The notes beneath the pieces are model-generated. The model worked only from the letters and a program-made list of their open reading frames with translations. It ran no database searches and was not told the DNA's origin. Shown here piece by piece: positions 1 through 64,000 of a stretch of 64,000 nt of DNA. Position 1 is the stretch's first letter. Each line of letters opens with the position of its first letter. The position numbers and the translations under genes were made by a program. This DNA is from Anoxybacter fermentans (GTDB lineage Bacteria > Bacillota > Halanaerobiia > DY22613), in contig NZ_CP016379.1 of assembly GCF_003991135.1 (NCBI RefSeq), forward strand, positions 1,736,001 through 1,800,000. The letters run 5' to 3'.

Positions 1-1092
1 TTCAGGTTTTTTAGGAGCAGGTACAAATGAAGTGCCTTCTTTTGCAACTAAACTCCTGGCCATTTTTTCTGCTGTATCCAGAAGTGAAAAAAGTTCCCTT
101 TGCCATTCAGAATTTGGCTTTTTGAAAATTTCCTCAGCTTTCTTTAGCTCAAGTCTGTTAAAGTACATACCAATCCCCGCCAAAATTCTGGCTACTGAAA
201 TACAGTACCGTGAAAAATCTTCCCGACTACACACTTGCCCGAGGTATTCTCTTAACTGAGCTAGAATCAACTGTAAAACTTTCGTTTCCTCTTGATTTAA
301 CTGGATATCAAGAGAAAAAGCCGATTTTTCTTCCAACTGGAACGTCTTTTCTTCTTCATTGGAGATCCCTGGGCTGACATCTTCTAATCCAAAGCCAGGC
401 TCACCTGTTTCCAAAAAGGCCGGACAAATAGTCAGACGTAGATCAGTCAAATCTCCTAAAACTTCAGCAAGCATATTTTCCAAAGCATCTGTGCTTAAAT
501 CAGAGCCAAGGTAAAAATGCATGGATAAGAAAGAGGGCATCTCAGTCTCTGAATCAACATCGTTTACCACAACGCGAATTACCTCTCCGCAGGAAGCCAG
601 CTTTTCATAAATCGCTAGCAGATCAGGTGATTCAGCCGAAGCCTTCATCTCCAGGCTCACTTCATAAACACGCTTCCCAATTTCCATTTGATTAGCTGTT
701 TCTGATATATGGGAAACATTGGTATGAGTGGTTTTGTGAAACAACTCTCCCAACTGCTCAATCTTTTTCCGACATGCTTCTTCGTCCACCTGTAGCCCCC
801 CTTCTGCTTCTGCTTTTTCCACGACCTCCAGCAAAAACTCAAGAGTACTGATGACAATTTCGGCAAGCTGTTCCGATGCGGCAATCTCCCCTGTTTTTAC
901 CAGGTTTAGAACTCCCAACAGCCGTTCTGCCAATTCATTTAGTACCCCATATCCTTTGGTAATTTCTCCTAGAACTTTTATTTTTTCTAAAAGTTGCTCT
1001 AATGCCTGGCTGTCGGGATTATGAACCAGGGAAAGAGCTAAAAATCCAGTTTTGTCAAGAACTTCTTTGATTTTTTCTAAAATCTTATTCAT
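1..1092 (-). CDS. CheA-like histidine kinase, N-terminal part (cut by window edge)
   Basis: An open frame runs from an ATG at 1092 to the window edge with no stop (364 codons visible). The first 110 residues look like an HPt (P1) helical bundle: the pattern resembles the family, ending in a stretch like NELAERLL..VKTGEI. The usual xxHTLKG phospho-histidine motif is not visible, and a lysine seems to sit at that place. Residues of about 150-270 resemble the CheA module that follows HPt (EVSLEMKASAESPDLLAIYEKL, then a GEV.RVVV strand). Kinase and CheW-like domains would lie outside the window. It is the last visible gene of the chemosensory operon, 9 bases after the CheY-like gene, which supports CheA. 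The family call rests on layout and weak similarity, so a degenerate P1 is an inference. Confidence 0.6.
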   Translation of the reverse strand, partial: MNKILEKIKEVLDKTGFLALSLVHNPDSQALEQLLEKIKVLGEITKGYGVLNELAERLLGVLNLVKTGEIAASEQLAEIVISTLEFLLEVVEKAEAEGGLQVDEEACRKKIEQLGELFHKTTHTNVSHISETANQMEIGKRVYEVSLEMKASAESPDLLAIYEKLASCGEVIRVVVNDVDSETEMPSFLSMHFYLGSDLSTDALENMLAEVLGDLTDLRLTICPAFLETGEPGFGLEDVSPGISNEEEKTFQLEEKSAFSLDIQLNQEETKVLQLILAQLREYLGQVCSREDFSRYCISVARILAGIGMYFNRLELKKAEEIFKKPNSEWQRELFSLLDTAEKMARSLVAKEGTSFVPAPKKPE

Positions 1093-1101
1093 CTTCACTT
1101 A

Positions 1102-1473
1102 TTACCTCACTCCAGTAATAATCTTAGTTAGAAAAAGAAGCTTTTCTGGCTTTACTGGCTTTACTAAAAAGAGGTTAGCCCCAGCCCGGTAGCCTTGCAG
1201 ACGGTCGCTGTCCTTTGCTTCCGTTGAGATGATTACCACCGGAACCCTAACTCCTCTTTCATCCTCTCTAAGCTGCCGCACCAGTTCGTAGCCGGACATC
1301 TTGGGCATGTTTATATCCACAATGAAAAGGTCATAATCGAACTTTACCGCCTTTTCCAATGCTTCGTAACCGTTGGCTGCATGATCTACAGTAAAACCGG
1401 CTTTGCTTAAGATTGAAGTGTAATAACTACAAACTGTAGACGAATCATCTGCCACCAGTACCCGTACGGACAT
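1102..1473 (-). CDS. CheY-like single-domain response regulator
   Basis: 123 residues, a stand-alone receiver domain. The acidic pair D9-D10, the phospho-acceptor D53 in the strand LFIVDINMP, and K105 in LVKPVKP are all in place, so it should be phosphorylated normally. There is no output domain, as in CheY. It sits between cheR and the CheA-like gene, with 11 bases to cheR and 9 to the kinase gene, so it is probably the diffusible or adaptor regulator of this pathway. The target (flagellar switch, pili or another output) cannot be read from the sequence. Confidence 0.93.
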   Translation of the reverse strand: MSVRVLVADDSSTVCSYYTSILSKAGFTVDHAANGYEALEKAVKFDYDLFIVDINMPKMSGYELVRQLREDERGVRVPVVIISTEAKDSDRLQGYRAGANLFLVKPVKPEKLLFLTKIITGVR

Positions 1474-1484
1474 TCTCCTTCACC

Positions 1485-2300
1485 TCACTTCTGATATATA
1501 ATTGCATTCTTAAATTTCCTTAACCTAAAGATAGGAGTAATGCGACTCATGGATTCTGAGTGCCCTAGAAAGATGAAACCGCCTTTCCTCAGGGCTTCAT
1601 AAAAGTAAAGGGCCACTTCTCTGCGCGAAGCATCGTCAAAGTAGATGAGAACATTGCGGCAGAAAATAACATCAAAGTCCGCCATCTTCCGCATATTTTC
1701 CCGATCTAGAAGGTTAAGCTGATAAAAGAATATCCGGCGGCGCAATTCGGAACATACCTCGAAATGTTCCCCTACCCGGTTAAAATAACGGGCAAGGTAA
1801 ACCTCTGGAACATCTTTGATGGCACGTTTACCGTAAAGTCCTTTTTTTGCTTGTACCAGCACATCAGTATTTAAATCTGTAGCGTGAATTTCCCAGGTAA
1901 CAGGCAACCCCCTGGTCATTTCTAGCATGATGATGGCTAAAGTGTAAGCTTCTTCTCCCGTGGAACAACCGGCAGACCAGATGCGCATTTTTTTAGGATT
2001 CTGGCCGTTTTTGCTTCTTAGAATTTCGGGGATTACTTCTTCAGCAAAACAACGTAATTGCTGATATTCACGAAAAAAGTAAGTCTCGTTGACAGTCAGG
2101 GCATTGAGAAGTTCCTGCAGCTCACGGCCAGAGGTATCAAACCGCATCCAGGCAAAATAGGCGCGGAAGCTATCCACGCCAATGGCACGCATGCGTGCTT
2201 CCACACGCTTTTCTACATAGTAAAGTTTCTTTTTATCAAAGTAAATACCAGTCTTACGGTAAATATAATCCCGTAATTTAATGAATTCTTCTATGGTCAA
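1485..2300 (-). CDS. cheR: CheR-family chemoreceptor glutamate methyltransferase
   Basis: 271 residues, the usual CheR length. An all-alpha N-terminal domain (about 1-80) precedes the SAM-binding Rossmann domain, with the glycine-rich loop GCSTGEEAYT at 111-120 and the later motifs FDVIFCRNVLIYFD and GGFIFLGHSES. It would methylate glutamates on the cognate MCP, opposing the CheB of the same operon. The start is TTG, chosen because a strong purine-rich site (GGAGGAGGGG) lies just upstream and residues MTIEEF align with family N-termini. No TPR tail is present. Confidence 0.93.
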   Translation of the reverse strand: MTIEEFIKLRDYIYRKTGIYFDKKKLYYVEKRVEARMRAIGVDSFRAYFAWMRFDTSGRELQELLNALTVNETYFFREYQQLRCFAEEVIPEILRSKNGQNPKKMRIWSAGCSTGEEAYTLAIIMLEMTRGLPVTWEIHATDLNTDVLVQAKKGLYGKRAIKDVPEVYLARYFNRVGEHFEVCSELRRRIFFYQLNLLDRENMRKMADFDVIFCRNVLIYFDDASRREVALYFYEALRKGGFIFLGHSESMSRITPIFRLRKFKNAIIYQK

Positions 2301-2368
2301 TTCTACCCCTCCTCCATCAATATCGCGTGGAAAGCTTCCGGCGCGGAAAAAATAAGTTTTCGATTCAT

Positions 2369-2947
2369 CTATATCTCCATCTTCTTCAATGCAACCTCAA
2401 CCGCATATTCTAAAAAAGGGTCAGAAAAACGTTCTGCCGCTTTCCGAACTGTTTCCCGATCCTCGTCACACAACCCCATTTCACCCAGATATTCCACTGC
2501 CGTAGCTACCACGTTGATATTTTCATCCACTTCCACAACCCGTCGCAAAAGTTCCACGGCTTCCCTGGCCTTTAATTCCCCCAGAACATTCACAGCAAAA
2601 AGTCGCATATCTGGGTCAGGGTCCTGCAACAACTCCTTGACCACGCCCAGCGATGTATGTTGTAGCAACTGCAGTACCTCTATCGCTGAATTTCTCAGAT
2701 AGGCATCCTCGCTGCGCAAAAGCTCAGTACACCACCTTACTACAGCTTCTGTCCCAATAGCAATAAGAGCACTCACAATGGCCTCCTGCACCGGGCGGCT
2801 TTCCTCTTCTACCAGTCTCGTTACCAGATACTCCACGACATCATCCTGGGGAAAGTTAGAAAGCTCCAAGGCTGCATAGCATCTCTCTTTCTCTTCCGGG
2901 TGAGTGGATAGAATATCCATGAACTTCTTGACCCGGCTTGCTTTCAA
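2369..2947 (-). CDS. HEAT-repeat protein of the chemosensory operon
   Basis: 192 residues made almost entirely of paired helices of HEAT/PBS-lyase type: repeated patterns such as ALELSNFPQDDVVEYLVTRL, NSAIEVLQLLQ and AVNVLGELKAREAVELLRRV occur about every 30 residues. It has no signal peptide, membrane segment or catalytic motif. It overlaps the 3' end of cheB by 4 bases, so translation is likely coupled. HEAT proteins commonly act as protein-binding scaffolds; a role docking CheB, CheR or the receptor is inferred only from position. Confidence 0.75.
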   Translation of the reverse strand: MKASRVKKFMDILSTHPEEKERCYAALELSNFPQDDVVEYLVTRLVEEESRPVQEAIVSALIAIGTEAVVRWCTELLRSEDAYLRNSAIEVLQLLQHTSLGVVKELLQDPDPDMRLFAVNVLGELKAREAVELLRRVVEVDENINVVATAVEYLGEMGLCDEDRETVRKAAERFSDPFLEYAVEVALKKMEI

Positions 2948-4029
2948 TCTTTCTTCACCCCTTTAATGATTTGCTCGGCAATGCAATAAGACGGAACTAT
3001 AACCTCAGCTCCACCCCTTATGTAAGCCTCTCTGGGCATACCCCAGACCACCGCCGTTTCTTCCGCTTCAGCAATAGTATAGCCGCCCTGCTTTCGTATT
3101 TTTACCATCATATCCGCTCCATCGTCACCCATTCCAGTAAGAAGCACTCCTATAATATTACGGGGAGACACTTTTTCTAAAACCGACTGCATGGTTACGT
3201 TAACTGAGGGAACATATAAAACATTTGCCGGCTGCCGGCTAAGTCTGGCCACCAGCCTACCACTAGCATTTTTTTCTATTTTTAAATGATAACCCCCTCT
3301 GGCCACCAAAACCTTTCCCGGAGTTAACTCGTCGCCGTCAGATGCCTCTTTGACAGCCATCTGGCAAGACTGGTCTAGACGCTGGGCAAAAGATGCCGTA
3401 AAGTTTTCCGGCATGTGCTGTACTACCAACACAACTGCCGGGAGATCCTTCGGTAGATAGGGCAAAATATCCATAAGGGTACGGGGACCACCGGTCGATA
3501 CTCCAATGACTACTACTTTCAACGAATACTGCCTGGTACCAGAACTGAACCGGGAAGAAAGCGGTCGCTGGTTCAAAACGCGTACCCTTTCTAGTCGGCG
3601 CGGTCTTAACCTGGCCCGTGCCGCTGCTTTTACCTTCGCTATGATCTCTTCTTTAAGTTGTCTTATGCCAAGGGAAACCGTCCCTCCAGGTTTACCCACA
3701 AAGTCCACCGCACCTAACTCTAAAGCTTCCAGTGTAGTAAAGGCACCTTCCTGAGTGAGAGAAGAAACCATAATCACTGAACAGGGTGCCTTAAGAAGGA
3801 TATACTGAAGAGCAGTAAGACCATCCATCCCAGGCATATTCACGTCCATGGTAACCACGTCAGGTCTTAGCTCCAGTGCCTTTGTCACTGCCTCCTCACC
3901 ATTTCGAGCAGTACCCACTACCTCAATTTGGTAATCAGAAGAAAGCATTTCCTTAAGGATTCTTCTCATAAAAGCAGAATCGTCAGCTATTAGTACCCGT
4001 ATCTTCTTCGAGTTCCACACTCTGCCCAA
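2944..4029 (-). CDS. cheB: CheB chemotaxis methylesterase/glutamine deamidase
   Basis: 361 residues with an N-terminal receiver (D62 in TMDVNMPGMDG, preceded by IADDSAF) and a C-terminal methylesterase domain. The catalytic triad is visible: S178 in GVSTGGP, H205 in VVQHMPENF and the aspartates of LLTGMGDDGAD near 302-303. It removes methyl groups from the MCP. The start is a TTG (or the GTG nine bases on) lying inside the 3' end of the preceding CheW gene, with an AAGGAGG ribosome site embedded in that coding sequence, so the two genes overlap by about 47 bases. Confidence 0.95.
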   Translation of the reverse strand: MGRVWNSKKIRVLIADDSAFMRRILKEMLSSDYQIEVVGTARNGEEAVTKALELRPDVVTMDVNMPGMDGLTALQYILLKAPCSVIMVSSLTQEGAFTTLEALELGAVDFVGKPGGTVSLGIRQLKEEIIAKVKAAARARLRPRRLERVRVLNQRPLSSRFSSGTRQYSLKVVVIGVSTGGPRTLMDILPYLPKDLPAVVLVVQHMPENFTASFAQRLDQSCQMAVKEASDGDELTPGKVLVARGGYHLKIEKNASGRLVARLSRQPANVLYVPSVNVTMQSVLEKVSPRNIIGVLLTGMGDDGADMMVKIRKQGGYTIAEAEETAVVWGMPREAYIRGGAEVIVPSYCIAEQIIKGVKKD

Positions 4030-5509
4030 AATCCATCAGTTCCTCCTTTTCTTTAAACGATAGTACCTCCTTAACGTCCAGTACGATGATCAGCCGCTCA
4101 CCTTCTTTGACTTTAGCTATTCCCCTAACAAAACGGCTGTCTACCGAATTGGTTAAAAGCTCCGGAGCTGATTCGATGACCTGACGGGAAACCTTTAGCA
4201 CTTCCCGTACCGAGTCAACAACAAGGCCGGTTAATAGCCCATTTATCTCTACTACAACGATCCTTGTATACTCGTCTCTAGATTTTTCTTCCATCCCAAA
4301 TCTTTTTCTGAGATCAATTATAGGAATTATGGTTCCACGGAGATTAATTACCCCTTCTACAAACTGCGGAGCTTTGGGAACGGCCACTATTTCCGGAACC
4401 CTGATAATCTCCCGAACATCAGCAATGCCGGCCGCAAATTCTTCTTCGCCCAGCTTGAAAATCACTAGCTGTTCTTCCTGCTCACTAGTACTGACCGCTT
4501 CTTCTGCACTCTCCAACACTTCACCCGCTTTTAGAAGGTCATTTAAGACAAGCAAACCCGCCGGATTAAGTATGTATACCAGTCGCTTACCTTCTGCTAT
4601 TTTGCACACCCCACTTATTCCTTCGCCACTCCCGGTCCGCAGCAGAACCGGTACGGGATCAATAATTGCCTTAGGGATGCGGAGCACCTCCGTTACAGCA
4701 TCGACTATAAGACCCACTGCAGCTTTCCTTTTTTGCTGATCGTAAAGGTTCACCACTACTATGCGTGTTCGTTCATTCATTTCATTATCTCCCAGTTGAA
4801 AAAGGGTTCGTAAACTGACCACCGGTAGAACCTGGTTCCGCAAAGCTACAATTCCGACAAGATAAGGGGGAGCATCAGGTACCCGGTTGATAGTCTCCGG
4901 TAGGTGGACAATTTCCTGCACCATTCCTACATCAATTCCATATTCTTCCCCTCCGAGTCGAAAGGTAACTAGTTGGACTTTTTCTTCCTCTTTTTCTTCC
5001 TCTTTTTTTTGTTCCTCTGATCGGACAAACTCCTGAGATTCAACAGCATCCATAACCTGGTCCTTGCTTTCTCCGATCTTCATAAAATGGTCCACATCTA
5101 TTATCATCATCAGGCGCTCGCCTCCTGCCAGCCTGGCTATGCCCCTGAGAAACTCTGCCCTGGCTTCTCCTTCCTTGACCTCTTCAATTTCGTCAGCTAC
5201 TATGTTTACAACCTCAGATACTCTGTCCACAATAAAACCCAATCGCTTGTAACCGTCATCCAGGACTATAACTCTACTGGTTTCGCTTAAGGGTTTCTTT
5301 TCCAAACCAAGCTTGACACTAGTATTCACTACGGTAAGTATATTTCCTCGCAGGTTAGCAAGCCCCTCCAGATAAGGTGGTGTCCGGGGAATCTTTACCA
5401 TCCCCGGAACCCGAATTATCTCCTGAACATATTCTATTTCTACACCATAAGCTTCACTACCTACATAAAAGACAACATATTGCCCACTAGCTCTTTTGTG
5501 ATGTTGCAC
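3983..5509 (-). CDS. Triple CheW-domain coupling protein
   Basis: 508 residues built of three tandem CheW domains (about 8-145, 175-325, 345-490), separated by acidic or charged linkers (EEQKKEEEKEEEK near 168). Each repeat shows the family signature: an F.(L/V)G.EEYG(V/I) strand, EI(I/V)R.P, then a PxYLxG(I/L)xxLRG(N/T) motif. Single CheW proteins couple receptor tips to CheA; a three-domain version could crosslink several receptors or kinases. It follows the MCP by 13 bases and overlaps cheB. No CheA kinase motifs are present, so it is not CheA. Confidence 0.93.
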   Translation of the reverse strand: MQHHKRASGQYVVFYVGSEAYGVEIEYVQEIIRVPGMVKIPRTPPYLEGLANLRGNILTVVNTSVKLGLEKKPLSETSRVIVLDDGYKRLGFIVDRVSEVVNIVADEIEEVKEGEARAEFLRGIARLAGGERLMMIIDVDHFMKIGESKDQVMDAVESQEFVRSEEQKKEEEKEEEKVQLVTFRLGGEEYGIDVGMVQEIVHLPETINRVPDAPPYLVGIVALRNQVLPVVSLRTLFQLGDNEMNERTRIVVVNLYDQQKRKAAVGLIVDAVTEVLRIPKAIIDPVPVLLRTGSGEGISGVCKIAEGKRLVYILNPAGLLVLNDLLKAGEVLESAEEAVSTSEQEEQLVIFKLGEEEFAAGIADVREIIRVPEIVAVPKAPQFVEGVINLRGTIIPIIDLRKRFGMEEKSRDEYTRIVVVEINGLLTGLVVDSVREVLKVSRQVIESAPELLTNSVDSRFVRGIAKVKEGERLIIVLDVKEVLSFKEKEELMDFGQSVELEEDTGTNS

Positions 5510-5522
5510 AAACCATCACCCC

Positions 5523-7460
5523 CTAAAGCTGCTGCAACTCGTCTGCCAGCGCAGCTATTTCTTCAATAGCTCCGGAGAGTTCTTCCATTCCCTGAGCCTG
5601 CTGCCTGCTGGCATTTGCTGCCTGTTCGGAGGCTGAGGCTGCTTCCTGAGCTGTCTGGGCAATTTGCTCTACGCTCTTTCTAACCTGTTCGGCAGCAATT
5701 GCCACCTCTGCCGCATTCTCCATTAATCCCCTGGTACTGTCTAAAGCCACCTTTATGTCCGCTTCGATGCGTACTAAGTCTTGAGTGGTCTTTTTCGCTT
5801 TTTCTACTTCCTCACTTATTGTCTCTCCTATCTCTTCAATGTCCTTTAATACTATGCTAACCTGTCCCTGGATACCCTTTACCAGTTCCTTGATCTGGTC
5901 AGCATTACGGGCGCTATCCTGGGCCAGGCTTCGAATATCAGAAGCAACCACAGCAAACCCTTTGCCATACTCTCCGGCCCGGGCCGCCTCAATGGCTCCA
6001 CTGACTGCCAGCATATTGGTTTGAATACCTACAGTAACAATTGTCTCCACTATCTTGTCTATCTGTTTTGCTTTCTCCTCTAAAGCTTTGACCTTCTTGA
6101 CATTTTCAATATTAGCCTTCATAGCCTCGGAAATCCCTTTGATCAGCTCATCTACACTAACTTTATTGCGGGCCTGAACATCAGACAGTTTTTCCCATTT
6201 CTCCAGGGCAACCTTCGCCAGTTCATCAATGAGCTTAGCCTTATCTTCTGCCTGTTCAGCGGCACCGGCACACTCTTCTGCCGCCCTGGCCTGAGTTTGA
6301 GCTCCCTTAGAAATTTGGTTCAGGGCTGCCATGATCTCCTGGGCAGAGCGGGTAGATTCCTCAATCGCTGCCGAAAGCTCCTCTGCTACAGCAGCCAGGC
6401 CTTCTGACGATTTAGAAACATCGGTGGATATCCTGAGATCTTCGCCCATTTCAGCCAGCTCGCTTGCCGCAGTAGCAATATCGTTTAGAGCTCTGGTCTG
6501 TTGCTCCACAGCTTTTAACGCTTCCTCCACTGCGCTGGCCTGTTCTTCTGCTGTCTTAGCAATTTCACCTGCCCTCTGTTGGAAGATTTGGGCGCTATGT
6601 ACAGATTCCTTGGAAGCATCATAAGCCTGTCTTACTGCCTCCATCACATCTTCTATAGCACCTGCGGCTTCTTTTAGCTCGTTGGTAATGATTCTACCTT
6701 TTTCCACTTCCTGCCGTGCATTTGCAGCAACCTGGTTAATGGCATCGGCCACCACTTTAACATCCTGCTGGATAGCCTCGATAAGTTCGCGAATGTCGTT
6801 AGCTGCCTTCTCTGATGTCTCCGCTAAAGTTCTCACCTCATCCGCCACAACAGCAAACCCCTTGCCATGATCACCGGCCCGGGCCGCCTCAATGGCTGCA
6901 TTAAGAGCCAGAAGGTTGGTCTGGTCAGCAATATTAACAACGGTTCGCACAATATCTCCAATGTTTTCTGCCTGCTTCTCTAGTTCGGCTACCAACCTGG
7001 CTGAACTTTCATTTCTCTCACTGGCTAAATTAACGCCATCTATGAGTTTTTCAATGTCAGAATTTACTTCCTTAAGCAAAAGCTGAACAGCCTTTGTCCG
7101 CTCTGAGACCTCAGAAGTCTTTTCTCCTGCTTCCTGGGCACCTTTAGTCGCTTGCTCAGCGGCTGCCAGTGACTCCTGGGTGGCACTGCTGGCCTCTTCG
7201 GCCCCACTGGCTATCTGCTCCATGGCTGACTCTAGTTCCTCTACTGCTCCAGAGGCTTCTTCTACTCCGGCAGAAAGCTCTTCGGTAGCTGCAGCAATAT
7301 GCTCGGCTATCTGCCGCTGCTTGGCAAATGTCCTGGCCTTTCTACGCTGAGTTTCTAACTTCTTTTTCTCAGCCTTCTTCAACTCAAAAGCTGCTTTGCC
7401 CTCGTTCTTCTGCTCCTTTGCCCTTGCCGGTAGTGGTGCTAACTTCCTCTCCTCAACCAT
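5523..7460 (-). CDS. Soluble methyl-accepting chemotaxis protein with two signalling tips
   Basis: 645 residues, almost wholly coiled coil, with no transmembrane segment, signal peptide or recognisable ligand-binding domain. The first 50 residues are basic and low-complexity. Two MCP hairpin tips are visible: [20 protein letters not shown] at about 177-196 and [19 protein letters not shown] at about 478-496, each followed by GFAVVA(D/S)(E/D)(V/I)R. So the protein has duplicated signalling domains in one chain. It is the promoter-proximal gene of the operon, and cytoplasmic clusters with the triple CheW are likely. The signal sensed is unknown. Confidence 0.93.
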
Positions 7461-7543
7461 TAAACAATACCTCCTTAAAATTTAAATTTTTAAAAATCCA
7501 TCATAACTTTACTTTTTTATATATTAGGGAATTTCATAATTTT

Positions 7544-7752
7544 ACTGCAAAAAGCTAATTTTTAGCTTCAAGAAAAATTTTTCAAACCATCTAAAGTTCG
7601 ATTTCAGTCGAAATAAGGCACACTAATCAATGGGCCCTCTTGGTCTTTGATTAGCTCATCACTTTCTGTGATGAGGCCTTATTTCGATTGAAATCTCACT
7701 AAAATGGTTAAACGAAAAATTTCTATATCGCTCAAAATTAGCTTTTTGCAGT
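7544..7752. repeat. Palindromic MITE-like element, copy 1 (long form)
   Basis: Termini ACTGCAAAAAGCTAATTTT and their complement enclose an imperfect palindrome with two smaller internal hairpins (CATCAC..GTGATG and CTAATCA..TGATTAG). No coding capacity. The neighbouring bases TTTCATAA occur on both sides. It lies in the leader region upstream of the MCP gene. Confidence 0.9.
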
Positions 7753-7863
7753 TTGATCATTTCATAATTTAATTAAATTTTTTAAACATCGTGAATGAAC
7801 ATATCGTATATTTTAAATATTTTAAAAGCAATCTATAGTTTAACTAATTATGAAATTCTCCTA

Positions 7864-8200
7864 TATACAAAAAACTCTTCTTGTTTTAAACTACCGGCAT
7901 GCATCGATTTTATTTCCCATATGCTGTAAAATACCTCGAACATTGCCGGATCAAACTGTCCTTTGCCTTTTGCCATAATCTCTAAAGCTCTATCTCATTC
8001 AACCGGTCTGCAATAGAATCTATAGCCAGTTAACGCCTCAAAGGTATCAGCAACGGCAATCATTCTGGCTACTAAAGGTATCCCCACTCCTGCCAGGCCG
8101 CACAAATATCCACCCCTGTCAAACCTCTCATGATAATACAGGGCACCCATTGCAATTTCTTTTGCAAATCCTGAGTTTTTTAGTAATATTCTCAAAATAC
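7864..8200 (-). pseudogene. HD-GYP phosphodiesterase remnant
   Basis: On the minus strand a frame from about 8195 reads YYHERFDRGGYLCGLAGVGI, then ARMIAVADTFEALTGYR, which is the HHERxDGxGYPxGL...RIIxVADxFDALTxxRPY core of HD-GYP domains with the first catalytic His already replaced by Tyr. After a frameshift near 7990 another frame gives ALEIMAKGKGQFDPAMFEVF, the normal next segment of the family. The N-terminal half is missing. This is a decayed cyclic-di-GMP phosphodiesterase, not a working gene. Confidence 0.75.
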
Positions 8201-8256
8201 TTCTATTTTTCTCAACATTTACTAATAGATTTTGTCACCTCCTCTACAAAACAAAA

Positions 8257-8306
8257 GCAGACACAGATGGTAATTTAAAAAACAAAAAGATACCATCTGT
8301 CCCTGC
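8257..8306. terminator. Stem-loop upstream of the HD-GYP remnant
   Basis: GCAG-CACAGATGGTA pairs with TACCATCTGT-CCTGC around an A-rich loop. A T-rich run follows on the plus strand. It may be an old terminator; no active gene reads into it. Confidence 0.45.
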
Positions 8307-8309
8307 TAT

Positions 8310-8936
8310 ATTTTTTGTTAAAGTATAGAAAATGTTGAAAAACAAAGAAAAACACAAGTATATGTAAAATATTGGCATTATTTAAAACTCCTACCCCCCC
8401 CCCCCCCCCCGAACACTAGTTCGCACAACTTTCCATTCAAAATACCCGTAAGATTTAAATTTTTATGTATAAGTTTTTGATACACTTTTTTGGATACATT
8501 CATAATCTACAGTCCTTTCATAGGGGGATTACAGGAGGTTTTTTTTGAAATATTTTTCCTTACTAAATAGGAAAATTTAAGGAGGTTTTTTAAGATATTT
8601 TCTTCAATGATATTTCGACATTTTCCCTTAATTTCCTTCCTTAATCTAAAAACTTATATCGAAAAAATAAATGGACAAAAAAATAAAAATTATGGGCGAA
8701 CCTTTTCTACGTATAAATCAAAATTCAAATACCTAAACTATGAATATTTCTTAATATTTTAATTATATACTAATTTTTATGTTTTTTCTATAATTATTAA
8801 TTTAGGATAATTATAATCAAATAGCTAATCAATCAGATCAAATAAATTGTAATTATACAGAAACTACAACCATTAATTTGTTTACTAATTTTCCTTGTAT
8901 TAACTCTCTAATATATTAAAAACAAAAATAAAACAA
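8310..8936. other. Gene-free AT-rich stretch with a C17 tract
   Basis: About 620 bases of very AT-rich DNA with frequent stops in all frames. The only notable item is an uninterrupted run of 17 C at 8394-8410. I see no gene or RNA signature. Confidence 0.6.
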
Positions 8937-8968
8937 GGCCCTTTACTCTTTTTTAGAAATAAAGGGCC
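8937..8968 (-). terminator. Rho-independent terminator of the tldD-tldE operon
   Basis: GGCCCTTTA and TAAAGGGCC form a 9-bp stem with an A/T-rich loop, followed on the minus strand by TTGTTTTATTTTTG. It begins 19 bases after the tldE stop. Confidence 0.85.
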
Positions 8969-8986
8969 AGCTGATATTTTCGTTTT

Positions 8987-10312
8987 TTATTTTTCACTAC
9001 CTGCAACCGTTAATTCTGGAACCAAAATTGCAGGAGTATAACCAAAACCGTAGAAGACAGCCTGAGTAGCCTGAAGTTTTTGACCAACCATTGTAACCCG
9101 CTTAAAAAGATCATAAATATTACCAGAAACCATAGCATCCATAACTTTACCTTTAATCTCTCCATTTTCAACAAGAAAACCGCTGCCAATATTAAGGCCA
9201 AACTCTCCAGCCAGAATATTACCAGTATGACCACCCATAACCTGATTAACAATAATTCCCTTTTTGATAGTTTTCACCATCTGATCAAAGGTGCTTTCAC
9301 CTGGCAAAAGTATAAAATTAGAAACATAAGTTGCTGGCTGTTGATCAATCCCTTTATCAAAAAGAGTCTTTTTAAATCCATTGCCTGTACTGATTGTACC
9401 ATATCGAGCCGCAGAATCCAGATCAAAGAGATAACTTTTCAAAATTCCGTTCTCTACCACCGATGTACGCCTTGCTACACTACCTTCATCATCATATGGC
9501 GTAGTACCCAACCCCCAGGGATAAGTGGGATCATCTACTATGTTAATTAGTGGACTAAAAATTTCTTCACCTAAACGATCCTTAAGGGGAGTTATACCTT
9601 TATTTACCGCCATACCGTTAACTCCGGCAAAAACCCGATACAATAAAGGCCACATAGCACCCGGATTAAAGATAATGTCCATCTTCCCAGTTTTGACCTT
9701 AAACTTCTTTTTACCAAGTTGATGATAATAGACAAACCTTTCTAATCTAGACCGGTCAAATACGAAATGCTTACTATAAATATCAAAATCACTAAATTCC
9801 CCAAAACCATCTTCTCCTCGACTGGTAATGGAAATTGTGAAATTAGTTCTTTCATAATTAATATCGAGACCAGATGAGTTAAGTATCTTTACTTTCTGAA
9901 TATTTTTACTTAAGACTAAATCACATTTAATAGTTGAATCTATTTCCAGGATTGTATTTAGCATGCTCTGACCCTGTTCTATCATCTCTTCTGCAGTCAG
10001 ATTAGCAACTTTCGGATCATAACATTGAACCTCTGAACCTTTTTCATTGGGAAATTTAATCTCTGTTTTATCACCATAACGGGCTGACAGTAGGGCACGG
10101 TTAATTAAATCTTCCCGATCTAAGTCTGTTGCAGTAGCAATTCCAAGACGACTTTCTTTATCAATCACTCTAAGACAGACACCCCGAATTTTTTTTCCGT
10201 TAATCCGGGTTATTTGATTACTATTAAACTTAATGGGTAAAGTTTCTTCTTCAACCCAATAAACTTCTGCCTGTTTAGTTTTAGTAAGTGCATCTTTTAA
10301 TAATTTTTCCAT
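8987..10312 (-). CDS. tldE: TldE/PmbA-family subunit of the TldD/TldE peptidase
   Basis: 441 residues, typical for TldE (PmbA). The chain has the TldD/PmbA fold markers (GVCLRVIDKESRLGIATATDL near 45-65, GNxLAGEFGLNIGSGFLVENGEIKG near 370-395) but no HExxxH zinc motif, as expected for the non-catalytic E subunit. With TldD it forms the metallopeptidase known to digest unfolded peptides and to trim leader sequences of ribosomal peptides such as microcin B17. It starts 3 bases after the tldD stop, and a terminator follows. This pair is separate from the peptide island at 45-58 kb, which carries its own TldD/E. Confidence 0.93.
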   Translation of the reverse strand: MEKLLKDALTKTKQAEVYWVEEETLPIKFNSNQITRINGKKIRGVCLRVIDKESRLGIATATDLDREDLINRALLSARYGDKTEIKFPNEKGSEVQCYDPKVANLTAEEMIEQGQSMLNTILEIDSTIKCDLVLSKNIQKVKILNSSGLDINYERTNFTISITSRGEDGFGEFSDFDIYSKHFVFDRSRLERFVYYHQLGKKKFKVKTGKMDIIFNPGAMWPLLYRVFAGVNGMAVNKGITPLKDRLGEEIFSPLINIVDDPTYPWGLGTTPYDDEGSVARRTSVVENGILKSYLFDLDSAARYGTISTGNGFKKTLFDKGIDQQPATYVSNFILLPGESTFDQMVKTIKKGIIVNQVMGGHTGNILAGEFGLNIGSGFLVENGEIKGKVMDAMVSGNIYDLFKRVTMVGQKLQATQAVFYGFGYTPAILVPELTVAGSEK

Positions 10313-10315
10313 AAT

Positions 10316-11677
10316 TTACTTACCTCCTACGGTAATGTTATCAATTTTAATATGGGGTGCACCCTTTCCTGATTTAATTAAAATTTGCCCTGCCTTACCA
10401 CATCCTCCTGAACGTGAAAACTTAAGATCATCACCAATAGCGCTGATATTAGCCAGAGTCTCAAAAAGATTACAGTTGACTACAATATCCCGTATCATCT
10501 CTGCAATTTTACCATCACGAATGCGATAACCATACTGAACAGCCAAAGTGAACATATTTCCAGAAGTCTGACCGCCAGCAGCACCAACCAGATAAAGCCC
10601 ATCTTTTATTGAACCAATCATTTCTTCAAATGGGGTATCACCTTTGTCAATATAAATATTGGACATCCGTACTACTGGAGCAAAAGTAAAATCTTTTGCC
10701 CTACTATTACCTGAAAGTTCCTCTCCCATCTTACCAGCAGTTTCCCGCGAATGAAGTCTTCCCGTCAAAATTCCATTTTTAATTAGATAAGTCTTTTTAG
10801 CTTTTACTCCATCATCATCATACACAATAGAGCCTGGATGGCCTGGTAGACTACCATCATCAATAACATTCAAGATCGGCTTACCAAAGACCCGTCCCAG
10901 TTTCATGGTCTCTCTTAATGCATCATTATCAGCAACACCATCTGCTTCACTTAGATGCCCGAAAGCTTCATGGATAAAGACACCTGCTGCATCCGGATCC
11001 ATTATTACTGTGTAGTTTCCGGCATTTACAGGTTCGGCATCTAAAAGAGCCAGGGCTTTTTCAGCAGCCTTTAAAACCTCTTCTTCTTTATCAAGAAGCA
11101 GACTAAAATCATCACTACCACCTAAGGCTACAATAGTCCTCTGTGTATCACGACCCCTTCTAGCAAAAATTACCATTCTCAAACCACAGATCAACTCTTC
11201 CTGATCAATATAAGTTCCTTCATTATTTGCAAAAAATTTCTGGCTAGCCTGCTCATAATAACTGACCTGGGTTGTGGCAATTCCCTTAAGGTTCAATACC
11301 AATTGGTTATACTTATTTAATAGTTCGCGTTTCTCTTCTAAAGAAATTTGCCGTGGATCCATTTTTGGAGTAACGCGTACCTTATCTTCTACTACAGGAG
11401 CCTGAGCCAGTTGATAAATCTCCTTTCGATATTGACCTGCCACTTTGGCCCGATTAAAAGCAGTCTGTACAGCCTCTTTAGTCTGATTTAAATCATTAAA
11501 GGAAAAATGACCCCACCCGCCCCGGTAAAATCCCCGGGCATGTCCTCCTTCTTTTCTGCTGATAGAAATATCCTTCAACTGCTGGCCCTGATATTCAATA
11601 CCAACAATCTGTAGCTTTTCATAGCGGATATCCTGGTATCCTTCATCAGTAAAACCTGCCCTTAATATTCCCTTCAT
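10316..11677 (-). CDS. tldD: TldD-family zinc metallopeptidase subunit
   Basis: 453 residues, normal family length. The zinc-binding HExxxH motif is visible as HEAFGH at 236-241, followed by the conserved HLSEADGV and later by TSGNMF and the C-terminal GGCGK stretch. It is the catalytic half of TldD/TldE. An AAAGGAGGGAG ribosome site precedes the ATG. The ISL3-family element starts only 28 bases upstream of the start codon, so the ancestral promoter has been separated from the gene; expression now probably depends on read-through from, or a promoter in, the insertion sequence. Confidence 0.95.
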   Translation of the reverse strand: MKGILRAGFTDEGYQDIRYEKLQIVGIEYQGQQLKDISISRKEGGHARGFYRGGWGHFSFNDLNQTKEAVQTAFNRAKVAGQYRKEIYQLAQAPVVEDKVRVTPKMDPRQISLEEKRELLNKYNQLVLNLKGIATTQVSYYEQASQKFFANNEGTYIDQEELICGLRMVIFARRGRDTQRTIVALGGSDDFSLLLDKEEEVLKAAEKALALLDAEPVNAGNYTVIMDPDAAGVFIHEAFGHLSEADGVADNDALRETMKLGRVFGKPILNVIDDGSLPGHPGSIVYDDDGVKAKKTYLIKNGILTGRLHSRETAGKMGEELSGNSRAKDFTFAPVVRMSNIYIDKGDTPFEEMIGSIKDGLYLVGAAGGQTSGNMFTLAVQYGYRIRDGKIAEMIRDIVVNCNLFETLANISAIGDDLKFSRSGGCGKAGQILIKSGKGAPHIKIDNITVGGK

Positions 11678-11705
11678 CTAAAACTCCCTCCTTTTAAAAT
11701 TTAAA

Positions 11706-13100
11706 GGCTCTCCGTCAAATGTTGTGAAAGATAAGTTGGCTCCGTTGAATTGATTGGTAAATTGATTTTGAAATAAACATTTAAATTTAATAACTTAACA
11801 TTGCATTAAATACTCTTCTCCTTAGATTCATAACATTTGGAACACCATATCCAATCCTTTTGATCAATTTAATCTTGTTATTGATACCCTCAGCAAAGCC
11901 ATTGGTTATCTTAGTCTTAAAATAATTTAGTATTTTTTCTTCCCATCTTTGTATTATCTTTTTTACCTGGTAAAAAGGCATCAGCTTGCTTTTTATTACT
12001 TCTTTATACCACCTTTTTAGAGCTCTGGTGGCTTCTTTCACATCATCTAGCTGCAATAGGTCTCTGAATTCCTCTTTTAATTCCCAGGCCTTTTCTAGAG
12101 CTGGACTGAGTTCAAATAATTTGATGAGCTTTTCATGTTCTTCATCTGTCAATTCTTCAGCTCGTTTTTGGAGTAATAAACGACTTTGAAAAAACTTTCT
12201 TCTCTGATGATTATTTACTGTTTGTTGAACTTGTTTTCTAACTTCATCAAGGGCTCTGTTCATTAAAGTTACAAGATGAAATTTATCTATAACAATTTTT
12301 GCATGAGTAAATGCTGCATCTGCTACTGCTTTGAACGGCCGCCACATATCCATAGAGATCGATTGAATCTGTCGTCTTTGTTCATCTTCCCAACAATTAA
12401 AGTAGTCAATTAAATCATCCTTTTTGCGAGTAGGTAAAATGTCAATTAACTCCCGATTAATTGGATCTGTAATGCTAACTCCATATTTATGGCGTTTTAA
12501 AACTGCAAATTCATCGATATTGATGGCTTTTAATTGACTAAGTTTTGAAACTTGTTGTTTAATGAGAGGGTCAACTACTTTTTTAACTGCATTATTAACA
12601 GCTGTATAACTTAACCCGTTTTCTCTAGCAACTTTAGAATAATCCTTGCTGACAGTTTCTTTAGCAAGATATTTATCAAAGCGTTTGGTTTTACGGGCAT
12701 ATTTATCAATACTTTCATATTTTTCAGGGATACCCCTCTTATGACAATAAGGACAACGATATCTTTTTTTTAGAAGTCTAATGATTACTAGTTTACCTCT
12801 TATGGGGATGTCTCTAATATTTTGCCATTTTGTATCATGGATTTTATTAGTGATATTACCACACTGAGGACACACAATGTGATTTTTCTTTGCTTCAGCG
12901 ATAAAAATATATCTGTCCTCCGTTGAAATAATTTCAGTTGCAATAATGTCTGGCAAATCAAGAAATTTTATGATATTATTATATTGCATTTGCTGGACTC
13001 CTTTCTTTGGTTTTTAGTTCGCAACTAATTAATTCAACGGAGCCAGCAAATGCCTTTTTATTTTTTATAATTTTTTCTTCACAACATTAATTATAGACCC
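11706..13100 (-). mobile_element. ISL3-family insertion sequence, copy A (complete)
   Basis: 1395 bp. The ends GGCTCTCCGTCAAATGTTGTGAA and GGGTCTATAATTAATGTTGTGAA are imperfect inverted repeats. Both sides carry the 8-base target duplication AATTTAAA (11698-11705 and 13101-13108), the size typical of ISL3. The intact duplication and intact transposase indicate recent movement. Confidence 0.95.
11787..12989 (-). CDS. ISL3-family transposase (copy A, intact)
   Basis: 400 residues. An N-terminal zinc ribbon with CPQCGN (about 40-45) and CPYCHKRG (about 79-86) is followed by a helix-turn-helix region and a DDE catalytic domain containing INIDEFAV, SMDMWRPFKAV and the conserved C-terminal NGFAEGINNKIKLIKRIGYGV. 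It is nearly identical to the copies at 34176-35378 and 37470-38671. It catalyses cut-and-paste or copy-out movement of this element. Confidence 0.97.
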   Translation of the reverse strand: MQYNNIIKFLDLPDIIATEIISTEDRYIFIAEAKKNHIVCPQCGNITNKIHDTKWQNIRDIPIRGKLVIIRLLKKRYRCPYCHKRGIPEKYESIDKYARKTKRFDKYLAKETVSKDYSKVARENGLSYTAVNNAVKKVVDPLIKQQVSKLSQLKAINIDEFAVLKRHKYGVSITDPINRELIDILPTRKKDDLIDYFNCWEDEQRRQIQSISMDMWRPFKAVADAAFTHAKIVIDKFHLVTLMNRALDEVRKQVQQTVNNHQRRKFFQSRLLLQKRAEELTDEEHEKLIKLFELSPALEKAWELKEEFRDLLQLDDVKEATRALKRWYKEVIKSKLMPFYQVKKIIQRWEEKILNYFKTKITNGFAEGINNKIKLIKRIGYGVPNVMNLRRRVFNAMLSY

Positions 13101-13119
13101 AATTTAAATTAATGATTTT

Positions 13120-13241
13120 ACTGCAAAAAGTAATTTTTCGCTTTAAAAGAAATTTTTCAAACCATCTAAAGTTCGACTGAAATCTCACTAAAATAGTTAA
13201 ACAAAAAATTTCTATGGCGTTCAAAATTAGCTTTTTGCAGT
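13120..13241. repeat. Palindromic MITE-like element, copy 2 (short form)
   Basis: Short version (about 122 bp) lacking the two internal hairpins. Ends ACTGCAAAAAG and CTTTTTGCAGT, flanked by TGATTTT and TTTAATCA. It lies directly beyond the target duplication of ISL3 copy A. Confidence 0.88.
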
Positions 13242-13330
13242 TTAATCATTAATTAATTTTACTAACAATTATCAGATTCGCCATTAGTTTAAAAAATCCT
13301 TCGTAATGCGAAATTCTTTTTTTAAAAAAA

Positions 13331-13356
13331 GGGGAGATTTTCAAAAATATCTCCCC
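13331..13356 (-). terminator. Terminator of ridA
   Basis: GGGGAGAT and ATCTCCCC form the stem, followed on the minus strand by a run of seven T. It is 14 bases beyond the ridA stop. Confidence 0.9.
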
Positions 13357-13370
13357 TGAATGCCTGCACT

Positions 13371-13754
13371 TTAATCTATAACTGCAATGGCCTCAATCTC
13401 GACTAATACATCTTTAGGTAAGCGGGCAACTTCTACACAGGCCCGTGCAGGATATGGTTCATCGAAGAATTCGGCATAAACTTCATTGATTTTAGGAAAA
13501 TCATCCATATTTTTAATATAAACAGTACATTTAACAACCTGAGACATATTAGCACCAGCTTCTTCAAGAATATTTTTTATATTCTCCAAAGCCTGACGGG
13601 TCTGTTCCTGAACATCATTACTAACCAGTTCGCCCTTTGCGTTAAATGGAATCTGACCACTGGTAAAGACCATATTACCGACCTTAATAGCCTGGGAATA
13701 TGGACCAATAGCTGCAGGTGCTTGATTACAGTTGACTTTAATTTTTTTACCCAT
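13371..13754 (-). CDS. ridA: RidA family reactive enamine/imine deaminase
   Basis: 127 residues, the usual RidA (YjgF/YER057c/UK114) length. Recognisable blocks are [12 protein letters not shown] near 12-23, VFTSGQIP near 29-36, and [12 protein letters not shown] near 102-113, with the substrate-binding Arg in ARACVEV. It hydrolyses 2-aminoacrylate and similar enamines released by PLP enzymes. It acts as a cytosolic trimer. It is monocistronic, between a MITE-like element and a terminator. Confidence 0.95.
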
Positions 13755-13800
13755 CTTTTTATCTCTCCTTTTAATATTTTTTTATTAACTATATAGTTAT

Positions 13801-14009
13801 ACTGCAAAAAGCTAATTTTTCACTTCTTGAGAAATTTTTCGAATCATCTAAAGCTCAATTTCCGCCGAAATAAGGCTTTCTAATCAAAGGACCCTCCTGG
13901 CCCTTGATTAGCTCATCACCTCCTGTGATGAGGTCTTATTTCGTCGGAAATCTCGCTAAGATGATTTGGCGAAAAATTTCTATATCGCTCAAAATTAACT
14001 TTTTGCAGT
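13801..14009. repeat. Palindromic MITE-like element, copy 3 (long form)
   Basis: Full-length form between ridA and the penicillin-binding protein gene. Outer stem arms TTTCCGCCGAAATAAGG / CTTATTTCGTCGGAAAT and two nested hairpins whose minus-strand loops read AGGAGG. Confidence 0.92.
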
Positions 14010-14031
14010 ATAATCACTATATATATCTTTT

Positions 14032-16080
14032 CTATTGGTTCAAAGATTCCTGCTTATTATCAAGATTATTCTGATAATATTCCATTAGAATTTGCCTTGC
14101 TACTTCAATTGCTTCCTGACTCCCATTATTTGCATCCTCAATTCCCACAAGGAGGAGAAATTCCGGGCCAGATGCAGGATAGTAGCAGACAAACCACCCC
14201 ATAACCCGTCCTTCTGATAATTGAGCTGTTCCAGTCTTTCCCGCCAGATTCAGTCCCGGAATATAGGCCGTATGAGCTAAAGCGGTCTCATCCTGAACTG
14301 TAACTTTTAACACATCCTGAAGAAGAGTAAGATTCTCAGAAGAAGCAATAGTATCTTTCCATACTTTAGCTTTTTCTTCAATAGATAACAGAACTGGCTT
14401 ACGCAGTTTACCATCTGTAGCAATGGCTGAATAAATTATGGCAAGGTGTAAGGGAGTCATTAATATCTGGCCTTGACCGTACCCGGTATCAGCCAATAAA
14501 ATAGTATTGGTAATAGGTTTCCTGGATGCCAAAGTAGAATAAGCCACATCTAATGTAAAGGGAATCTTTTGACCAAATCCTACCCGTTCAGCGATCTTAA
14601 AGAGAGGTTCACTTCCCATTCTATATGCAAGTTGTGCAAAATAGATATTATCTGACCACTTCATGGCACCATAAAGGTCAACTGGCCCTGTAGGTCGCGA
14701 TACCCTCTTAACACGGTAACTACCCCAGCCTGGTTCAGCCCGCCAGGTATCTTCTGAAATCTCCACTTTTTTCTCTGGGTCATATTCAGGATAAAATTCT
14801 AAAGCTGCCAGAGCTGTCAGAGGTTTAAATGTTGATCCTGGAATATATCTTCCCTGAATTGGTCGATTTACCAATGGTTTTGCTGGATCATTTAAAATTT
14901 TACTCAAATGGGTTGAAGACTTACCCAGAAGGAATTCATTAACATCATAACCAGGAAAACTCCCCAGTGCCAGAATCTCACCTGTCTCCGGCACCATTGC
15001 AATCACTACACCACTCCGTTCTCCCATAGCTAATTCGCTAATTTTCTGCAACCTTTGATCTATAGTTAAAATAAGATCATTCCCCTTCTGACTCCGGGTA
15101 AATTTAACCATTGCCTGTTCTTTGCCTTCCTTATCTAAAATTCTGATCATATATCCCGGTTTACCAGCAAGAAATTTTTCAAATTTTTTCTCTAAACCAG
15201 TACGACCAACCTTATCCCCCAATTCATACCCTTCTGTCGCCCAGTCCTGAAGTTCTTTTTGGTTAATCTCCCCCAAATAGCCCACTGTAGGAGCTAAACT
15301 TTTTGGTCCAAAGTAAACCCTTCCTTCATAGCTGGAAGCTAAAACTCCAGGAATGGCCAGAAATTTATCTTTTTTTGTTAACCACTCATCTTTTGTGATT
15401 GAACGGAGGGGAACAAAGAGGTCTGGCCTGACCCATTTTTGCTGTAAAGCCTGTTCAATTCGTTCAGGAGTCATATCCAACAGTTTTGCCAGGCTGTTTA
15501 TAGCCTCATCCCAATTTTCCATTTTACCTGGAACCAATCCAATCCGGTAGATAATTCCCGGGCCAACCAATTTCTCTCCATTTCTGTCATAGATATTACC
15601 CCGCTCTGCAGGAAGACGGGTAACTGCCAGACTGTAACTCAAATCTGAAAGTTGGGGCAAAATATTGGTTGACTTCCAATCAATTCGCCATTCCTTTTCT
15701 TCATACACCAAATGAAGGATTTGATCCATATTAATCTCGCCCACAGTCCAGGTTAACATCTTCCCCTTAACAGGTATCTCTACCCGATTATCTTTAATCT
15801 CCCATTTCTGGCCATCAGCAGGTCTAACCATCTCAAGTTTCAGTTCAATCTTTCCAAGCTGCTCATAAGTCTCCCTATACCGATTGACAAAAAAGTCTTT
15901 TTTAACCCTGGCTTTTGCCTCACTGCTCAACATTTGATAAATTTCTTCATATTGTCCATTTTCCAACCCGCGCAAAAAAACCTGAGCTGTTTCATCAGGA
16001 TCTGGTCTAAAAAATACACAGCCACTTATTAACAATATAATTAAGATCATCAATAAACCAATACTGATTTTCTTTCTCAC
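14032..16080 (-). CDS. Class B penicillin-binding protein with MecA-N-like domain (lipoprotein)
   Basis: 682 residues. An N-terminal hydrophobic segment ends in a lipobox-like ISGC at about 18-21, so it is probably membrane- or lipid-anchored outside the cell. An NTF2-like MecA-N domain (about 30-140) is followed by a PBP dimerisation domain (RGNIYDRNGEKL near 160) and a transpeptidase domain with STFK (catalytic Ser), SDN and KTGT motifs. It crosslinks peptidoglycan stem peptides. MecA-like architecture occurs in many Firmicutes and does not prove beta-lactam resistance. Flanked by MITE-like elements on both sides. Confidence 0.93.
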   Translation of the reverse strand: MRKKISIGLLMILIILLISGCVFFRPDPDETAQVFLRGLENGQYEEIYQMLSSEAKARVKKDFFVNRYRETYEQLGKIELKLEMVRPADGQKWEIKDNRVEIPVKGKMLTWTVGEINMDQILHLVYEEKEWRIDWKSTNILPQLSDLSYSLAVTRLPAERGNIYDRNGEKLVGPGIIYRIGLVPGKMENWDEAINSLAKLLDMTPERIEQALQQKWVRPDLFVPLRSITKDEWLTKKDKFLAIPGVLASSYEGRVYFGPKSLAPTVGYLGEINQKELQDWATEGYELGDKVGRTGLEKKFEKFLAGKPGYMIRILDKEGKEQAMVKFTRSQKGNDLILTIDQRLQKISELAMGERSGVVIAMVPETGEILALGSFPGYDVNEFLLGKSSTHLSKILNDPAKPLVNRPIQGRYIPGSTFKPLTALAALEFYPEYDPEKKVEISEDTWRAEPGWGSYRVKRVSRPTGPVDLYGAMKWSDNIYFAQLAYRMGSEPLFKIAERVGFGQKIPFTLDVAYSTLASRKPITNTILLADTGYGQGQILMTPLHLAIIYSAIATDGKLRKPVLLSIEEKAKVWKDTIASSENLTLLQDVLKVTVQDETALAHTAYIPGLNLAGKTGTAQLSEGRVMGWFVCYYPASGPEFLLLVGIEDANNGSQEAIEVARQILMEYYQNNLDNKQESLNQ

Positions 16081-16114
16081 TTTAAATCACCTCAGGTTTT
16101 TTATAAATGATAAA

Positions 16115-16237
16115 ACTGCAAAAAGCTAATTTTGTGCGACATAGAAATTTTTCGTTAAACCATCTTATTTCGAATGAAATCGAACTTTAGATGGTTCGAA
16201 AAGTTTCTCTTGAAGCGAAAAATTAGCTTTTTGCAGT
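16115..16237. repeat. Palindromic MITE-like element, copy 4 (short form)
   Basis: About 123 bp between the penicillin-binding protein and DUF445 genes. Ends ACTGCAAAAAGC and GCTTTTTGCAGT. TAAA occurs just outside the TGAT/ATCA ends on both sides, a possible target duplication. Confidence 0.9.
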
Positions 16238-16272
16238 TTAATCATAAATACTTTTATCCTCCTGCCATCATA

Positions 16273-17826
16273 TTAACCAAACAAAAGGTTTATTAACGGT
16301 GTAACAAAACCCATCAGCAATCCAAGATAAAAACCAAATAGGGTAATGGCACGCAATTCAACACTCATTACCTGTAAAACTAAAGCTTCCATCTCTTCTA
16401 ACTCAAATGATAAAACTTTCTCCTCTACTAATTTATCAAAATTTATAGCATTGATAATCTTACCCAAATAATTACGATTTACAAAATTCAACAGGTCCAA
16501 TACCCCGTTCTCTACTTTCTTAATGGTGGTCAGTTTCAGATTAGCAAAAAAAGATTTAACCTGCTGCTGACGAAGAGCTCTCAATTGATCTTTGATTAAT
16601 TTGCTAATCACTTTCTCAACAAAATCAGCATTAAGAAAATCTATCAATAACTGCCTGATAAATCGTCCAGTCTTTTTAGATTCTAAAACTTCATTTGAGT
16701 TAAAAGAAACTTCCTGAACTACAGCAGCTTGACATATTGATTCTTCTAACTTTTTCGTAGTTAAAATTAAATTCTCTAAATTATCAAGACAATTATCTAT
16801 AAATTCCCTGGAAGTCATTTTATTAAAGAGAAATTCACTAATGCTTAAAACTACCTTTTCATCAATCCGATTGGCCAACTCTGAAACCCTGGTATCCAGT
16901 ATGGTATCTATAACATCATTTATCTTTTTCAACAATTCATATTGATTTAATGGGTCATTGATAAAATCAGCTATCTGATTTATAAGCTGTTCTGCAATCT
17001 TATCCCGATCAGCAAAAAATTTACCCAATAGACCCATCAATAAACTTTGATCAAAAAACTGATCTATTCTCTTCTTAATCTGGCTTTTGGTCTCAGCAGA
17101 AGTTAGATAGGCCATGATCTGTTCTGTAAATTTTGGTCCCTGATCTAATAAAAAGGCCTTAATTCCATTGACTATATTTTTAGGAATCAAATTTTTAAGC
17201 TGTTTTTCACTATTCTGCCAATCTATAATTCGGGTGTGTAAAAAAAGATTAATCCTTTCTAAAACAATCGGACTTTTTAGACCTGTCAACAGATACTCAC
17301 GAATATCATATTTTAACTTTTGATAGTAATCAGAACTGAGAAACTCTTCTTTATCCTGAAAAATCCTTTCGGTCAAATATCTCTCAAGAACTTCAATAGT
17401 TTTTTCAGAACGAATGATCTCTAAAATTAGAGTAACAATATAATCACTTAATTCTTTAAACATCTCCTCTCGTACTTTAAAATCTGGAATAACAAATTCT
17501 AAAAGTTCATCAACAGTCCGCTCCTCTTTTTGCAAGTGACGAGCCCCGTCTTGTACCAGTTTTCTGATTCGTTCCCGGGTCTCAGGAGTTTCTAAAATAT
17601 TTTGAAAAGCATCTTCTGTCAATAAATGTTCCCCTACAGTCTTCCCAATACTTCTGGCTAAATCCTTATGCCGTTTAGGTATTACTCCCTGCAAACTGGA
17701 AATTTCTTTACCAAAAATTCGAACAGGTTTAATTGGACGAAAAAGCATCTTAATGGCAATCCAGTTGGTAATATATCCAATCCCCGCCCCTACCAGAGGA
17801 CTTACTATAAAAATTGAAGCTTTCAC
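16273..17826 (-). CDS. DUF445 family membrane-associated protein
   Basis: 517 residues. The N-terminus (PLVGAGIGYITNWIAIKMLFRP) is the hallmark of the DUF445/YheB family, and the C-terminus has a hydrophobic segment (ITLFGFYLGLLMGFVTPLINLLF). The middle is long, charged and helical, with several repeats of the DUF445 pattern. So it is probably anchored by both ends with a large cytoplasmic or peripheral helical body. The function is unknown. It sits alone between a SpoIID-type gene and a penicillin-binding protein gene, a context compatible with envelope work. Confidence 0.85.
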   Translation of the reverse strand: MKASIFIVSPLVGAGIGYITNWIAIKMLFRPIKPVRIFGKEISSLQGVIPKRHKDLARSIGKTVGEHLLTEDAFQNILETPETRERIRKLVQDGARHLQKEERTVDELLEFVIPDFKVREEMFKELSDYIVTLILEIIRSEKTIEVLERYLTERIFQDKEEFLSSDYYQKLKYDIREYLLTGLKSPIVLERINLFLHTRIIDWQNSEKQLKNLIPKNIVNGIKAFLLDQGPKFTEQIMAYLTSAETKSQIKKRIDQFFDQSLLMGLLGKFFADRDKIAEQLINQIADFINDPLNQYELLKKINDVIDTILDTRVSELANRIDEKVVLSISEFLFNKMTSREFIDNCLDNLENLILTTKKLEESICQAAVVQEVSFNSNEVLESKKTGRFIRQLLIDFLNADFVEKVISKLIKDQLRALRQQQVKSFFANLKLTTIKKVENGVLDLLNFVNRNYLGKIINAINFDKLVEEKVLSFELEEMEALVLQVMSVELRAITLFGFYLGLLMGFVTPLINLLFG

Positions 17827-17924
17827 TTTAACCTCAACCCCTTTTATATATTCCTGATCAAATACTATAAGGCTAGCAACAGTTTAGGTCTTCATACACA
17901 GATTTTAACTATGCTTAAAAAAAG

Positions 17925-17940
17925 ACACCCATTCAGGGTA
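17925..17940 (-). terminator. Terminator of the SpoIID-like gene
   Basis: A small ACCC-TGAAT-GGGT hairpin followed by TGTCTTTTTTT on the minus strand, 13 bases after the stop. Confidence 0.7.
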
Positions 17941-17952
17941 TTATAACCTAAG

Positions 17953-20115
17953 CTAATAAATCTTTTTTAACACAATATCAGTATAGTAATGCTTTAAAAT
18001 CTCTTCATAAGTATAACCCCTGTCGACCATACCTTTTATTCCCCACTGGCTCATACCCACCCCGTGGCCATTACCGCCTCCATAAAATATGATTTTCTCA
18101 ATATCATTTTGCCCATTGCGAATAATCTCAAAAGCAAAAAAAGCACTGGGGAGAATAGAATAATTCTTTATTTTACTTCCATCATGACAGTATAAAATTA
18201 CATCCTTAGATGAACCGGTCATATCTTTTCTGGGGCGAATGAGAAAGCGAATATTATATTCCTTCATTACCCGGTAAGTTCCATTGGTTCCGACTATATC
18301 TAAAACCATAACATTACCGCCTTCACCTCTCTGGATAACCCTTATATCTTTCAATTTTCCAATTGAGAATTGCAAATCAGATGGATTTACGGGCTTTCCG
18401 GTAATTGTTTTTATAAAATCAGTTCCAAGGAGTTGATCTGCTCTTTCCCGCAGAGGAAGATTCTTATTTATGGTATTTTCCAGCTCTTTGCGGGTCAGCT
18501 CCAGTTTCCAGCGATAATAAGGAGAAGCAAAATCAAAACTCTTTAAAGACTGATCCTTAAAGAAAGAAAGAGCATTTTTTTCATTAGTCAAATCAGCTAC
18601 AGAAACATCAATAATCTGTGACTTGGCCCGTAAATATGGAATCGGTTCACCAGGAAAAGATCCGGTTCGCGAATTATGCCATACTTCTTCATTGTTAGCA
18701 GTATAACCAGCCGAAGTAGAAAAGTAAACTGCATCGATTACATGTCCATTATGCATAGCTACAATACCCCGGGTTTCATCAACCGCTTCATTAACTATCT
18801 GATTTTCCTGAAAATTATTATACAACTGAGAAGCAGTACTATCATCTAAGTTAGCCGATTTATCATTGAACTTACCCCTACTCACCTGGGCAATGGCATA
18901 GGAACGGGCTGCTATAGCCTGTACTTTAAAGGCCTCTTTGCCCCATCTTGAAGGAATCTGGCCCGGTACCACCTTCTTTAAATAGTCCTCAAGGGGCAAT
19001 TCATTGATTAAATAAAGATAACCCGCTTTATTTGAAGGAATAATCTCCAGTGTACCTGCGTAAAGTACCACATTGGTATGACGTGGTGTACTTAACAATG
19101 GATCAAAATGAATGTTATGTTTAAAGTAAGATTTGAGATATACCCGACCTTTTACAATCTCACTGAAATTGCCAGTAACAATTTTAATTCCGCCATTCTG
19201 ATTAGTAAAAGTAATTGTCTCTCCGGTTTCTGCGACTAAAATAATTCTCTCCTGTCCCTTTTTACGGGTAATAATCTTAAAAGGCTGATTAGCTTTAATC
19301 CTTATCTCTTTAAAATCATAAGATTTGCTACTTCCCAGATTATTCAATTCGTGACTTAAAAGAACCCGGATTTTTTCGGGGAAAAGTTTTTCCGGTAAGA
19401 TAACAGTCTGAACCTGACCTTTTTCATTAAAAAGGAATTTAAGACCGGAAAGTCCAACAGCCATATTGGAAAAACTGGCAGGTTTGATTTGGTTATTTTT
19501 CCGGTGAAATACCTGAAGATCTGGGGCCAGCGGTATAGCTCCTTCATCTTCTAAAATAACCTCATTGGCCTTAACCTGCAAGACCCGGGAAGTGACCATC
19601 TCATTACTTCCTACAAGATATCTCTCTTCTAAAAGAGTCTTATTCTGCCCTACCCGGTTAGTATAAAGTAATCTGTAAAAAATATATGCCATCTCATAAC
19701 CGGTAATCTGAGCTGAATCGGATTTTTTCAACTCTTCAGTTATCTCTTTAACTTTCGCATAACTTGACTCTTTGTCATAACCTAGAAACATTCCCGCAAT
19801 TGTTAGAGCATCATAATATGTAATGGGTTCATCGGGAAATGTTAGTTTTTCAGTAAGATTAACTAAAGAAATCTTACTTCGACCGTTAAATAACTTCTCA
19901 ATCAATTGAAGGTAATCTTTATATGTAACCGGTTTTGCCGGATTCCAACTCTTCGCTGGTAAAACTTTAAGAAGGACCAAGGATTCTACTTCATCTTTAA
20001 AAGGATGAAGATTTGGCTTTCTGGCATCTGCCATACCTATTGCTGTAAAAATAAATATGAGACATATGAAAATTATAATAAGTTTTGTCCAATTATTTGA
20101 TTGCCTGGACATCAT
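17953..20115 (-). CDS. SpoIID/LytB domain protein, exported
   Basis: 720 residues. A signal peptide is present (LIIIFICLIFIFTAIGMADA, about 13-32). Residues 35-160 resemble S-layer-homology-type repeats (FKDEVESLVLLKVL, then FPDEPITYYDALTIAGMF). The SpoIID/LytB domain occupies the last 350 residues: LPLEDYLKKVVPGQIPS.W, AFKVQAIAARSYAIAQ, VYFSTSAGYTANNEEVW, and the C-terminal GGGNGHGVGMSQWGIKGM. SpoIID enzymes are lytic transglycosylases acting on peptidoglycan. A sporulation role is not implied, since many such proteins act in vegetative wall remodelling. Confidence 0.92.
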   Translation of the reverse strand: MMSRQSNNWTKLIIIFICLIFIFTAIGMADARKPNLHPFKDEVESLVLLKVLPAKSWNPAKPVTYKDYLQLIEKLFNGRSKISLVNLTEKLTFPDEPITYYDALTIAGMFLGYDKESSYAKVKEITEELKKSDSAQITGYEMAYIFYRLLYTNRVGQNKTLLEERYLVGSNEMVTSRVLQVKANEVILEDEGAIPLAPDLQVFHRKNNQIKPASFSNMAVGLSGLKFLFNEKGQVQTVILPEKLFPEKIRVLLSHELNNLGSSKSYDFKEIRIKANQPFKIITRKKGQERIILVAETGETITFTNQNGGIKIVTGNFSEIVKGRVYLKSYFKHNIHFDPLLSTPRHTNVVLYAGTLEIIPSNKAGYLYLINELPLEDYLKKVVPGQIPSRWGKEAFKVQAIAARSYAIAQVSRGKFNDKSANLDDSTASQLYNNFQENQIVNEAVDETRGIVAMHNGHVIDAVYFSTSAGYTANNEEVWHNSRTGSFPGEPIPYLRAKSQIIDVSVADLTNEKNALSFFKDQSLKSFDFASPYYRWKLELTRKELENTINKNLPLRERADQLLGTDFIKTITGKPVNPSDLQFSIGKLKDIRVIQRGEGGNVMVLDIVGTNGTYRVMKEYNIRFLIRPRKDMTGSSKDVILYCHDGSKIKNYSILPSAFFAFEIIRNGQNDIEKIIFYGGGNGHGVGMSQWGIKGMVDRGYTYEEILKHYYTDIVLKKIY

Positions 20116-20192
20116 AGACCATCCCTTTCTGTATTTTGCTAATTATTAGATACGAAATTACCTTTAAAAATCCTGCACTAATACATGATTAA

Positions 20193-20398
20193 GCTGCAAA
20201 AAGCTAATTTTGAGCGACATAGAAATTTTTCGCCAAATCTTCGCGAGATTTCCGACGAAATAAGGCCTCATCACAGGAGGTGATGAGCTAATCAAGGGCC
20301 AGGAGGGCCCTTTGATTAGGAAGCCTTATTTCGTCGGAAATCAAGCTTTAGATGATTCGAAAAATTTCTCAAGAAGCGAAAAATTAGCTTTTTGCAGT
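20193..20398. repeat. Palindromic MITE-like element, copy 5 (long form)
   Basis: Left end GCTGCAAAAAGC (first base changed) and right end GCTTTTTGCAGT. It shows the canonical nested hairpins ATCACAGGAGGTGAT and GGGCCAGGAGGGCCC on the plus strand. Located between recJ and the SpoIID-like gene. Confidence 0.92.
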
Positions 20399-20465
20399 AT
20401 ATCTTTTATAATTTAATTTTAACTCATTACCTCCTGTAACCAAAAGCAATTGGCAAGTTCTTCTC

Positions 20466-22781
20466 CTAACATTCATTTAAAATTAAATTTTTAATCTTTT
20501 CTGGAGTAGATTTTAGCATATAGTTCCGGAATGCCCTACTCTCCTTTAATAGTGCTTTTAACTTATTTTCCTTTATAGTACTCCCTTTTTTATTCTGACC
20601 TTTTCCCTTTTTAATAAAGAGATTATCAGGATTACTAAATTCAAGCTCAATAAAACCTCTATCCTCTAAATATTTCAATCCAACCAATACGGTATTTTCC
20701 ATTTCACCAGTTAAAGCAGAGATCTGATAAATATTAACTTTACCATTTTTATTTTTGATCACATGTTTTATAATACCCGATAATCTGGTAAGAAAAGAAT
20801 TCCCTGACTGAATTTCGAAATCAGAATAGGCCAATACAACTATTTTAGGTCTTATTAAATATATAAGTTCCTTTAAAACCCTTATGCCGGGTGGAGATGA
20901 AAGTAGCACCAGATAATCAGCTTTAACTGACTGATAGCGGTTGATGAGATTCTCAAATTTAAGTTTTTCAGTCCCTTCATAATAATAGACGGCATTTTTA
21001 AAATCAGGAAGAACCTTACCCAATCTATACCAATTACGCCAATCTTCTATTTCAAAAGTCAGCTTTTCCGGTTTTTCCGGTAAGCCGGCCTTAGTAATCT
21101 GTTTTCTATTGATGGTGTGATTAACAATCAGCTGAATCTCTTCTCTTCCCTGCCAGCGGTTAATTCCAATAGAGTAAACCAGATCGATCTTTCGGGCAAC
21201 ACCTGCCTCTCCTCCCCACCACCAGATAGCTGAGTACTGGGTATTCTCATGTTTAACAATAAGACGGAGGTGTTTTTCGTCACTGGTTGGTCTGTGATAC
21301 ACTACCTCTGCATCATTACAGAGAAATATTGGCACAGGATTTTCTTCACCAAAGGGAGCCAATTTCCTTAAATCGTAATAGGTCTTTGTACTTATTTTAC
21401 TTAAAGGTAATCGACCATCAACTTCAATCTCTCTTATGCCTCCTGACTTTTCAAGTTCCCTGGCCAGCACTTTTTCCATAGCTTTTTCAAATCCGGTCAA
21501 TTTATCCCTGGTCAATGAAAAACCTGCCGCCCCCGCATGGCCGCCAAATTTATCTAAAAACTGTTCACATGTCTTTAATGCTTCATAAATGTGAATGCCT
21601 GGAATGGACCTGGCTGAACCAGTGATGGTTTTGCCATCTTCTTTTAAGCACATCAACAAAACCGGTACATGATACTTCTCACAAAGCCTGCCAGCAGTTA
21701 TACCTATAATCCCCTGATGCCAGTGGGGTTGGTATAAAATGATAGGTTGAGAATGAAAATCTTTACCCAATAATGCCAGGGCTTCTTCAAGCATTTTATC
21801 ACACAACTCTTTTCTTCGGTCATTTATCTGATCTAATTCTCTAGCTAATGTCCTTGCTTTATTTCTCGTAGTTGCCAGGAGTAATTCAACCCCTATTCTG
21901 GCAGAAGATATTCTTCCAGCAGCATTAATTCTGGGCACTATCTGATAAGCAATCTCCTCTTCGGATATTTCCGAACTATTTAACCCGCAGATATTAAATA
22001 ATTCTAAAAGACCCGGCCGATTCGTTTTTGCTAAAGCAGGAATACCCCTTTGTAATAAATAACGGTTTTCGCCTTTTAAAGGCACAACATCTGCAATGGT
22101 GGATAAAGCTACCAGATCGAGAAATTCTCTCGCATAAGCAGTTTTATTTAACCTGGTTAAAACTCCCTTAGCCAGAAAATAGGCCATGCTGGCCCCAGAA
22201 ATATTATGTGCCTTATGATCCTCAGGCAAAAGTTTCGGTGAGAGAATGACATCAGCAGCTGGTAGTTCTTCAGGCAAATGATGATGGTCTGTAACAATAA
22301 CTGTCATACCCAATTTTTTAGCTAAAGCCACTTCATTATGATTTGAAATACCACAGTCACAGGTCAAAATCAAATCAACATCTCCTGCCATATTTTTAAT
22401 AATCCGTTCATTCATCCCATATCCCTCTGTAAACCTGTTAGGGATATGGTAACTGACATTAGCATCCAACTTCTTTAAAAGAGTAACCAGTATTGCCGTT
22501 GCAGTAACACCATCTACATCATAATCGCCGTAAACACAGATCTTTTTCTTCTTTTTCACTGCATTTAAAATTAGCTCAACTGCTTTATCCATATCCGGAA
22601 AATCAAATGGATTGGTCGGATTATATTGATCGGGGTTTAGAAATTCCCTCACTTTTTTTGGAGAATTAATACCCCGCTTTAACAGAATTTGAGCCAGAAG
22701 TTGATTTCCATTTAGCTCATCCAACATCCATTTAGGTACTTCCAGATTGTCATGATAAAGAACTTTAACTTCCATAAACAT
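20466..22781 (-). CDS. recJ: Single-strand DNA exonuclease RecJ
   Basis: About 770 residues. DHH motifs are clear: VYGDYDVDGVTATAIL (motif I), DHHHLPEELPAAD (motif III), GASMAYFLAKG, then the DHHA1 motif GGHAGAAGFSL and an OB-fold region (AIWWWGGEAG). It degrades single-stranded DNA 5' to 3' in RecFOR repair, mismatch and base-excision repair. The extended C-terminal half, as in other clostridial RecJ, has no motif I recognise. I start at the ATG at 22781 (MFMEVKVL) because a TAGGAG site lies just before it; a longer frame to 22832 overlaps the nuclease gene. It closes an operon with the three-part helicase-nuclease. Confidence 0.93.
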   Translation of the reverse strand: MFMEVKVLYHDNLEVPKWMLDELNGNQLLAQILLKRGINSPKKVREFLNPDQYNPTNPFDFPDMDKAVELILNAVKKKKKICVYGDYDVDGVTATAILVTLLKKLDANVSYHIPNRFTEGYGMNERIIKNMAGDVDLILTCDCGISNHNEVALAKKLGMTVIVTDHHHLPEELPAADVILSPKLLPEDHKAHNISGASMAYFLAKGVLTRLNKTAYAREFLDLVALSTIADVVPLKGENRYLLQRGIPALAKTNRPGLLELFNICGLNSSEISEEEIAYQIVPRINAAGRISSARIGVELLLATTRNKARTLARELDQINDRRKELCDKMLEEALALLGKDFHSQPIILYQPHWHQGIIGITAGRLCEKYHVPVLLMCLKEDGKTITGSARSIPGIHIYEALKTCEQFLDKFGGHAGAAGFSLTRDKLTGFEKAMEKVLARELEKSGGIREIEVDGRLPLSKISTKTYYDLRKLAPFGEENPVPIFLCNDAEVVYHRPTSDEKHLRLIVKHENTQYSAIWWWGGEAGVARKIDLVYSIGINRWQGREEIQLIVNHTINRKQITKAGLPEKPEKLTFEIEDWRNWYRLGKVLPDFKNAVYYYEGTEKLKFENLINRYQSVKADYLVLLSSPPGIRVLKELIYLIRPKIVVLAYSDFEIQSGNSFLTRLSGIIKHVIKNKNGKVNIYQISALTGEMENTVLVGLKYLEDRGFIELEFSNPDNLFIKKGKGQNKKGSTIKENKLKALLKESRAFRNYMLKSTPEKIKNLILNEC

Positions 22782-22788
22782 CTTGCTC

Positions 22789-23619
22789 CTAACTAAATTG
22801 GATTTCCTCAATGCTTTCCCAATCAAGATCAAAATCCATATCCTCTTCTTCTATTTCCACATGAATGGCCCTCTTACCATGGCAGATAGGGCGGTATTCA
22901 CAATATATGCATCTTTTCTGATCTCCAGTAGCTATAAACTGGTCATAATCAAGGCTTTTTATTTCACTGATCAGCTTTATCAAAAAAAGCTCATCTTTGA
23001 CAAACTGTTTTTGACTATAACCAATGGGTTCCACATAATTGGGATATCTGGGGTTCCAATAAATCACGCTAATATCTTCAGGTCTGAAGATTCCGGTAGG
23101 AGAATAAACTCTTCCTGCTTTAGCCAATACATATCTATAGGTGATAGTCTGAAGATGATTACGATAATAGTTGGTTAAAGGACGGGAATTATTGGTCTTC
23201 CAATCATAAATGACTACTCTCCCATCAGAGGTGATATATAAAAGGTCATATTTGGCAACTAACTTAATTCCATTATCATTCATCCGGATCTCATGTTCGG
23301 GGAGAAACTTACCATTGTCATGATATGGTCTAAATTTTTTAAGTTCCTCAAACCAGAAAGCTAACTGCTGAGATAGTAATTCTTTCGACTGAGGAACCTC
23401 TCCTAAAAAATAATATCTTTGAGCCAGAAGGTGAAATAACCTTCCCTGTTCTATAACCTCCTTCTGGTTTTTATCCCCTCCCCAATCAGCAGGCCAGAAA
23501 AGGCCATCTAAATAGCGCCTGCGAAATTTTAAAGGGCAGGTCTGATATGAAATTAAAGCAGATTGACTGAAATATAAGTCATCAAGATTTTTTGCCAGCA
23601 TATTTTTCCCGCTCCTCAA
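22789..23619 (-). CDS. PD-(D/E)XK nuclease of the RecB/Cas4/AddB-C type
   Basis: 276 residues. A YFSQSALISYQTCPLKFRRRYLDGL start (the usual S.S.....CP..F...Y of RecB-family nucleases) is followed by the core motif AKYDLLYITSDGRVVIYDWKTN (acidic residue, then D-W-K). The C-terminal cysteines KRCIYCEYRPICHG, with C6 near the N-terminus, make the four Cys of a likely Fe-S cluster as in AddB and Cas4. It overlaps the helicase gene by 38 bases. No cas genes or CRISPR array are near, so I assign it to the AddAB-like machine and not to Cas4. Confidence 0.85.
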   Translation of the reverse strand: MRSGKNMLAKNLDDLYFSQSALISYQTCPLKFRRRYLDGLFWPADWGGDKNQKEVIEQGRLFHLLAQRYYFLGEVPQSKELLSQQLAFWFEELKKFRPYHDNGKFLPEHEIRMNDNGIKLVAKYDLLYITSDGRVVIYDWKTNNSRPLTNYYRNHLQTITYRYVLAKAGRVYSPTGIFRPEDISVIYWNPRYPNYVEPIGYSQKQFVKDELFLIKLISEIKSLDYDQFIATGDQKRCIYCEYRPICHGKRAIHVEIEEEDMDFDLDWESIEEIQFS

Positions 23620-25810
23620 TGATGAATTTATTTAAAGCTATTAATGGTCTTGCTATACCAACCTTCTTTTCAAAACCATTGCCATAAATAATTTTCTTAT
23701 GACAGGTCATAAGTAGGTTTTTCTTAGCCCTGGTAATAGCAACATATAAAAGCCGCAAACGTTCACTGATCTCATCAATTTTAGCCGCTTTAAGAGGATC
23801 AGTTTTTCCTTCTTTACCGAGTAAGTATTTCAGCTCTGCTTTAGCAATAGCTGTTGGATTACATTTATCTTCATCTAAATACCAGTATTCACTGCGAAAA
23901 TTATCTTCGATAGTCGATGGAAATTCCGCAGCCGTCAAAGATGTTAAATATACAGTATCCCACTCTAAACCTTTCGATTTATGAGCTGTAATTAAGGTTA
24001 TAACTCCGGGAGTCGGTTCAAATCCCTTTTGTTCATAGATGACTCTTGCAAACCTACGGAAAGAAGGTTCTAACCTGGGTAATTCATTGGCTATATCCAG
24101 TAGTTTCCATGAAGGGTTAAGATTCAGTTCAGCTTTAATCTGAAGAGCAATATTTTGAGCAATGGCAAGGGGTTCCCCCTTAAGCTCCATCTCCTCAGCT
24201 AAAAACAAAACCAGTTCATCAGGTGGAAGATTTACACTGGCATCCAGCCAGAACTTAAGCTTTTTAAGGGCCTGATTAAATGCCGCAAACAAATCGGGAT
24301 CAAATATTTCATCAGGATAATTCAACCAGGGCAGTTCCCCTCCAATAGGATAAATCAGCTCTTCAAGGGAATATCTATTAAAAAGCTGTTCGATAGAATC
24401 TAAAACTTCTTTAGGAAACTGATTTAAAAACACATTGTTGAGCAATTTGATTAATTTTTCCTTTTTATGAGGTTCAGCCAGATACTGAATTGCTGTCCGC
24501 AAATCTAAAATGGTCTTTGCCTGTTCATTATTAATTTTGCCCACTTCTTCAAAATCTGCCTCTGCTACTTTAAGTAATTCTGCTGCTTCGGCCTTAAGAT
24601 AGCGGTTTGGCACAATGATGGCAATGGTATTTTCAGGATTTTCTTTTGCATGTCTGATTGCCAATTTTACAACCTCTTCTAACTCCTGTTTAGATGTCTC
24701 ATACCTTTTAACAGCGATTGTGTAATTGTCAGTTGTCGGGTTGGGAAAGGGATCATCTTCTGTAACTGGATGGATAAGCTGGTCCTCCAGAGCATCTCGA
24801 CATTCAGGTTGGGGATGATTACTTTTTGACCATTTTACCAGATAATTGGCCAGGTTAATTATATCAATCGTGCTTCTACTTGAATAAAGAATGGATTGTT
24901 TTTTGACATTTTCTTTACTACAAAAGTTTCTAAAAATCTCAGGCTCAGCAGATGTAAAGGTCCCCATAATTGCCTGGTTGGAGTCACCTACCCTAACCAG
25001 GTTACCATCGGGACCAGCCAGCAAATGGAGAATCTCTTCCTGAAGAGGATTTGAATCCTGGGCTTCATCCTCAAAGATATATGTCCAGCGTTTTCTTAAT
25101 CTTTCACAAAGCTGTTCATCTTTTTTTAGCAACCGTAAAGCCTGAACGATCAAATCATCAAAATCAAGCCAACCATTCTGGTACATTAATCTGGAATATT
25201 CCTCAAATATCTCAATGGCCCAGAAAAGATATGAATCTTCATTTAATCTGGGTTTTAATTTTTCAACATCTTCCCTGGTAAGCCCGTGAGACTTAATATA
25301 ACTTATCATCTCTTTTATATATTTGAGTAAGTGATTTTCTGTCCACTGTTCCATTGCATTTTGATACCATTTTGTTTCTTCATCCACCTTAATGGGACTT
25401 TTCCATTTAGCTTCATTATCCTGCATCCACTGATAAGTTAAACCTGAAATTAGATTCCATTGCTGTGCTTCATCGATAATTTGAAATTCATTATTAATCA
25501 ATAAAAACTCAGGTTTTTCTTTTAAAATACTCATGGCAAGGGAATGGAGTGTTTTTACATCATAACCTCTATTACGCGGTAAGCCCCGTTCTTCTAAAAA
25601 ATTTCCGATCCGGGAACGGAAGTTGGAGACGGCTGAGTTCATAACGGTAACGATCAAAATTTTCCCCGGCCGGATACATCCTTCTTCGATTAAGTTAGCT
25701 GCCAGATAGGCCAGAACAGTTGTTTTACCAGCACCGGGAACAGCAGGAACGGCCATGAAACCTTTTCTATATTCAGCTACTTCTTTTTGTCCTGGGCGTA
25801 ACTTAATCAT
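23582..25810 (-). CDS. UvrD/Rep-type superfamily 1 helicase
   Basis: 742 residues with SF1A helicase motifs in order: Walker A AVPGAGKTTVLAYLAANL (about 18-35), motif II EDEAQDSNPLQ (about 247-257), GDSNQAIMG, motif V ITAHKSKGLEWDTVYL (about 625) and motif VI LLYVAITRAKKNLL (about 702). It has no fused nuclease domain; the nuclease is the next, overlapping gene. It is therefore likely to be the motor of a split AddA. It overlaps the upstream AddB-like gene by 8 bases. Confidence 0.93.
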   Translation of the reverse strand: MIKLRPGQKEVAEYRKGFMAVPAVPGAGKTTVLAYLAANLIEEGCIRPGKILIVTVMNSAVSNFRSRIGNFLEERGLPRNRGYDVKTLHSLAMSILKEKPEFLLINNEFQIIDEAQQWNLISGLTYQWMQDNEAKWKSPIKVDEETKWYQNAMEQWTENHLLKYIKEMISYIKSHGLTREDVEKLKPRLNEDSYLFWAIEIFEEYSRLMYQNGWLDFDDLIVQALRLLKKDEQLCERLRKRWTYIFEDEAQDSNPLQEEILHLLAGPDGNLVRVGDSNQAIMGTFTSAEPEIFRNFCSKENVKKQSILYSSRSTIDIINLANYLVKWSKSNHPQPECRDALEDQLIHPVTEDDPFPNPTTDNYTIAVKRYETSKQELEEVVKLAIRHAKENPENTIAIIVPNRYLKAEAAELLKVAEADFEEVGKINNEQAKTILDLRTAIQYLAEPHKKEKLIKLLNNVFLNQFPKEVLDSIEQLFNRYSLEELIYPIGGELPWLNYPDEIFDPDLFAAFNQALKKLKFWLDASVNLPPDELVLFLAEEMELKGEPLAIAQNIALQIKAELNLNPSWKLLDIANELPRLEPSFRRFARVIYEQKGFEPTPGVITLITAHKSKGLEWDTVYLTSLTAAEFPSTIEDNFRSEYWYLDEDKCNPTAIAKAELKYLLGKEGKTDPLKAAKIDEISERLRLLYVAITRAKKNLLMTCHKKIIYGNGFEKKVGIARPLIALNKFIIEEREKYAGKKS

Positions 25811-27803
25811 TTTGCATCACCTCTGGATAATCACTTTGTAGCCACTCTAAAAGCTCTCCTTCCTGTTCCCAGCCATGACTGTTTAAATAACTATTGGCAA
25901 GATACAAACCATCAGTACATTTGCTCAATAAACTCTGCACGTAGTTTATCAACTGTTCTTTCCGTAATGTTTGATCTACTTCATCAGTCCACTCATCTTC
26001 CTCTTCCCAATCACGAGAAAGAATATATGGATTTGTCAATTCCTTAGTAGTGCTTCTAAACCAGTTTTCACTGGCAACATCCAGCCAGAATAAATATTGA
26101 ACATTATCAATGTAAGGAGAAAATAGAAAGGTATATGGTGTAGCCAATATGATCTGTTCATCACTGGCTGGTGGTTTGAATAATACCTCTGCTGCCAATG
26201 TTCCTTTTAAAACCATCTCGATAAAGCTCTGACTCAACTGTTTTTCATCCATATTAGAGAATCTTTTCATTACTCTTTTAAATTTTGTCATGGAATTGAT
26301 AATTTGTCTACAAGCAAGGATATCCTTCTCATCCGGTGATAACGGAGCCAGAAGTTCACCAAAGACGATCTGAAAGAAATGCTCCATCTCTAATTCTTCT
26401 GTCTGTTTTTCTTTAACCCATTCTCTGAAAAGCTCGTATTTATCAGAGTTATCAAAACCAAGCCGCGGCCTTAAACCTATTTCATCAAGGTCAGGCAGAT
26501 CCATCTGATTTTTAAAAATCTCCTCTGCCAGTAATGCACTGCGGATGGGATCAAGTTTTAAAATAAGGGTTAAAGTTTGTACAAGGGAAGTAAAATTCAG
26601 TTTGATTTTCCAGTCAGGATTGACCAAAAAGGTCAGAGTTATCAATGCCTGGGCAAATGGTTCGTCAAGGAGCCGCTTTGTTCTTGTGAGGTTGGCAAGT
26701 GAGTAACCTCTTTCCTCAAAGTACCTGCTTAAGGTAAATTCCAATACCTTATCGACAAGGGGTGCAATAAGAGCAATTTTTGCAGGCTGTACTCCCTTTT
26801 CTATGAGGTCTAATACTTTCTTTCCTACTTCAAAGAGCATATCTCCTCTTAAATCTGTATGAATCTCACCTTTAATGAAATTGTTCTGCGGCATTGGCTT
26901 TCCGTGAAAAACTTTTTCAACGATGGATTTAGCCAGCTCTCTGGATTCTTTTGAAGCGGTGTATGATTCCTTCAGATGAACCTTTTCACACATGGGAAAA
27001 AATGTTTTTTCAGCCAGTTTAGGATTGCTACCAAAAAATCCTGTATACCCCCCCTCGGGATTAAAGCTTAAGTAACTTTCTTCTGCTTTTTGCATAATTT
27101 TTAAGATCAAATCCTGGGCTCGTGGAATCGTCTTTTCTAAGTTATCTACAATCAAGTATCTGAAACGGGAAGTCAAGTCTTTACTGTAGTTATCATCCGA
27201 TAACAAATACTGATTGTATAAATCGATAATAAGAGAATAATCAAGACAGCGTGATATAAGACATTGTTTCCTGAATCTTTTCATCACCCTAACTGCCTGC
27301 TGATAAACAGCAGCTTTCTCAACATCTCCAGCAGCCCAACGTAAGAGTCTATTTTGAACTTCCTTAAAAGATAAACCATTCATGGCAGCATGGTTTAGGT
27401 TATCAATCAGCTGGACAGCAATTTGCTGGGATGTTGCATTTATGGAGGCAAAAGCACCTTCTTGAATGCGAACCTCATCTACCATTTGACTCATCAAGTA
27501 ATGGGATGTTTCGACTGTCATAAATGTGGGTTCTAATGTTTTTATGTCATCATCCAGCTTTTCTTCGATTAAAGTCCAGTATTTTGTTATCTCTTTTTGA
27601 ATAAAGCCAAAATAAGTAAAGACATTAAGCGGACCCATTGATTTTAAGTTAACTTTCAAACGCCAGTCAGAAACACTGGGGGCGTTTTTCAAAAGTACCA
27701 GACAGTGTTCAGTCTGACCAGTCTTTTCACATATCTCTTTATACTTTTCAAGTAATCTGGTTGTCTTGCCCGAACCTGTAGGGCCAATATATAAAATTTC
27801 CAT
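25803..27803 (-). CDS. AddB-like P-loop protein without nuclease domain
   Basis: 666 residues. Starts with a Walker A motif, YIGPTGSGKTTRLLEKY (about 5-21), and the rest follows the AddB/RecC-like pattern: a degraded helicase core with YLFWLDVASENWFR near 575 and TPYTFLFSPYIDNVQ just before. The C-terminal PD-(D/E)XK domain and the Fe-S cysteines normal in AddB are absent. It heads the operon nuclease-helicase-AddB. I infer that it acts as the Chi-scanning or scaffolding subunit, with its nuclease supplied in trans by the 276-residue protein. Confidence 0.72.
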   Translation of the reverse strand: MEILYIGPTGSGKTTRLLEKYKEICEKTGQTEHCLVLLKNAPSVSDWRLKVNLKSMGPLNVFTYFGFIQKEITKYWTLIEEKLDDDIKTLEPTFMTVETSHYLMSQMVDEVRIQEGAFASINATSQQIAVQLIDNLNHAAMNGLSFKEVQNRLLRWAAGDVEKAAVYQQAVRVMKRFRKQCLISRCLDYSLIIDLYNQYLLSDDNYSKDLTSRFRYLIVDNLEKTIPRAQDLILKIMQKAEESYLSFNPEGGYTGFFGSNPKLAEKTFFPMCEKVHLKESYTASKESRELAKSIVEKVFHGKPMPQNNFIKGEIHTDLRGDMLFEVGKKVLDLIEKGVQPAKIALIAPLVDKVLEFTLSRYFEERGYSLANLTRTKRLLDEPFAQALITLTFLVNPDWKIKLNFTSLVQTLTLILKLDPIRSALLAEEIFKNQMDLPDLDEIGLRPRLGFDNSDKYELFREWVKEKQTEELEMEHFFQIVFGELLAPLSPDEKDILACRQIINSMTKFKRVMKRFSNMDEKQLSQSFIEMVLKGTLAAEVLFKPPASDEQIILATPYTFLFSPYIDNVQYLFWLDVASENWFRSTTKELTNPYILSRDWEEEDEWTDEVDQTLRKEQLINYVQSLLSKCTDGLYLANSYLNSHGWEQEGELLEWLQSDYPEVMQND

Positions 27804-27909
27804 AGATTAACACCTACTTGAAAATTTTTTCTGATGACTTCTCAGTTAAATTTAGTTCTACTTTTAATTAAGTTCTCCCTTTTTTTATTCCTAAAAAATA
27901 TAGGATTTT

Positions 27910-28085
27910 ACTGCAAAAAAGCTAATTTTTCGTTTTATAAAGAAAATTTTCGAACCATCTAAGATTCGATATTAGTCGAAATAAGGCCTCATCATATCCT
28001 GTGATGAGGCCTTATTTCGACTGAAATCTTACTAAAATGGTTAAACGAAAAATTTCTATGATGCTCAAAATTAGCTTTTTGCAGT
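27910..28085. repeat. Palindromic MITE-like element, copy 6 (intermediate form)
   Basis: About 176 bp, with one internal hairpin (CTCATCATATCCTGTGATGAG) but lacking the second. Ends ACTGCAAAAAAGC and GCTTTTTGCAGT. Upstream of the AddB-like gene. Confidence 0.88.
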
Positions 28086-28195
28086 TTAATCATCATAATA
28101 TACTAATAAAAATTGCTACTTTAATAGGGTTAAAATCTTCCATCAAATAGTGTATATAAACTATCATGCATACTAAAAACCTTCCCTAAATTAAG

Positions 28196-29155
28196 TTAAC
28201 CTTTAAACTGAAAACACCTCTTACACAAATCATTTTTATATATAGGATTCACAGAAAAGTCATTCCAGAATTCCTTCAGATTTTGACTATTAAATGGGTT
28301 TTGTCCGGGATTAAATTTATACTCAGGCGGTAAATAAAAACATGGTTTCAAAAACTCTTTTTCTGTGATTACTACTGAATTATAGGGGACTCCACACACT
28401 CTAGGCATTAACAAATTCTCTTCATAAAAACTTTTAAAATAAGTTATATAATCATATAATAATTGTTTACTCTGGATAAGTTTAGGTATAGCTAACTGGG
28501 CATCTAATTTAAACATTTGCTCAATCTCTTCTTTAAAAACAAAAATATCATCTTTGGTCAATAACAGTTCTTCCTTTACTTTATCCTTTAACTCCTCTTC
28601 TCTTCCAAAACATCCCCCTCTAATTTCCGGGACGACAAAATAAATTCCATTAGCTCTTAAAGTAGATACTTTATACAATATTTTAGACAGACGATCATGA
28701 TTTTTCTTTTGTATCATACAGGAAAGCCAAACCTGAATTCTATCATCATAATCCTTTACCATATCAATAAATCTTAATATTTTTGGATAAAAATCTACTC
28801 CCCGGATAGATTTATATAATCTAGCGGTATCACCATCAAAAGAAATACTATAGGAATCAATATAATCTTTTACCTGATTAAATAATGAATTTATCCTATT
28901 ACCATTGGTACAAAGAATAGTTATAAAGCCATACTCATTAGCCAATCTAGCTATCTCAATAAAATCCGGGTGCAGGGTAGGTTCCCCACCGGTTAGAAAA
29001 ATAGTATTACCACCCTGATTAGCAAAATGATAATAAATCTCTTCGATAACTGATAAATCCAGATAATATTTAGTTTTTTGCTGCCAATATGAACAGGCTC
29101 TACACCGACTATCACATCTGTTAGTCAAAATCAAAAAGCATGTACTTATCGTCAT
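28196..29155 (-). CDS. Stand-alone radical SAM protein
   Basis: 319 residues. Canonical Cx3Cx2C at C14, C18, C21 (TNRCDSRCRACSYW), then the SAM-binding TGGEPTLHP near 56-64 and SISFDGDTARLYKSIRG. A short C-terminal extension carries further cysteines (PRVCGVPYNS, FLKPCFYLPP, LCKRCFQF), which looks like a reduced SPASM/twitch region that could hold an auxiliary Fe-S cluster. A purine-rich AAGGGGGG site precedes the ATG. No peptide or partner gene is adjacent, so the substrate is unknown. Confidence 0.85.
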   Translation of the reverse strand: MTISTCFLILTNRCDSRCRACSYWQQKTKYYLDLSVIEEIYYHFANQGGNTIFLTGGEPTLHPDFIEIARLANEYGFITILCTNGNRINSLFNQVKDYIDSYSISFDGDTARLYKSIRGVDFYPKILRFIDMVKDYDDRIQVWLSCMIQKKNHDRLSKILYKVSTLRANGIYFVVPEIRGGCFGREEELKDKVKEELLLTKDDIFVFKEEIEQMFKLDAQLAIPKLIQSKQLLYDYITYFKSFYEENLLMPRVCGVPYNSVVITEKEFLKPCFYLPPEYKFNPGQNPFNSQNLKEFWNDFSVNPIYKNDLCKRCFQFKG

Positions 29156-29248
29156 CTGCCACTACCCCCCCTTCCCTTTTTGTTAGTTTAATCATCATAA
29201 TATTATCCTTATGTCAATTTAATCCTGTCTTTATTTAAAATTTTAAAA

Positions 29249-29272
29249 AAACCTACCCCTTGGGGCAGGTTT
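29249..29272 (-). terminator. Terminator of the C_GCAxxG_C_C gene
   Basis: AAACCTGCCCC-AAG-GGGTAGGTTT stem followed by TTTTTAAA on the minus strand. It overlaps the stop codon region. Confidence 0.85.
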
Positions 29273-29663
29273 ATTCCATCAAATCCTCAGCATATTCAAG
29301 CAATTTTTCTACCAATTCAGCACAAAACGGCAAAAAATCATCTTCAGGTCTGATTTCATGACAGTGAGTTGATTTATATAGCTTTTCTGCATAGTCCATC
29401 AGTTGTTTTACTTTCTCATGTAAAATTTCGTTTATTTCATCTCCCATCTGCCTTCCATATCTACGACCTAAACTCATAACAATACCTGAAATAGCACCGC
29501 AGATCTCACCTGTGGCAAACCCGCCGCCAAAACCACCGGCTAGCTTAAGACCAAAATTCAACTCCTCCTGTGATAGATCCTCATTTAATGCAATCCAGGT
29601 AGCTTCAGAGCAACTATAACCAGATTCAAATAGCTCTCGACCACGTTTGGAAATCTTAGACAT
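29271..29663 (-). CDS. C_GCAxxG_C_C family redox protein
   Basis: 130 residues. Family signature cysteines: SGYSCSEA (C18), GGGFATGEICGAISG (Cys in the GxCGAxxG core), CHEI and FCAELV near the C-terminus. Members are small, probably metal- or redox-active proteins, often selenoproteins; here every key position is Cys. Function is not established. An AGGAGG-type site precedes the ATG. It is separated from a HesB-like selenoprotein candidate by a MITE-like element. Confidence 0.87.
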   Translation of the reverse strand: MSKISKRGRELFESGYSCSEATWIALNEDLSQEELNFGLKLAGGFGGGFATGEICGAISGIVMSLGRRYGRQMGDEINEILHEKVKQLMDYAEKLYKSTHCHEIRPEDDFLPFCAELVEKLLEYAEDLME

Positions 29664-29700
29664 TAGTATAACCTCCTATTCTAATCAATATTATGATTAA

Positions 29701-29909
29701 ACTGCAAAAAGCTAATTTTGAGTGACATAGAAATTTTTCGTTTAACCATCTTAGTGAGATTTCAGTCGAAATAAGGTCTCATCTGAGGATTGATGAGCTA
29801 ATCAAGGGCCAGGAGGGCCTATTGATTAGTGTACCTTATTTCGACTGAAATTGAACTTTAGATGGTTCGAAAAATTTCTTTATAAAGCGAAAAATTAGCT
29901 TTTTGCAGT
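29701..29909. repeat. Palindromic MITE-like element, copy 7 (long form)
   Basis: Full-length form. Outer arms ATTTCAGTCGAAATAAGGT / ACCTTATTTCGACTGAAAT differ from copies 5 and 8 at paired positions. TATTA occurs just outside TGATT/GATCA on both sides, a possible target duplication. Confidence 0.92.
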
Positions 29910-30063
29910 AAGATCATATTATTAATTCTAAATTCAAGTATACAACATTTTTCAAAACTTGCCTTTGGTTTTTATAACAAAAATTATTCTCTTCACTTGT
30001 AAAGTTGACAACATAAAAAATTTATAAATCACCGCCCTCTCTAATAATTCATCAGTAAATAAC

Positions 30064-30095
30064 AAAAGACAGCGGTCATAAAACCACTGTCTTTT
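30064..30095 (-). terminator. Terminator of the HesB-like gene
   Basis: AAAGACAGTGGT-TTTATG-ACCGCTGTCTTT stem, 12 bases beyond the stop codon of the HesB-like gene on the minus strand. Confidence 0.82.
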
Positions 30096-30106
30096 ATTTT
30101 TTAAGC

Positions 30107-30394
30107 TTATGTTATAATACCTGACACCCATAATTTCTTAAAAATACCAAATCCCCGCACATCTATTACTACTTCCGATGCAGTCTTTGCATTCTTAAAA
30201 AGATGAACCCGGTAATTATCAACTTCATATTTTTTATATCCATCAGAAGCTGGCTTACCTACATTCACGGTAGGTTTAAAAGTAAAACCATGTCAGCCAC
30301 CAGATACAATGGTTAAACTAATCGTTATATCCTGATCTCCCATTTTCTTCAGATAGTCTTTCGCAGCTGGAGTAATAATTATATTTGGATCCAA
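30107..30394 (-). CDS. HesB/IscA-like selenoprotein candidate (in-frame UGA)
   Basis: One open frame of 96 codons broken only by TGA at 30295-30293 (residue 34). It starts at TTG 30394, 8 bases after GGGAGG, and ends at TAA 30107. Translation before UGA is MDPNIIITPAAKDYLKKMG and ends IVSGG; after UGA it continues HGFTFKPTVNVGKPASDGY. This matches the HesB/IscA pattern G-G-G-C-S-G-F, with the UGA exactly at the conserved cluster-binding Cys. HesB-like selenoproteins are known in anaerobes. About 23 bases after UGA there is a hairpin with arms ACCTAC/GTAGGT, loop CGTGAAT and outer arms GGTTT/AAGCC, which fits a bacterial SECIS element. A promoter and terminator frame the gene. The alternative is a nonsense pseudogene. 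Confidence 0.78.
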
Positions 30395-30446
30395 CTCATA
30401 AACCTCCCTTAAATACCCCGATGCCCTGGGGGTGTATTTTAACTAT

Positions 30447-30476
30447 AGTATATCATATTCTTAATTTCTTTGTCAA
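30447..30476 (-). promoter_or_regulatory. Sigma-A type promoter of the HesB-like gene
   Basis: TTGACA (30476-30471), an 18-base spacer, and an extended -10 TGATATACT (core 30452-30447). The transcript leader then contains AATACACCCC..GGGGTATT, a possible small hairpin just before the ribosome site. Confidence 0.82.
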
Positions 30477-30677
30477 TGGCAAATCGTCATCTTTCGATAA
30501 ATAGATTTTGCAGGATAAAAATATTAACTATAGAAATATTTATGTTAAAGCCACATCAGATCAAAAACTTTTTCTAAAAAGGCCAGCAACAGTCAAACCT
30601 GACCCGATTACATAATAATAAAAATTTCTCAGATCCTGAATATATTTCATTAAAAGAAAAAATCCTTAAATGATTAT

Positions 30678-30886
30678 ACTGCAAAAAGCTAATCTTGAAC
30701 GACATAGAAATTTTTTGCCAAATAATCTTAGCGAGATTTCCGACGAAATAAGGTCTCATCACAGGAGTTGATGAGCTAATCAAGAGCCAGGAGGGCCCTT
30801 TGATTAGGAAGCCTTATTTCGGCGGAAATTGAGCTTTAGATGATTCGAAAAATATCTCAAGAAGCGAAAAATTAGCTTTTTGCAGT
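30678..30886. repeat. Palindromic MITE-like element, copy 8 (long form)
   Basis: Full-length, ends ACTGCAAAAAGC and GCTTTTTGCAGT, internal hairpins with loops CAGGAGTT and CCAGGAGG. Ends 36 bases before the start of the methyltransferase gene. Confidence 0.92.
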
Positions 30887-30921
30887 TTGACCTTAAATAT
30901 TATCTAAAGGAGTTGCTTTTT

Positions 30922-31596
30922 ATGTTTTTTGATAAAATTGCAGATTCATATGATAAATGGTATGAGACTAAATTGGGTTCCTTTGTTGATGAGGTAGAAA
31001 CAAAACTTGCTTTTGATTTTTTCCAACCTACAAAGGGTATGAAAATTTTAGATGTGGGATGCGGTACAGGTAATTTTAGCATCAAGTTGGCAAAAAAAGG
31101 TTGTAAGGTTATTGGAGTCGATATCTCCGATGCTATGCTCGAAATTGCCAGAAAAAAAGCTAAATCAAATAATCTGAATATTACTTTTTACAATATGAAT
31201 GTATATGATCTAGATTTCGATGATGAAACATTCGATGCTATCTTTTCTATGGCAGCCTTTGAATTTATAAAAGAACCTGAAAAGGCATTTAAAGAAATGA
31301 TGCGGGTCTTAAAACCAGGTGGCCAACTCCTCATCGGAACAATACATAAAGATTCACACTGGGGAAGATTATATTTAAAACAGGCCTGTAAACCTGATTC
31401 CATCTTCAGATTTGCTAATTTTAAAACCCTAAAGGAACTGGAAGATCTGGATAGAAAGAACCTGATCAAAAGTGGTGAATGTCTTTTCATTCCTCCTGAT
31501 ATAAGGGAAGATGAAATTTCCTGGGAAAAAGAAAGAGAATTATCCCAGAGTGAGAGGGGAGGCTTTATCTGCGCTTTATGGAAAAAAACAGAATAA
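30922..31596 (+). CDS. Class I SAM-dependent methyltransferase
   Basis: 224 residues from ATG 30922, chosen because TAAAGGAG precedes it; a longer frame begins inside the repeat upstream. Motif I is ILDVGCGTGNFSIKLAKKG, motif II VIGVDISDAMLEIARKKAK, and FDAIFSMAAFEFIKEPEKAFKEMMRVLKPGGQLLIGTI follows, all typical of UbiE/COQ5-like small-molecule methyltransferases. The substrate is unknown. Its last 33 codons recur as a damaged copy at 45535-45632, so a relative once existed beside the peptide island. Confidence 0.88.
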   Translation: MFFDKIADSYDKWYETKLGSFVDEVETKLAFDFFQPTKGMKILDVGCGTGNFSIKLAKKGCKVIGVDISDAMLEIARKKAKSNNLNITFYNMNVYDLDFDDETFDAIFSMAAFEFIKEPEKAFKEMMRVLKPGGQLLIGTIHKDSHWGRLYLKQACKPDSIFRFANFKTLKELEDLDRKNLIKSGECLFIPPDIREDEISWEKERELSQSERGGFICALWKKTE

Positions 31597-31676
31597 TGTC
31601 CTACCAGATCAGTTTTTATCTATTAAAGACAGATAATATATAGATTTTTCGTTAATCATAACCATCTCCAATATCT

Positions 31677-32243
31677 GTGGCTGTATCGCGTATCAATAGG
31701 GCCAGAGCAATACTAGATGATAAAGGGTATGGTGAAAGCTTACATCAGGCAATTAAAGAAGTTCTTGATTATCATAAGTGGTTTAAATTTATATTATATT
31801 ATCAAAAAGAAGGGGAGCGTAAAAAAGAACTGACCAATCATGTATTTTATACCTTTAGTGGTGGGGAAAAAGCAATGGACATGTATATTCCACTTTTTTC
31901 GGCAGTTTATTCACATTCTATGCAGGCCCGGAAGGATGCTCCGAGGATTATAACACTTGATGAAGCTTTTACCGGTGTTGATGAAAATAATATTCGGGAT
32001 ATGTTTGCTTTAGTAGAAGATTTTATTATAAACTCTCAGGCCCTTTGGGGTGATTATGATACTGTTCCTGAGCTATCCATTGCAGAATTGATTCGACCGA
32101 AAAATGTCAATTATGTAAGTGTGATTCATTATTATTGGGATGGAAAAGTTCGACATTTGAATATACCTTTTGAGATAGAAGAAACCATGGTACAATATGG
32201 GATTAATGTTCAAGGGGGATGGTTCTTTTTTATTGCCTTATAG
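31677..32243 (+). pseudogene. C-terminal remnant of a TIGR02680 / JetC-type SMC-like ATPase
   Basis: 188 residues in frame. The ABC signature FSGGEKAMDMYIPLFSAVYS and Walker B/D-loop PRIITLDEAFTGVDENNIRDMFAL are the C-terminal head half of a very large SMC/MukB-like protein. The wording YTFSGGEKAMDMYIPLF and LDYHKWFKF fits TIGR02680, the JetC of one Wadjet type. The N-terminal head and coiled coil are missing, and the frame ends fused to unrelated sequence. So it is a fossil and not a functional defence ATPase. Confidence 0.72.
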
Positions 32244-32379
32244 ATTTCTTCTGGTGACAAAAGATAATTTAATTTGTTATACTCTTCATAAAAAAGCGCA
32301 AAATAAAACGATATTGGGCTACATTCTGGGCTGTTAGATAAGTTGTCTCTACAACTTTTTCAGTTAAATGACGCTTCAC
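32215..32379 (-). pseudogene. N-terminal remnant of a TIGR02677 / JetA-like protein
   Basis: From a GTG at 32379 (AGGAGG-type site upstream) the minus strand reads VKRHLTEKVVETTYLTAQNVAQYRFILRFF. After a one-base frameshift in a T run it continues YEEYNKLNYLLSPEEIYKAIKKN. YLTA.N...YR.ILRFFYE is how TIGR02677 (JetA-like) proteins begin. It stops at TGA after about 53 codons and lies convergent with the JetC fragment, so an ancestral Wadjet operon has been deleted and rearranged here. Confidence 0.6.
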
Positions 32380-32442
32380 ACCTATTTCCTCCTAAACCAG
32401 CTTTTTAATATACTTATTCGTAGTTATACTACAAAATCCCTA

Positions 32443-32505
32443 TTTGGTAAATATTTTAAAATCATGTAATAATGTTGTGAGTTCTGTCTCGGTTATTTTT
32501 AACAT
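32443..32505 (-). CDS. Tiny open frame or fragment of unknown nature
   Basis: 20 codons (MLKITETELTTLLHDFKIFT) after a clear GGAGG site, then a stop. It may be the start of a deleted gene upstream of the JetA remnant. I do not recognise it. Confidence 0.25.
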
Positions 32506-33035
32506 AAACCGAATACCTCCTTCTCTTTTAAGTGTAATAAATGTGTTACTGGTTATCTTGTAATTCTAACTTTTTCACTATACTTTAACCAGCTTTAAAG
32601 AACTTTTATAACCGTCCCTCTAACCTCAGAAAATTCTAACATAATAATCTATTTTATTATTCTATAAATAGTAATGATATAAAATTAATACATAGCAACA
32701 GCCTTAAAACACAGAGAAAATAAACCCAATCATCAAATAATCTCAAGCAGTCTATATTTTCCAAATTGCTTATCTATTAGCCAGATGTCTTGATAATCAA
32801 ATAAGCAATAAAGTCCTGGATAATATTTTCCAGGACTATCTATAAATCTATAATTTTTTATAAACCTGTTCCATAACACTTACTTCTTTCTTAAAAAATT
32901 CTTTTTTATCCTCCGGTAATGGTTAATCAAATCTTAAGCCCCACAGAAATTTGAGTTCTTAATCCATATCACATTTTGTCCAAAAAAATTAAGGGGCTAA
33001 AGAGACCCGTAAAACCCTTAAATTCTAATCATTAC
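32506..33035. other. Gene-free stretch with a bidirectional hairpin
   Basis: About 530 bases of decayed DNA. The minus strand near 32850-32930 reads PLPEDKKEFFKKEVSVMEQVYKKL before a stop, probably the tail of a lost gene. A GTCCTGGA..TCCAGGAC hairpin at 32813-32836 follows that tail. No complete gene is visible. Confidence 0.5.
32813..32836. terminator. GTCCTGGA hairpin (probable terminator)
   Basis: Perfect 8-bp stem GTCCTGGA / TCCAGGAC with an AT loop, following a decayed minus-strand frame. Confidence 0.55.
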
Positions 33036-33105
33036 CATATTTAGTTTTAAAACTAAGGGTGTAAAATTCTTTAATCAAATCAGTTAATAAATTAAGCTGT
33101 CTTGC
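33036..33105 (-). mobile_element. IS256-family remnant
   Basis: ATTACCATATTTAGTTTTAAA and TTCTTTAATCAAATCAGTTAATAAA are the same words found within the IS256 transposase fragment at 43210-43375, brought together here by a deletion. Confidence 0.6.
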
Positions 33106-33181
33106 TTTGCTTTATTAAGTTTCCAACTCATAACCTCTAAATTCTCCTTTCGTTAACCGACGAGGTTTATATACATTACAC

Positions 33182-33247
33182 ACCTAACGTATTGCGGGTA
33201 TGCGAAGCCCTAAGCGTAGCGAAGGTTTCGTATATCCGCTGTTATCG
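33182..33247 (-). other. attC-like recombination site behind a gene cassette
   Basis: Read on the minus strand, about ten bases after the methyltransferase stop: CGATAAC, then CGGATATACGAAACC, a short centre, GCTTCGCATACCCGC, and finally CGTTAGGTG. The end box GTTAGGT fits the integron R' consensus GTTRRRY. The opposite box (..TAAC) is its imperfect mate, and the inner arms pair with unpaired bases as in attC folded sites. Length about 66 bp. No integrase gene is in the window, so this would be an orphan (CALIN-type) cassette. Confidence 0.5.
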
Positions 33248-33256
33248 GAAGTACCT

Positions 33257-33823
33257 CTATACATTTTTCACCATTTCTAAATAGAAAATTTTATCCTTAT
33301 GCCATTCGTTTATTAACTTAAAACCTGTTTCTTTTGCTAATTTCTTAAAATACTCGCTATTCTGTTGTTTATCCCATTTTACTCCATATCCGGTTTCTAT
33401 TTCTTCATTTGGAAGGAATATTTTTAATTGGACCACGAAAATATCATAACCTTTTTGCTTTTCAGGTATCTCAACATCCCATATTAGAAACTTTCTATTG
33501 CTTTTCAAAACTTGGTAAACCTCTTTAAATACTTTTACATGATCACTCTCAGGAATATACATCAAAGAGAAGAAAGAAGTACATATGTCAAATGATTCGG
33601 GAAGAAATTTTAAATTTCTGGCATCCATTACTATTTTTAAGGCATCATTTTTTATCTCCTGTAATTCCTCTTCTCTCATATCGATGGCGACAACTTGCCT
33701 ACCATTCAATTTTCCTATTATTCCTTCTCCACCGCCTCCCAGGTCTAAAATAAATCCGTTCGTTTTTATTGGACTTAGTTTAACCTCTTGGAGATTAGTC
33801 CCATAATACTTTTCATCTTTCAT
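33257..33823 (-). CDS. Class I SAM-dependent methyltransferase (possible cassette gene)
   Basis: 188 residues. NGFILDLGGGGEGIIGKL (motif I), QVVAIDMREEELQEI (motif II), LKIVMDARNLKFLPESFDICTSFFSLMYIPE and a later VLKSNRKFLIWDVE fit a small SAM-binding fold. Substrate unknown. It stops just before an attC-like site, in the orientation expected for an integron cassette. The upstream flank has been overrun by an IS6-like end, so a second attC cannot be seen. Confidence 0.78.
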   Translation of the reverse strand: MKDEKYYGTNLQEVKLSPIKTNGFILDLGGGGEGIIGKLNGRQVVAIDMREEELQEIKNDALKIVMDARNLKFLPESFDICTSFFSLMYIPESDHVKVFKEVYQVLKSNRKFLIWDVEIPEKQKGYDIFVVQLKIFLPNEEIETGYGVKWDKQQNSEYFKKLAKETGFKLINEWHKDKIFYLEMVKNV

Positions 33824-34064
33824 TTATTCCACCTCGTTTTAAAGGCACTGTTCCGTCAAATTTTCTCCCTTTTCCAAGGGACAAAAGCTTGGTTTTTCCT
33901 TGTAGGGTCAGGATTTTCCTAAAAAAGAAGGAATCCCTCCCCCTGGAGTAGTAGGTAGTAGTTAACCAAACCAAAACTCACTACACCCAGAATGGAGGGA
34001 TTCGTAAGTTATGATTCGTCAACCACTACTCAATATCCTCTTAAATTCTTTATTAAATTTTCTT

Positions 34065-35459
34065 GGGTCTATAATTAATGTTGTGAAGAAAAAATTATAA
34101 AAAATAAAAAGGCATTTGCTGGCTCCGTTGAATTAATTAGTTGCGAACTAAAAACCAAAGAAAGGAGTCCAGCAAATGCAATATAATAATATCATAAAAT
34201 TTCTTGATTTGCCAGACATTATTGCAACTGAAATTATTTCAACGGAGGACAGATATATTTTTATTGCTGAAGCAAAGAAAAATCATATTGTGTGTCCTCA
34301 GTGTGGTAATATCACTAATAAAATCCATGATACAAAATGGCAAAATATTAGAGACATCCCCATAAGAGGTAAACTAGTAATCATTAGACTTCTAAAGAAA
34401 AGATATCGTTGTCCTTATTGTCATAAGAGGGGTATCCCTGAAAAATATGAAAGTATTGATAAATATGCCCGTAAAACCAAACGCTTTGATAAATATCTTG
34501 CTAAAGAAACTGTCAGCAAGGATTATTCTAAAGTTGCTAAAGAAAACGGGTTAAGTTATACAGCTGTTAATAATGCAGTTAAAAAAGTAATTGACCCTCT
34601 CATTGAACAACAACTTTCAAAACTTAGTCAATTAAAAGCCATCAGTATCGATGAATTTGCAGTTTTAAAACGCCATAAATATGGAGTTAGCATTACAGAT
34701 CCAATTAATCGGGAGTTAATTGACATTTTACCTACTCGCAAAAAGGATGATTTAATTAACTACTTTAATTGTTGGGAAGATGAACAAAGACGGCAAATTC
34801 AATCGATTTCTATGGATATGTGGCGTCCGTTTAAAGCAGTAGCAGATGCAGCATTTACTCATGCAAAAATTGTTATAGATAAATTTCACCTTGTAACTTT
34901 AATGAACAAAGCCCTTGACGAAGTTAGAAAACAAGTTCAACAAACAGTAAATAATCATCAGAGAAGAAAGTTTTTTCAAATTCGTTTATTACTCCAAAAA
35001 CGAGCTGAAGAACTGACAAATGAAGAACATGAAAAGCTCATCGAATTATTTGAACTCAGCCCAGCTTTAGAAAAAGCCTGGGAACTAAAAGAGGAATTCA
35101 GAGACTTATTGCAGCTAGATGATGTAAAAGAAGCTACCAGAGCTCTAAAAAGGTGGTATAAAGAAGTAATAAAAAGCAAGCTGATACCTTTTTACCAGGT
35201 AAAAAAGATAATACAAAGATGGGAAGAAAAAATACTAAATTATTTTAAGACTAAGATAACCAATGGCTTTGCTGAGGGTATCAATAACAAGATTAAATTG
35301 ATCAAAAGGATTGGATATGGTGTTCCAAATGTTATGAATTTAAGGAGAAGAGTATTTAATTCAATGTTAAGTTATTAAATTTAAATGTTTATTCCAAAAT
35401 CACTTCACCAATCAATTCAACGGAGCCAACTTATCTTTCACAACATTTGACGGAGAGCC
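34065..35459 (+). mobile_element. ISL3-family insertion sequence, copy B (complete)
   Basis: 1395 bp, with inverted ends as copy A, in the opposite orientation, flanked by the 8-base duplication ATTTTCTT (34057-34064 and 35460-35467). It is inserted into the IS6-like transposase reading frame. Confidence 0.95.
34176..35378 (+). CDS. ISL3-family transposase (copy B, intact)
   Basis: 400 residues, nearly identical to copy A and sharing all motifs (zinc ribbon, IDEFAV, SMDMWRPF, NGFAEGINNKIKL). The small differences (for example K/R and D/N changes) match copy C better than copy A, so B and C are the closer pair. Confidence 0.97.
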   Translation: MQYNNIIKFLDLPDIIATEIISTEDRYIFIAEAKKNHIVCPQCGNITNKIHDTKWQNIRDIPIRGKLVIIRLLKKRYRCPYCHKRGIPEKYESIDKYARKTKRFDKYLAKETVSKDYSKVAKENGLSYTAVNNAVKKVIDPLIEQQLSKLSQLKAISIDEFAVLKRHKYGVSITDPINRELIDILPTRKKDDLINYFNCWEDEQRRQIQSISMDMWRPFKAVADAAFTHAKIVIDKFHLVTLMNKALDEVRKQVQQTVNNHQRRKFFQIRLLLQKRAEELTNEEHEKLIELFELSPALEKAWELKEEFRDLLQLDDVKEATRALKRWYKEVIKSKLIPFYQVKKIIQRWEEKILNYFKTKITNGFAEGINNKIKLIKRIGYGVPNVMNLRRRVFNSMLSY

Positions 35460-35579
35460 ATTTTCTTCTTAATCTCTTTTTAATTCTTTCACAATATTTC
35501 CGTGTTGATTTTAAACCATCTAACTAGATTGATGACAGCTACTCTAAACTAAACAACCTTGATGATCCTTTACCTCTCG

Positions 35580-36734
35580 TAAAACCTGTTTACAAAGATT
35601 ATCAAACATTACTCGCTGAAGCTGAAAAAAATGGACAACCAATCAAACCTGTACGCAGAATTAAATCTTTAAATGTTGATGTCAATGAATGCCCACACTG
35701 TGGAACCCCTGAAGATTATCGCAGACCCTTTGGACGTGATCCAGATGGATATCAAAAAATTCAGTGTAAAGTTTGTAAATATCAATGGGCTCCTCATCAA
35801 CCTAAAACACATCCTACATACTATTGCCCATTTTGTGGTTATGCTCTCTCTAAAGAAAAACATAGAAAACATTACACCAAATACAAATGTAAAAACGATA
35901 ACTGCCCTAAATAGGTTAATCAACGTAAAAGATATCGTTATCGTGCTTTTGATTTTGATCCAGATGAGTTAGAAATCTCATCTCCACAAAAAACACCAGT
36001 TAACCTGGCTAACAGCCATTACGGAACTTTTATAATCTCTAAAGCTATTGATTTCTATATCGGATTAGGTCTTTCTTTACAACAAACTATACAGGCTATC
36101 AAACTAACCTGGCAAGTTTCTCTCTCAAAAGAGATTATTCAAAAATGGACAGTTTCATTAGCTGCTAAATTGGCACCTTTGATCCCAAAACTGCCTTTAC
36201 CTTTATCCGGTATTGTTGCTATCGATGAAACCTATATCAAAGTTAAAGGCAAATGACACTAATTATTTACAGCCATCGATGGTAAACATGGTTTTGTCAT
36301 CACTCAACATCTCTCTAAACATCGTGATGCTAAAGCTGCTCTTACAATTCTACGAAGGGTCATCGAACAATACGATGATAAAAAATTCACTCTAGTGACC
36401 GATAAAGCTCCAATCTATGAAGTTGTCGTACATGCTGCTAAAGTATTTTCACCATCAGATTAAAGGGCTTTTTCCCTATGGAATAGTCGATTACAGCAAT
36501 AAAGTTTATCGGCCTTACAAAAACATAGTAAAACGCTTCTTTGGAACTTATAAATCACATTATAAACGACATAAAAGCTTCAGTTCTTTCGAAGGTGCTA
36601 TCTCTCATGCAATACTGTATCAGTTGTATTTCAACTACTTAAAACCCCATGATTCATTTGGCGGTAAACCACCTTTACAGATTACAGACTCCACTGGTCG
36701 AATAATTGAAAACTGGGCACAACTCATCAGATGA
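35580..36734 (+). pseudogene. IS6/IS240-like DDE transposase, broken
   Basis: Read-through translation gives an N-terminal double zinc ribbon (ECPHCG..CKVCKYQW; YYCPFCGYAL..CKNDNCPK), a helical region (ISKAIDFYIGLGLSLQQTIQAIKL), and the catalytic DDE domain: IVAIDETYIKVKGK, stop, HYLFTAIDGKHGFVI, then TDKAPIYEVV and NIVKRFFGTYKSHYKRH (the Glu-region block). Stops and a frameshift near 36460 split it. A second, shorter wreck of the same gene lies at 58220-58800. Confidence 0.8.
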
Positions 36735-36738
36735 TTAT

Positions 36739-36947
36739 ACTGCAAAAAGCTAATTTTAAGCGACATAGAAATTTTTCGCCAAATCATTTTAGCGAGATTT
36801 CCGACGAAATAAGGCCACATATGAGGATTGATGAGCTAATCAAGGGCCAGGAAGGCCCATTGATTAGTGTGCCTTATTTCGACTGAAATCGAGCTTTAGA
36901 TAGTTCGAAAAATTTCATTATAAAGCGAAAAATTAGCTTTTTGCAGT
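36739..36947. repeat. Palindromic MITE-like element, copy 9 (long form)
   Basis: Ends ACTGCAAAAAGC / GCTTTTTGCAGT, immediately after the IS6-like transposase remnant. Loops read TGAGGATT and CCAGGAAGG. Confidence 0.92.
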
Positions 36948-36949
36948 AT

Positions 36950-37387
36950 AATCATGTAAATATATCTTATTGGTGATATAGAACAAGCAGATAAAGTCAG
37001 AAATTAACTTTTTCTGGATTTTTATAGATTTCGGAAAGAGGTAGTATTTTATTGTTTCTTTTAAGGCTAATAAAATAGTGATATATGTTTATTAATAATC
37101 AAATTACTTTATTACTGTATTTTGTCTCATAGATGCCTGGAAAGATGTTCAGAGAGTACTAAATTTAAAAAAAGTGTCACGAATTCAGGTTTATTGTTAT
37201 AATACCATATTTATTCATATATTTCAAAATCGTTTTTTTTTATTAAATTGATTTATCTTATGTTATCTTGTTTTTACTCCTTTATTCTCTGTTATTTATT
37301 TTTTATCTTTAGTTCTTGGTTTTATACAATATTAGTTATTTTTTAATAAATCTGGATTTTGTTTTCATCTCTGGATTAATAAATATT
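36950..37387. other. Gene-free stretch; second half is a direct repeat
   Basis: AT-rich, with no gene. From about 37190 it is a near-identical copy of 58974 onward (TTATTGTTATAATACCAT..., then CTCGCCGTCAAATG). Confidence 0.6.
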
Positions 37388-37450
37388 CTCCTCGCCGTCA
37401 AATGTTATGAAAGATAAGTTGGCTCCGTTGAATTGATTGGTGAAGTGATT
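37190..37450 (+). repeat. Long direct repeat, left copy (partner 58974-59235)
   Basis: Shared words include ATTTATTCATATATTTCAAAATCG, TCTTATGTTATCTTGTTTTTA, TACAATATTAGTTAT and CTCGCCGTCAAATGTTATG, in the same order and spacing as the right copy. The two copies bracket the radical-SAM island. Confidence 0.85.
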
Positions 37451-38782
37451 TTGGAATAAACATTTAAATTTAATAACTTAACATTGAATTAAATACTCTT
37501 CTCCTTAAATTCATAACATTTGGAACACCATATCCAATCCTTTTGATCAATTTAATCTTGTTATTGATACCCTCAGCAAAGCCATTGGTTATCTTAGTCT
37601 TAAAATAATTTAGTATTTTTTCTTCCCATCTTTGTATTATCTTTTTTACCTGGTAAAAAGGTATCAGCTTGCTTTTTATTACTTCTTTATACCACCTTTT
37701 TAGAGCTCTGGTGGCTTCTTTTACATCATCTAGCTGCAATAAGTCTCTGAATTCCTCTTTTAGTTCCCAGGCTTTTTCTAAAGCTGGGCTGAGTTCAAAT
37801 AATTCGATGAGCTTTTCATGTTCTTCATTTGTCAGTTCTTCAGCTCGTTTTTGGAGTAATAAACGAATTTGAAAAAACTTTCTTCTCTGATGATTATTTA
37901 CTGTTTGTTGAACTTGTTTTCTAACTTCATCAAGGGCTCTGTTCATTAAAGTTACAAGGTGAAATTTATCTATAACAATTTTTGCATGAGTAAATGCTAC
38001 ATCTGCTACTGCTTTGAACGGCCGCCACATATCCATAGAGATTGATTGAATCTGTCGTCTTTGCTCATCTTCCCAACAATTAAAGTAGTCAATTAAATCA
38101 TCCTTTTTGCGAGTAGGTAAAATGTCAATTAACTCCCGATTAATTGGATCTGTAATGCTAACTCCATATTTATGGCGTTTTAAAACTGCAAATTCATCGA
38201 TACTGATGGCTTTTAATTGACTAAGTTTTGAAAGTTGTTGTTTAATGAGAGGGTCAACTACTTTTTTAACTGCATTATTAACAGCTGTATAACTTAACCC
38301 GTTTTCTTTAGCAACTTTAGAATAATCCTTGCTGACAGTTTCTTTAGCAAGATATTTATCAAAGCGTTTGGTTTTACGGGCATATTTATCAATACTTTCA
38401 TATTTTTCAGGGATACCCCTCTTATGACAATAAGGACAACGATATCTTTTCTTTAGAAGTCTAATGATTACTAGTTTACCTCTTATGGGGATGTCTCTAA
38501 TATTTTCCATTTTGTATCATGGATTTTATTAGTGATATTACCACACTGAGGACACACAATATGATTTTTCTTTGCTTCAGCAATAAAAATATACCTGTCC
38601 TCTGTTGAAATAATTTCAGTTGCAATAATGTCTGGCAAATCAAGAAATTTTATGATATTATTATCTTGCATTTGCTGGACTCCTTTCTTTGGTTTTTAGT
38701 TCGCAACTAATTAATTCAACGGAGCCAGCAAATGCCTTTTTATTTTTTATAATTTTTTCTTCACAACATTAATTATAGACCC
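37388..38782 (-). mobile_element. ISL3-family insertion sequence, copy C (transposase frameshifted)
   Basis: 1395 bp, the same length as A and B, but the left end is degraded (CTCCTCGCCGTC in place of GGCTCTCCGTC) and there is no clean 8-base duplication. Right after its right end, 38783-38819 repeats internal ISL3 sequence. So copy C appears to lie within, or to have recombined with, an older ISL3 remnant like the one at 59180-59425. Confidence 0.88.
37470..38671 (-). pseudogene. ISL3-family transposase (copy C), one-base deletion
   Basis: Same protein as copies A and B, but a single base is missing near 38506 (TATTTTCCATT against TATTTTGCCATT in copy A). This splits it into a 62-codon N-terminal piece (38483-38671) and a 346-codon piece starting MENIRDIPIRG. 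The zinc ribbon is cut from the catalytic domain, so the copy is probably inactive in cis but might be mobilised by A or B. Confidence 0.95.
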
Positions 38783-38891
38783 AAATAATTTAGTATTTTT
38801 TCTTCCCATCTTTGTAATATGTGTTTGACAAGATAAAACTCCTACATTTAACCATATTTGATGATGTCAAGAATTTTGTGTAAATGAATTT

Positions 38892-39505
38892 TCAAGAACC
38901 ATAACGCTCTTTGAAAAGTTGTTGTAATTGTTCTTTAGCACTTAAAAATCCTTTCATTTTTCTGTTACTCCATTTGGCATTATAGTCAATAACTTTCAAA
39001 TAAATAATCTTCTCAGCTGCTGTCTCAGTTGGTAAGCTGTTAACTGGATTTAACCTTTTACGAAGCTCTTTAATAGCTCTTTCTATCCAGTTGGTAGTAT
39101 AGATTGCCTTACGAATCGCAGATGGATACTTATATTAGAAGTTCGTTTTGTTCATTCCACCAACTTTGAGTAATTTTAGGATAAATTTGTTCCCATTTAT
39201 TACAAAATTCCTCTAATGCCTTTCTGGCATATTCCATATCAGGAGCATTATAAATGGTTTTTAAATCTTCTGTTATCTCGTTTATATGCTTTTTACGTAC
39301 TTTAGTTATAGTGTTTCTAACCTTATGCACAATACACCGTTGTACGTCAGCTTTAGGATAAACTTTGAGAAATGCATCCCTTAATCCGGGAAGACCATCC
39401 ATGACACCCAATAAAACTTCTTCCAGCCCCCTGGACTTTAAGTTTAACAAAACTTTTTCCCAGAGAGCAGAAGATTCTGAAGCTCCTATTCTATTCTGAA
39501 AACCA
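38892..39505 (-). pseudogene. IS256-family transposase, C-terminal half
   Basis: Reads GASESSALWEKVLLNLKSRG, VMDGLPGLRDAFLKVYPKADVQRCIVHKVRNT, then after a frameshift near 39135 YKYPSAIRKAIYTTNWIERAIKELRKRLN and finally KERYGS. These are the second and third DDE blocks of the mutator family. The N-terminal half lies at 42826-43400. Confidence 0.85.
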
Positions 39506-39585
39506 ATTTTAAAGAAAAAAGACCCTCTTAAGTTCCGTTATTTCTTTCAAAACAGAACACAGAGTCTATGTTTGAATGTAAATTT

Positions 39586-40818
39586 CTATGCACTTTTTTT
39601 CTCTATGTTAATACTGTAACCTAGTTTTTCCAACTTGCGAACCAGGTTATGTACAATTTTATCCTCTTTTCTTTTTTCAAAGTAATCTGCGCCAAGTTCC
39701 TGATACGGCTGATTTTTCTTCAAAATGTGATAAACAATTGTTAGAATTGTGTGGGCAACAGCTATGCAGGCGCGATTAGACCCACGGCGGGCGGCAAGTC
39801 TGCGGTATTGGGCGGAAAGATAAGTATTTTTTGTTCGAGAGGCTGACCTACTGGCTTCAACCAATGTTGACCGAAGGTGCTTATTTCCTTTTGTCGTTCG
39901 TCCGGATTTCCGCTTTCCGGCACTTTCATTGTTGTCTGGAGCTATTCCGGCTCATGATGCCAGATGCTTAGATGAAGGAAATCTGTCCATATTTATACTG
40001 ATTTCTGCAATAATTTGTTCAGCAATACGTCTTCCAACTCCCGGAATAGTATCTAAAAGCTCCAGGCAATGTTCAAAAGGGCGCATACATCTTTCGATTT
40101 CAAGATTAAGCTGTTCAATTTGTTGGTCTAAGAAGTCAATGTGTTTTAATTGGACAGATAAAATCATTTTTTGATGGTGCCCAATAAGTCCCTCTAATGC
40201 TTTTTCTAAGAGAGGTATTTTATTTCGTAATTTACCTTTTGCTAATTGTGCAATAACTTTTGGATCAGGTTTATCACTATTGATAAGTTGTTCAAGCATT
40301 TTTCGGCCGGATTTGCCCAAAATATCAGTAGCAACAGAAGAAAGTTTGATATTAGCACCTTCTAAAATTTTTTGCAAACGGTTAACCTCTCTAGAACGTT
40401 CATCAATTAAACTGCGGCGATAGCGAGTTAGTTCCCGTAATTCTCTCTGTTCACGGTTGGGGATATAGCTGCCTTTTAATAAGCCATATTGCAAAAGTTC
40501 AGCAATCCATTCAGCATCTTTAACATCAGTCTTTCGCCCTGGAACCGCCTTAATATGTCTGGCATTTACAACAAGTGTTTCAATCTGTTCAACTTCCAAA
40601 AGATTGTAGATGGGTTTCCAATAAACGCCTGTACTTTCCATTGCCACACAGCTGCAATCATTTTGCTTAATCCAATCTACAAGTTCTAAGATATCAGCCG
40701 TCATGGTGCCGAAAGTTCTAATTTCTTTGCCTTCAGGAGTAATGATGCAGGCAGTGATACTTTTTTTGTGGACATCCAGACCACAACATCTTTCATGAAG
40801 TATTTGCATATGCATCAC
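39586..40818 (-). pseudogene. IS110-family transposase with one in-frame UGA
   Basis: One frame of 411 codons interrupted only by TGA at about 39951-39949. The N-terminal DEDD RuvC-like domain is clear (CCGLDVHKKSITACII; VAMESTGVYWKPIYNLL; GRKTDVKDAEWIAELLQYGLL). The C-terminal domain (DTIPGVGRRIAEQIIAEI, then HLAS-stop-AGIAPDNNESAGKRKSGRTTKG) holds the conserved serine-region motif. The family has Trp at the UGA, so TGG to TGA is a nonsense mutation. Confidence 0.88.
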
Positions 40819-41269
40819 CTTTCGAAAGAAAATTAAAGAAAAGGAATGAAGTTAAAGCGACAACTTATTTTATAGAAAAACAATCTATTTTGCGTGCTTT
40901 CCTGGAAAAGGAAACAACAATCAGTGATACATGAAAGTTGTCGGGGTCCGTCTATAAGTCGGACTCACAGTACCAGTTAGCTTCGACCTCTACATCTAAC
41001 TTCAATATTATATTTATTATATAACAATTGTTGGGCAAAGTATAGTTTTCATAGTTCAAAGCTTTTTGCGTTGTGCGTCTTTTTTTATTAAAAAACAAAA
41101 AATTACTCTATTAATTTTCTTAATAAAAATTGGTAATTTTCTTTATTGTTACCTAATAACCAGTCATTGTATATTATTACAAAAAGAAAGTTCTAATTTT
41201 GGGTATACCTACCCCTTATAATTCGAGAAGTCTTTTTTAAAATCTAAACTAAATCCTTAATTTGTATCA

Positions 41270-42577
41270 TTAAGCCGGTTCAACCAGACTTCTCATCTTG
41301 TCTCTCTGGTTTTCTTTAATACGGTCTACTGCCATCGTCAACATTATTATCAATGCCAGAGAACAGCGCATTTTCATCTTTTTCAAACCACGAATAGTAT
41401 GTCTTTCAAAACCATAACATACATCCAGACGGCTATTTACTCTTTCTATCGCTGTCCGTCCTTTATATTCCCTTTCCCAACGATAACTGGAACGCGCTAT
41501 CGGTGTAAATATTCTCCTATCTTCCGATAATTTTATCCTTATACAATTTGATACCTTGCATTCGCATTCTTTTTGCCCTTTACATTCTATCCCATAGTGA
41601 ACAGCCGGACAACGATATTTTAATGTCTCTCTATCCTTTTCAAATCCTCCATATGCCATTTGTCGTCTTTTTGCTGTTTCTGGACAATAACAATATACTG
41701 TTCCGCGATAGTCATACACTATATTATCATAATTAGACAACAACTTTGTTTTTTCTCCATCTCGCCACATATTTCTTATATCTATTACAGGTTTTATTTT
41801 ATAGTCATCCCACAATTTTTTTATCAATTTGCTATCATCATAACCTCTGTCTGCCAGAAATATCTCACAGTCTTTTATTATTTCTGGATGTTTTTCTTCC
41901 ACTTCTCTTAAAAGTTTATGCGCCACCGGAACCTCGTGAACTGAAGCTTTTGTAACTTCAAATTCTACCGGCAATTCATAATCAGCATCTACTATCAAAT
42001 GAAGTTTATAACCAAACCAATTTTTTATCTTCTTCCACAAAGTGCCGTCTTCATGTTCGCCTTGATATACCTTTCTTCCAAAGTCTGCATCAACATCCCT
42101 GCGTCCATCTCTTTTTTTCTTATTCTTATGAAGCTTTGCAAAACTTTCTATTTCTTTTCCATCTATCGCCAGTCTTTTCCCATAATCAGGTAGCAATTCT
42201 TTTAGCTGATCTACTAAATAATCAAATATCTTATCTATCTCTTCCTGGTTTTCCATTATCTTTTTTAAAAATCGAGAGTAAACCCAGGAGGGTGGTACTT
42301 TATTACTAAAACCACACATAGCCCTTAATTGGCCGTTTCTAGATAATTCTCGCCTTAAACTCTCAATTGTTTCATGTTGATAAACAATCCCAGCCAGGAT
42401 TGAATTCCACATTGCTCTTATCTCATAATCATTTCTTCCTTTGCCACGTTCCCTTTCTAATTTTTTCATTAATTCTTCATCAGGCATATATTCTATAACC
42501 AACCGCAGCCTTTCCAGATCACCTAAATTTTCAATTTCAGTGTAGCAAAATAATCTTTGTTGTGGTATAATAGCCAT
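41270..42577 (-). CDS. DDE transposase of IS5/IS1182-like type (intact)
   Basis: 435 residues. An N-terminal DUF772-like region (ELMKKLERERGKGRNDYEIRAMWNSILAGIVYQHETIESLRREL) precedes the catalytic domain: LAIDGKEIESFAK (first Asp), FLADRGYDDSKLIKKL (second Asp) and YKGRTAIERVNSRLDVCYGFE (Glu). A cysteine-rich insert (YCPETAKRR..CKGQKECECKVSNC) lies before the last block. It is inserted, together with the IS110 element, inside an IS256 transposase gene. An AGGGTGAT/GGTTCACCCT inverted repeat at 42581-42655 marks the upstream end. Confidence 0.85.
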   Translation of the reverse strand: MAIIPQQRLFCYTEIENLGDLERLRLVIEYMPDEELMKKLERERGKGRNDYEIRAMWNSILAGIVYQHETIESLRRELSRNGQLRAMCGFSNKVPPSWVYSRFLKKIMENQEEIDKIFDYLVDQLKELLPDYGKRLAIDGKEIESFAKLHKNKKKRDGRRDVDADFGRKVYQGEHEDGTLWKKIKNWFGYKLHLIVDADYELPVEFEVTKASVHEVPVAHKLLREVEEKHPEIIKDCEIFLADRGYDDSKLIKKLWDDYKIKPVIDIRNMWRDGEKTKLLSNYDNIVYDYRGTVYCYCPETAKRRQMAYGGFEKDRETLKYRCPAVHYGIECKGQKECECKVSNCIRIKLSEDRRIFTPIARSSYRWEREYKGRTAIERVNSRLDVCYGFERHTIRGLKKMKMRCSLALIIMLTMAVDRIKENQRDKMRSLVEPA

Positions 42578-42782
42578 AGGGTGATTCCTCCTTTCGTGTG
42601 ATTTTCTTGGCTAATTACTATTATATCACAAAATCACGGAGGTTCACCCTACTTTTTTTATTCTGGGGGCAATTTTTAATATCTTTACGATTTACCCTAA
42701 TAAAACCGGTATTTTAATATGTTTTTTGGGGTAAAGAAGTTTCCATTAACTCTATTTTTGTTGATATATCAAGACTTATTTA

Positions 42783-43400
42783 CTACGCAAAATACTCGTT
42801 CAGATGGTGATGCAAAGCATCATGAGGGTCTATATAGAAATCAAGAATCTCTCTATAACCTTCTTCATCGATGCCAATGATCACATATACAGATTCATTG
42901 TCAACATACTCACGACGCAACTTTACACTCATACCATCAGTGTATAGAACGTTATAACGTCTTTTGAATTTACGTTGATGCCATTTATTCAGTTCTTCTA
43001 AAGCAACATCTGTTAAATTGCTGACAGAGGATGCGCTATATTTGGTACCGTACATTTTTTCAATAGTTTCAGCAATATCTCTGGTACTGAGACCTTTGGC
43101 ATACATGTTGATGATCATTTTTTCTAACCAATTATCACAACGCTGATAAGGCTCAAAAAGAACAGTTTTAAATTCACCATTTCGATCCCGTGGCACCTTT
43201 AAATCCTGAATATTACCATATTTAGTTTTAAAGCTGCGAGTATAATAACCATTGCGACTATTACCTGAGTTTTTACCTTTAGGGTCATATTTTTCATAAT
43301 TTAAAAACTCAGTCAGTTCAGCCTTGAGGAGTTTTTGAATAAATTCTTTAATCAAATCAGTTAATAAACTATCTAAATTGCCAATAACTTTTGAAGTATA
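42783..43400 (-). pseudogene. IS256-family transposase, N-terminal half
   Basis: Reads SLLTDLIKEFIQKLLKAEL, KNSGNSRNGYYTRSFKTKYGNIQDLKVPRDRNGEF, CDNWLEKMIINMYAKGLSTRDIAETIEKMYG and VLYTDGMSVKLRREYVDNESVYVIIGIDEEGYREILDFYI, which is the mutator N-terminal region and first Asp block. After DFYI it runs into foreign sequence and stops. Confidence 0.88.
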
Positions 43401-43536
43401 CTATTCATAAGTGGAATCCTCCTTTAAGTTGAGATTTTTGTTTGGCAAACAATTACTTTAACCTTTCAAAGAGGATTACCTTTTTTATTTATGTAAGATC
43501 TCACAAAGTAATTTACACAAAATATTATACACTACT

Positions 43537-43671
43537 TCATTTGAAAAATATTAGTTTAAATATAACAAAGTAAGCTAAAATAAAAACTAATGCTAAAATA
43601 GTAAGAAATAGATCTTTTTTTATAATAGAGTAAATTATAAGAAATACTATTAATATTATCCATATATCCAT
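43537..43671 (-). CDS. 44-residue hydrophobic membrane peptide
   Basis: From ATG 43671 (GGGGTG six bases before it) the frame reads MDIWIILIVFLIIYSIIKKD, then a second hydrophobic run LFLTILALVFILAYFVIFKLIFF ending in K. Two membrane spans, N-terminal acidic residue, central KKD turn. Translation signals are good, but no family is recognised. It could be a small regulatory peptide, a toxin of a lost pair, or a fragment. Confidence 0.4.
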   Translation of the reverse strand: MDIWIILIVFLIIYSIIKKDLFLTILALVFILAYFVIFKLIFFK

Positions 43672-43739
43672 AAAATATCACCCCGCAATAAAATTAATAA
43701 ACTCAGGTATTTGTAAAATACATAAAAATTCTTAATATC

Positions 43740-44200
43740 TTTACCATTAGTTTATTAACTACAGTATTATCACTTAAGAAAGTTTTTGGATTAAAGAAAG
43801 TTCCTGATCAGTCCCAGTTCACCAGGATTAAGAAAAAATTTACTGATCAATTAGAACTTTTCTTTCATAATCTTGTAGATATTACTGAACTCATTTGCAA
43901 AAAACTTGATAAAGATTTAGCTTCTAGTCTTATCTTTTATACCTCTGGTATGTGAAGCTTATAACACCAAAAATAACCTTAAATATCTTAACTCTCACAT
44001 TAAAAGAGTTAAGCACCAATATGAAGATAAACCTGATGTAGATTCATATAAAATGATTTATAGGCTTATGCCTTCTTCAGCTTCTGTTAATAATACCTTG
44101 AATCTGCTACCACAACCCCGATTTAAAATTCTTCTAATAGCAGTATTAGGAGAAACAGTCCTCACCGGTGATGAATCAAAATCTGTCAATTGATGTGAAA
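43740..44200 (+). pseudogene. Decayed transposase (IS1182/ISNCY-like) N-terminal part
   Basis: Plus-strand reading gives LSLKKVFGLKKVPDQSQFTRIKKKFTDQLELFFHNLVDITELICKKLDKDL, then SSLIFYTSG and, after a frameshift, NTKNNLKYLNSHIKRVKHQYEDKPDVDSYKMIYRLMPSSASVN. DTSGIEAYxxENNPKY is a known transposase word, here corrupted. Several stops, no catalytic core. Confidence 0.55.
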
Positions 44201-44426
44201 CTACAATCTCCAAATTAATCCCCACCAAACACTATTAATTATATACAAAAGTTTATAGAACATAACAAGAAAAAACCACCAATAATTGATCGGTGGTTAT
44301 TAATTATATTACCGTGAAAATATTGCTGTCTTGTACCCGAGTTCGACAGCTCATAGGTAAAAAAATATCTAATGAAAGCCGTTATTACAACATCCATAAA
44401 GGTTTGACTCCTTTTTAAAGCTGTAC

Positions 44427-45480
44427 CTATGATTTTGGCTCAATTTTTGGATACCCTGAAGGCTTCTTGATTCCCATCATTTCAAGGATCTTAAGCTGTT
44501 CCTTGGTTAATTCCGTACATTGATATACCTCTCCAGAATTAAAAATAAATTTTCCTATTTTGATCTTATCTAATTCATAGCGAAGATTTCTCCAGGTCAT
44601 CTTTGTAGCATTTTCTGCAACCCTAACTAATAATAAAGCTAACCATGATAGTAATACATGGGCTCTGATTCTTTCTTCTAATCGATGATATACCGGCCTT
44701 ATCTCTAAGTCATTTTTTAGTTTCCTAAATGAGTCTTCTATCTCTACAAGCTGTTTATACCCTAAAGCTACATCTTCAGCTGAAAGGGTATCATCTGATG
44801 TGGTAATTAGATATTTGCCGTCATATTTTTCTTCTTCCCTGACTTTCATTCTGTTAAGCTTTAAGCGACCGCCTTTCAATTGCCTGATATACTTGCCATA
44901 AGTAGGATGAGACCTCAAGTTACACATAGCTTTAGTATGTGCTTTACCGGATAATTGTCTTAAAGACTTTAACTGGCTTTCTATTTCTTTGATAATCTGT
45001 TCTCTTTGTTCTTTCTGCCTTTTGGCTTCTAAAGGATTATAGGCTAAAACATAACGCTTTCTTGCTTCACCATCACCAACTATGATTTCTTTTATCTCAA
45101 GGTTATCTTTAATCTTTTGATAACGTCCTGAACGGGCCAGGGCTTCTTTTACTTCTTTCTTGCTGGAGCGAAGTTTTTCTCCCATTATGTAATGGCCGCC
45201 TGCTCTCTGTAAATAGCGTTTATTTTCACCTGAAGCAAACCCACAGTCCATAACTGAGATGACTCGACCTAATTTCCAGCCTATCAGGTCATCTTTAACT
45301 TCCTGAATAACAGACATATCAGAATTATTACCAGGCCAGACCCAGCTTTTAATTGGAATACCATCTCTAGTAACAGCTAAACCTACAACCATCTTGACTA
45401 AATCAGGCCTTTTATCCTTTTCGGGTACCTCACCTGGTTGAACTTCAAAATAACTGGAGGTGGTATCAAAGTTGATATAT
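44427..45480 (-). pseudogene. IS1634-like transposase, 5'-truncated
   Basis: The open frame 44427-45392 (MVVGLAVTRDGIPIKSWVWPGNNSD...) extends upstream without an ATG to INFDTTSSYFEVQPGEVPEKDKRPDLVK at about 45480, where it is cut. The catalytic domain is visible: VMDCGFASGENKRYLQRAG, LITTSDDTLSAEDVALGYKQLVEIEDSFRKLKNDLEIRPVYHR (the Glu block) and the RIRAHVLLSWLALLLVRV tail. The N-terminal third is missing, so it is not mobile by itself. Confidence 0.85.
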
Positions 45481-45534
45481 CAGGATCCTTACTCAAAAAC
45501 AAGTCTAAATATACCTATTTACTGTCGAACTCGG

Positions 45535-45632
45535 GATAAGGGAAGATGAAATTTCCAGGAAAAAAGAAAGAGAATTATCCCAGAGTGAGAGGAGAGGTTT
45601 TATCTGCGGTTTTATGGAAAAAAACATAGTAA
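45535..45632 (+). pseudogene. 3' tail copy of the 30.9-kb methyltransferase
   Basis: ATAAGGGAAGATGAAATTTCC, GAATTATCCCAGAGTGAGAG and TTTTATCTGCG repeat 31500-31590 with few changes. The protein words DIREDEIS..KERELSQSER.GFICG are recognisable, but the rest of the gene is gone, cut by the IS1634-like element. Confidence 0.8.
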
Positions 45633-45745
45633 TAAGCAAGCTAAATAAACCAGAAATTAATTTATCCCTTTATCTCCTTTAATGAATAAAGGATAATTTT
45701 TCTGAAAATATTTCAACTTCATTAATTTACTTATCTAATCACTAT

Positions 45746-47083
45746 TTACTTTTCTATATATTTTTTTAATAAATCCCAATGTGTCTTGTTTTGTTTACAG
45801 ATAGTCAATTGAACTACCAATTCTTCGACTATCATTCGATTATACATGCAAATTTGTGAATTTAATTGTGTTAAATCGAGAACTCCATCACGAAGTAAAT
45901 AAATCATACAATACGTACATACATTATATATCCAACATGTACGACAGTCCTTAAAAAACGTTGTTTTGCGCAATGAAGCCAAATATTTCTGTTTTTGAGC
46001 CAATTTTTTTGCAAAATCATGCGGTGAATCATCCACGTGTGCAATTTTCATATTCTCCTGACATGCAAGACCATTGCAGGGGTAAATATTCCCAGAAGAA
46101 TTGACGGCTAACTTGCTAAATCCTGCCAGACAAAAGAGTTTATGACTTTCCTGGTTCAATAATCGACGTAAATACAAGTTCATTGCAACAGTCAAAAACG
46201 GTTCCTGGCCCGCTCTCAACTTTTTAAACTCCCTTTTAATCAATTCTACAAATGATTGCCAATCTTCATATACCAGAGGATACTTAGTACAATCTACGGC
46301 AACCGGGCTAATATGCACCTGAGTCTGTAATTTTAAATTGTTACGAAAATCATCAATAATATCAAAAACTTTTACTCCTTTTTTTACATGATTTATATTA
46401 TAAGTAACTTCAATACAGTTTAGCATTCCAGTCGTCTCTTGTATTTTTGCGATATTATTTATTACTCTATGATAGGTCCCCTTACCTGCCAAATCTACTC
46501 TAGACAAATCATGAATTTCTTTATTTCCATCTAAACTTACACTTACCACAATTTTATACTTTTTAATCAATTCAATAATTGAATCATTTAGAATAGTTCC
46601 ATTAGTATTTAAACCAAATCGGGGCATCATACCAGACATGTTTTTCACTTTTTCTGTCACATATTCACATACTAATCGAATGATTTTTGTATTCAGTAAA
46701 GGTTCTCCACCAAAAAATTGAATATTATGAACTTTATCAAAATGTTGAAAAACCAAATCTATGGCCTTAATTGCAATTTCTTCACTCATCAAATCAGCTG
46801 ACTCTCCATATGTCCCATGTTTATTATAACAATAACTACAGCGTAGGTTACAATCATTAGCAACATTAAGTAAAAGAATATTTAAATTTTTACCATCCTG
46901 GAATAATTCTATTTCTGTAAGTGGTGAATTATCAATAATTGGTTCCTGTTTTTGAATTACTGCTTTAATTTTATCTTTAGTTTCCTCAGATATTTGATAA
47001 AATTTTAAATTCTTTTTTAAAAAAAGTATATTTAAGTCATTTCTTTCTATAATATGAACTTCACTGGGATCAAAATATGGCAT
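45746..47083 (-). CDS. Radical SAM/SPASM peptide-modifying enzyme (island, third unit)
   Basis: About 445 residues from ATG 47083 (MPYFDPSEV), picked because AAGGGGGT lies 7 bases before it; the longer frame overlaps the preceding gene. Residues 1-60 are a small winged or PqqD-like N-terminal part. The core Cx3Cx2C is C78, C82, C85 (NDCNLRCSYCYN), with FFGGEPLLN, LNTNGTI and VVSVSLDGNKEIHD following. The C-terminal SPASM cysteines are visible: KLFCLAGFSKLAVNSSGNIYPCNG, then DCRTCWIYNVCTYC and QICMYN. Such enzymes install thioether or C-C crosslinks in ribosomal peptides. Its partner is probably the 86-residue protein just upstream (19 bases). Confidence 0.88.
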   Translation of the reverse strand: MPYFDPSEVHIIERNDLNILFLKKNLKFYQISEETKDKIKAVIQKQEPIIDNSPLTEIELFQDGKNLNILLLNVANDCNLRCSYCYNKHGTYGESADLMSEEIAIKAIDLVFQHFDKVHNIQFFGGEPLLNTKIIRLVCEYVTEKVKNMSGMMPRFGLNTNGTILNDSIIELIKKYKIVVSVSLDGNKEIHDLSRVDLAGKGTYHRVINNIAKIQETTGMLNCIEVTYNINHVKKGVKVFDIIDDFRNNLKLQTQVHISPVAVDCTKYPLVYEDWQSFVELIKREFKKLRAGQEPFLTVAMNLYLRRLLNQESHKLFCLAGFSKLAVNSSGNIYPCNGLACQENMKIAHVDDSPHDFAKKLAQKQKYLASLRKTTFFKDCRTCWIYNVCTYCMIYLLRDGVLDLTQLNSQICMYNRMIVEELVVQLTICKQNKTHWDLLKKYIEK

Positions 47084-47102
47084 AAATAACCCCCTTATTT
47101 TC

Positions 47103-47363
47103 TTATTCATCATCATAGATACTATATATTACTTCTGGATTATTACAAAAGGCAAATCCTGTTATTTCTACTTTTTCATTATCTTTAAAAAATACTATAT
47201 ATTTCAACATTTCATGAATTGTATTTTTAAATAATTCTTCAAAAGGTTTCCCTTGTAAAGTATCAATTTCTTCTGTTTCAATTCTAAAACGAAAAATAAA
47301 ATCACCATTTTCGTCCAAATTATTAATTTTATTATCAACCTGTTTAACTCCGTGCCGTTCCAT
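47103..47363 (-). CDS. 86-residue protein paired with the SPASM radical SAM enzyme
   Basis: ATG 47363 with GGAGG upstream. The sequence starts MERHGVKQVDNKINNLDENG and ends with an aromatic, acidic tail VITGFAFCNN-type run then SIYDDE. No signal peptide, no Cys cluster (one Cys only), not a clear PqqD. The gene is 19 bases ahead of the radical SAM gene. It may be a precursor whose aromatic C-terminus is modified, or a chaperone-like recognition partner. No family recognised. Confidence 0.55.
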   Translation of the reverse strand: MERHGVKQVDNKINNLDENGDFIFRFRIETEEIDTLQGKPFEELFKNTIHEMLKYIVFFKDNEKVEITGFAFCNNPEVIYSIYDDE

Positions 47364-47540
47364 AGCAAAACCTCCATAATTTTTAAAATTATATTAAATT
47401 TGAATTAACCCTTTGAGTGTACTTTGTCTTAGCCAACTCTACCTCTATTATCCTTCAACAACTCCACAACAACCAGAAAACTATAAATTATAGAACAAAA
47501 TGCCCTTCGGTACTTTACTGAGGTCTTTAACTTATTTTAA

Positions 47541-47690
47541 TGCGAAAAGCTAATTTTCAGCAACATAGAAATTTTTCGTTTAACTATCTTAGTAAAATTG
47601 AAGTTAGGCCTCATCACAGGAGGTAATGAACTAATCAAGTCTTTGAAATTGAACTTTATTTTTTTGAGCGAAAAATTAGCTTTTTGCAGT
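47541..47690. repeat. Palindromic MITE-like element, copy 10 (degenerate)
   Basis: Left end TGCGAAAAGCTAATTTT and right end GCTTTTTGCAGT, internal deletion and divergence. It separates the second and third transcription units of the island. Confidence 0.78.
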
Positions 47691-47757
47691 TTATCATATA
47701 TTATCTATATCAAATGTTATCTACAACCTGCAAAAAGTATAATTTCTTGGACATCAA

Positions 47758-47802
47758 AAAAGTTACTTAGATCAAGTTGTAAACCAACTTGATCTAAGTA
47801 AT
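47758..47802 (-). terminator. Strong terminator after the 39-residue peptide gene
   Basis: TTACTTAGATCAAGTT(G) and (C)AACTTGATCTAAGTAA form a 17-bp perfect stem with a 4-base loop; CTTTTTTG follows on the minus strand. It lies about 30 bases after the peptide stop. Confidence 0.92.
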
Positions 47803-47831
47803 CTACAAAAATTTTTATCCAAAGATTTTTA

Positions 47832-47951
47832 CTAATCAGTAGTTATAGTTCCAATAAATGGCGCTCCCGAAAACTTTCTTTGTACTGTTACTTTTTCTTC
47901 ATCATTGATCAAATTACGTAATTCAGCTTCACTTAAATAAAGTTTCTTCAT
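47832..47951 (-). CDS. 39-residue candidate RiPP precursor
   Basis: ATG 47951 follows GAAAGGAGGTGCAATCT, a very strong ribosome site. The product begins MKKLYLSEAELRNLINDEEK, a charged leader-like helix with L-S-E-A-E-L, then VTVQRKFSGAPFIGTITTD, a small-residue, Thr- and Phe-rich C-terminus. No Cys. It is 50 bases behind the radical SAM-PDZ gene and directly before a perfect terminator. Short length, leader-like start, strong translation and position support a precursor, but no database family is recalled. A small regulatory protein is the alternative. Confidence 0.65.
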   Translation of the reverse strand: MKKLYLSEAELRNLINDEEKVTVQRKFSGAPFIGTITTD

Positions 47952-48001
47952 AGATTGCACCTCCTTTCTCAGATTGTTTATGAAAGATTTTTTGAAATTA
48001 G

Positions 48002-49696
48002 TTAAACATAAATTGTTTCACATTCAATAATTTCTATAGGTATTCTAAATTTACTTAATTCATAAACACTCGAACCACAAAGATCCATTCGCCATTCATC
48101 AAAAACAGATGATGGAATAACAATTAAATCTATCTGTTGATTTTGTAACATTTTTTCCAACTGTATTTTAAAATCAGATACCATATGTAAGTCATTAATT
48201 ATAATATTCCCCCCCCAATAGTAGTGAGGACAGATCATATAAATAAGATTGCATTTAGCAAAAAACTGAGTGTAAAAATCTACACTATTAATAATTTGTT
48301 GAACAAAAGGAGCTATTATTTCAGAAGTAAAAAGAATTATATTTTTTGCCGAATGTTTTTCAATAGCTCTTTTTAATTTATCTATGTAACTAATTTTAAT
48401 AGTCTGGTTCAAAAACAATCCCCAGGTAAATGGTGAATATATATTTTTTACATTTTCTTTCTTTTTAAGTACCACATCAAATTGCTTATTTTCTCTCTGA
48501 ATTGTTAAAGTGACCTTTTCTGCTCCATTTTCATATGCCTGTCTAAGTTTAGAAATAAGCTGTGACTTTAAATATATTGGGTTTTCATCCATAGCAACAA
48601 CTAGATCATTAACTTTAAGACCGGATTCATAAGCTGGAGAATACTTATAAACTCCATCAATTATTGGCTCTATAGTAGTAGAAGCTCCATATAAAGCAGG
48701 TAAGCAGGTAAGTGGAAAAGAAACTTTTGGCTTTAATTTCGCCACTAAATCAACCAAATCATCCCATCTGTCATACATTAAATTAGTACACCCGGGATTG
48801 TTATATTTATTGTACCCAGGCAAACATACTCTAACCAGTACAGGCTCATATTGCTCTAATTCCAAAATTGTTCTTTCTATATTTGCCAAATCCACTGAAA
48901 CCCAACCTACAATACTTACAGAATAGGAAACTTGATACTTTTTAAGTAATGAAAGGCTCTTTAGCGCATTCTTTGTACCATCCTTTTTAGAATCATTCAT
49001 AGTTCTTTGCCTTGTCGTTGGATCCAGACTATTAATAGAAACGACCAGACTAACTTTTTTGTATTTTGATAATTCCTTGATAATTTCTTCGGTAAGAAAT
49101 GACGCATTGGTAGTCAAATAATCTATATCTTCATTTAAATCCTTTACCATTGAGAAAATTTCTAAAAGATTTGGATTTAGAAATGGTTCACCATAAACAA
49201 AAATTGCTGAAGGAAGTCCGGTCTTTTTTTTCTGATCATAATACTTTAGTCTGGTTTTAGCTTCCTCAAGACTTAAAATCCGATTCTTTTGAGCATAAGG
49301 CAAAGGATTTTTTTTCTCATAACAAATTTCACAATCACAATTACAATAACTAGATGGAGATCCTAAATTAGAAAAAAAACTTTCTACTTCATAAAAAGAC
49401 CATTTAGAAAGATTTTTTAAACGATACCCATTAACTACCTGTTCAACACCTTTATATTTAAAAGTTATAAAAGGAAGATATTGTTTTAAAAAATGATCAA
49501 TAAATCTTAAACGGGGCTCTGATAAATTATAAACTCCGTAATAAAAATGCTTTCTGTCATCATTTTTAATCACATTGGTTTTAGGAGTTAACTTTATCTC
49601 AACTTCATCAATTCTCACCTTCTTACCATTATATTCAAAATCAAAAAGTTTGAATATCTCCTTTAGTACAGTTGCAATAAAATTTTCAAAAATCAT
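48002..49696 (-). CDS. Radical SAM protein with embedded PDZ domain (island, second unit)
   Basis: About 564 residues from ATG 49696 (GGGGTG upstream; a GTG lies 9 bases earlier). Residues 1-115 are an unrecognised N-terminal domain. The cluster motif is CNCDCEIC, giving Cx3Cx2C at C118, C122, C125 plus one extra Cys at 120. FVYGEPFLNPN and LTTNASFLT follow, with VVSINSLDPTTRQ. A PDZ domain spans about 345-412 (PAYESGLKVNDLVVAMDENPI). The last 130 residues (NIILFTSEIIAPFVQQII, then LCGSSVYELSKF.IPIEII) weakly recall the DUF512 domain of PDZ-radical SAM proteins, though there PDZ is N-terminal. Likely acts on the 39-residue peptide downstream. Confidence 0.8.
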   Translation of the reverse strand: MIFENFIATVLKEIFKLFDFEYNGKKVRIDEVEIKLTPKTNVIKNDDRKHFYYGVYNLSEPRLRFIDHFLKQYLPFITFKYKGVEQVVNGYRLKNLSKWSFYEVESFFSNLGSPSSYCNCDCEICYEKKNPLPYAQKNRILSLEEAKTRLKYYDQKKKTGLPSAIFVYGEPFLNPNLLEIFSMVKDLNEDIDYLTTNASFLTEEIIKELSKYKKVSLVVSINSLDPTTRQRTMNDSKKDGTKNALKSLSLLKKYQVSYSVSIVGWVSVDLANIERTILELEQYEPVLVRVCLPGYNKYNNPGCTNLMYDRWDDLVDLVAKLKPKVSFPLTCLPALYGASTTIEPIIDGVYKYSPAYESGLKVNDLVVAMDENPIYLKSQLISKLRQAYENGAEKVTLTIQRENKQFDVVLKKKENVKNIYSPFTWGLFLNQTIKISYIDKLKRAIEKHSAKNIILFTSEIIAPFVQQIINSVDFYTQFFAKCNLIYMICPHYYWGGNIIINDLHMVSDFKIQLEKMLQNQQIDLIVIPSSVFDEWRMDLCGSSVYELSKFRIPIEIIECETIYV

Positions 49697-49705
49697 TTTT
49701 TTCAC

Positions 49706-50119
49706 CCCGTTTTCTAATTATTTAACAAATATTGTTTATTATATATTCATAGATCAAATTCAACCATAGTGCAACTAATGTTTTTCCAATTTAGGTTATA
49801 TTTTGGTATTTTTTATATTTTATTTATATAATTAATTTTTGATTATTTTTTTATAATTATATCATTTTAAACGTGCAATTTCAAGTAAAACAAACTAATA
49901 TTTCCATTTCAACTAATCAATTAATCTTTATACTCATTATATTAAGTGTCTAAAAATTCAATTATGAAATCGTTTTGAAACGTCTATATATTACAAATCT
50001 TTATATATAATATTAAAAAAATAAAGAGCTTATCCCTACGGTCTTTTATACACACTTATCCTTCATAATTTAATTATTAATCAGAATTTTCTTACAAATA
50101 AAGTTTACTTTTTTCGATT
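49706..50119. other. AT-rich intergenic region with a candidate promoter
   Basis: No gene in about 410 bases. On the minus strand TTGCAC, 17 bases, TATGAA with TATAAT nearby (roughly 49745-49785) could drive the radical SAM-PDZ unit. This is a weak match in very AT-rich DNA. Confidence 0.35.
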
Positions 50120-51468
50120 TTAGTAATTTGTTATATTAATATTGTTTACTCTGATAGTAGGAGAACCAAAACCCTTATCACTTCTCCCTACTAAGAAAAA
50201 TTCCAAATCATTTCCTATTAAATCAATTTGTTTAAAATAATCCAAGATTTTTCCCCAAAAAACAATCCGTGGTACAAAACCTTTAAATTGCCCATTTTTA
50301 ATATATAAAGCAGTTGCACTTACAGAGTAAGACCCTGAACTCTGATATATTGGATCTGTATTGAAAAGCTTTACAATATATAACCCTTCTTCAACTGACT
50401 CAATTATATCTTTTTGAGAAAGATTTTGCGGTTTAATATATAAATTAGTAGGGGTAACTTTAGGCAATTTACTAAAATCTACTTTAAATCCATTTCCTGT
50501 CGATTTTGATTCTAATTTATATGCAGAAAATACATTATGTAAAGCATTTTTAAATATACCTTTTTCTATTACTATAGTTTTTTGGGATGAAAATCCTTCA
50601 TCATCAAAAGGAATAGAAGCTAACCCCCTGTGAAGCATCCCATCATCAATTATAGTTAGTTTATTAGATCCAATTTTTTCCTTAAATCGATCTTTTAAAA
50701 TAGACATACCTTCACTAATCCTATCACCAAAAAAAATGGGACTAAACTTTTGGAGTATTTCTGCACTTAAATTAGGAGGTAAAATTAATGACATTTTTTT
50801 ATCCTTTAATTTGACCTCAGGGAGATTAAAATCTGTTAACATCTGCAATTGGTTTCTCAAATATTCTCTGTAATTTAAATCTTCAATATAAACTTTACTT
50901 ATTCTCCAATTTAAAGAATTTGTGTTAAGCTTTAAAACCCCCCCATATCAATTATACTCTTCTGATAAGAACCCACAAATTGATATATATCAAAAATTTG
51001 GATAGACTTTATTTTATCAACATATACTAATTGTGGAAAATTGACTAAATTATTTTGGGTTTTTACCCAATCAATTAAATCATACATATAAGAAATTTTA
51101 TCATTCAAAGACAAATCTTCTATTCCAGAGTCATAAATCTCGGGTAAAAAATCAATCTTATCAAATCGATTTTTTTCAAAACAAGAAATATCAACTGATA
51201 GATTTAAAAGTTCAGAATTAAAAATAGCTTTTCTTACTAAGTGATTAACATTTTCAAATTCAAAATTAAAAGAAAAACTATAACCTAATTTACCTTTATT
51301 TACCACTGTAATAAATATTCCACAGTTATTAGGAATTTGGATAAAATTAAGTTTATTTTTTTTAAACTGTAAATATGTTCCTCTTTCCTCCATAACATAT
51401 ATTTGTGCATAATCTAAAGGAAACTCTTTAAGACTTGCAAGTACTTTCTTCATTTTATCTACATTCAT
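50120..51468 (-). pseudogene. Island TldE-like subunit with a frameshift in a G7 run
   Basis: The N-terminal half (51468 to about 50940) starts MNVDKMKKVLASLKEFPLDYAQIYV; the C-terminal half (to 50120) includes MLHRGLASIPFDDEGFSSQKTIVI, STGNGFKVDFSKLPKVTPTN and DLIGNDLEFFLVGRSDKGFGSPT, all PmbA/TldE-like, with no HExxxH. Between them, at 50938-50944, the minus strand has seven G. With eight G the frame would run straight through (GGVLKLNTNSLNWRISKVY), giving about 450 residues, the family length. So this is a one-base indel: sequencing error, recent mutation or phase switching. Confidence 0.85.
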
Positions 51469-51469
51469 C

Positions 51470-52846
51470 CTATTTCCAACCACCTACTTTTATTTTACTA
51501 ATCCGTAAAGTTGGAATTCCTGCACTAACCAATACCCTATCAAATTTGTTACATATTCCATACGTAAAATTCAAATCATTGCCCACCATATCAATCTTTT
51601 GTAAAATATCTTTAGAATTACCTACTATAACCATGTTTTTTAATGGAACAAATATCTTGCCATCTACAATCAAAAAAGCTTCTATAACTTCAAAAGAGAA
51701 ATCACCAGTCATCCCATTCACATTACCAGTTCCTAATGCACTAATATAAATACCTTCTTTAACAGATTGTATGATTTCTTCCGGAGATATATCCGGGTTT
51801 GGTTGAAGATAAGTATTTGTCATTCGAGGGGTAGGCAAATATTGAAAATTCTCTCTTCTACCATTCCCTGTGAGACTCATATCCAAATTTTTTGCCGTTT
51901 GACGACATGTTAAATATTTCTGTAAAATACCTTTTTTTATTAAAACATTCTTTCTAGTTTTTGTACCTTCATCATCATAATTACTTGATATTATACTTCC
52001 TTCCAATGTACCATCATCAATTATAGTAACTAAATCTGAAGCAACTTTTTCTCCTAATTTATTATGAAAAACCTTATATCCCATCTGTATTAAATCAGCT
52101 TCCAAGGCATGTCCACAGGCCTCGTGTATTAAAACTCCTCCTTCACCACCAATTACCACTGGCATTTCTACCTGTGGACATGTAACCCCCTTAATAACAT
52201 AAGTTAGCCTGTTTACAACTGCTAATGCTAAATTCTTTAAAACTCTTTCATTATTTAAATTTGTAAAATTTTTAAATGCTCTACGAACTTTGGTCTTATA
52301 ATTTCTTCCTTGATTTGAACTTGTTGCCTCGACGATTATAAAAATACCATTCCGTTGGTCTCTTATTACTTTATCCTCACAGTTTACTATTTTTATATTT
52401 TTTTCTTTTTCTTCAAATTTTATAATCAAAGATATTGAACCCATTTGATAATAATCTCTAATTAACTTATCTAATTTCTTTAAGCAATCTATTCTTTTTT
52501 TTAATGATATAAAATCAAAATCCTGTTCTAAATGGTCCTGTTGGTTAATAGAACCAAAATCAGCTGCTATAGGTTCACTATGGAAAGATCCTACTAATGC
52601 TATATCATAAGCAATTTTTCGTAAATGATCCTTTTCAAATTTGTTAGTAAATGCATAATGAGTTATCCCATTTTTTATTAACCGATATCCTATTCCATTA
52701 ACTACTCTATCTTCTACATGAACTAAATTACCATTATTTAAATGTAGAACTTTTACGTTCGTATTTTCAATGAATAAATCCGCGTACTCCCCACCTTGAG
52801 ATGTCATTACATATATTAGCCCTTTAGAATCCTCATTCGATAGCAT
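51470..52846 (-). CDS. Island TldD-family metallopeptidase
   Basis: 458 residues. Zinc motif HEACGH at 241-246 in GGEGGVLIHEACGHALEADL, followed by TIIDDGTLEGSIISSNYDDEGT and MTNTYLQPN, as in TldD. It diverges strongly from the chromosomal TldD at 10-11.7 kb, including at the N-terminus, so it is a paralogue dedicated to this locus. Its stop is one base from the TldE-like start, and the MFS gene ends 15 bases before it. It probably removes the leader or degrades the tail of the modified peptide. Confidence 0.92.
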   Translation of the reverse strand: MLSNEDSKGLIYVMTSQGGEYADLFIENTNVKVLHLNNGNLVHVEDRVVNGIGYRLIKNGITHYAFTNKFEKDHLRKIAYDIALVGSFHSEPIAADFGSINQQDHLEQDFDFISLKKRIDCLKKLDKLIRDYYQMGSISLIIKFEEKEKNIKIVNCEDKVIRDQRNGIFIIVEATSSNQGRNYKTKVRRAFKNFTNLNNERVLKNLALAVVNRLTYVIKGVTCPQVEMPVVIGGEGGVLIHEACGHALEADLIQMGYKVFHNKLGEKVASDLVTIIDDGTLEGSIISSNYDDEGTKTRKNVLIKKGILQKYLTCRQTAKNLDMSLTGNGRRENFQYLPTPRMTNTYLQPNPDISPEEIIQSVKEGIYISALGTGNVNGMTGDFSFEVIEAFLIVDGKIFVPLKNMVIVGNSKDILQKIDMVGNDLNFTYGICNKFDRVLVSAGIPTLRISKIKVGGWK

Positions 52847-52861
52847 AATACCACCTAATTC

Positions 52862-54115
52862 CTATTTAGTAGCTTCAGTTAAATTTATGGATTCTTCCTT
52901 AGGCCAGAAATTTATCAGAACAATCGACACTCCAATAATTATTAATGCACCAACTTTTAAAATCCATAACACACCAAATAAATCAATTAACCATCCTATT
53001 AAACTTGCACCTAAAGGCCCACCTATCAACATAAAAAAGTTTAATACTGATGCAGCTCTTCCACGATATTCATCCTCAATATTTTCCGCAAACAATAACC
53101 CAATACCTACACTAGCCAATCCAATTGCCAGTGACATAACAAATATACCAATTGAAAGGGCATAAAAATTTACTATTATCCCTCCTAAACCGAAACCCAG
53201 GCCTATACAAATAATTCCATAAATCAATATTTGTTTCTTGGAAAGAAATTGACTAACTTTTGGATAAATAATATTACCTATCAAATTCCCTATTAGAATC
53301 ATAGACAATGCAATACCTATATGCGATTCACTAATTTTATATATATTTGTAACTGAATAAAGTACAATAACCTCCATAGGTGTTAAAATCATATTAATAC
53401 ATGCTGCTACAACCATAATAAGAATAAAGATTGTTTTTGTTTTTAAATATGCAAGTCCACGAGTAAAATCTTTTAAAATTCCTCTTTTTTGTTTTGTTTC
53501 TAATTCTACAAGCTTTTCCTGTGGTATAGTCATCATAAGAATTGCAAATCCAGAGACAAAAAATGTAATTGCATCAAATAAAAATATCCCGTAAAAATCT
53601 ATCAATACTAACATTACTCCTACAAGAGACATTCCGAGAATTTGAACCAAACTTTGTGTCCCATTCACCAGTGAATAACCAAAAATTCTATCTTCTTCTT
53701 TCAAAAGATTTGGTAAAGTTGCTGTATTAGCAGTTGTAAAAAAGGTTTCAAAAATTGAAACCAGAAAAGCCATTACATATAGTTGAAAAATTGTTAAAAT
53801 ATCAAAAAACAATGCAATAGATACCCATAACATAATACATCCACGTGCAAATTCAGCTATAATCATTATCGTTTTTCGTGAATATCGATCAACTAATACA
53901 CCTGCTATAGGAGTAAAAAGCAAATTAGGAAGCATGTTAATAACCATTATAGTTCCCATCGCTAGTGCAGAACCAGTTAATTCTAAAACTATGTATATTA
54001 ATGCAATGGTTTCTAAAGCATCAGCAAATCTGGATAATGCTTGAGAACTCCATAATAATGTGAATGACTTGTTTCTTCTTAAAAATTCCATCCTTTCAAC
54101 TATCTTTTTCTTCAT
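52862..54115 (-). CDS. MFS exporter (EntS/MFS_3-like) of the peptide island
   Basis: About 417 residues from ATG 54115 (AGGTGG upstream). Twelve hydrophobic segments are evident. The N-terminal FTLLWSSQALSRFADAL, the inter-helix motif GVLVDRYSRKTIMI (MFS motif A) and AENIEDEYRGRAASVLNFFMLIGGPLGA fit the MFS_3 drug or siderophore exporter group. Encoded between CPBP and tldD, it most likely exports the finished peptide product and may confer self-protection. Confidence 0.88.
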   Translation of the reverse strand: MKKKIVERMEFLRRNKSFTLLWSSQALSRFADALETIALIYIVLELTGSALAMGTIMVINMLPNLLFTPIAGVLVDRYSRKTIMIIAEFARGCIMLWVSIALFFDILTIFQLYVMAFLVSIFETFFTTANTATLPNLLKEEDRIFGYSLVNGTQSLVQILGMSLVGVMLVLIDFYGIFLFDAITFFVSGFAILMMTIPQEKLVELETKQKRGILKDFTRGLAYLKTKTIFILIMVVAACINMILTPMEVIVLYSVTNIYKISESHIGIALSMILIGNLIGNIIYPKVSQFLSKKQILIYGIICIGLGFGLGGIIVNFYALSIGIFVMSLAIGLASVGIGLLFAENIEDEYRGRAASVLNFFMLIGGPLGASLIGWLIDLFGVLWILKVGALIIIGVSIVLINFWPKEESINLTEATK

Positions 54116-54216
54116 TTTTACCACACCACCTAAAATAAATGTTATTCATTTAAATTATAATATATTTAGTTAAAAAATACAATATAAATTATTCAATAGC
54201 AGGCTGGTTATCGTAT

Positions 54217-54855
54217 CTAATGTGAGATTTTAATTTTGTATTGCCCAGGTAGGCAAATAAAATTATAAGCTGAATGTATACAAATGGAAGAAAAAACACC
54301 GTGTTCTAAAATAATAATCCCAAGTATAGCTCCAAAAAATGTCATTAATACTACATGAACTAGACTAGAATTTTTGTGATGGATTCCAAATAAAATTGAA
54401 GTAAAAATTACATAAACTATACTGAAAACCAGGTTATTTAATACGTTAAAATTCATTAAAATTACTACAAACAAATAAGGTAAAATACGAAATCTAATTT
54501 CTTCTTCAATACTGGCAAACCATAGTGCCATTAATGTAAGTAAAAGATCATCATTTCTAGAATGATATATTACATCATTTTGTTTAAATATTAATATAGT
54601 AAAATACATCAACATTAATGAAATTAATGTGTTAATATAAATATTGCCATTAGAGATAAATTGTAATATTGATGCTAGATAGATAACTATAAATAAAACA
54701 GCTATATGAAATAACGATAGCTTAGTGGCTTTATAATTTATAATTTTTATATTGCCATTCTTTAGCAGATGATTATTTTGTTTAAATATTTTTCTAATAT
54801 AATAAAATGGTGTGCAAAATCCGATAAAAGATATTATCAATAAAATCTTGTTCAT
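54217..54855 (-). CDS. CPBP/Abi family intramembrane metalloprotease
   Basis: 212 residues with about six to seven membrane segments. Motif 1 EEEIRFR (about 103-109, the EExxxR pair), motif 2 FGIHHKNS and motif 3 CIHSAYNF give the CPBP zinc site. Its ATG overlaps the stop of the B12-radical SAM gene (ATGA). In bacteriocin and RiPP clusters CPBP proteins process leader peptides or serve as immunity proteins; either role fits. Confidence 0.85.
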   Translation of the reverse strand: MNKILLIISFIGFCTPFYYIRKIFKQNNHLLKNGNIKIINYKATKLSLFHIAVLFIVIYLASILQFISNGNIYINTLISLMLMYFTILIFKQNDVIYHSRNDDLLLTLMALWFASIEEEIRFRILPYLFVVILMNFNVLNNLVFSIVYVIFTSILFGIHHKNSSLVHVVLMTFFGAILGIIILEHGVFSSICIHSAYNFICLPGQYKIKISH

Positions 54856-56417
54856 CTATACACCTCTTTTAATTCTTTAAATTTTTTAAAATTCATTCCT
54901 AATGTGGTTTTATCAAACTCTTCCATATGTTTTTCGATTTCCTGCATAATTTGTTTTTCAGTTAATTTAGTAACATTATAAAGAACATATTCAAATATAT
55001 TTAATTCCAATTCTCTTACATTTTCTAACCATTTTTCTAAACGTACTACATATGGATTTTGTTTCTCATAATTAGCTCTTAACTCTTTTTGCATGTAATT
55101 TCTTTTCTTATTTAAAATTTCAATCCACTTATAATGGATATGTCGAAACTTTTCCATTCTTGGATCTTTCATTTTATAATCATAAATCGCATCTAATTTT
55201 TCTAATATCTTATATTGATGAGATGTCATTTTCGGAAAGTTCCAAGGAATAACTTCCAATTCATCGATACGTTCAGCTAATTTTGTTCCTCCAATAATAC
55301 CTAAATGGTTAGAATATAATAAATGGGATGTATCAGTCAAAGTATAAATTTTCTCCTCTTTGATAAAGCGTAAGTTTTCATACATTTCCTCTAATGTAGT
55401 CCAGGGATCAAATAATATAAAATTAACGTGTGTTTTAATTCCCATATCTGTTAACATCTTTATCGCCTTCAAATTTTGTTCAACGGTTGTTCTTTTGTTC
55501 CAGGTATCCAACATTCGTTGAACACCTGTCTCCACACCTAAACGAACATTATATAAACCTGCACCTTTTAAAGCTCTTATAATCGGCATTTTTATATCAG
55601 TAACTCTAGCTTCAATGGAAAAATAAATATCTAAATTTTTTTGCATAAGTAAATCTGCAATTTCCAATGCCCTTTTTTCACCTTTCGGACAACTGCCAAA
55701 AAAGTTATCATCAGCAAAAAGAAAATATTTTTTACCATACTCTTTATTATATCTTTCGATTTCGTAAACTACCCTTTCTGGACTTTTTGCTTTCCAACGC
55801 GGCTGTTTAGCAAGCTTTGTAAAACCATGAATAGTACAATAACTACAATTAAATGGGCAACCTCTGGATGTAACAATTGTTGCAATTGGCCCATCAAGCC
55901 TGGGTTCTATAAATGGCTCCTTATCTAAATCAACTATTTCTCCTGTAGGTTCATTCTTTATTATTTTATCAGAAGAGTTAAAATAAAAAGAAGCAGTCCT
56001 TAGTAATTTTTCATTATCATTTAAATTTGACATAAACTCTACTATAGAATTTGTAGCCTCACCAATAGCTATAGAATCAATCTCCTTAAAATTTTTTAAA
56101 ACTTTTTCTGCATTTAATGTAGCAGCTGACCCTCCAATTGTTATATGGCCTGAATAACCCTGACTTTTTAATCTCTGAGCTAAATCTATTGCTACTACTA
56201 ATTCTTTTACAAAAGGAGCAGTAATTCCAATCCAATCATATTTTTTAAGTTTTTCTACACAAGAATCAATAGGTTCATAATTATTACAAAAATCATATAA
56301 ATCAACATTATATCCCTTCTCACTTAATACCGCATGAATTAACCCCGCTCCCAGATATTCATTTGTATCCATCATTGTCGGAGATACCGGCGGAACTACA
56401 ATTGCTAACTTCATCAT
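54852..56417 (-). CDS. B12-binding radical SAM enzyme of the peptide island
   Basis: 521 residues. An N-terminal cobalamin-binding-like Rossmann domain (about 1-140: IVVPPVSP, VDLYDF, IGITAPFVKELVVAIDLA, HITIGGSAATLN) is followed by the radical SAM core with C187, C191, C194 (TSRGCPFNCSYCTIHGF) and FLFADDNFFG, RLGVETGVQRML. The last 150 residues are helical and charged, without SPASM cysteines. The canonical B12 DxHxxG loop is not clear, so cobalamin binding is likely but unproven. Enzymes of this class methylate unactivated carbon or perform ring formation on RiPPs. Confidence 0.87.
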   Translation of the reverse strand: MMKLAIVVPPVSPTMMDTNEYLGAGLIHAVLSEKGYNVDLYDFCNNYEPIDSCVEKLKKYDWIGITAPFVKELVVAIDLAQRLKSQGYSGHITIGGSAATLNAEKVLKNFKEIDSIAIGEATNSIVEFMSNLNDNEKLLRTASFYFNSSDKIIKNEPTGEIVDLDKEPFIEPRLDGPIATIVTSRGCPFNCSYCTIHGFTKLAKQPRWKAKSPERVVYEIERYNKEYGKKYFLFADDNFFGSCPKGEKRALEIADLLMQKNLDIYFSIEARVTDIKMPIIRALKGAGLYNVRLGVETGVQRMLDTWNKRTTVEQNLKAIKMLTDMGIKTHVNFILFDPWTTLEEMYENLRFIKEEKIYTLTDTSHLLYSNHLGIIGGTKLAERIDELEVIPWNFPKMTSHQYKILEKLDAIYDYKMKDPRMEKFRHIHYKWIEILNKKRNYMQKELRANYEKQNPYVVRLEKWLENVRELELNIFEYVLYNVTKLTEKQIMQEIEKHMEEFDKTTLGMNFKKFKELKEVYR

Positions 56418-56537
56418 TACACCCTCCTCTAAATCATGAAATTTTGTATCCTACCCAATAAGATGGCCCTAATCTACTAACTATTTCTATTTTCCCAGAA
56501 ACTTCACGTCTTATTTGATGCTACCATTAGTAAAAAA

Positions 56538-57905
56538 TTATATCATTCTTCTCTCAATTAGATCTTCTAAATACTCATTTATAGTTTCTTTATATCCTTC
56601 ACATGAAGGCTGATAAATATCGTTATTTGCTACCCATGAAGCTAATGCACACCCTCCACCACAGAATAATTCAATCTCACAATTTCGACATTTTTCCATA
56701 TTAATAGTTTTCCTATTTCTCCATTTTAAATATTTCTCAAAATCAATTTGTAAACCATCAGTAAAAGTACCAATAGCCAATTCATCAATTCCAACACTTT
56801 GATCACACGGATAAATTTTACCATCTGGGCAAAATGCAAAATATCTTCCATCTGTAGAATCACAATAGTTAAATAATGGAGGAACATTCATATCTAATTT
56901 TCCAGACTCGAGGACTGTACTAATATGAGCCAATAACTTTATATCCCGTACCATATATGTGGTTTTTGCAGAATTATCATACTTAAATATTTCATTTACT
57001 TCTTTTAAAAATTTATTTTCTGATACCTTATGTTTGAAAGTTTTAGGACACATAACTCTGCTAAATATTGACATAAAGTTAATATTATTTTTCCAACCCA
57101 TATCTTTAATAAAATCATATACTGTCCTTAAATCTAAATTTTCTTCATCTACATTTACTCGTAATACCACTTTAAAGTTTTTTGATAATAAAAGCTCTAC
57201 ATTTTCTACTATTTCTTTAAATGTACCTTTTCCATTTTTGAATGGTCTTCGATAATCATGTACTTCTTCTATACCATCCAGAGATATTTGTATTTGAAAT
57301 AGTTGATCACGATATTTTTCAAATAAATCAATATACTTTTTTATAGTAGTTCCATTAGTTAATATCTCTATTTTTTTATCTATTTGTTTCATCTTTTCAA
57401 AAATGTACTCCACTAAATATTTATTTTCAGGCATTAATGGCTCTCCGCCATATAAATAAAAAACATTTTCACTACTTTCCACATATTTGGGAGAATTAGA
57501 TATTTCATTAATTGCCTCAAAAACTTTATCTATCATTTCTGTTGACATTTTTAAATCGCTTTTTTTATCTATAACATCTTCTTCATAACAATAAGTACAC
57601 TTTAAATTACAAGAATATGTAGGACAAATAGCAAATATTTTCGGCTGTTTTTGGCTTGCAAATTTTTCATAAATGTCCCTATATAATTTTTTGTAAGCCT
57701 CTTCACTTGGGAAGATATATCCTCTATCTTCCAGTTTTTTTAATAACGTAGAATCCAATTGAGAAAGTTTTTCCTCATCACACTCTCTTAATACTTTTAC
57801 AAGTTCTTCTTCCATAATATCAATCATACCTGTAGTTGAGTTAATTACTAAATAATTCCCATCAAAACTTTTCTTATATATAATTTTTTTCGGAACAAAC
57901 ATCAT
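56538..57905 (-). CDS. Radical SAM/SPASM peptide maturase (island, first unit)
   Basis: 455 residues. Residues 1-85 form a PqqD-like/RRE-like N-terminal domain (YLVINSTTGMIDIMEEELVKVL, LEDRGYIFPSEEA), suited to holding a leader peptide. The core has C99, C103, C106 (YSCNLKCTYCYEED), LYGGEPLMP, ILTNGTTI and QISLDGIEEVHD. The SPASM region carries CDSTDGRYFAFCPDGKIYPCD and EKCRNCEIELFCGGGCALA, plus a final Cys in PSCEGY. It sits 64 bases behind the 34-residue Cys-Cys peptide, which is its likely substrate, so thioether formation is the leading idea. AAGGAGGGG precedes the ATG pair. Confidence 0.92.
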   Translation of the reverse strand: MMFVPKKIIYKKSFDGNYLVINSTTGMIDIMEEELVKVLRECDEEKLSQLDSTLLKKLEDRGYIFPSEEAYKKLYRDIYEKFASQKQPKIFAICPTYSCNLKCTYCYEEDVIDKKSDLKMSTEMIDKVFEAINEISNSPKYVESSENVFYLYGGEPLMPENKYLVEYIFEKMKQIDKKIEILTNGTTIKKYIDLFEKYRDQLFQIQISLDGIEEVHDYRRPFKNGKGTFKEIVENVELLLSKNFKVVLRVNVDEENLDLRTVYDFIKDMGWKNNINFMSIFSRVMCPKTFKHKVSENKFLKEVNEIFKYDNSAKTTYMVRDIKLLAHISTVLESGKLDMNVPPLFNYCDSTDGRYFAFCPDGKIYPCDQSVGIDELAIGTFTDGLQIDFEKYLKWRNRKTINMEKCRNCEIELFCGGGCALASWVANNDIYQPSCEGYKETINEYLEDLIERRMI

Positions 57906-57925
57906 TTCACCCCTCCTTAAAATTG

Positions 57926-57959
57926 CATAGAGATAGGTTTAAAAAAACCTATCTCTATG
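57926..57959. promoter_or_regulatory. Perfect 15-bp stem-loop between precursor and maturase genes
   Basis: CATAGAGATAGGTTT and its exact complement with a 4-base T loop on the transcript. No long T run follows, so it more likely acts as a partial terminator or RNA-stabilising hairpin that makes precursor mRNA exceed enzyme mRNA. Confidence 0.75.
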
Positions 57960-57969
57960 ACTTTTTAAT

Positions 57970-58074
57970 TTACTCTTCCTCATCATTATTCATTGCAATA
58001 GTGATTACTGGCTTGATACAACATGCTGCTCTCAGGTTTTTCTCCATTTTCCAACCTTTGTTCAAGGAAATCAT
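57970..58074 (-). CDS. 34-residue Cys-Cys RiPP precursor candidate
   Basis: ATG 58074 follows AATGAAAGGAGGTGAAAAAT, an ideal ribosome site. The peptide begins MISLNKGWKMEKNLRAA, a basic leader-like stretch, has adjacent Cys at 18-19 and continues IKPVITIAM with an acidic tail NNDEEE. The two Cys and nearby Ile, Val, Thr residues are candidate sites for thioether crosslinks. It is the first gene of the island's main operon, 64 bases upstream of a SPASM maturase, with a stem-loop between. Too short for routine gene callers. Not matched to a named precursor family from memory. Confidence 0.8.
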   Translation of the reverse strand: MISLNKGWKMEKNLRAACCIKPVITIAMNNDEEE

Positions 58075-58091
58075 ATTTTTCACCTCCTTTC

Positions 58092-58810
58092 ATTGGCAGA
58101 GTTCCGTCAAATTTCCCCCTTTTTCAAGGGGGAAAAGCTTGATTTTTCCCTGTAGAGTCGGGATTTTCCTGAAAAAGAAGGAATCCCTCCCCCTGGAGTA
58201 GTAGGTAGTAGTCTTCTTCATTTCTTTTCAGTTCTCTCATAATATTTCCGTATTGATTCTAAATCACCTAACTAAATTGATGACTACCACTCTAAATTAA
58301 ACAACCTGGATGATCCATTACCTCTCGTAAAACCTGTTTATAAAGATTAGCCATTACGTAACTTTTATCTATAAAGCTATTGATTTCTACATCAGATTAA
58401 GTCTCTCTTTACAACAAACTGTACAGGCTATCAAATTAACATGGCAAGTTTCTCTCTCGAAAAAGATCATTCAAAAATGGACAGTTTTATTAGTTGTTAA
58501 ATTATACCTTTGAATCCAAAACTACCTTTATCCGGCATTGTTGCTATCGAAGAAACCTATATCAAAGTTAAAAGCTCAAAAACATAGTAGAACGTTTCTT
58601 TGGAACTTATAAATCACATTATAAACGACATGAAAGTTTCAGTTCTTTCGAAGGTGCTATCTCTCATGCAATACTTTATCAGTTGTATTTCAACTACTTA
58701 TTTAGCATTAAACCACCTTTGCAGATTACAGACTCCACCGGTCAAATAAATAATTGAAAACTGGACACAACTCATCAGATGGATCATTAAACAAGTCTCT
58801 AAGTTTCAAT
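58092..58810 (+). mobile_element. Decayed IS6/IS240-like element, copy 2
   Basis: The left end GGCAGAGTTCCGTCAAATTT and the block AAGAAGGAATCCCTCCCCCTGGAGTAGTAGGTAGTAGT match 33842-33960. The body (ATTTCCGTATTGATT, CTCTCGTAAAACCTGTTTATAAAGATT, SHAILYQLYFNYL words) matches copy 1 but with large internal deletions. Only fragments of the transposase remain. It ends where the precursor gene's upstream region begins. Confidence 0.75.
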
Positions 58811-59179
58811 AAACCTTACAAAAGCTAAACTACGAAGCAAAAAGGTAGAGTATGTAACAGGACGAAGCTTTTTAACCTTGGCAGATTCCTTAAATAATGT
58901 ACCAACCATGTAACCTTTAAGTTTATCTTAATAATTACATTCAAAATAGTTATATTTTGTTTGGTTCTTTAATTTTATTGTTATAATACCATATTTATTC
59001 ATATATTTCAAAATCGATTTTTTTTCATTAAATTGATCTATCTTATGTTATCTTGTTTTTAATCCTTTATTCTCTATTATTTAAATTTTTCTACCTTTAT
59101 TTCTTGGTTCTATACAATATTAGTTATGTTTAATAAATATGGATTTTATTTCCATCTCTAGATTAATAAATATTTTCCT
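58811..59179. other. Gene-free stretch, second half is the right direct-repeat copy
   Basis: No gene. From about 58974 it repeats 37190 onward. Confidence 0.6.
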
Positions 59180-59235
59180 CGCCGTCAAATGTTATGGGAG
59201 ATAAGTTGGCTCTGTTGATTTGATTGGTGAATTGA
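58974..59235 (+). repeat. Long direct repeat, right copy (partner 37190-37450)
   Basis: Same order of words as the left copy, with scattered substitutions and small gaps, leading into an ISL3 3' end remnant. Confidence 0.85.
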
Positions 59236-59425
59236 TTTTGGAATAAACATTTAAATTTAATAATTTAACATTGTATTAAATACTCTTCTCCTTAAATTCA
59301 TAACATTTAGAACATCATATTCAAGCCATTTAATCAATTTAATCCTGTTATTGATACCCTCAGCACAGCCATTAGTTATCTTAATTTTAAAATAATTTAA
59401 TATTTTTTCTTCCTATCTTTGTAAT
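59180..59425 (-). mobile_element. ISL3-family remnant, copy D
   Basis: Only the last 200-odd bases of the element (GCCGTCAAATGTTATG to TCTTCCTATCTTTGTA) survive, with substitutions. The following 59410-59465 (AATATGTGTTTGACAAGATAAAA) matches 38818-38865 beside ISL3 copy C, so the two loci share both flanks. Confidence 0.85.
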
Positions 59426-59465
59426 ATGTGTTTGACAAGATAAAAATCCTACATTTAACCATATT

Positions 59466-59691
59466 TTTTCCAATACCCTCATTTCCAATATTAATTATTA
59501 TTTTTTAGAAAATAATAATTTGTTATTCGTCAATTTCCATTGTGATTCCTTCTTTTTTCTATAAAAAAACAAAATATCTATTAAAATTAACTATCAGTTA
59601 AAAATAACATCACCATATACCCCCAATTCCAACTCAATTAACCTTTCTGACAATCTCTTTTTCCTTAAAACTAACAATCATAAACTCTTTA
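59466..59691. other. AT-rich junction at the right edge of the accessory region
   Basis: About 225 bases with no gene signal. The repeats of the island end near 59465; ordinary chromosomal genes resume at 59.7 kb. Confidence 0.5.
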
Positions 59692-60771
59692 CTACCCCAC
59701 ATTTACTCCACATTTAGGAAGAATATCATTAACTACCACAAACTTATGCTCTGCTGCTGCCCGCATAAATCTAACCCAGTTTGAATTATAAAAATTTTCT
59801 TTTTTCCTAAACAAATAATAATTATACGCTCGATACTCCAATTTCTTTAACAAGTTCTTTACCTTGACTGCTTCTACTGCTTCTCTGAACCACTCCCGCG
59901 GATCATATGATAGTGTTTTATCAATTTCATCAAAATCCTCAAACTCAAAATAATTTTGATGAATTTTATCCAACCAATTCTTATGCCTTTCTTCCACATT
60001 TCCCTCAAATTTAAGCACTTCAATTAACCTCTCACTATAAAATCTAAAACTTTTTAAAGCTACATTGGCCTTAAATTGGGTATTTCTTTGCAAATAATAA
60101 TACAAAAAGCAGTACATACTCTCCAGAGCTGGGATAAAACGTTCCCGCAAATTATTCACTTCTATTATCACTCCATCTTCTCTGCAATAAGACCAGATTG
60201 CATTGGGTATGTCCGGATTAGCCAGGGCCTGAACGTGACCAATGGGAACAAAATTTGTAAAATTGTTAATAAAAAACATCTTCAACGATTCCCATATCCC
60301 TCTTTTATCAACTGCTGATACCAAAGTAATATCATTATGTTTGTCACAAAATCCTTTAAAATCCTGATGTGTAAATGTATCAGCATAACAGTGTAACCCG
60401 ATTCCCAATCTATACAGAGCCAGAGGTGAATGGGACGATTTTTCAATATCCTCTAACAACAATTTTAAAACCTTTGAATCAGGGCCAGTTATTAACCCAT
60501 CTGGGTTTTTCATAGATTTTCCCCTGGGCAAAAAATGAAAGGGAATCCAGACCTCCAGAGCATCACTTACATCCAGATTTAATGGAGAAAGGGCTTTGTG
60601 GGCTGTCATTGTCTGTTTAAAAAGTCCACCATTTTCAAACTTTAAAGCATGCCCATGTGTGGCATCATCAACCTGTTGTGCAGCATAAGCCACAATCTTT
60701 GCATATTTACTCTTCATCCCGGCAATCCGACATAAAACATACGTCCCGGCATGATGAAGGTCTTTTTGCAT
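59692..60771 (-). CDS. DUF6765-like protein (phospholipase C-like His/Asp pattern)
   Basis: About 359 residues from ATG 60771 (MQKDLHHAGTYVLCRIAGM); a GTG five codons earlier is possible. The pattern DLHHAGTYVLCR, VAYAAQQVDDATHG and LGIGLHCYADTFTHQDFKGF recalls DUF6765 and, more broadly, the zinc-dependent phospholipase C or S1/P1-like helical fold, with clustered His and Asp. No signal peptide. Function unknown; monocistronic. Confidence 0.6.
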   Translation of the reverse strand: MQKDLHHAGTYVLCRIAGMKSKYAKIVAYAAQQVDDATHGHALKFENGGLFKQTMTAHKALSPLNLDVSDALEVWIPFHFLPRGKSMKNPDGLITGPDSKVLKLLLEDIEKSSHSPLALYRLGIGLHCYADTFTHQDFKGFCDKHNDITLVSAVDKRGIWESLKMFFINNFTNFVPIGHVQALANPDIPNAIWSYCREDGVIIEVNNLRERFIPALESMYCFLYYYLQRNTQFKANVALKSFRFYSERLIEVLKFEGNVEERHKNWLDKIHQNYFEFEDFDEIDKTLSYDPREWFREAVEAVKVKNLLKKLEYRAYNYYLFRKKENFYNSNWVRFMRAAAEHKFVVVNDILPKCGVNVG

Positions 60772-60891
60772 ATGATTTTCCCACACCTTTCAAGTATTTT
60801 TAAGATTATAAAATCTGGATTTAAATGAATATTTATATATTTTAGATAATAATTCCTTCAATATTGAAGACAAAAATCAATTTTTGATTTA

Positions 60892-61014
60892 ACTGCAAAA
60901 AGCCAATTTTTCGCTTCAAAAGTAATTTTTCGAACCATCTAAAGTTCAATTTTAGTCGAAATAAGATGGTTAAACGCAAAATTTCTATAGCGCTCAAAAT
61001 TAACTTTTTGCAGT
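60892..61014. repeat. Palindromic MITE-like element, copy 11 (short form)
   Basis: Ends ACTGCAAAAAGCCAATTTT / AAAATTAACTTTTTGCAGT, central hairpins absent. Confidence 0.88.
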
Positions 61015-61040
61015 TAAATCATTTTTTCGATAAAAAGAAA

Positions 61041-61059
61041 GACAGGAAATAAACCTGTC
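61041..61059 (-). terminator. Terminator downstream of the MFS gene
   Basis: GACAGG-TTTATTT-CCTGTC stem followed by TTTCTTTTT on the minus strand, about 100 bases after the stop. Confidence 0.75.
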
Positions 61060-61162
61060 TCCCACATAAAAATATAAAATTTTTAAGCCATGCTTCAAAA
61101 ACCTTTCAATAAGATATATTACCCATCTAACTAATTTCGCATATTATCACCACTTTGATAAT

Positions 61163-62338
61163 TTAATTTAAATCTACAATCCCCTTATTTCTAACACACA
61201 CCACTAAAAAAATCAGTGCAACCACAGAAATCATTGCCAGAGTATTAAATAACAGAGGTGCCCCACCTATCTCAAATAAAAAACCTCCTATTAAATTACC
61301 AATAATAGCACTTATACTGGTATTTACCGTCTGCAGTAAAGTCTGGCCTGTAGTACGAAACTCTTCTACCACAATTTGATTCACAAATGTTACACTGGCC
61401 ACAGTAATCAGTCCAAAAGACAGTCCATGCAGCCCCTGTACCAATAATAATGCCATAACTGATGTCACCCTTGCCTGTAAATACCATCTCACTCCATAGA
61501 TAATCGCCCCCAGTATAAAAGAATGAATGTAATTAAATCTTTTTATAAACTTATCAAACCCATAAAAAATCGGAATCTCGGACAAACTTCCCAAAGCCAG
61601 GGCCAGACCCAAAAGACCTGTCCTCCCGTCTGCCAATTGATTAAAAAAGACAGGGAAAAATGTCAAGTGGGTCATCAAAGTCAAATGAATTAAAAAACTA
61701 AAGATCAAAAAGTACAATAACTGTCGATTCCGTACTAATAACTTTAAATCAGCCAATTTAGGTGTACGAAATAACTGCCCACTTGCTGGAAAAGAAAATG
61801 TAACTAACCAGGTAGCAAATAAAATCAAAGCATAGATATAAAACATCTTCTCCATGCCAAACTGATGAAGAATTTGTCCAACAAAAGCTACAGCCAGCAA
61901 ATATCCAACAGAACCAAAGAGACGAATTCTACCATACTGTTGTCCCTTCTCCTTTAAAGTTCCCAGAATAATACTATCAGTAACAGGAACAATTGGGCCC
62001 TGAAAAAAATAAAATATCCCATATATAATTCCAATAAGCAAAAAATTATCTATTAATCCCAAAAGTGAAAACATTACCACTGACCCCAAAAGGGCAATCT
62101 GAAGTATCCCTTTTTCTGCTTTCTTTAAATCAGCAAAAAGCCCCCAGAGGGGTAATGTCAAAAAAACTACTAATTTCCCAACAGAATTAATAATTCCAAT
62201 CTCCGACCCTGGCATCCCTATAACCTCATGAAAAAATACATTCCGATAAGCAAGGACGGTATATGACATGTAAAAAAGAAAACTGAATAAACAAAATGAA
62301 CGAATCTCCTTTTTTAACTGAATACTGCTCAGTTCCAT
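61163..62338 (-). CDS. MFS transporter (MFS_1-like / LacY-like)
   Basis: 391 residues, about twelve membrane segments. N-terminal FCLFSFLFYMSYTVLAYRNVFFHEVIGMPGSEIGIINS and the loop LWGLFADLKKAEKG match the MFS_1-like (nucleoside/sugar symporter-like) subgroup; GTLKEKGQQYGRIRLFGSVGYLL is typical of it. The substrate is unknown. Monocistronic, between valS and a repeat. It differs in type from the MFS_3 exporter of the island. Confidence 0.85.
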   Translation of the reverse strand: MELSSIQLKKEIRSFCLFSFLFYMSYTVLAYRNVFFHEVIGMPGSEIGIINSVGKLVVFLTLPLWGLFADLKKAEKGILQIALLGSVVMFSLLGLIDNFLLIGIIYGIFYFFQGPIVPVTDSIILGTLKEKGQQYGRIRLFGSVGYLLAVAFVGQILHQFGMEKMFYIYALILFATWLVTFSFPASGQLFRTPKLADLKLLVRNRQLLYFLIFSFLIHLTLMTHLTFFPVFFNQLADGRTGLLGLALALGSLSEIPIFYGFDKFIKRFNYIHSFILGAIIYGVRWYLQARVTSVMALLLVQGLHGLSFGLITVASVTFVNQIVVEEFRTTGQTLLQTVNTSISAIIGNLIGGFLFEIGGAPLLFNTLAMISVVALIFLVVCVRNKGIVDLN

Positions 62339-62477
62339 TGTGCATCAACTCCTTTAATTTTCATGCTTAAACATTAGATTGGTTACATCAATTTTATTAG
62401 CTATTCGTGATGAAATAAAAAAATCCTACAATTAAAATCCAAATTTAAAATAAAAATGGCTTTGTGGGGGTATAAAA

Positions 62478-62507
62478 GGAGGCAGGTAAATTAATTTCCC
62501 TGCCTCC
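62478..62507 (-). terminator. Terminator of valS
   Basis: GGAGGCAGG and CCTGCCTCC form a 9-bp stem followed on the minus strand by TTTTATAC, 19 bases after the valS stop. Confidence 0.88.
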
Positions 62508-62526
62508 TTCTCCGAATTAATGATTT

Positions 62527-64000
62527 TTATGCCTTCAACTCAGCCAATCTTTCTTCAAGAGCCTTAAGCTGAGCAGTGTACTTTTCAACTTTCTCCCGTT
62601 CAGCTTCCACTAAATGTTTTGGAGCTTTGTTAACAAAACCTTCATTGCTTAACTTATTCCTGGCCCGCTCAATCTCACTTACTGTCTTTTCAATCTCCTT
62701 CTCTAAACGCTCAATCTCTTTATCCAGATCAATCATATCAGCCAGAGGCAGGATAACCTCTACTCCATTTACTACAGTAGTGGAAGATTTAGCAGGCTTT
62801 TCTGCAAGCTCAGCTACAATCTTTAAATCTTCAACCCGGGCCAGATCTGCTATATAATCTGCACCCTTCTTAACAATCTCCATACGGTTTTCATCCATCG
62901 GATGGAGGATTGCTTTAATCTTCTTACCTGGATTAACCTTCATCTCACTCCTTATATTACGGATGGAACGGATAACATCCATTACAACTGTCATATCATT
63001 TTCAGCCTCATCACTCAACTCATCCTCATTAACTTCAGGCCAATCAACAACCATTATACTTTCACCTTCATGTGGCAGTGCTTGCCAGATCTCTTCAGTT
63101 ATAAATGGCATAAACGGATGGAGCAACCGCAAAGTCTTCTCAAGAACAGTGGTTACCACATAGAGTGCAGTCTTTTTTGCCACCGGATCTTCATCTTGAT
63201 AAAGTCTTGGTTTAATCAGCTCAATATACCAGTCACAAAACTCGCTCCAGATATAATCGTAAAGGGCAGCAGCAGCTTCTCCAAAAAGATACTTCTCCAG
63301 ATTGGAATTTACCTCAGCAATAGTCCGATTCAGACGGCTTATAATCCATCTATCTGCAAGCTCTAGTTTCAATTCATCTAAATTCAAATCACTAAAGTCT
63401 TCATCACCTAAGTTCATCAATACAAATCTAGAAGCATTCCAGATCTTATTGGCAAAATTCCGACTGGCCTCTACCTTTTCCTGACGCCAACGCATATCAT
63501 TACCCGGAGCATTACCGGTAATCAGAGTAAAGCGCAAAGTATCAGCACCAAACTTTTCAATTATCTCTAATGGGTCAACACCATTGCCCAGAGACTTACT
63601 CATCTTCCGTCCTTCAGCATCCCGGACCAGACCGTGGATAACAACTGTATGGAATGGAGTCTCACCAGTCTGAGCAATAGCGGAGAAGATCATCCGGGCA
63701 ACCCAGAAGAAAATAATATCCCGACCGGTAACCAATACATCAGTTGGGTAAAAATATTCCAGATCTTCAGTCTTATCCGGCCAGCCTAAAGTAGAGAATG
63801 GCCAGAGAGCAGAACTGAACCAGGTATCCAAAACATCTTCATCCTGTTTTAAGTTAGTAGAGTTACATTTAGTACACTGAGCAGGATCTTCACGGCTAAC
63901 AATTACCTCACCACAATCCTGGCAATACCAGACAGGAATCCGGTGACCCCACCAGAGCTGTCGGGAAATACACCAGTCACGGATATTTTCCATCCAGTTC
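62527..64000 (-). CDS. valS: Valyl-tRNA synthetase, C-terminal part (cut by window edge)
   Basis: About 490 codons are visible; the start lies beyond 64000. [20 protein letters not shown] and CTKCNS...[13 protein letters not shown] belong to the class I core, followed by [14 protein letters not shown] (KMSKS loop), the helical anticodon-binding domain ([33 protein letters not shown]) and the C-terminal coiled coil ([28 protein letters not shown]). It charges tRNA-Val. Upstream regulation, such as a T-box, cannot be seen. Confidence 0.97.

Follow-up and report, generated by a model that had tools for sequence, protein, structure and literature searches.

On the minus strand of the window (the whole 64,000-nucleotide stretch of DNA that was analysed) we observed a 12.3 kb island of genes that look suited to making and remodelling small peptides. 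Its host is an anaerobic Firmicute-like bacterium. The genes are nearly as the first-pass annotation had described them: two SPASM enzymes, a B12 radical SAM enzyme, a radical SAM-PDZ enzyme (rSAM-PDZ), a CPBP protease, an MFS protein and TldD were all confirmed on this strand, and no opposite-strand gene is interposed. Insertion sequences flank the island on both sides (transposase genes at 42783-45392, remnants near 58300-59400). Two adjoining RiPP modules, A and B, describe the island better than a single one, because the gene companions in other genomes fall into two groups. Each module has its own precursor-like peptide, its own radical-SAM enzymes and a hairpin after the peptide. Module A comprises a 34-aa CC-motif precursor, SPASM1, a cobalamin-type radical SAM enzyme, CPBP, the MFS exporter and TldD/TldE:

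57970..58074, minus strand: P1, candidate precursor peptide, 34 aa, MISLNKGWKMEKNLRAACCIKPVITIAMNNDEEE, ribosome-binding site aaaggaggtg
57926..57959, minus strand: hairpin between P1 and SPASM1, attenuator or terminator-like (-21.7 kcal/mol, z -8.4)
56538..57905, minus strand: SPASM1, radical SAM/SPASM peptide maturase, 455 aa (NCBIfam, solved-chain matches)
54852..56417, minus strand: B12-binding radical SAM enzyme, class 1, N-terminal B12 domain, 521 aa (Pfam)
54217..54855, minus strand: CPBP (Rce1-like) membrane protease, 212 aa (PF02517 5.7e-8, above cut-off)
52862..54124, minus strand: MFS exporter, 420 aa (MFS_1 and MFS_3 above cut-off)
51470..52846, minus strand: TldD, metallopeptidase, 458 aa (HEACGH = HExxxH; solved TldD 5nj5, 9.5e-59)
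50120..51483, minus strand: TldE, frameshifted (PF01523 and PF19289)

P1 is a well-supported candidate precursor, because SPASM1 homologues repeatedly adjoin short CC-containing peptides; same-strand CC peptides of 30-49 aa lie beside them in many other genomes. Together with the strong ribosome-binding site, this recurrence upholds the earlier choice of the 34-residue peptide. KGW/TGW...K is common to P1 and the peptide of L120/L112. SPASM1 carries the radical SAM CxxxCxxC and SPASM-type cysteines (sequence, Pfam/NCBIfam). Its top NCBIfam matches, TIGR04463, CefB and PapB, are all under cut-off (best 147 bits versus 525), and its closest solved chain is 5wgg (5.8e-20), followed by 8vpo among others. 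The crosslink partner is not predicted, because P1 has only two cysteines and these are adjacent. A splicease (PlpX) reading was dropped: XYG, the motif expected in splicease substrates, is absent from the candidate peptides.

The B12 radical SAM enzyme matches the Pfam B12-binding (1.6e-11) and Radical_SAM (5e-22) domains and is under cut-off for all NCBIfam models, scoring 69 bits against the RiPP C-methyltransferase family TIGR03975 (cut-off 281.85). Scanning genome contigs with it as a single protein returned only a distant Desulfonatronum match. The predicted protease holds up, with PF02517 above cut-off and all three catalytic motifs (EExxxR, FxxxH, HxxxN) present in the translation; we propose that it serves in immunity or peptide processing. 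At another locus (L018) CPBP adjoins SPASM1-like and SPASM2-like genes. The exporter, labelled MFS_3 before, does match MFS_3, but its best Pfam family is MFS_1; it also matches TIGR00900 at 2.4e-65, yet under that model's cut-off.

The TldD/TldE pair (family M103) had been called dedicated. TldD is intact, and its catalytic domain is 48% identical to the TldD of L151, a sibling cluster within this genome, and 37% to the TldD at 10316-11677. TldE does not form one frame: domain 1 (50932-51483) and the C-terminal domain (50120-50860) are separated by a one-base frame change at a seven-G run near 50938, the second frame being open over 50855-50938. Nor is the pair unique to the island, because the genome has eight; another lies inside the window (8987-11677), four are near radical-SAM genes, and one is in the sibling cluster of four radical-SAM enzymes. 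Repeatedly placed near radical-SAM peptide genes, TldD/E would commonly serve this bacterium's radical-SAM RiPPs as leader peptidase.

Since TldE is frameshifted and insertion sequences stand on both sides, the island may be decayed in part. Taken further, the same two observations, and a visibly decayed related locus (L146), would fit a degenerating relic that lost TldE and makes no product now. We consider this improbable: all other island genes of at least 85 aa are intact, CxxxCxxC is kept in four of four radical SAM enzymes, and the catalytic motifs of TldD and CPBP are kept likewise. Phase variation or an error of sequencing may account for the change in the G run, and seven further TldD/E pairs are present in the genome.

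When 50 radical-SAM domains were placed at random over the 3.56 Mb genome, at least four fell within 12.3 kb anywhere in 3% of placements (647 of 20,000 trials). The genome has two such places, the island and L151. L151 holds four radical-SAM enzymes (one a RiPP C-methyltransferase above the TIGR03975 cut-off), TldD/TldE and ABC exporters, so the combination of parts, which was unfamiliar at first pass, is not unique. Eight radical-SAM 'sactipeptide' clusters were reported for Anoxybacter fermentans in a BAGEL4 screen (PMC10931772). In the genomes searched, neither the whole island nor a complete version of either module turned up a second time. Promoter-like sites in the island region were no more frequent than in shuffled sequence, and PHROGs and Rfam searches gave nothing useful.

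Beyond TldE, after an AT-rich gap of ~415 bp, module B consists of rSAM-PDZ, a 39-aa peptide, an 86-aa partner and SPASM2:

48002..49705, minus strand: rSAM-PDZ, with small N-terminal repeats, radical SAM, PDZ and a predicted DUF512-type C-terminal domain (Pfam, AlphaFold model)
47832..47951, minus strand: P2, candidate precursor peptide, 39 aa, MKKLYLSEAELRNLINDEEKVTVQRKFSGAPFIGTITTD, ribosome-binding site aaaggaggtg
47763..47801, minus strand: terminator hairpin after P2 (z -5.95), then CTTTTTTG
47103..47363, minus strand: p86, 86-aa small partner protein of rSAM-PDZ (homologue p83 in L068, 3e-9)
45746..47116, minus strand: SPASM2, radical SAM/SPASM enzyme, 456 aa (best NCBIfam PapB 1.4e-58, under cut-off)

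The radical SAM-PDZ gene had been recognised earlier, but its probable DUF512-type cobalamin nature had not. In the fold search its AlphaFold model, built on an alignment of mostly paralogues, matched the DUF512 proteins 9cg2 (2.5e-12) and 9cg1 (1e-10), and Mmp10 (7qbu/7qbs, ~2e-7). The Pfam DUF512 model itself gave no match to the window protein, 6.8e-5 to its L068 relative (22.7 bits versus 25) and 2.3e-12 (47 bits) to an ordinary paralogue. Given a predicted C-terminal domain of the DUF512/Mmp10 type, rSAM-PDZ probably adds a second cobalamin radical-SAM methylase to the island, one of class 2. By fold, therefore, the island would have two cobalamin-type radical SAM enzymes; the B12-type gene noted before is present, and only its count of one fails. 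A DUF512-type cobalamin enzyme in RiPP clusters is the most unusual part of the island.

N-terminally extended rSAM-PDZ is rare, with two good examples and one decayed among ~400 phylum genomes sampled, and a further one on a Sinorhizobium plasmid. No viral contig was found with the rSAM-PDZ alignment. Every known neighbourhood of the extended form has precursor-like peptides or peptide-modifying radical SAM genes. L068 has rSAM-PDZ, p83 and a 79-aa peptide that matches NF038399 of the NHLP clan at 2.7e-9, slightly under cut-off (37 of 40 bits). In L146, rSAM-PDZ accompanies a TIGR03975 RiPP C-methyltransferase (above cut-off) and a PapB/SPASM2-like enzyme, and in L133, the plasmid locus, a B12 radical SAM gene directly follows it. 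A rival view would make rSAM-PDZ a duplicate of the usual DUF512 enzyme, which adjoins tsaD/groES; it would then act on a protein rather than in a RiPP pathway, and its place in the island would be accidental. That paralogue family is indeed common (66 of 300 phylum genomes), with non-RiPP neighbours in the same genome and several others. The distinct extended form and its consistently peptide-related neighbourhoods make such a coincidence improbable.

Both small partners, p86 and p83, show likeness to the N-terminal repeat of rSAM-PDZ (P 1.2e-4 and 0.006 in two tests). Across 300 phylum genomes, the order and class of G168 comprising just three, the p86 profile found no convincing matches other than its own two members, and the structure predicted for p86 has low confidence (pLDDT 65). 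L146 has a p86-like region (P 0.004) and L133 a fused one (P 0.08), both no more than suggestive. The former was not counted as a p86 relative, because that stretch, read by eye, appears to include a duplicated part of the gene next to it. SPASM2 overlaps the end of p86. P2 sits between rSAM-PDZ and the terminator and, with its ribosome-binding site, bears out the earlier expectation of a further candidate precursor. No sequence relatives of P2 were found, and a search for an NHLP-type leader in it gave no match.

The first-pass annotation had pictured one multi-step modified peptide whose genes would travel together. There is good support for a multi-step radical-SAM peptide pathway served by a protease and an exporter of its own, but not for a single peptide, as the companions split into two modules. 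The expectation that the genes travel together was borne out in part: SPASM1 travels with its peptide, and rSAM-PDZ with p86-type, SPASM or B12 radical-SAM genes, but the whole island was not met again. Both modules could nevertheless belong to a single pathway, since L133 and L146 have rSAM-PDZ in the company of B12 or SPASM enzymes. Four radical SAM enzymes would then act in sequence on P1, or on P1 and P2 as a two-component system, with TldD/E trimming and the MFS protein exporting. The uninterrupted single strand, and the fact that the island has a single exporter and a single TldD, are consistent with this. We regard it as rather unlikely given the AT-rich gap, the terminator after P2, and the occurrence of the SPASM1/CC-peptide and rSAM-PDZ/p83 pairs each elsewhere without the other.

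We favour two adjoining modules (probability about 0.55), for which gene identities, predicted folds, motifs and recurring companions are in hand, and from which we infer the reactions, their order and the pairing of enzymes with peptides. P1 would have its leader near the N-terminus and its core around AACC. SPASM1 would install a radical crosslink, most likely a Cys thioether, and the B12 enzyme would modify the peptide further, by a C-methyl or a C-C bond. Trimming from the N-terminus by TldD, joined by TldE if its frame is restored, would proceed until it is stopped by the crosslink. Export of the product would fall to the MFS protein, and CPBP would provide immunity or a membrane-side cut. 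For module B we propose that the small N-terminal repeats of rSAM-PDZ, together with p86, guide this enzyme to a short peptide (P2 here, in L068 the peptide with the NHLP leader), on which it would work as a DUF512/Mmp10-type cobalamin methylase; SPASM2 would act on that peptide or the neighbouring one.

The island parts belong to familiar types; what appears to be new is the use of a DUF512-type enzyme for RiPPs. We tentatively suggest, at somewhat less than even odds, an undescribed RiPP type with the extended rSAM-PDZ-DUF512 (Mmp10-like) cobalamin enzyme and dedicated p86, acting on short peptides, as its signature. DUF512 proteins bind and methylate cobalamin (PMC11659888), and the substrates of DUF512 radical SAM enzymes (~6000 sequences) were posed as an open question in 2024 and 2025 (PMC11659888, PMC13331322). 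If true, this type would provide the first natural substrates for such an enzyme. Loci pairing it with short candidate peptides turn the substrate question into a direct co-expression test.

Among known systems, the class 2 DUF512/Mmp10 enzymes share with rSAM-PDZ the radical SAM core, PDZ and C-terminal cobalamin-domain fold; in csDUF512 the PDZ is N-terminal, whereas in rSAM-PDZ it follows the radical SAM domain (PMC11659888, PMC13331322). The extra N-terminal repeats, p86 and the peptide-cluster context set rSAM-PDZ apart from these systems, and Mmp10 methylates an Arg in a large protein, whereas the proposed target in module B is a short peptide. A precursor like those of the NHLP-leader RiPPs (Os1348 clan, NF038399) occurs in the module B relative at L068, while P2 shows no such leader. 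L151 and module A have a common order of peptide, several radical SAM genes, B12 enzyme, TldD and TldE; L151 differs from the island in its precursor, its true TIGR03975 member, its ABC rather than MFS export and its lack of rSAM-PDZ. SPASM1 shares the domain plan of the Cys-rich/ranthipeptide maturases (PapB, CefB, TIGR04463, CteB), and P1, as in those systems, is an adjoining short CC-containing peptide with a strong ribosome-binding site; however, SPASM1 is under every curated cut-off and P1 has just two adjacent cysteines. The biphenomycin-like pbs cluster gives a precedent for a B12 radical SAM step followed by TldD-type cleavage and, like module A, combines such an enzyme with TldD-type leader removal, but its MNIO, arginase and hydroxylase act on aromatic residues, whereas P1 has no aromatic pair to couple (PMC12257519).

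The window is positions 1736001-1800000 of contig C1 in a 3.56-Mb, one-contig genome (G000). The island is arranged as follows, in the order of transcription.

57970-58074, minus strand: P1, a 34-aa peptide, followed by a hairpin
56538-57905, minus strand: SPASM1, a SPASM radical SAM gene
54852-56417, minus strand: B12 radical SAM gene
54217-54855, minus strand: CPBP gene
52862-54124, minus strand: MFS gene
51470-52846, minus strand: TldD gene
50120-51483, minus strand: TldE gene, followed by a gap of ~415 bp
48002-49705, minus strand: rSAM-PDZ gene
47832-47951, minus strand: P2, a 39-aa peptide, followed by a terminator
47103-47363, minus strand: p86 gene
45746-47116, minus strand: SPASM2, a SPASM radical SAM gene
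42783-45392: transposase genes, immediately downstream of the island

Every function assigned here is an inference that draws on sequence, fold and gene neighbourhood. The gene set listed by the first-pass annotation was correct, except that TldE is not intact; it is spread over two frames, with the frameshift at a run of seven G. Transposase remnants lie upstream. The window is rich in insertion-sequence transposase genes of several families (11787-12989, 34176-35378, 37470-45392), two being nearly identical 400-aa copies.

We favour two modules at odds of about 2:1, P1 to TldE and rSAM-PDZ to SPASM2, because each peptide is separate with its own hairpin after it, the gap divides TldE from rSAM-PDZ, and their companions elsewhere differ. 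A single pathway for the whole island, half as probable, would accord with the shared strand, the one exporter and the adjacency of rSAM-PDZ to B12 or SPASM enzymes in two other loci (L133 and L146).

Sixteen TldD/E genes (8 pairs) and 50 radical SAM domains above cut-off were found in this genome. Four pairs lie <4 kb from a radical SAM domain, a number reached by random placement in 229 of 20000 trials, with the 4-kb limit set after the distances were seen. These pairs sit in separate clusters, each with its own short peptides. The sibling cluster L151 pairs a 30-aa peptide with four radical SAM genes, one of them for a true RiPP C-methyltransferase, and also carries TldD, TldE and two ABC genes. 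L154 combines a 40-aa Cys peptide (MNTPAYKGKKIAGCVGCAVVGLNPGLVSFPCIPWYVAAAV), an SkfB/AlbA-like radical SAM gene, ABC genes and TldD/E; L152-L153 hold a similar set, spread out. The island TldD is 48% identical to that of L151 over the catalytic domain, against 37% to the other window TldD. That second TldD/TldE pair (8987-11677) is intact, and its nearest radical SAM gene is distant (28196-29155).

By Pfam, the rSAM-PDZ protein has radical SAM and PDZ domains. Its family has two forms, a common one of ~450 aa and an N-terminally extended one, to which the window protein belongs. The former (radical SAM-PDZ-DUF512) is present in 66 of 300 phylum genomes, next to tsaD and/or groES in this genome and several others; the own-genome copy (L132, 4930-6279) has tsaD on one side and groES on the other. 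An AlphaFold model of the window protein, built with 17 relatives (pLDDT 73; residues 120-567 mostly good), matched the DUF512 proteins 9cg2 and 9cg1 best, and Mmp10 structures came among the hits that followed. Across the alignment, all three radical SAM cysteines are invariant, as are the C-terminal positions G499, I501, D511, P531 and D541. According to PMC11659888 and PMC13331322, the DUF512 domain binds cobalamin, enzymes that carry it methylate this cofactor with SAM as the methyl donor, and what they act on is unknown; RiPPs are unmentioned in PMC11659888. Judged from the model, the window protein is probably also a cobalamin-type enzyme, which the earlier gene list had not counted as such.

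In the loci known for it, the extended form lies among peptide or peptide-modifying genes. In L068 (G168), a relative with 29-31% full-length identity is preceded by a 79-aa peptide matching the NHLP-clan NF038399 (2.7e-9, 37 of 40 bits) and by p83, a p86 homologue (3e-9); an amidohydrolase-like gene lies before the relative and an MFS exporter after it. Both p86 and p83 resemble the rSAM-PDZ N-terminal repeat (P 1.2e-4 against the L068 protein, 0.006 against that of the window), which makes it probable that p86 is a free-standing copy of a unit that binds the substrate or a partner. Of 72,556 plasmids, Sinorhizobium sojae pSJ05684b alone gave a match, a 732-aa rSAM-PDZ in L133 (24%, 6e-44). 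This gene comes after an 80-aa ORF, and its end is overlapped by a B12 radical SAM gene; next stand genes for an aldo-keto reductase, a methyltransferase and a 2OG oxygenase, and then another B12 radical SAM gene. The cluster (9021-17952) is without annotation in the collection. L146 (G308), which looks decayed, has a truncated rSAM-PDZ and a PapB-like SPASM gene with a frameshift; its RiPP C-methyltransferase scores above the TIGR03975 cut-off. The search of 399 genomes sampled from the phylum gave no additional extended forms. For P2, no relative was found.

Other radical SAM peptide loci were also seen. In L019 (G001:C30), several 30-aa peptides resemble one another (MLDKLWNLDQYSYEIINPEEPPAKIYCCPV and its variants); radical SAM genes are numerous there, and two genes are for M16-like peptidases. 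L033 (G017:C6) clusters two B12 radical SAM genes, a SPASM gene and an M16-like peptidase with a 39-aa peptide ending in GSCACHCANRS.

P1 is a credible candidate precursor, with a strong ribosome-binding site and a 3' hairpin of z -8.4. Most SPASM1 homologues in other genomes (E below 1e-35) adjoin a same-strand CC-containing peptide of 30 to 49 aa, for example MLEPLNIIWTDGEVEEENPCPCCGRLFYGI in L002/L017, MFEPVNKKPMIENGVESDGCYACCRVYVGITPY in L018, MKMKSIVKTGWNLQKTERSQNSAQMGPMIGIGSEFCCAC in L112/L120, and a ...CCSK..KV..GCHD group. P1 and the L112 peptide have a (K/T)GW...K stretch in common. The solved chain closest to SPASM1 is 5wgg, with 8vpo among the next matches; we take these to be CteB and PapB. 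On these grounds, the first step would most likely be a thioether crosslink.
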